A stretch of 23,401 nt of DNA, taken from positions 1-23,401 of the forward strand of contig JWZX01001159.1 of assembly GCA_001275005.1 (NCBI GenBank). Direction: 5' to 3'. The notes under the pieces are model-generated. The model saw only the letters and a program-made list of their open reading frames with translations. It was not told the origin of the DNA and did not search any database. This stretch comes from Chrysochromulina tobinii. Taxonomy: Eukaryota > Haptophyta > Prymnesiales > Chrysochromulinaceae. The number at the start of each line of letters is the position of its first letter. The stretch's first letter is position 1. The position numbers and the translations under genes are program-made. Shown here piece after piece: positions 1 to 23,401 of the stretch.

Positions 1-2
1 CG

Positions 3-351
3 TACTGGCAGTGGAACGCGCTCGATGCGACAGGGCAGCGAGAGCACCTGTTGCGCGCGCTGCGGAATGCGACGGAGCCGAAGGATCCGAAGGCGGAGAC
101 GGACCCGCGCGTCACCAAGAAGGTCCGCTAGCTCCTCCACAAGTGGGGTCTCGACGAGAGCTCCCTCGATTGCCATTGTTAAGGTCATTAAGGTCATTAA
201 GGTCATTAAGGTCATTAAGGTCTCGACTTGTCTCGACGAGAGCTCCCTCGAGGGCTGCAAGCCGACCGCTTACAACGGCGCGAAGTTTGGGTTGGGCGAC
301 ATCGCGCAGCCTCGAGCCCCGGCAGGCTTCGAGGCGGGTGAAGACCAATAA
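3..351 (+). CDS. 3' end of an unrecognised protein gene, probably two exons
   Basis: The frame from base 3 reads as ordinary protein (starting YWQWNALDATGQREHLLRAL) and continues to VTKK at base 122, but three codons later meets an in-frame TAG at 129-131. A GT-AG intron 123-219 (AAG|GTCCGC ... TTAAG|GTCTCG) would remove that stop in phase 0 and join to VSTCLDESSLEGCKPTAYNG..., ending at a TAA at 349-351. The alternative is a pseudogene or a simple C-terminus at the TAG. The sequence around 149-171 (GGTCTCGACGAGAGCTCCC) is repeated at 230-252 on the far side of a 9-bp repeat, the same exon-edge duplication seen in introns further right. I do not recognise the family. The 5' part lies outside the window. 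Confidence 0.35.
   Translation, partial: TGSGTRSMRQGSESTCCARCGMRRSRRIRRRRRTRASPRRSASSSTSGVSTRAPSIAIVKVIKVIKVIKVIKVSTCLDESSLEGCKPTAYNGAKFGLGDIAQPRAPAGFEAGEDQ
180..222 (+). repeat. 9-bp tandem repeat (AAGGTCATT)n
   Basis: About four and a half copies of AAGGTCATT. Every unit contains TTAAG|GT, a usable 3' splice site. Nine is a multiple of three, so choosing a different unit as acceptor would add or remove the residues VIK without changing frame. A two-unit relic of the same repeat lies inside coding sequence at 3061-3082. Confidence 0.85.
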
Positions 352-1684
352 GACCAAGGCCCATGCCAAGGCCGCGCCGAAACCCGAATGCCGCGCTGAG
401 TACAATTAAAATTGATGAGACTAAAAACGAGTACAGCTCGGGACGGCACCTAATCTTGGCGCGCGCCTTGCGCGCCTTTTCGCTTGTCGGGTGTCCGCTT
501 CGGTCCGAGACGCGCCGCTCGACGCATTAAATGGCATTATCATATTTTTAATTATAAAGACTCTTAAAAAGACGGAGGGTCGTCGAACGTTTTACGGACT
601 GCGGCGGTTCGCCCCGGTGCGATCGCCCGACGGGACAACCGCGCGCGACATTTAGTCCGGACACGTCCGGCACGGTGACTGGTCACCGTTAAGACCGAAG
701 TGAAGTAACTGGTCACGCTCGGGAAAGTGCGGGAAACGGTACGTCGAAGTTGCGCGCACTGACCTCGCAGGATTTCGTCATCGGTCCGTATTGCCGGTTA
801 GGCATCCAGGGGTTTCGGTCACCTATTAGGGCTGACGGTGGTAAACCTCCGTACGATGTACTTTCTGACAATGGATCGGATGAGGTTATAGTGGCGACTG
901 GCAACTGGCAAGCACACGCGCGCCGCGCACCCGGTGGACCCGCGCACGCGCGCGGCGGCCACAGGGCGGGACGAGGGAGTAACGAGGGAGGGCCCGGCTT
1001 CCCGTCCACCGACCGGGGACGACACAGAGTGTACGAATAAAAAGCCTGCTACACAAGCCAAAAAGAGCTACACATAGCCTGTTCTATTCTGTTTACGCGG
1101 CTGGACACAGTCGGAGTACAAGCGACAACTGTTCACTCCCCCGACCCGTGAGCCGTGTAAGACCCGTGCGCCATGGCAGTGATCGGCATGACGGACTCGG
1201 CGTGCGTCACCGCCGACAGAAGGTGGGCGGCTCGGCGCCGCCTGCGGGGAGCACGCAGAGATGCGCCGAATAGGTTTCGTCAATGACATCGCGCAGCGGC
1301 ACCGCTAGATAGTGCTGCCGGTAGCTTGCGCTCGGGACGGCGCTCGGTGCGTGGCACGAGACGTTGGAGTGGGCCCAGAAGGCGAGGGGGGGTACCGGGC
1401 GAGGGGATCGAGGAGTCTGAAGTGCGCACACTAAGCCAACGTTAGAAAGCTCTACCGACTGTCTTTAGATGCCCGCTCCAGCTGTACATTCTTTGTATGG
1501 TTGTTGTAGATTAAAACCACACAGTATCTAAGCACGAGGTTGCTTGCTTGACGAAGGGTGTGTGTGTATGACCGAGTGGGCCCTGAAACGAACGACATGA
1601 ACTCGTTCGTGACAGAATACATGCGAACGGGGACCTAAAATAGGAAATTAATCCTTTATCGTGTATGAGTGCCAACGGCCAAAG
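352..1684. other. Intergenic region, no supported gene
   Basis: All six frames hold only short, unconvincing reading frames. The stretch is of mixed base composition, with an AT-rich patch near 529-575 (including TTTTTAATTATAAAGAC). It must hold the 3' end of the left gene and the promoter of the EF-hand gene, but I see no clear TATA box or other named site. Confidence 0.6.
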
Positions 1685-4313
1685 ATGGCGCCCCATGAAC
1701 AGGCGGCAATTGCGGGGTATGTTGTTGATCCCCTTGATCCTGAGCATCCAGACTTTGAGGACTTGATCGCCCAGTACAAGCAGGCGTTCGCCGTCTTCGA
1801 CGACGATTCCAGCGGCACCATCACGGCCAGCGAGGTGGGCCTCGTGATGCGGGCCCTCGGACGGAACCCAACAGAGGCAGAACTCGAGTCCATTATCAAG
1901 GAGATTGATTCCAGCAACGACGGCGTGCTCGACTTTGACGAGTTCTGCTTCTGCATGGCCAAGGCGAAGGAAGGGAAGGATGCGCCCCCGGCGGGCGCGT
2001 CGCAGGCGCCTGCGCTGGCGGCGATCGTGAAGGAGAATGGGCTGCTCGGCGACATCAAGAACTTCTTCGTCAAAGACAGAGGCATCAAGAACTTCTTTGC
2101 CAGTCTCCGCGGCCCTTCTGCTGAGGAGATTGCGGCGGCCAAAGCGGCGGCTGAGGCGGCTGCTGTGGCGAAGGCGGAGGCGGCCAAAGCGGCGGAGGCG
2201 GCGGACGCGGTGAGGCAAGCAGAGATGAAGGCGCTGGCGGACGAGGTGGCCACCCGCATCCTCGATGACGCCATGGCGATGGCGGCGAAGGATCAAAAGG
2301 AGGCGCAGGAAGCGGCGGCCGCAGCCGCGGCTGCCTCTCCCCTCGCATCCACCCCCAGGCCGCCGGGGCAGGTGGGGGGGGTGCTCGCCATTGCCAAGGG
2401 TGCGAGCTCGAGGCTCAGGTCACTCTCTTTCTCGCCGCGGGGCGCGAAGACGCCCTGGGGCCCGGTCGCTGAGGCGCCCGGCGCCGCGGCGCTTGTCGTC
2501 ACTGCGCCCGTCGCTGCGGCGCCCGTCGTCGCGGCGCCCGTTGCCGCGGCGCCCGTTCTGACGGCGCCACCCGTAGCCCCTTCTTCGATCTCATCCTCCG
2601 ATCCGCGTACCGTCGCGAGATCGCGCCAGATGACCTTCGACAAAGCCCCGGGGGCCAAGATGGGCGTGCGCTTCAAGGAGGGCAAGCGCGGCGCGATCTT
2701 GATCAACGAGATCGCGCCGGGCAGCCCCCTGGCACGCTTCGCGAGCAAGGGTGACCAACTCCTCTCCATCAACGGGGAGGCATGCAACCAAGGGTACGCA
2801 AAATTCGCCCAGACCTTCGACGCCGCGACAGGCCAAGTGCAGCTCGTCGTCCAGCCGAAAGTGCCTACATCACTGTGGAAACTCCTCTTCGGTAAGAAGA
2901 CGTCGAGCGGACGCCTTCGACCACTGGAGATCGAAGCCAGCGGCGTCGTCAGCGGCGTCGTCAGCGATGTCCCGCTGGAGCAGCAGCTCACGGCTAAGCT
3001 CACGGCGGCCGCCATATCCGATGCCAACGAGCTGCCCGGCGCGCCTGCCGTCGCTGCGACCGAGGTCATTAAGGTCATTCATGCTCCTCCTACCGAAGCT
3101 CCTACCGCGCCTACCGTCGCTGAGCCTGAGGCAGCCAATCGGATGGCGGCTCCACAGGCGCCTCCTGAGCCAGCTGCAATCTCGGCTGCAATCTCGGCTG
3201 CAGCGGCTCCACAGGCGCCTGAGCCAGCTGCAATCTCGGCTGCAATCTCGGCTGCAGCGGCTCCGGCGGCGCGTGAACTGCTCACTACGGCGCGCGAGTC
3301 GCTGAATGAGTTGCCTCCGCAGCGAAAGTCTGCTGCCGTCGGTCCGCCTCCTCCTCCTCCGCCTCCACCTCCGCCTCCACCGCGGCGCACGGCACCTACC
3401 GTGGCGCTTATGGAGCCGCCCCAACCATCGCCCCAACCATCAGTGGAAGCTTCCACTCCAATTGCCGAGGCGTTTCGTGGGGCGCTCGAGGCGGCGCCGG
3501 TGCTCTCTGGCCCCGGCCCTGCGCTATGGGCCGCTATGAAGGCAGAAGCTGACGAAGCCGCGGAAGCGGGCCTGAAAGTTGCCCGAGCTTCGGACACAGA
3601 TGCAATCTCAGATGCAATCTCAGATGCCCGAGCTTCGGACACAGATGCAATCTCAGATGCAATCTCAGATGCAATCTCAGATGCCCGAGCTTCGGACGCA
3701 GATGCCAAGATCATCTTCGCTGCTGCGATGCTTGCAGAGGTAGCAGAAGAAGAAGAGGCAGGGGCGCGGGAAGAGGACCAGCAAGAGGCGGCGCGGTATG
3801 AGCACGAGGGGCGTGCGCCCCAAACGCCCACCAAACGTGCGCACCAAACGGCCGGGCAGGCGCCGTCCCGGGCTCTCCAATTCCCGACGCCCCCCAGCCC
3901 CCCTTCCCCCCAGCCCCCCCTTCGCTGCAGCCGAGCACGGCAGCACGTCGTACGTCGGCGAGCGCAAGAGGGGCAAAAAGGACGGGTACGGTACGGAGCG
4001 CTTTGCCGACGGCTCCACGTACGAGGGCCAGTGGAGGGACGGGCTTGCCGAGGGACGTGGAACGTACCGGTTCGCCGACGGCGCCACCTACGAGGGCGAG
4101 TATAAGGCTGGGCAGAGGGAGGGGAGCGGCATGTACACGTTTGCCGACGGTGCCGTCTACGAGGGCAAATGGAAGGCCGGTAAGATGGAGGGGCGGCTCG
4201 CCTTGGCGCATGCGTTGGCGATGCCGTGCCTTGCGTTCCCATGCCTCGACGGGGAGCGTCGAGATGGGCGCGGCGTGGACCGGTTTGGCGACGGAGCAGT
4301 CTGGCAGTTGTGA
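1685..4313 (+). CDS. EF-hand / PDZ-like / MORN-repeat protein
   Basis: Likely a calcium-responsive scaffold at a membrane or cytoskeleton, inferred from domains. The ATG at 1685 has a strong context (AAGATGG); the frame is open further upstream only from a GTG. Residues 39-50 (DDDSSGTITASE) and 75-86 (DSSNDGVLDFDE) are two canonical EF-hand loops. Residues ~315-394 look like a PDZ domain (GAILINEIAPGSPLARF..GDQLLSINGE). Then follow Ala/Pro-rich disorder, a run of 14 prolines, and low-complexity DAISDAISDARASDT repeats. Four MORN repeats (TYEGQWRDGLAEGRGTYRFADG type) at 3951-4179 are in another frame, so an intron or frameshift is needed. The best acceptor is the pyrimidine-rich tract ending CTGCAG at 3930, with phase-1 donors at 3813 or 3837. 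A second possible intron, 4180-4263, has a perfect GGTAAG donor, is 84 nt and keeps frame whether or not it is removed. Confidence 0.75.
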
Positions 4314-4441
4314 CGTGGCGCGTCGAGACGGGCGCGGCGTGGACCGGTTTGGCGACGGAGCGGTCTGGCAGTTGTGACGTGGCGCGTGGAGATGGGCGCG
4401 GCGTGGACCGGTTTGGCGACGGAGCGGTCTGGCAGTTGTGA
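4261..4441 (+). repeat. 64-bp tandem repeat carrying the MORN gene's C-terminus
   Basis: Nearly three copies start at 4261, 4325 and 4389. Each begins GAG|AYGGGCGCGGCGTGG and codes DGRGVDRFGDGAVWQL followed by TGA. The period is one more than a multiple of three, so the copies fall in three successive frames, and each frame that enters the array meets the same C-terminus and a stop. Confidence 0.9.
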
Positions 4442-4910
4442 ACTCATGTGCCAAGCGCGCGGAGATGTGCTGGGGCTGTGAGAGCCCAATAGCTTGTTAA
4501 GCTTGTGCTCTCTATGGGACGACGGGCGCACAGTGACTGCCGGTGTCCGGTGAGCGGTGACGGTTAGTTACCGTGTTCTGACCGTACCAGTGGTCGGGAC
4601 TCGGGTGACCATCAGTCGGGTTGGTTACTCGAGGGCTGGTCAAGATAAAGCTGCGGCCTCTAAAAGGAAGGCCGGTAAGATCAAACATGGCTCAAGCCAC
4701 GGTCAGTGCCCAGCCAGGGGGTCGGCGGGGATGTTTTTTGAGTGTGACGTTGAGTGGTGAGTGAATGTTTGTGTTATTTTCCGGCGGCGTTGGGATTCGG
4801 GAGAGCGGAGGTGAGAACATGGCGAAATAGCGGGAAACAATCGCCCTTTTTGGGACATGTACTGAGCTGACCTTTTCTCAGGATGGCGGTCGTGCTGACC
4901 TTTTCACTCG
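4442..4910. other. Intergenic region, no supported gene
   Basis: It separates two + strand genes. A 16-bp segment at 4666-4681 (GGAAGGCCGGTAAGAT) exactly matches 4171-4186, the candidate splice donor of the MORN exon; nothing else around it is coding. No TATA box or tRNA-like fold was seen. Confidence 0.6.
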
Positions 4911-5732
4911 ATGGCTGTCCTCACGCTCCGAGTGGCCCTCGCCCTCGCGTTCTCGCGACCTCGACCTGCGATTCGCATGGCAGCAGCATCCGATTCATTT
5001 CCCAAGCTTGCTGATGAACTGCCTTTCTTGCAGAGCGCAGAGCTGTTGACCGACGACATCATCTATCGTGGTTTTGGGGCGCAGTACAAAGGTCGCCAGG
5101 CGTACGCAGCGGCCGCGGCGGCATGGAAGCGCGAGCTGCCGGCGCGGCTCCGCGACTTTGTGGTGAGTGATAAGGTGGCGCTCCCGGCCGATGGCCGAGG
5201 GTACATCACGAGCCGGTACAAGGTCTCCTTCCTCGCACCAGTGCCGTTGCAGGTGCTGCCAGCGCAGCGCGCGCGTATCGAGCAAGCCAACCTGACGCGC
5301 ACTGCGGACGGATTGGTCCCGGTCGAGGCGAAGATTGCGTGCACGCTGCGTCTCGATGCGATGGGCAGAGTCGCCGAGTGCAGCGAGTACTTGACGATCG
5401 ACCCCTTTGCCGTGACGGCGACGATTGCCCACTTTGAGCTGTGCTACCACCGAAGCCTCGCCGCCGACGGAGGCGGCACTTCTCCTCTGGACGCGGCGCG
5501 CGCTTACTGGGCAGCCTTGCGCGAGCTGACGCGTCGCGAGCTCGAGGAGGTCAAGCGGCTTGCGGACTCGGGCGATGACGAGCTGCGCGCGATCGCGGGG
5601 GGCGATCTGACTGATGACGAGTTTGAGCGGTGGTTCGCTCTGTTCGTGGCGCGCAACTTCCTCATCGGGGGCGCGATCGGGGCGGTGGCGGTGGCAGCAC
5701 TAAGGTTGGCAGTGGGCGTGGTGCAGCAGTAA
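4911..5732 (+). CDS. Possibly plastid-targeted protein with C-terminal membrane segment
   Basis: Single-exon, 273 residues, starting at an ATG with a second in-frame ATG at residue 23. The first 15 residues (MAVLTLRVALALAFS) are hydrophobic, and Phe followed by a basic Ser/Arg/Pro stretch (SRPRPAIRMAAAS) resembles the bipartite leaders of complex plastids, so plastid import is plausible. Residues ~40-170 (DIIYRGFGAQYKGRQAYAAA, then alternating beta-like strands) recall the NTF2/SnoaL-like or DUF2358-type fold found in algal plastid proteins, but I cannot confirm it. A hydrophobic Gly/Ala segment at ~249-268 (NFLIGGAIGAVAVAALRLAV) should span a membrane close to the C-terminus. No catalytic motif was recognised. 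Confidence 0.75.
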   Translation: MAVLTLRVALALAFSRPRPAIRMAAASDSFPKLADELPFLQSAELLTDDIIYRGFGAQYKGRQAYAAAAAAWKRELPARLRDFVVSDKVALPADGRGYITSRYKVSFLAPVPLQVLPAQRARIEQANLTRTADGLVPVEAKIACTLRLDAMGRVAECSEYLTIDPFAVTATIAHFELCYHRSLAADGGGTSPLDAARAYWAALRELTRRELEEVKRLADSGDDELRAIAGGDLTDDEFERWFALFVARNFLIGGAIGAVAVAALRLAVGVVQQ

Positions 5733-6087
5733 CACAGCAAGAGTCTATGACCTCGGACAAAAAAAATTAATCAAACTTGAAAATGGATAAAGGTAACCGC
5801 CAAGCGCCAACGCCAGAGCCCACGAAGGGAACGCCAGAGCCCAAACGCAACGCTCCCCGACGCCACGGCCCAGCGCCGCCGAACGAAAGCGCCGAAAATG
5901 AAGGGTGCCAAAGACGCCAAGGCCCAAGCCGCAAGCGCATCACGCCACGCAAACCGTTAGAGTGCATGTATCTTGTCAGTTGAAAGCAGATGCACGGCCG
6001 CGGGCGGGTTTTCGGGCGGGGTCGTCCTTCGAGCTATAGAGCCCTTCCAGTAACGAATCCCAGATCGTCACGCGAGCTCACGCGAGC
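5733..6087. other. Convergent intergenic spacer
   Basis: Lies between the 3' ends of the + gene ending at 5732 and the - gene ending at 6088. It contains an A-rich stretch just after the + gene (AAAAAAATTAATCAAACTTG, 5759-5778), fitting 3' UTR sequence. A GCCAAAGA/CGCCAAGC-like degenerate repeat follows at 5800-5935. Short reading frames here are not supported. Confidence 0.6.
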
Positions 6088-8724
6088 TCACGCGAGCTCG
6101 AGCTGCTGCTGCATCCACGCGATCGCCGCAGCCCATTCGGCGGGTGAGAAGGTCGAGGGGTCTTCATTATGGGCGTCGCGTGGCCGCCCACGCAGCTGGA
6201 TCACCTGTGCAATCAGGCGCAATCAGACGCAATCAAGAGGCAATCAGGAGGCCATCAGAGGGGCCATCAGAGGCCAATCAGAGGCCAATAGAGGCCACTC
6301 AGAGGCGATCACCTCCGTGCCCTCGAGATTGCCATCTCGCTCGAGAGCGTAGACCAGACCTGTGGGGAGAGGCGCCGTGGTGAGCGCTTGCGTGCAGAGG
6401 CTCCATCGAGAATGCCATCTCGCTCGAGAGCGTAGCCCAGACCTGCCCGCAATCAGTCGCAATCAGTCGCAATCAGTCGCAATCAGTCGCAATCGATCGC
6501 AATCAGCGTAGCCCAGACCTGCCCGCCCGATGATTCGATCGCAATCAGTCGCAATCAGTCGCAATCAGTCGCAATCAGTCGCAATCGATCGCAATCGGTC
6601 GCAATCAGTCGCAATCAGACCTGCCCGCCCGATGATTCGATCGCTCGGATGGAACACGATGCATTTACGACCGGATGCGAGAGTACGCCAATGACGCGCC
6701 GTCTCGAGCGGCGCGCGCCATGGCGGTGAGTTGAACGCGAGGCTGAGCGTCGCGCGCACCTGATGAGGGGCGCAATCAGACGTAATCAGAGGTCATCAGC
6801 TGCAATCAGAAGGTCATCGCACCTGAGGAGGGGCGCAATCAGACGTCATCAGAGGTCATCGGCTGTAATCAGAAAGTCATCGCACCTGAGGAGGGGCGCA
6901 ATCAGACGCCATCAGAGGTCATCGGCTGTAATCAGAAAGTCATCGCACCTGAGGAGGGGCGCAATCAGACGTCATCAGACATCCTCATAAGTAATCAGTT
7001 GCCATCCATTGCAATCAGCGTACCAGCCGGCGCACGAGCGGTCGGTCAGGCAGACCGAGCATGGCCCCCAAGACGCAGACAGACACGTCACTCAGAGAGC
7101 TAAACGAGCGCAAGTTGACGCACGGGTACTGTGGGAAATAGGTGGCCGCAACCTCGGCGGCCACTCCTCCACCCATCGACTGTGGGGAGAGGGACGCAAG
7201 CAGATGTGATCAGTGAATTCGCATTCATTCGAAATCAGCCGCAATCGATCGCAATCAGCATTGATCAATCGCAATCAGCCGCAATCAATCAGTCGCAATC
7301 AGTCGCAATCAGTCGCAATCGGTCGCAATCAGTCGCAATCAGTCGCAATCAGTCGCAATCGGTCGCAATCAGTCGCAATCAGCCGCAATCAGTCGCAATC
7401 AGTCGCAATCAGCCGCAATCAGCCGCAATCAGCCGCAATCAGTCGCAATCAGCCGCAATCAGCCGCAATCAGTCGCAATCAGCACGGTCACCTGACCCAG
7501 CAGCAATCAGTCGCAATCAGCCGCAATCAGCCGCAATCAGCCGCAATCAGCATGGTCACCTGACCCAGCAGCAGAATGCAACGGCTCGGCTCAGTCCCCG
7601 CCGCGAGCCTTCCCTCGCAGTAACGAACGCAACGTGCACCGTCCTCGACCATGCCACTCGCACCAAGCAGGAGTCCCCCCGATCGGCCCACGTCACGGTA
7701 GTCGTAGGCAATCACCGAGCAACCCACCTGATGAGGGAGGCAATCAGAGGGCCATCGGAGGCCATCAGGGAGGCACTCAGAGGTAACTCAGAGGCACTCA
7801 TCAGAAGCAATAATCAGAGGCAATCATCAGCACTCATCATCAGCACTCATCATCAGCACTCATCAGAGGCAATCAGTCGCAATCAGTCGCAATCAGAACC
7901 TCAAGCGCGAGCTGCAGCTTCGACCCAAAGCCGCACTCGAGGAACTCGCCGTTGCCACCAAACGTGACAATCCACTTGCCGCTCGCGCGAGGATGCTCGA
8001 TGGCGGCGGCGTCGATGTGACCCAATCGCAGCCGCGTCACCTGGAATTGCGTCCCTGATAAGGCCATGGCGCACGCCTCGCCGGGCGCCATGGCGGCGAG
8101 CGTCCGGTCGATGGTGACGCCACTCCTCGTCACTTTCGAGATGATGAGGGCGGGCATGAGCAAGCCCACGCGCACGATCGTCCACACGAGGCGCAGCGCG
8201 AGCAGCAGCACGGCGGTGTGGCACGCGTACGACGTGTGTGCCGACGCGTTGAGGGGGCCGAGCACCACAGCGCTCGAGGCGGCACTCAGGAGCACCGTGA
8301 TGGCGGTGGCCGGACTGATCGGGTGCAGCGTGGGAGGCCACCCGAGCTTTCCGACCAATGACACGCCCACAACGAGCGCGCCACACGGCGTCGAGACCGT
8401 GATGCCGGTCAGGATGAGGCCGGTGTAAGTGGAGCAGCAGCAGCCGAGGAGCGGCGCGGAGCACGCGACGCCAAACGCGAGCATGCGCACGTGCGTGGTG
8501 GAGGTGTAGCTGCCAACGAGCCGACTGGCGCTGCCAACGAGCCACGAGATGAAGCTGAGGGTCCCCTCGACGGCAAGGAACGCAACTAAAAGGGTGCTCA
8601 TGAAGTCTGCGGGTGCGTTCACGCCCTTGCTCTCTTCAGCCTTCGCACTGTGAATGGTATTGAAGGTCAAACTTGGGGAGCTCCTGCGTGCCAAGTCCAT
8701 GAAGGTCGCCCGAGAGTTAACCAT
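6088..8724 (-). CDS. Membrane-anchored alpha/beta hydrolase, six exons
   Basis: Exons: 8724-7900, 7727-7560, 7179-7024, 6759-6621, 6359-6313, 6204-6088; 483 residues, all junctions GT-AG with matching phases. I start at the first ATG (8724); the open frame before it has only a TTG, and ATGs at 8700 and 8601 are alternatives. The N-terminal ~230 residues hold about four hydrophobic segments. The hydrolase domain starts with WIVTFGGNGEFLE (oxyanion region) and VIAYDYRDVGRSGG. The nucleophile elbow G-Q-S-M-G is made only after splicing exon 2 to exon 3 (Ser332). Asp423 in VFHPSDRIIG and His457 in RDAHNED complete the triad. FGGNGE and YRDVGRS recall the DUF818 / chlamydial CPn0927-type hydrolases. 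The substrate is unknown; a lipid or ester is only a guess. Introns carry CTGATTGC arrays and exon-edge copies. Confidence 0.85.
6205..6312 (-). repeat. Hydrolase intron 5, degenerate CTGATNGCC array
   Basis: 108 nt between GGCACGGAG|GTGATC and GCACAG|GTGATCCAG. Sense strand is mainly CTGATTGCCT, CTGATGGCCC and TGATTGCG units. The intron and the following exon start with the same GTGATC. Confidence 0.85.
6360..6397 (-). mobile_element. Introner-like acceptor cassette, copy 1
   Basis: Sense: TGCACGCAAGCGCTCACC, then ACGGCGCC and CTCCCCACAG, at the 3' end of hydrolase intron 4. It is the shortest and most diverged copy. It is preceded by a ~45-nt copy of the exon 5 start. Confidence 0.7.
6360..6620 (-). 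repeat. Hydrolase intron 4 with joined-exon copies and acceptor cassette
   Basis: 261 nt. In sense order: donor CAG|GTCTGATTGC; CTGATTGCGA arrays; a copy of the joined exon 4-exon 5 sequence (6541-6505); another array; a second junction copy carrying ~45 nt of exon 5 (6449-6402); then the acceptor cassette (6397-6360). Intron and exon 5 both begin GTCTG. Confidence 0.85.
6760..7023 (-). repeat. Hydrolase intron 3, 63-bp tandem units each with a 3' splice site
   Basis: On the + strand CGCACCTGA recurs at 6755, 6818, 6881 and 6944, an exact 63-bp spacing. In sense each boundary reads CCCTCMTCAG|GTGCG, so the exon 4 acceptor and the first five exon bases are part of the repeated unit. The remainder is CTGATTRC/CTGATGACC filler. 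Confidence 0.9.
7180..7559 (-). repeat. Hydrolase intron 2, long decamer array CTGATTGCGR
   Basis: 380 nt, of which ~250 is a 10-bp array (sense CTGATTGCGA or CTGATTGCGG; + strand YCGCAATCAG). A copy of the exon 2 end plus donor (CTGCTGGGTCAG|GTGACC) recurs inside it at 7480-7505. The acceptor is CTCTCCCCACAG, preceded by CTTGCGTCC, a shortened relative of the acceptor cassette. Confidence 0.9.
7728..7899 (-). repeat. Hydrolase intron 1, CTGATTGC / TGATGAGTGC array
   Basis: 172 nt between CTTGAG|GTTCTG and CCCTCATCAG|GTGGGT. Sense strand carries CTGATTGCGA units, then a run of CTGATGATGAGTG-type units at 7803-7868, then CTGATGGCC units. Confidence 0.85.
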
Positions 8725-9325
8725 ACCGTGGAGCTCACCAGCCCCGGCATGCCCCGGGTGGCTAAGCCGGGACTGGGGGACTGGGGAAGCCAGTGGGGTA
8801 GCGGGTTGCGCTAGCGCTATGAGCGCTACTGACAACTGACTACCTCTGCGTACCAGGGACCTGGCTACGTAGTACTTAGCGTAGCTCCGCGAAATATGTC
8901 CGCTGCACGCGGCGCAAAGCGTAAGCGATCCTGAGGCTGAGCGTTAGCTGAGCGCAATTGGCTGAGCGATCAGCGAACGAGGGACCGATATCGCGGGTTT
9001 CGTTTATTTGATTGAAGAGTCCATCTGTACTGACGATGTGTTGTGAGTTTTTTCGTGTCCGGACTGGTGTGGCGCGATGTGGCGTGTTATTTACTTACTT
9101 ACACGACCCGGTGGCGCGACTTAAAAACGGTAAAACGCAACCTCCTCTGAGGCGCGTCACGGTGCACACTCTAGATACGGCATGGGCCGAGAATCTCGCA
9201 GCCAGAGCCAGAGCGCTAAGTCAATCTATAGGAAAGTCGCCGCTCTCTGAGACTATCTCTGCAGTCGCGCATGCGTCGTAGGACGTTGCCCGGCTGTCGT
9301 GCTGATGACGTGGCACGTGCCATCA
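8725..9325. other. Intergenic region upstream of the hydrolase
   Basis: Probably holds the hydrolase promoter and the 3' UTR of the coiled-coil gene. Three GCTGAGCG motifs lie at 8936-8971 and a palindromic TACGTA at 8863-8868. The frame of hydrolase exon 1 stays open to 8835 but without an ATG. No tRNA or clear TATA box was seen. Confidence 0.55.
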
Positions 9326-9820
9326 TCATGAACGGCTCAGGTAGGCTTCGCTCTCTCCCACGGTGATGAGCAGCTCGCGTTTTGTCGCCGCGATGAGCAG
9401 CATCCTCTGCTGCTGCAGCTCCACCTGCTGCGCGAGGCGCCGGCACTGCCCCTTGCTCTCGGAGAGCTCTTCCTGTAGACGCTGCAGCAGCTTGGCGTCC
9501 GACTTGGAGCGGCCGACGCGAGGGCCGGTGGTACTCGGGGCGGGCGGCGTACGCAGCACGAATCCCGCCTCCGCCACCGTCGCGCCGCTCGCGACGAGCT
9601 GCTCCCGCGCCGCAGCAAGCAGGCGGCCCATCAACTGCAGCTCGAGGCGGAGCTGCTCGACGGACTCCTGCAGACGCTCCTGGCGCTCGCGTTCCGTCTG
9701 CAGCTCCTTCTGCAGCCCACTCACCGTCATCGTGGGCCCCGTCGCGCGCTTGTTCGCGTCCGGCAGCAGCGTCGTCGCCGCGCGCTTCTGACCCGCAGCG
9801 AGCTGCGTCGAGGCCGACAT
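9326..9820 (-). CDS. Small coiled-coil protein
   Basis: 164 residues from the first ATG (9820); the frame extends three codons further only from a TTG. After a Ser/Ala/Lys-rich start, residues ~33-75 (MTVSGLQKELQTERERQERL...LRLELQLMGRLL) form a heptad-rich coiled coil. A Pro/Thr linker (RTPPAPSTTGPRVGRSKSD) follows, then a second coiled coil from ~108 (AKLLQRLQEELSESKGQCRR...) to the end. No enzymatic motif, signal peptide or membrane segment is visible. It could be a centrosomal, flagellar or trafficking adaptor, but that is a guess. It is divergent from the CHCH gene, sharing a short upstream spacer. Confidence 0.65.
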   Translation of the reverse strand: MSASTQLAAGQKRAATTLLPDANKRATGPTMTVSGLQKELQTERERQERLQESVEQLRLELQLMGRLLAAAREQLVASGATVAEAGFVLRTPPAPSTTGPRVGRSKSDAKLLQRLQEELSESKGQCRRLAQQVELQQQRMLLIAATKRELLITVGESEAYLSRS

Positions 9821-10011
9821 CGATGCCAAGTTCCTGAGCGCTGTTTCGAGCGACGCATTGAAAGCGCAAAAGAGAGAGTTAGTTAATTTGGTGACCGGGA
9901 GGGGGCTGTCATGGTTGGAAGGTGGGGTTGACGGCTGAGGACGTTACACAAAGATTCCTTGTAGTCCCGGAAAGTCACACGGAACAGGCGCAGCCGACGA
10001 ATCGCTCGTCC
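9821..10011. promoter_or_regulatory. Divergent (shared) promoter spacer
   Basis: Only 191 bp separate the ATGs of two divergently transcribed genes (9820 minus, 10012 plus), so both promoters and 5' UTRs must fit here. I see no TATA box; a T/A-rich patch (GTTAGTTAATTTGG) lies at 9879-9892. The regulatory role is inferred from geometry only. Confidence 0.45.
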
Positions 10012-10522
10012 ATGTCCTCGCAGACGAAAGAGATCGTGACCGAGCGGACCGACGCAGCGCGGTCCGTCCACCGGCCCGGAGAGGAGAGCTCGAAGCTCAA
10101 GCCGGGCAGTTGCGAAGAGCTCGGCAAGGCGTCCGTCAAGGTGCGCCCACGCCTCGTGCGCTGCGTGCGCCGCTGCAGCCATGCATCCGATTCTGCGATG
10201 GGCTTCACACCGATTGTGAAGCCCACTGCACGAAGGATTTGGCGTCTCGGGCCACCAGCTGGCTGCAGCGGATGCTCCGTGGGCGGCAACCCTGCCTTCT
10301 GGATGGCGACTCCGTTGCCGTGCGGATGGCGTCTCCAATCCCGCGCCCCAATCCCGCGGCCGATCTGATCGGAAGCCGCGTGCGTGCCCGCAGTGCATCG
10401 AGAAACATGGCTACAATCGCTCCGCGCCCGAATGCCTGGTCCATTTCGATGCGTACAAGGAATGCCGCAAGAAGGAGACTGCGAGCAGGCAAGGGCTCAA
10501 GTCATTCTTCGGGTCGGGTTAG
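10012..10522 (+). CDS. Twin CX9C (CHCH) protein, COX23/CHCHD7-like
   Basis: Exons 10012-10140 and 10394-10522, phase 0, GT-AG; 85 residues. The spliced protein has C-EELGKASVK-C (nine residues between), then 12 residues, then C-LVHFDAYKE-C (nine residues): the twin CX9C helical hairpin whose two disulfides form in the mitochondrial intermembrane space through the Mia40 pathway. The last pre-intron residue is Lys and exon 2 begins with the second Cys, so the motif exists only after splicing. The stretch CIEKHGYNRSAPECLVHFDAYKEC resembles COX23/CHCHD7, small assembly factors of cytochrome oxidase; length also fits. An N-terminal Ser/Lys/Glu-rich tail lacks a presequence, as expected for Mia40 substrates. 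Another CHCH family member remains possible. Confidence 0.85.
10199..10225 (+). other. Perfect hairpin inside the CHCH-gene intron
   Basis: TGGGCTTCAC, a 7-nt loop ACCGATT, then GTGAAGCCCA: a perfect 10-bp inverted repeat. It lies within the intron 10141-10393. It could shorten the donor-branch distance in the RNA; no function is shown. Confidence 0.7.
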
Positions 10523-11100
10523 AGCGCAGCCTAATTACGTTAACTTTGAGTTCCACCGGTAAGGAAGGCTGGTAATTTTATTCCTTCACATTGGTTAATG
10601 TTAACCACCGCCCGAGACAAAGACCTCGGGGGCGCCCGTCGCTCCAAGTCGCTCCGGTCAATGCCCCCCCGGGTCATCGGCACCAGCGTGAGCGAGCGGA
10701 GTACCCCCGGCGTGCTCGCGTCTTTCAGTCCAGTGCATGGTCCAGTGCAATGCAGTGCTGGCGGCTGCGGGTGGGCGCAGCGAGGTTTTCGGTCTCGCTG
10801 GCCGTTCTCAGCTGTGTTGAAACGCTCCCTACTTGTAGCGCGAAAACCAACTGTGAGAAGTGAGACGGTTACACGAGACGGCGCTTGTGAGACGTGATAG
10901 AAGAGAGCTGCAGAGAGCGCGCCCCCAAAATGTCGCGACTCACATGAGCCGGTGTCGTTTCGTTTCCGAAGACATGTTTGGATGTTTGGGACCTCTTGCA
11001 CGCTTTCGGCCACAGACGGTCCGAGGGCCCGGGGGCGCTTGGCCGGCGCGCGGCGAGCGACGCCCGAGCCGCGCAGCAGCTGCGTCAGTCCACGTCGAGT
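10523..11100. other. Intergenic region, no supported gene
   Basis: Between two + strand genes. The frame of the downstream gene is open back to 10978, including an ATG at 10978, but that stretch (GHRRSEGPGALGRRAA...) looks like translated UTR. Long reading frames on the - strand here have no domain or codon pattern to support them. Confidence 0.55.
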
Positions 11101-12609
11101 ATGGCCGATGCGGCCAAGCCAGCTGCGCCGCTGGTTCGAACCCCAAGCATGCTGGCGATCGTCAAATCGGTGACGGCGCTCGATCACGTCTTGCACAACG
11201 CCAGCTCGTCGCCCGCCTCGGCGGCGCAGCTTTCGATGCGGCTGCACGACATCTACCAGCGCGCGGCGGCGGCGCGCGAGATGATCCGGCTGACGCAGGA
11301 GCGTCGCAAGGAGGAGCAGCGCGACGAGTTCCGCGCGATGCTGCTTGGGATCAAGCCGCCCTCACCAGAAGTGCTTGAGCAGATTCGTCAGATGGGCTCG
11401 CCGCGCAAGGCGGGCATGCCAGACAGCAAGCAGCTGGACGAGGAGGACCTGCGGTACCGGCGCGAGTTCCGCGAGCGCAAGGCGCGCGAGAAGGCCGAGA
11501 AGGCGGCGAAGCTGAAGGCTGAGAACGCGGCGATGCGCGCTCGCATCAAGGGCACCAAGGCGGCAACGGACAATGACGCGAGCGACGACGCGACGGGCGC
11601 GGCGCGGCTCAAGGCGGCCAAGGAGGCGGCGCAGCGGCGCGCGCTCTCGATGCAGGCGATGGCGCAGAAGAATGCCGAGTTGAAGATGCGCATCGCCAGC
11701 ACCGGAGCCGCGACGGACAATGACGTGAGCGATGACGCGACGGGCGCGGCGCGGCGCGCGGCGGCGAAGGCATCGAAGCAACGGAAGGCGGAGGAGGCGG
11801 CGCAGCTGGCCGAGGAGAACTCGCAGCTGTTCTCCATGATCCGTTCGACTGGCGCCGCCACCGATAATGACGTGTCCGACGACGCGATCGGCGCGGCGCG
11901 GCGCAAGGCCGCCATGGACGCCAAGGACGCTCGGGATCGGGAGGCGGCGGCGATCAAGGCGCAGAATGCGGCGATGAAGGCGCGGATTGCGAGCACGGGC
12001 GCGGCGACGGACAATGACGTGCGCGACGACGCGACGGGCGTCGCGCGCCAAGCCGCTGCTCGTGCGGCCGCAGAGAACCGACTGGCTGCCGCCGAGGCGC
12101 TCACGAACGCCAATGTGGCGCTTGGGGCGAAGCTCGGGGCGATCGGGGCTCCATCCGCGATCATCCCGGTGGTCAAGGTGACCACGCCGAAGAAGAAGGA
12201 CTCGCCTAAGAGCTCCAAGTCGCCAAAGGCCGCCAAGGAGAAGGCCTACCTCGCGATGCCGCCCGGCGCGGCCCCCTCATCCGAGGAGGCGGTCCTGGCC
12301 GCGGTCACTGTTGTGCCTCCACCGCCCGCCGCGCTCGCCAAGGCGCGATCGCACAAGCCGCCGCCCGAGGACGAGGCGTCCAAACGGGGCAAGTCTGCGA
12401 GCAGCCGAGCGCCAAAGGGCGATGACGAAACCTCTAGACAACAAAGCTTGACCTTCCGGCCGGATCTTGAGTTCAAGCCGAAATCCGTCAATCTCGACAA
12501 GAGCGATCTCGAGCAGCAGATTCATTTGGATGAGTGGCTCGATCAGCTTGCGATCGAGGCCAAAGGCGTTTCGGGCGCCTCGGAGTACGACACGCCGCGT
12601 ATCTGGTGA
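11101..12609 (+). CDS. Coiled-coil protein with four 49-residue ATDND repeats
   Basis: 502 residues from the ATG at 11101 (an upstream ATG at 10978 is less likely). The N-terminal third is alpha-helical and highly charged (MIRLTQERRKEEQRDEFRAM; RRYREFRERKAREKAEKAAK-type). The centre has four repeats of exactly 49 residues: a helix, then (R/M)I(K/A)(G/S)T(K/G)AATDND(A/V)(S/R)DDA(T/I)G(A/V)AR. The conserved Asp-rich loop between helices could bind a divalent cation, but this is inference. The C-terminal third is Pro/Lys/Ser-rich (KKKDSPKSSKSPKAAKEK) and ends in an acidic helical tail. There is no signal peptide or membrane segment. I do not recognise the family; a cytoskeletal or filament role is a reasonable guess. 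Confidence 0.8.
   Translation: MADAAKPAAPLVRTPSMLAIVKSVTALDHVLHNASSSPASAAQLSMRLHDIYQRAAAAREMIRLTQERRKEEQRDEFRAMLLGIKPPSPEVLEQIRQMGSPRKAGMPDSKQLDEEDLRYRREFRERKAREKAEKAAKLKAENAAMRARIKGTKAATDNDASDDATGAARLKAAKEAAQRRALSMQAMAQKNAELKMRIASTGAATDNDVSDDATGAARRAAAKASKQRKAEEAAQLAEENSQLFSMIRSTGAATDNDVSDDAIGAARRKAAMDAKDARDREAAAIKAQNAAMKARIASTGAATDNDVRDDATGVARQAAARAAAENRLAAAEALTNANVALGAKLGAIGAPSAIIPVVKVTTPKKKDSPKSSKSPKAAKEKAYLAMPPGAAPSSEEAVLAAVTVVPPPPAALAKARSHKPPPEDEASKRGKSASSRAPKGDDETSRQQSLTFRPDLEFKPKSVNLDKSDLEQQIHLDEWLDQLAIEAKGVSGASEYDTPRIW
11519..12106 (+). repeat. Four coding repeats of 147 bp
   Basis: The marker ACGGACAATGAC (or ACCGATAATGAC) starts at 11566, 11713, 11860 and 12007, spaced by exactly 147 bp each time. 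Units are diverged in the helical part and conserved in the loop, so the period has been kept by selection or by recent turnover. Confidence 0.9.
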
Positions 12610-13220
12610 GAGAGAGGATAGGGCGCCGTGCCGAGCAGCGGCCCGCCGCCCTATCCCCCCTTCTCTCTCCTCCGGCGGCGGCGTGCTGCAAGAGAGGCGC
12701 TCTAGGAATCCTTTACGTACATTGGCAGTGGACTCGGCAACGGCATGCATCCCCTGGTGCTGCGAAGGCCCGATTCTTCGGGTGTCCGTGAGCGCCTGTC
12801 AGGTGTTTGGTCTTCTGTATTTTACATGGGAGCATGGAAGTAAAGGAGAAGAACCAGTATCCGTGATATGTGCTCGGCACGGTGTTCTCGATGACGGGCG
12901 GGCGCTCAAAAACGATTTCGAGACGGAGTTTCGGACGGGTTGCTTCGGAGCGACGGAGGTCGGAGCGTGTAGGTCCGGTCGATTTGGGGGCAAGGTGACT
13001 GCTCGACCGCCTTCAGCTCGATTGCAGACCTCATCATCGAGGTGCGTGTACAATGTTCTGCGTCCGTTGAGCGTTTGGCAGGCTGTCTCGATGGTTACGC
13101 GACGAAACTGACTTCCGCAGGCGCGGCGACCTCCTGTGTCGCCCGTCGTCGCGATCCAACGGTGTCCTAATCGGTGCCTGTGCCGACAGCCAGGTCTCCG
13201 GCGCAAACACGGGCGACACC
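12610..13220. other. Intergenic region with a 3' UTR hairpin
   Basis: Just after the stop at 12609, GGATAGGGCG (12616-12625) pairs with CGCCCTATCC (12647-12656), and the flanking GAGAGAG/CTCTCTC can extend the stem. The remainder to the synthase ATG has no supported gene; it should contain the synthase promoter. Confidence 0.6.
12616..12656 (+). other. Inverted repeat in the 3' UTR
   Basis: A perfect 10-bp stem with a 21-nt loop, beginning seven bases after the stop codon of the 49-residue-repeat gene. In a eukaryote this is not a classical terminator; it may be an RNA stability or 3'-end element. Confidence 0.6.
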
Positions 13221-14840
13221 ATGGCCGCGGAGGAGCCGAAGGTCGTGTGCATCGTGGGCGTGGCCGGCTTCATCGGCTCGCACCTGCTCGAGAAGATCCT
13301 CCGCGAGCGTCCGTGGCAGGTCATCGGCGTCGACATGGCTGAGCCGACTAAGATCGAGCAGCTCCTTGGCGGGGAGAAGAAGTGGGCCGCGCGCTTCGAG
13401 TTCCACCAGATGGACATCGTCAAGGCGGGGCCCGAGCTCAAGAAGCTCGTCGCGCGTTCCGACGTCGTCATCAACCTCGCCGCCATCTGCAACCCGTCGG
13501 AGTACATCAAGCAGCCCGTCAACACGATCAACTCGAACTTCACGGACGCACAGGACTGCATCAAGTTCTGCGTGGAGTACGACAAGCACCTGATCCATTT
13601 CTCCACGTGCGAGGTCTACGGCCGTACCCTCGCCTCGTACGGGCTGCCCGCCGAGGACCCGAAGAATTACATTCTCGACGAGGAGACGACGCCGATGATC
13701 ATGGGGCCCGTCTCGGCGCAGCGATGGTGCTATGCATGCGCGAAGCAGCTGGTGGAGCGGCTGATCTACGCGCACGGCACCGAGAACAACCTCAAGTTCA
13801 CCATCGTCCGCCCGTACGCATCAAGAATGATTGCCTCTGATTGCCTCTAATTGCCTGTAATTAACCTCAAGTTCACCATCGTCCGCCCGTACGCATCAAG
13901 AATGATTGCCTCTGAGGACCTGATTGCCTGTAATTGCCGCCTCAATTGCCTCTAATTGCCTCTACTTGCCGCCTCTAATTGCCGCCGCACAGGTACAACT
14001 GGATCGGCCCTCGAATGGATTACGTGCCTGGTGTGGATGGAAAGGATGACGGCCAGCCGCGCGTGCTTGCCTCATTCATGACGGCGTTGATGAAGGGCGA
14101 GCCGCTTGTGCTCGTCGACGGCGGAGAGGTCTACCGTACCTTCTGCTTCGTCGACGACGCTGTCGAGTCGGTCGTGCGCATGATCGATCGCCCCGAGAAG
14201 TCCATCGGGCATGCCTTCAACGTGGGCAACCCGATGAACAACATCCTCCACTGATGACCTCTGATGACCTCTGATGACCTCTGATGACCTCTGATTGCCT
14301 CCCTCATTGCATGCAGGTGGGCAACCCGATGAACAACATCCAGATTAAGGAGCTCGCCGCTCTCATGATTGAGTTGTACTCAGGCCTGACGGGCAAGCCG
14401 CTCGGGACGACGCGCGATGTGGCCGGCGTCGACTACTACGGCAAAGGGTACCCCCCTCTCTCGCATTCGACCTCCCCACATCTCCCCACATCTCCCCACA
14501 TCTCCCCACATCTCCCCTTCTCTCGCATTCTACCTCTCTCCATCTCCCCACATCTCCCCACATCTCCCATTCGAGGACTCCCGACCTTCCTCATCCCTGG
14601 CTCTGCATGCAAGTGCTCACCACGGCGCCATCACGTCCCCACAGGTACGAGGATTCCGACCTTCGGATCCCTTCGATGCGTCTCGTCAAGTCGCAGCTCG
14701 ACTGGGAGCCGGCGACGAGCTTGAGGCAAGCGATGGAGGCGACGATGAAGGTCTTCATCGAAAAGTACGCGGACAAGCTCGCGTCGAAACGTGCAGCACA
14801 GGAGGCGGACATGCCCGCTGCCAAGGCTCTCAAATTGTAG
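13221..14840 (+). CDS. AXS: UDP-D-apiose/UDP-D-xylose synthase (AXS-like SDR)
   Basis: Exons 13221-13813, 13993-14221, 14317-14447 and 14645-14840; 382 residues, close to the ~389 of plant AXS; all introns GT-AG with matching phases. ATG context is ACCATGGCC. This extended short-chain dehydrogenase would convert UDP-glucuronate, with NAD+, to UDP-apiose and UDP-xylose in the cytosol. Evidence: the Rossmann loop GVAGFIGSHL (13-22); AAICNPSEY (C90, Y95) and FSTCEVYG (C130, E131), positions of key active-site residues in plant AXS as I recall them; the Y171-x3-K175 dyad in WCYACAKQL; then VRPYNWIGPRMDY, GEVYRTFCFVDDAVES, FNVGNPMNN and YGKGYEDSDLRIPSM, which track the plant enzyme. ArnA-type decarboxylases share part of this, but the C-terminal YEDSDLRIP block favours AXS. 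Products would feed cell-surface polysaccharides or glycans. Confidence 0.88.
13814..13992 (+). repeat. Synthase intron 1, with a 53-bp duplicated exon/donor segment
   Basis: CCGCCC|GTACGC ... GCACAG|GTACAAC. The 53 bp at 13788-13840 (last 26 bases of exon 1 plus the first 27 of the intron) is repeated perfectly at 13863-13915. The rest is GATTGCCTCT/AATTGCC filler. Intron and exon 2 both start GTAC. Confidence 0.92.
14222..14316 (+). repeat. Synthase intron 2, flanked by a 25-bp direct repeat
   Basis: 95 nt, phase 0. The first 25 bases (14222-14246) equal the first 25 of exon 3 (14317-14341), coding VGNPMNNI. The insert between them is TGATGACCTC repeated four to five times, then CCCTCATTGCATGCAG. 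Confidence 0.95.
14448..14644 (+). repeat. Synthase intron 3, TCTCCCCACA array plus acceptor cassette
   Basis: 197 nt. GGCAAAGG|GTACCC ... CCCCACAG|GTACGAG. A run of CATCTCCCCA units (14475-14570) offers many acceptor-like CCCCACA sites. A diverged copy of the exon 4 start (14574-14603) precedes the cassette at 14604-14644. Confidence 0.88.
14604..14644 (+). mobile_element. Introner-like acceptor cassette, copy 2
   Basis: TGCATGCAAGTGCTCACC, ACGGCGCC, TCCCCACAG at the 3' end of synthase intron 3. It is the only copy on the + strand, in the only + gene that has one, so orientation follows the gene. Confidence 0.75.
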
Positions 14841-14846
14841 CCGTGC

Positions 14847-14970
14847 CCACGCAAGCAGCCGCCGCAGCCGCAGCCGCAGCGGGCAGCCGCAGCCGCAGCG
14901 CGCAGCCGCAGCGCGCAGCCGCAGCCGCAGCATCCGCCACAGCAGCCGCCGCCGCAGCAGCAGCCGTATT
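14847..14970 (+). repeat. GCAGCC-rich microsatellite in the 3' UTR of the synthase gene
   Basis: An imperfect array of GCAGCC/GCAGCG hexamers with GCA and GCC triplets starts a few bases after the TAG. It is not in the coding frame of any supported gene. Confidence 0.85.
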
Positions 14971-15551
14971 CCCTCTCTTCGCGTCGTATTTTTGAGCACT
15001 GCTCTCTTTCGTAACCTGTACCTGGAAAGTACCTGGAAGATACTAGACGTGTGCTGTGCCTGTGGTATACATGTATGTGGCGTGGGCGGTGGCCGTGCTC
15101 AAGGGTGAACGGACTCCGGGCTCGGCGGCACCTACGCGTGGCTTAGGCGTGGCTTACTCGGTGGCAGCCGAGAGCCGTACTCGGTGGTACTCGCTCCAGT
15201 TGTACCACAGTACTCACCCGTAGTTGTACAGAAGCAAGTAGTATAACAAAGGTCGGTAGGTGACCTAGCTTGTGCTTGAATTTAAAGGTCGACCATAGTA
15301 GATAGTTACGCCTTTTTTTACGAGCGGTCGAGGAGACGGACGCGCCGAGAGCGGAGCCGGAGAGGCAAACTTCCTTTTTCCTTAATTTTTACCGCACTCG
15401 TATGGTAAAGAATAAACGAAGCAATTGAAACGAAGTATATAAGAAGTATAAATAGTATTTACGCCGCCTGTGTCGAGCGGTCTTAAGGACGAGTAAGGCG
15501 TATATTCGGACAGTGGCGAGCTTGCAGCTCGCAGGGTTTCTAAGGGTTTCG
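14971..15551. other. Intergenic region with an AT-rich TATA-like patch
   Basis: Between the synthase 3' end and the Cys-rich gene fragment. TATATAAG (15436-15443) and TATAAATAG (15447-15455) sit in an AT-rich island near 15390-15460. No gene starts convincingly on either side, so a promoter role is unproven. Confidence 0.5.
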
Positions 15552-15755
15552 TCATAAATAACTACACCCAATCTCCCCCGATCTGTCCTCGGGCTGACAG
15601 GCTCGGCAAAGATGCTCCTCCGCCCCGCCCACCACGGCGCTCCTCAGGCTCAGCCCGACGCACCACCACTCACTCCCTCGGACGGGCGGTGCACACTCCC
15701 GTACTGGTAGACCCAAGACCGGCTCGCCCATCGGTTGGTTCGGGTTCGGGTACAT
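15552..15755 (-). pseudogene. Truncated copy of the MYPNPN Cys-rich family
   Basis: The start MYPNPNQPMGEPV matches the two full copies to the right. After EPV an extra 7 bp (GGTCTTGGGTCTACCAG versus GGTCTACCAG) shifts the frame, and the original frame (VYQYG...) soon reaches a stop at ~15650. The PQYAQ repeat and Cys-rich domain are absent. The 67-residue frame left open is probably not functional. A new short protein cannot be excluded. Confidence 0.7.
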
Positions 15756-16067
15756 GTCTGTCTGGGGAGCGCGCCGCACGCTCCCGCGGCTGCGGACCGG
15801 TGTCCGGTGGACGCGTGGACCAGCGACCACGGGCCGCGCGACCGCGCGGGGCTCGACGTTTTTTCACTCAGGCACGAGGCAGCGGAATTCACACCGGTCT
15901 AACACCGGTCGTCACAGTGCAGATCACCCTACCCAGCCATGCAACACCACTGCATACCTGCCTAACATGGACGTCTTCAACCGAACCGCCGCTGACCACG
16001 TCAGCCCATGCACACCGCTTCCTGGTTCCTGCTAACGTCGTCTCGGCCATCTCCGCCCGACGCACCC

Positions 16068-16853
16068 TCAGCCCACCTGGTGAACCACGGTCTGCGTCTG
16101 AACGATCGTCTGGCGCGTCAGGTCGCCAATCGTCAAGCAGCACCCTAGCTGTGGGACACACACGAATCCGCAGCATGCAATTGTGAAGGGCACCTCATCG
16201 TCAGGGGGCAGTGCCGCGCTGTGAACGAGGCAGCAGCACTGATGCTGCGCTTTGATGCACGTGGTCTGCTCCTGGAGGCAGCGGATGGCCATGCACACGC
16301 ACGCGATCCCGTCCTGCGGCTGCTCGAGCGCTTGGGTACCTAACTTGAGGCAGCACTCCACCTCGAGGCAGCAGAGGACACCCTTAGCTACCACGCCGCA
16401 GCAGTGATCACTCGCATCCGTGCACGAGGTGTTGCAACAGAAGCAGCCGTGGATGAGCGTGAGCTTCGACTCGTCGATGCTGTCCGGGAGCATCCGGTGC
16501 TTCTGCGCAGCGGCAGAGGTATTCACGAAGACGTTCTGTTGCGTGACGACTGTCGTCGGTGGGGCCGCGACATGAATGATCTGCGGCTGCGGCGCTGCCA
16601 TGTGGGCGTTGACGTTCACTTGAGGCTGGGCGTACTGAGGCTGCTGGGCGTACTGAGGCTGGGCGTATTGAGGCTGCTGAGCGTACTGAGGCTGCTGAGC
16701 ATACTGAGGCTGCTGGGCGTACTGAGGTGCACCCCCGTAGACGGGCTGAGCCATCGGCGGTGCTCCTCCGTAGACGGGCTGTGCCATCGGCGGTGCCCCC
16801 CCGTACTGGTAGACCGGCACGCCCATCGCGGGTTGGTTCGGGTTCGGGTACAT
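16068..16853 (-). CDS. MYPNPN Cys-rich protein, copy A
   Basis: 261 residues, single exon. Order: MYPNPNQPAMG start; two APPMAQPVYGG repeats; a run of PQYAQ repeats (Pro/Gln/Tyr-rich, disordered, similar in style to annexin or synexin N-termini); a short VNVNAHMAAPQPQIIHV stretch; then a Cys-rich domain of ~140 residues (HGCFCCNTSC..CCGVVAKGVLCCLEVECCLKLG..CIKAQHQCCCLVHSAALPPDDEVPFTIACCGF). CC pairs recur. The Cys pattern suggests a disulfide-bonded or palmitoylated, possibly membrane-associated domain, but I do not recognise it. Copy B is ~90% alike in the C-terminal domain; A has TDASDH where B has ACMED. Start is the conserved ATG; the frame is open further upstream without homology. Confidence 0.82.
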   Translation of the reverse strand: MYPNPNQPAMGVPVYQYGGAPPMAQPVYGGAPPMAQPVYGGAPQYAQQPQYAQQPQYAQQPQYAQPQYAQQPQYAQPQVNVNAHMAAPQPQIIHVAAPPTTVVTQQNVFVNTSAAAQKHRMLPDSIDESKLTLIHGCFCCNTSCTDASDHCCGVVAKGVLCCLEVECCLKLGTQALEQPQDGIACVCMAIRCLQEQTTCIKAQHQCCCLVHSAALPPDDEVPFTIACCGFVCVPQLGCCLTIGDLTRQTIVQTQTVVHQVG

Positions 16854-17106
16854 GTCTGGTCTTGCTCCGCCAAACAGCCGCTTGCTTACAAGTAGAAGCG
16901 CGGGGCAGGCCCCGACTGGCTTTCGTTCTCCAGTTGAATTCACACCGGTCATCACAGTGCGGATCACCCTACCCAGCCCAAGCAACACCACTGCATACCT
17001 GCCACATGGACGTCTTCAACCGAACCGCCGCTGGCCACGTCAGCCCATGCACGCCGCTTCCTGGTTCCTGCTAACGTCGTCTCGGCCATCTCCGCCCGAC
17101 GCACCC

Positions 17107-17937
17107 TCAGCCCACCTGGTGAACCACGGTCTGCGTCTGAACGATCGTCTGGCGCGTCAGGTCGCCAATCGTCAAGCAGCACCCTAGCTGTGGAACACAC
17201 ACGAATCCGCAGCATGCAATTGTGAAGGGCACCTCATCGTCAGGGGGCAGTGCCGCGCTGTGAACGAGGCAGCAGCACTGGTGCTGCGCTTTGATGCACG
17301 TGGTCTGCTCCTGGAGGCAGCGGATGGCCATGCACACGCACACGATCCCGTCCTGCGGCTGCTCGAGCGCTGGGCTACCTAACTTGAGGCAGCACTCCAC
17401 CTCGAGGCAGCAGAGGACACCCTTGGCTACCACGCCGCAGCAGTCCTCCATGCACGCGCACGAGGTGTTGCAACAGAAGCAGCCGTGGATGAGCGTGAGC
17501 TTCGACTCGTCGATGCTGTCCGGGAGCATCCGGTGCTTCTGCGCAGCGGCAGAGGTATTCACGAAGACGTCCTGTTGCGTGACGAATGTCGTCGGTGGGG
17601 CCGCGACATGAATGATCTGCGGCTGCGGCGCTGCCATGTGGACGTTGACGTTCACTTGAGGCTGAGCGTACTGAGGCTGCTGGGCGTACTGAGGCTGCTG
17701 AGCGTACTGTGGCTGCTGAGCATACTGAGGCTGCTGAGCGTACTGAGGTGCACCCCCGTAGACGGGCTGAGCCATCGGCGGTGCACCCCCGTAGACGGGC
17801 TGAGCCATCGGCGGTGCACCCCCGTAGACGGGCTGAGCCATCGGCGGTGCTCCCCCGTAGACGGGCTGAGCCATCGGCGGTGCACCTTCGTACTGGTAGA
17901 CCGGCTCGCCCATCGGTGGGTTCGGGTTCGGGTACAT
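17107..17937 (-). CDS. MYPNPN Cys-rich protein, copy B
   Basis: 276 residues, single exon, tandem paralogue of copy A. It has four APPMAQPVYGG repeats against two in copy A, followed by PQYAQ repeats and the same Cys-rich domain (GCFCCNTSCACMEDCCGVVAKG...). The C-terminus DLTRQTIVQTQTVVHQVG is identical in both. No signal peptide is seen at the Met, which argues for a cytosolic or membrane-peripheral protein if the Cys are lipidated. Stop-to-stop spacing between copies is 1039 bp. The function is unknown. Confidence 0.82.
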   Translation of the reverse strand: MYPNPNPPMGEPVYQYEGAPPMAQPVYGGAPPMAQPVYGGAPPMAQPVYGGAPPMAQPVYGGAPQYAQQPQYAQQPQYAQQPQYAQQPQYAQPQVNVNVHMAAPQPQIIHVAAPPTTFVTQQDVFVNTSAAAQKHRMLPDSIDESKLTLIHGCFCCNTSCACMEDCCGVVAKGVLCCLEVECCLKLGSPALEQPQDGIVCVCMAIRCLQEQTTCIKAQHQCCCLVHSAALPPDDEVPFTIACCGFVCVPQLGCCLTIGDLTRQTIVQTQTVVHQVG

Positions 17938-18345
17938 GTCTGGTCTGTGTGGGCTCCGCTCGCTTCGGCTCGACCGAGGCTAAGGCAAGCAAGCAAGCAG
18001 GGCAAACAAGTTTTATTCACACCTATCAACACAGTGCAGAACAGTAACCTTCCCCCGACGCGGCGCCCGCACCGCGTGCACACGACCTTCCTTTGCGCTT
18101 TGGAAAATCCACCCGCCTTAAGCCTCCCGGCTCCCCCTCAGAACGCGACGCGAGCTTTACCGATGATAACTACGCGGTTACGCTAGTAAGTACTGGGCTG
18201 CGTGAAGCGCTGCTTAAGGGCGCTGATCGTAGTACTGTATGTTTTATGGCGCACTGCTGGTCCGCTGTCTCTCCCTCTGCCTCCCAGGCCCCGATAGCTC
18301 AATTTCGAGAGACTCTCCCTGCGCGACGGCGCCCTGTGCAACTTT
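17938..18345. other. Intergenic region upstream of Cys-rich copy B
   Basis: Holds the promoter of copy B and the 3' UTR of the EF-hand membrane gene. GGCTAAGGCAAGCAAGCAAGC (17979-17999) is a short GCAA repeat. No gene or clear promoter motif was seen. Confidence 0.5.
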
Positions 18346-19998
18346 CTACCCGTCCCAGCCGCAACATTCTCTATCAGTTATCTCATTCCAAATCCTCAGG
18401 CGTACCTCGCGCCAGAGATTAAATCTCGGCCGTTGCAAGCAGCACGCGCACTGGTCGGCGTCCCCACCGGGTGGCATCGTGCGCCCCAGCAGGACGCCGC
18501 TCATGAAGACGGCCAGGAACGCCAGCGCCCACACGAGCGAGGTGCGGAAGGGGGGAGATCCGTTGGCGGAGGGGGGAGATCCGTTGGCAGCAGCTTTCGC
18601 CCCTCGCCACCCGTTGACGGCTGTGGTAGCCGCCTGCCGCCCCCCCTGCCAACAGTCGACGGCGGTGGCCCTGGCCCCTTTTGCCCAGCTCTGGCCGAGG
18701 GCCTGTCGCACCGCTCGGCTTCTGACGAGTAGCGAGGCCAAGCTCGCGAGGATTCTGACGAGCAGTTGACGATGACGATCGTCCTCGAGTCCGCTGAGGG
18801 CGGCATTCAACTGCGCCAGACGCAGGCCATCGTCGGCATACGCAGCCTTGGATGATTGGCCAGGCTCACCACCATGCAGGGCAGGCGAGGACGAAACCTC
18901 TGGCGAGGACGGCATGGCGTTAGACGAAGACGAGTGCAGGATCGAAAACATGTACGATCGCTTCGAAAATGCCGTTGGGCTTGTTGCTTGGACGGGCAGC
19001 TGCGTCCTGACTTTCTTCCAAGCCTGGCCCGGAGACGAGGCACCATCTCCCGTCTTCGAGGCACCATCTCCCGTCTTCGAGGCACCATCTCCCGGCATAA
19101 AGGGCCTGGGCTCCAAGGGAGCGGCGAGCTCCGGAAGGGGGCGCGGATCACGGTCCGGACTGGGCGAGAACGGACTCAAGGATTGCGAGCCGGATCGCCG
19201 CTCCGCGGGCGCCGACTGCGGATGCGGCGCGGCGGGCGCTAGCACGTCGCCCGGACTCCGACGTTGGCGTTCGCCTGGACTCCGCTTCGTCGGCGAAGGA
19301 CTCCGCTTCGTCAGCGAAGGACTCCGCTTCGTCGGCGAAGGTGTTGATGGGCGCAGGATGTCTTTCAGCTCGCGGTAATCGAGGAAGCCCGAGTAGTCGC
19401 AGTCGAAGCGCCGAAATAGGGCATCCACAGCCTCTGACGTTGCCCGTAGACCCAGCACTGCAAGAGCCCTGCGGAAGTCGGTGGCGGAGATTTTGGTGGC
19501 GACCGCTTCTGGGCGAGGTCGGTCCTCGTCCCACGCATGGAAATGGTCGAGTACCCGGATGCGATTGGCGCGCAGCAGCTCTCTGAGCTGCTCGATGGCC
19601 GCGTCGGGCACTCTGCTATTGGGAGGGATGTGCAGCTTGGTACCTGCGCCTCTCGACCCACCGAGCGGGAGGAAGACGCGCTTCTTCCTCGGATCTCGGA
19701 CGTACGGGCGAAGCCTGTCGAAGATGTCATCTATGCTCAACACGCCGGCCGCGTCCTCGTCGAGTGCCGCGAAGCACCGGTCGATCGCCTCGTCGCTTTG
19801 TTCAGAGTGTCCGAGGCTGCGCACGGCGTTCCGGAAGTCCTCGGGGCAGACGGAGCGCGTCCCCGCTCGCTCGAGGATTTGACGAATTTGGGCCGACTGG
19901 CGGCTGAGCTTTTCGAAGAGGGACGCTCGGTCGTAGTGGGCGGATGCCGTGGAGGGTGGCGACCTGTTCGGCACGCCGGCATCGTGCGCCGTTGGCAT
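18346..19998 (-). CDS. EF-hand protein with C-terminal transmembrane anchor
   Basis: 550 residues, single exon, ATG start. Residues ~25-100 form a degenerate EF-hand pair; the second loop (D80-D91) has Asp in place of the usual final Glu. Residues ~135-215 form another pair, whose last loop D199-E210 (DCDYSGFLDYRE) is canonical and should bind calcium. A disordered Ser/Pro/Arg segment follows, with three TKRSPSP repeats (~222-241) and three GDGAS repeats. A hydrophobic stretch at ~487-505 (SLVWALAFLAVFMSGVLLG) should anchor it in a membrane. The short tail has CACC and CC. It probably senses calcium at a membrane face; partners unknown. Confidence 0.8.
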   Translation of the reverse strand: MPTAHDAGVPNRSPPSTASAHYDRASLFEKLSRQSAQIRQILERAGTRSVCPEDFRNAVRSLGHSEQSDEAIDRCFAALDEDAAGVLSIDDIFDRLRPYVRDPRKKRVFLPLGGSRGAGTKLHIPPNSRVPDAAIEQLRELLRANRIRVLDHFHAWDEDRPRPEAVATKISATDFRRALAVLGLRATSEAVDALFRRFDCDYSGFLDYRELKDILRPSTPSPTKRSPSLTKRSPSPTKRSPGERQRRSPGDVLAPAAPHPQSAPAERRSGSQSLSPFSPSPDRDPRPLPELAAPLEPRPFMPGDGASKTGDGASKTGDGASSPGQAWKKVRTQLPVQATSPTAFSKRSYMFSILHSSSSNAMPSSPEVSSSPALHGGEPGQSSKAAYADDGLRLAQLNAALSGLEDDRHRQLLVRILASLASLLVRSRAVRQALGQSWAKGARATAVDCWQGGRQAATTAVNGWRGAKAAANGSPPSANGSPPFRTSLVWALAFLAVFMSGVLLGRTMPPGGDADQCACCLQRPRFNLWREVRLRIWNEITDRECCGWDG

Positions 19999-20219
19999 CC
20001 TACTTTCCTACGGCGAGAGAGCGCTGAATCGCGACGGTGCCGATGCCGGTCGAGATGTGGCAAATTACCCGATGCGCGCTGCTCTTTCTTGGATTCCTCG
20101 GTTTGGAATCTTACCGGTACCTTTACTTCAAACACTCGTATTCGACCCCCGGTATAGTTCCGCGGCGCGTGTGAAACCACAAAAGAACCCGAGAGGATGC
20201 GGCAACAACGCTCACGACG

Positions 20220-23200
20220 TCATCGAAGCTCATCACCTAGCGGTGCGAGGAGCGCGGCCATAGCGCGCAGGAGGGGCAGCGCACGGCCGGCGGTCATAGC
20301 AGCGGCCGCGCTCACGGCGGGCCGGGGCGGCCGCTCGCGCCCCCCGCACTGGTCGTCACGCTCGCCCGAGCGCGAGCCGCGGACGCTGCCGTTCCCGCTG
20401 CTGCTGCCGCTGCCGCTGCCGCTGCTGCTGCCGTCGTCGGCGTCGCGCGCTTGGAAGGGCGCTTGGAACGGCTTCAGTCCTCGTGAGGGGAGGAGGTCCG
20501 CGAAGATGGAGGGCGGCTCGGTGTCAATCGAGAGCATCAGCTGACCTGTAATGATGTGCAATCATGTGCAATCAGTAGCCATCAGCAGCAATCAGTTGCA
20601 AGGGCTGCTCGGTGTCAATCGAGCGCATCCGTGCCCAAATATGGTTCGGCATCCCAAAGATGGCAATCGAGCGCATCAGAATCGAGCATCATCTCTCACT
20701 GATTGCCTTCCTAATGGTAAAGGTCATCAGTGATGCAATCAGAGAGGCAGTTAGGAAGGCAATTACCGTACGAATGGTAAAGGTCGATGGTGGCATTGCT
20801 CGGCCCGACTCGACCCCGACGTGCCTTGCTCATCTCATTATCGATGACCACGCCTACGTGGCCTATCCCTGGACGGCCGTCGGCTGTTGGGCGCGTGCTC
20901 ACGCTGTACGATCCGTCCGCCTGCCGCAATCAGAGGTCATCAGAGGTCATCAGAGGTCATCAGAGGTCATCAGAGGTCATCACGCTGTACGATCCGTCCG
21001 CCTGCCGCAATCAGAGGTCATCAGAGGTCATCAGAGGTCATCAGAGGTCATCGGAGGTCATCAGAGGCCATCAGAGGTCATCAGAGGCCATCAGAGGTCA
21101 TCAGAGACCATCAGAGGTCATCAGAGGTCATTAGAGGCCATTCACACCTGCCCTTTGGAGAAGCTCGCCTTCACACTTCCCGCCATCGAGCCCAGCTCAA
21201 CCGCGTAGTTCGCGCCCGCGACGGCGCCGCCGTAGCTCGTGGACGCGCCCTCCGAGATTAAGCCCGAGATCCCAATCGAGCCGTGGCGCGAGATTGCGAC
21301 GAGATTGGGAGCGCCGAGAGCGGGCACCGAGCCGTTGATGACCTCGGTCATCGGTAAGAGCACCTGCTCGATGAAGGGACTTCTGATGAGGGACGCAATC
21401 AGAGGCAATCAGAGGCAATCAGAGGCCATCAGAGGCAATCAGAGCACCTGCTCGATGAGGGACTTCTGATGAGGGACGCAATCAGAGGCAATCAGCAGAG
21501 GCAATCAGCGCACCGGGTCGGTGAGGGAGATTCCGCCAGATCCGGAGCTCGCAATCAGATGCTATCAGAGGCAATCAGAGGCAATCAGAGGCAATCAGCG
21601 CACCGGGTCGGTGAGGGAGATTCCGCCAGATCCGGAGCTCAGATTGAATACATGCGCCGTCGCGAGCGTGGCTGAGAGCGACGCCCACTCGCTCGAGAAG
21701 CGAAGGCCCTGTGGGGAGAAGGAGGGGCGCGCCGTGGTGAGCACTTGCATGCAAGCCGCGCCCACCCGCTCGAGAAGGGAAGGGCCTGTGGGGAACTGGA
21801 GGACGCCATCAGGTGCAATCAGGGACGCCAGCATATGCAATTAGTGACGTCATCAGGCGCCATCAGACGCAATCAGACGCAATCAAATGCAATTAGGGAC
21901 GCAATCAGACACCTGCGAGCCGTAGGTTGGGGCGGGGCAGGTGCAGAAGAGAAAGCCATCAAGTAATTGGGGCGCCGATGGTGTAGGCGAGACGAGCTCT
22001 TCCCAGCTCAGAGTGCCGACGAGCTCCGACTGCTTGCAGAAGGAGCAATCGAGGGTGACGGTGTTGCTGAGGGAGGCGGCCCCATCGCCGTGCTCGATGA
22101 TCACGTCGGCTCGCCCGAGGAAGTGCGTACCTGTGGGGAAGGGGGGGAGGATGGCGCCGTGGTGAGCACTTGCATGCTCGATGGTCACGTCGGCTCGCCC
22201 GAGGAAGTGCGTACCGCCCATGATGATAAAACCACTCGGACTGGCGGGGGGGGAGGGAGGGGAGGGGGGAGGGGGTCATCAGGGGTCATCAGAGGTCATC
22301 AGCGGTCATCAGGGGTCATAAGGGGTCATCGGCCGTCCTCAGCCGTCATCAGCCGTCCTCAGCCGTCCTCAGCGCACCTGTACAAACGCGAGCGCGCCGC
22401 GCCGAAGGTGCCATTGCCCAAGATGGCGCCCGACACGGCGCCCGTCGCCGTGAGGGAGATCTCGCCGAGGACGAGCGCGTACGGGCCGCTGATTGCCTTC
22501 GCAATCACGTGCGGCAGCGGCAGCGGCTCGCGAGGCGCCGGCTTCTTGCCACGTGGCGCGCCGAGTTGGGCGCACGCGGGGCCGCCGATCCAGCCGTTGA
22601 GGAAGCGCAAGCCGGGCGGCAGCTCGATGAACATGCACGGCTGATGAGGGAGGCAATCCGCATGCAATCAGGAAGCATGCACGGCTGGGCGACGAAGAAG
22701 ACGTAGGGTCATCAGAGGGTCATTAGAGGGTCATCATATGGTCATTAGAGGGTCATCATATGGTCATCAGAGGTTCATCAGGCGCAATCAGACGTCATCA
22801 GACGCAATCAAGGCTCCTCACCTGAGCGACGAAGACGTCATCATATGGTCATCAGAGGGTCATCAGGCGCAATCAGACGTCATCAGGGCTCCTCACCTGA
22901 GCGACGAAGACGTCGCCGACGGCGAGCGCCGCGCCTCGAGCGTCCACGCTCTGTGAGGCAAGTAGGGACGTGAGGCTGACCTGTGGGGAAAGGGGAGCGG
23001 GGCGCCGTGGTGAGCACTTGCATGCAAGCGACCACGCTCTGTGAGGCCTAATTAGGGACGTGAGGCTGACCTTTTGGCCGTTTAGTCCACGCTCAGGGAC
23101 GCAATCAGGGACGCAATCAGGGACGCAATCAGGGACGCAATCAGGGACGCAATCAGGGACGCAATTAGGGACGCAATCAGGGACGCAATCAGGGACGCAA

Positions 23201-23401
23201 TCAGGGACGCAATCAGGGACGCAATCAGGGACGCAATCAGGGACGCAATTAGGGACGCAATCAGGGACGTGAGGCTGACCTTGGCCGTTGAGTCTACGCT
23301 CAGGGCGCCGGCGACGATGATGTCTTGAATGGCGACCCCGCCCTTGCCGCGCACGGCGACGTGATGGAGCGTGTGACGCAGCAGCGCCCACGGGGATGAG
23401 G
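20220..23401 (-). CDS. 3' nine exons of a large unrecognised Gly/Ser-rich gene (5' end outside)
   Basis: Exons: >23401-23280, 22980-22897, 22640-22378, 22240-22215, 22130-21913, 21708-21604, 21363-21148, 20920-20767, 20545-20220; 503 residues visible, phases all consistent, stop TGA. The fourth is a 26-nt micro-exon. The protein is rich in short beta-like segments with Gly/Ser turns ([59 protein letters not shown]), reminiscent of beta-helix surface proteins. A CSFC..CTC segment and a low-complexity Ser/Gly/Arg C-terminus follow. No catalytic motif was recognised. The exon at 21363 could instead begin at 21382 if a GC donor is used. Its introns are the richest source of duplications in the window. 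Confidence 0.75.
20546..20766 (-). repeat. Large-gene intron 8, with copies of both flanking exon ends
   Basis: TCGTACG|GTAATTG ... CATTACAG|GTCAGC. Inside are GACCTTTACCATT (copy of the upstream exon end, ~20714-20726) and CGCTCGATTGACACCGAGC (copy of the downstream exon start, ~20612-20630). CTGATTGC filler fills the rest. Confidence 0.8.
20921..21147 (-). repeat. Large-gene intron 7, CTGATGACCT decamer array
   Basis: About 17 units of sense CTGATGACCT / CTGATGGCCT (10 bp). A copy of the exon 8 acceptor plus 27 nt of that exon (+ strand CACGCTGTACGATCCGTCCG at 20982) interrupts it; the true copy is at 20901. Confidence 0.9.
21364..21603 (-). repeat. Large-gene intron 6, two exon-edge copies
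   Basis: Contains a copy of the upstream exon end with its donor (+ strand GCGCACCGGGTCGGTGAGGG at 21508, true copy 21599) and a copy of the downstream exon start (+ strand AGAGCACCTGCTCGATGAGG at 21440, true copy 21357). CTGATTGCCT units lie between. Confidence 0.88.
21709..21755 (-). mobile_element. Introner-like acceptor cassette, copy 3
   Basis: Sense: TGCATGCAAGTGCTCACC, ACGGCGCGCC, CTTCTCCCCACAG, ending the intron before the GLRFSSEW exon. It follows a ~30-nt copy of that exon's start (21755-21784), which itself follows another TTCCCCACAG. Confidence 0.75.
21709..21912 (-). repeat. Large-gene intron 5
   Basis: GCTCGCAG|GTGTCTG, then CTGATTGCGT / AATTGCAT / TGATGGCG filler, a TTCCCCACAG site, a ~30-nt copy of the next exon's start, then cassette copy 3. 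Confidence 0.85.
22131..22174 (-). mobile_element. Introner-like acceptor cassette, copy 4 (minimal intron)
   Basis: The whole 84-nt intron 22131-22214 is a 40-nt copy of the next exon's start followed by this 44-nt cassette. It is the simplest example of the architecture. Confidence 0.8.
22241..22377 (-). repeat. Large-gene intron 3, CTGATGACCC array and poly-C tract
   Basis: Sense GTGCGCTGAGG donor, then TGAGGACGGC and TGATGACCCC units, then a CTCCCTCCCC pyrimidine tract ending GCCAG before the 26-nt micro-exon. Confidence 0.85.
22641..22896 (-). repeat. Large-gene intron 2, duplicated donor and duplicated acceptor
   Basis: The upstream exon end plus donor (ACGTCTTCGTCGCTCAG|GTGAGGAGCC) recurs inside at ~22813-22840. 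A ...GTCGCCCAG|CCGTGCATG copy (22672-22700) precedes the true acceptor CCTCATCAG|CCGTGCATG. TGATGACC(C)TCTGATGACC-type filler lies between. Confidence 0.85.
22981..23026 (-). mobile_element. Introner-like acceptor cassette, copy 5
   Basis: Sense: TGCATGCAAGTGCTCACC, ACGGCGCC, CTTTCCCCACAG, before the [10 protein letters not shown] exon. A ~45-nt copy of that exon's start lies directly 5' (23027-23070). Confidence 0.75.
23096..23267 (-). repeat. 12-bp tandem array GGGACGCAATCA
   Basis: About 14-15 nearly identical units (sense CTGATTGCGTCC; two have AATTGCGTCC). Because 12 is a multiple of three, it stays open in several frames and produces spurious repetitive reading frames. Confidence 0.95.

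Follow-up and report, generated by a model that had tools for sequence, protein, structure and literature searches.

The window analysed here is contig JWZX01001159.1 of the Chrysochromulina tobinii assembly (23,401 nucleotides, GC content 62.2%), one of the 2253 contigs, totalling 53,154,812 bases, in which the genome searches were made (it is contig C421 of that set). It carries five copies of a short cassette that a preliminary description had picked out at the 3' ends of introns in three genes. These copies are real and not chance resemblances. With up to three mismatches, TGCATGCAAGTGCTCACC occurs exactly five times in the window, at every place given for it (6379-6396, 21736-21753, 22161-22178 and 23009-23026 on the minus strand, 14604-14621 on the plus strand), and 100 shuffles of the window gave a mean of 0.02 matches and never five. 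After each occurrence come ACGGCGC, a stretch rich in pyrimidines and CCCCACAG, in that order. The unit is nevertheless better described than it first was, as a 24-nt core, GCATGCAAGTGCTCACCACGGCGC, followed by a variable tail. In the list below, this core with its acceptor-bearing tail is the type A module, and copies 1 and 2 are direct copies of exon sequence upstream and downstream of the inserted piece.

13221-14840, plus strand: UDP-apiose/UDP-xylose synthase gene, with three introns (13814-13992, 14222-14316 and 14448-14644)
14448-14644, plus strand: intron ending in a type A module (core 14605-14628, tail 14629-14644)
14572-14589 and 14648-14664, plus strand: flank copies of the preceding intron, a remnant of copy 1 and copy 2, weak (score 11.5)
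14222-14316, plus strand: intron with a second, different filler (CTGATGACC units, ending in TTGCATGCAG); copy 1 at 14222-14246, copy 2 at 14317-14341, 25 nt
6360-6442, minus strand: type A intron; copy 1 at 6403-6442, core at 6372-6395 (a two-mismatch variant), tail at 6360-6371, copy 2 at 6320-6359; score 32.5
21709-21783, minus strand: module beside an existing acceptor; copy 1 at 21759-21783, core at 21729-21752, tail at 21709-21728, copy 2 at 21682-21706; score 20
22131-22214, minus strand: type A intron; copy 1 at 22178-22214 (37 nt), core at 22154-22177, tail at 22131-22153, copy 2 at 22094-22130; score 34.5
22981-23070, minus strand: type A intron; copy 1 at 23027-23070, core at 23002-23025, tail at 22981-23001, copy 2 at 22939-22980; score 33
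7486-7571, minus strand: possible intron of the mirror type (type B), recognised by eye; CTGCTGGGTCAG copies, the first followed by the donor GTGACC and CTGATTGCGG repeats

The host gene previously described as a sugar-nucleotide synthase is indeed one, a UDP-apiose/UDP-xylose synthase. Removal of its three introns leaves a 382-aa protein that is colinear with PDB 6h0n (E=3.8e-120) and gap-free at the three junctions. Its closest matches are environmental proteins, and its named relatives include those of the haptophytes Chrysotila carterae (79% identity) and Prymnesium sp. (75%). Only the third of these introns ends in the cassette, and the earlier statement that the cassette always ends at a splice acceptor is supported by protein homology for this copy, at 14604, alone among the five. 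The naming of another host gene as a hydrolase stands on less firm ground, its best Pfam match, Hydrolase_4, scoring 24.7 bits against a cut-off of 27.

The cassette is abundant in the genome at large. An exact 20-mer of the core, GCAAGTGCTCACCACGGCGC, occurs 495 times (255 forward, 240 reverse), and the predicted association with a nearby acceptor is borne out, with CCACAG lying 3-28 nt after 311 of the 495; the reversed controls gave no occurrences in either search. A looser core combined with a stricter end (GTGCTCACCACGRCGC, 3-28 nt, CCCCACAGGT) finds 483 copies, against none for the reversed control, so that this one genome holds many similar copies at different intron positions, as is characteristic of introners. 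The 20-mer had no match in a collection of prokaryote genomes. The main counts given below come from 131 loci, 130 from this genome and one from IMG/VR, together with the window (314,692 bases); the sample is non-random, nearly all loci having been chosen because they contain the exact 20-mer. Within it there are 191 distinct copies of GCATGCAAGTGCTCACCACGGCGC with at most four mismatches and enough flanking sequence. A pyrimidine-rich tail ending in YAG, defined by rule, follows 159 of these and is absent from 32, which are in part mirror forms and in part insertions of the core alone. Among the 159 acceptor-bearing copies the tail is 12-24 nt long in 141 (recounted from the length table), the final eight bases are CCCCACAG in 112, and GT directly follows the YAG in 123. 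Two contigs, C101 and C235, are near-identical (96% over 1.6 kb, including a 71-nt gap), implying that the assembly may contain haplotypes or recent duplicates, in which case not all of the copies counted are independent.

The idea of a portable module holds, and it is incomplete, since the cassette sits between two direct copies of exon sequence. The exon sequence that runs on from the acceptor is also present upstream of the core for 96 of the 159 acceptor-bearing copies, in a test in which the second copy must start no more than 4 nt from the acceptor and the score must reach 14; with upstream flanks taken from other loci the same test succeeded in 3 of 782 cases. The remaining 63 of the 159 fail it, which counts against the reading developed below. 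One of the 96 was dropped because its copy 1 ran off the end of the stretch. In 80 of the 95 then analysed both flank copies start with GT, and the context of the site is AG/GTRCGC (78 sites; the stroke marks the border). Within the window the copies are clear around four of the five cassettes (scores 20-34.5), with a weak remnant at 14604, where simple-repeat sequence separates copy 1 from the donor GT of the intron. The 21709 cassette is a special case: its flank copies lack an initial GT, and another CCCCACAG already precedes copy 1.

This layout suggests that copy 1 supplies the 5' splice site, and that excision of copy 1 together with the cassette would restore the original message. The introns so defined are short, the 85 that are below 100 nt having a mean length of 78 nt. 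Where the core is cleanly joined (a gap of 0-3 nt), the flank copies are 19-48 nt long (mean 34.0, sd 5.9, n=40), the other 55 of the 95 cases having longer gaps to the core; the median identity between paired copies is 96%. Such a spread does not support a target-site duplication of fixed length. The inserted filler does lie between direct repeats of exon, as in break-repair introns of the Daphnia type, the repeats here being longer than the 4-12 bp of Daphnia. A minimum intron length that sets the length of the copies is unsupported (copy side against insert length, r=-0.02). Loss of flank copies with age likewise found no support, mean core mismatches being 0.45 for modules with copies (n=96) and 0.77 for those without (n=48; p=0.26).

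One way to arrive at such a layout is plain tandem duplication, either of an intron 3' end plus the beginning of the exon after it, the case described for the RNA-dependent RNA polymerase (RdRp) gene of potato, or of an exon segment containing AGGT. Tandem arrays, which such duplication fits, do occur: eight of the 80 cases with GT at the start of both copies have a core upstream of copy 1 (L022 and L077 are examples). For the other 72, however, the 75 nt upstream of copy 1 contain neither core nor acceptor, and there the insert cannot have come from a tandem parent intron unless that parent has since been lost. We regard tandem duplication as very unlikely to be the explanation.

The inner end of the insert, where copy 1 meets the core, is informative in the 17 copies in which the two are flush. 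For four of these the second flank copy runs on into GCATGC, which is another core. Among the remaining 13, ten have G as the exon base that comes next (exon frequency 0.33, p=0.0015), and in seven the following dinucleotide is GC (dinucleotide frequency 0.14). This excess amounts to microhomology with the first bases of the core, in a sample that is small and not fully independent (L073 lies within an array).

Several observations bear on whether these elements are spliced in the sense orientation, as had been proposed. Of 171 pairs of cores that lie 150-3000 nt apart, 169 share a strand, in line with the expected strand bias; at distances above 3 kb, measured in the window only, three of seven pairs do. 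A small codon model, trained on three window frames (a fourth being skipped) and used with no separate null, favours the sense strand in 70 of 80 loci. By the same model the best sense frames before and after the module agree in 35 of 45 cases. Among the 53 introns with a length not divisible by three, frames agree in 34 if the intron is spliced, compared with 10 if it is not. Judging from protein homology in one gene and from frame and strand, individual copies may be spliced. The distance from TGCTCAC to the AG at the intron end has a median of 27 nt, and this spacing, together with the motif itself, makes TGCTCAC the likely branch point. The proposal of a portable branch point and 3' splice site in sense introns is supported; it missed the donor supplied by duplicated exon, the mirror form and the second filler.

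The same observations weigh on the possibility that these sequences are not introns, or are artefacts of assembly. Some core-only copies without splice sites would be in keeping with it. The paired flank copies are nevertheless not identical (96% median identity), and the junctions restore both reading frames and a conserved protein, with the insert ending in YAG/GT in 123 of 159 cases, so that this explanation seems to us scarcely tenable.

A second form of the element has the opposite layout. In some copies CTGATGACCTGCCTT precedes the core, and a 32-mer, CTGATGACCTGCCTTGCATGCAAGTGCTCACC, matches 190 places in the genome with at most two mismatches. Nine loci with the exact 32-mer were inspected, and five of them (L133, L134, L136, L137 and L139) show a mirror layout, in which the element lies between two copies of 15-35 nt that both end in CAG, and the donor follows immediately after the first copy. 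This donor is GT except in L133, where it is GC. The other four (L132, L135, L138 and L140) have a tandem or unclear layout, and further examples of the mirror form are L081 and L124. In this form, which we call type B, it would be the element that carries the donor and the second exon copy that supplies the acceptor. Mirror forms with filler of the CTGATTGC type, picked out by eye, are L016, L020, L027, L028, L072 and L111.

Nor is the layout confined to one filler. At CTCATCAG/GT sites, which belong to a second filler of unrelated sequence, an anchored exon copy was found in 14 of 28 cases, compared with 0 of 131 in the control. All 14 have GT at copy 1, and they partly share loci (L029 occurs twice and L050 three times). 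Repeats of the CTGATTGC type precede CTCATCAG/GT in the examples viewed. For TTGCATGCAG/GT the corresponding figures are four of seven and, in the control, 0 of 27; at the non-acceptor contexts CAC/GT and GAC/GT an exon copy was found in two of 39 and one of 33. Across the genome GATTGCCTCCCTCATCAGGT was counted 666 times, against none for its control. A second filler with the same layout implies that flank duplication is tied to intron gain in this genome, and not to one particular element. Counting against this, a blind scan of 341 repeat pairs without the core gave no enrichment over reversed motifs for either form (type A 16 versus 11, type B 13 versus 15). The bare 24-nt core is also found inserted flush between direct copies of about 24-44 nt with no acceptor, some of these in tandem (L010, L083, L085 and L120); such insertions suggest that the duplication of the flanks is independent of splicing.

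How might these introns have been gained? One candidate is a classic introner. In such a non-autonomous DNA transposon one of the two splice sites comes from the target-site duplication; in Symbiodinium the 3' site belongs to the element and a 4-bp duplication gives the 5' site. The many near-identical copies found here, and the way in which one splice site is carried and the other recruited, follow the same logic. The duplications, however, are 19-48 nt and variable, compared with 3-9 bp in published cases, and so lack the constant short length of a target-site duplication; moreover, the two mirror forms have only the core in common, and an unrelated filler shares the layout. We think a transposon unlikely. 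Target-primed reverse transcription of intron RNA would give a fixed 3' end, a ragged 5' end and a duplication of variable length. Type A conforms to this, with its fixed acceptor end, its ragged core end with microhomology and its variable duplication. In type B, on the other hand, the polarity is opposite, for there the donor end is the fixed one and the 3' end is ragged, and we consider reverse transcription an improbable route.

We consider it probable that these are introner-like and apparently recent spliceosomal introns, built from partial introns, in which each gain was completed by duplication of the flank. The layout, its two mirror forms, its recurrence with two unrelated fillers and the agreement of strand and frame are observations, and are much firmer than the mechanism of gain, which we infer with moderate confidence. 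In type A, the inserted piece carries the branch-point core and the acceptor (core, pyrimidine tail and CCCCACAG) and is placed just 5' of an exonic GTRCG, with some 19-48 nt of exon, from that GT onward, on both sides of it. The upstream exon copy would then act as the 5' splice site, and removal of copy 1 with the insert would leave copy 2 and an unchanged message. In type B, the piece carries a donor arm (GTACGYTGATTGCCACTGATGACCTGCCTT) along with that core; AG stands at the end of both exon copies, and the second copy would serve as the acceptor. The intron end may have been copied or captured during template switching or the repair of a staggered break, such that the new piece meets the exon flush at its splice-site end, while its ragged inner end rejoins the exon some 15-50 nt further back, with 1-4 nt of microhomology at the join, duplicating the flank. 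Types A and B would then be one kind of event on opposite strands. Template switching, or repair of a wide staggered break, with a captured piece of intron is favoured because it fits the flush and ragged ends, the variable copies, the mirror forms, the two fillers and the sense orientation together. A flush end might also be sharpened by nothing more than selection for functional splicing.

A more specific version can be offered tentatively, at somewhat less than an even chance. Introns would spread as halves: a polymerase travelling on an exon would leave it at a splice-site-like AG/GT, copy one intron end including the branch point, and fall back on the exon a few tens of nucleotides away, so that one splice site is copied and the other comes from duplicated exon; this could happen on either strand and would need no transposase. 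The data on local donors are mixed: neighbouring copies share more 5' four-mers than distant ones (12% versus 3%) and more tails (11% versus 6%), yet fewer identical cores (22% versus 42%, partly a sampling effect). No empty sites were found among the sampled loci, where all 40 spanning matches lay in the query's own or overlapping loci (tandem or self). The 71-nt length difference between C101 and C235 was considered as evidence of presence and absence and set aside, as it probably falls in a simple-repeat stretch.

Comparison with systems already described brings out what is shared and what is not. In the parts of the Gozashti et al. 2022 survey drawn on here (PMC9860276), introners are repeated, short, sense-oriented makers of GT-AG introns in aquatic protists, with one splice site carried and one taken from duplicated flank, as in our case. 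The duplications quoted there are 3-9 bp, however, and the family reported from a Chrysochromulina sp. metagenome has 4-bp copies and carries its own 5' site, whereas the duplications here are variable, about 19-48 nt, and there are two mirror forms that share a branch-point core. The screen used in the survey accepted only introns whose similarity began inside a 15-base zone at each end. Type A introns, whose 5' part is a locus-specific exon copy, would be expected to fail this criterion, as judged from the rule and not from a rerun of the screen. The requirement is thus a reason why a large published survey could have missed introns of this kind. If introns do spread as halves, screens that depend on both ends would be blind to such gains, and similar invasions may be widespread and unseen.

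Introns attributed in Daphnia to the repair of staggered double-strand breaks also lie between direct repeats of adjoining exon, of 4-12 bp; in contrast to the present case, the portions of that report considered here (PMC4202315) describe no portable module of branch point and acceptor common to the introns. For the potato RdRp intron, the account consulted (PMC4974935) has a duplicated exon segment providing the donor, and an existing intron the branch site, tract and acceptor. Here, by comparison, 72 of 80 cases have no adjacent parent intron, and the same insert recurs at hundreds of places. The introners of Amoebophrya, according to the sections used (PMC7789003), resemble ours in having direct repeats across exon/intron boundaries; these are of 3-5 nt, with inverted repeats of 8-20 nt and largely non-canonical ends, unlike the long copies and mostly GT-AG ends found here. 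Direct repeats near intron borders were surveyed at 4-30 bp, mean 11.4, in the text available from a further study (PMC11782384), and the C. tobin genome paper gives, in the part cited, a single intron per gene on average (PMC4580454). The layout was not described in the titles and abstract openings covered, few of them from subscription papers, on introners (in haptophytes, with target site duplication, in Emiliania/Chrysochromulina, and after 2023) or on intron gain by microhomology.

The origin of new introns is a long-standing question. Here a single genome offers hundreds of copies, many with flanks that still record their formation, and both mirror forms and two unrelated fillers are represented among them. 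It is these surviving flanks, mirror forms and fillers that allow transposase, reverse transcription, break repair and template switching to be tested directly against each other.

A virus was also considered as a carrier, and rejected. One IMG/VR contig, L031, holds the module at its very end (4499-4554, acceptor and GT); searches of the viral contigs with a type B 23-mer and a CTCATCAG 22-mer gave no matches. Judged by eye, most of L031 resembles bacterial or phage sequence whereas the final few hundred bases look algal, and it is perhaps a chimeric assembly that includes sequence from a related freshwater or marine alga.

Finally, the window contains other repeats. Long arrays of units of about 10-12 nt lie inside likely introns on the minus strand at 23095-23280 and 6440-7560; these units contain CTGATTGC-like words that resemble a branch-point consensus repeated many times. 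Between 15890 and 17960, a region with repeated GGCTGCTGAGCGTACTGA-like units can be seen by eye to be present twice, as long direct copies that are nearly identical and look like a recent local duplication.
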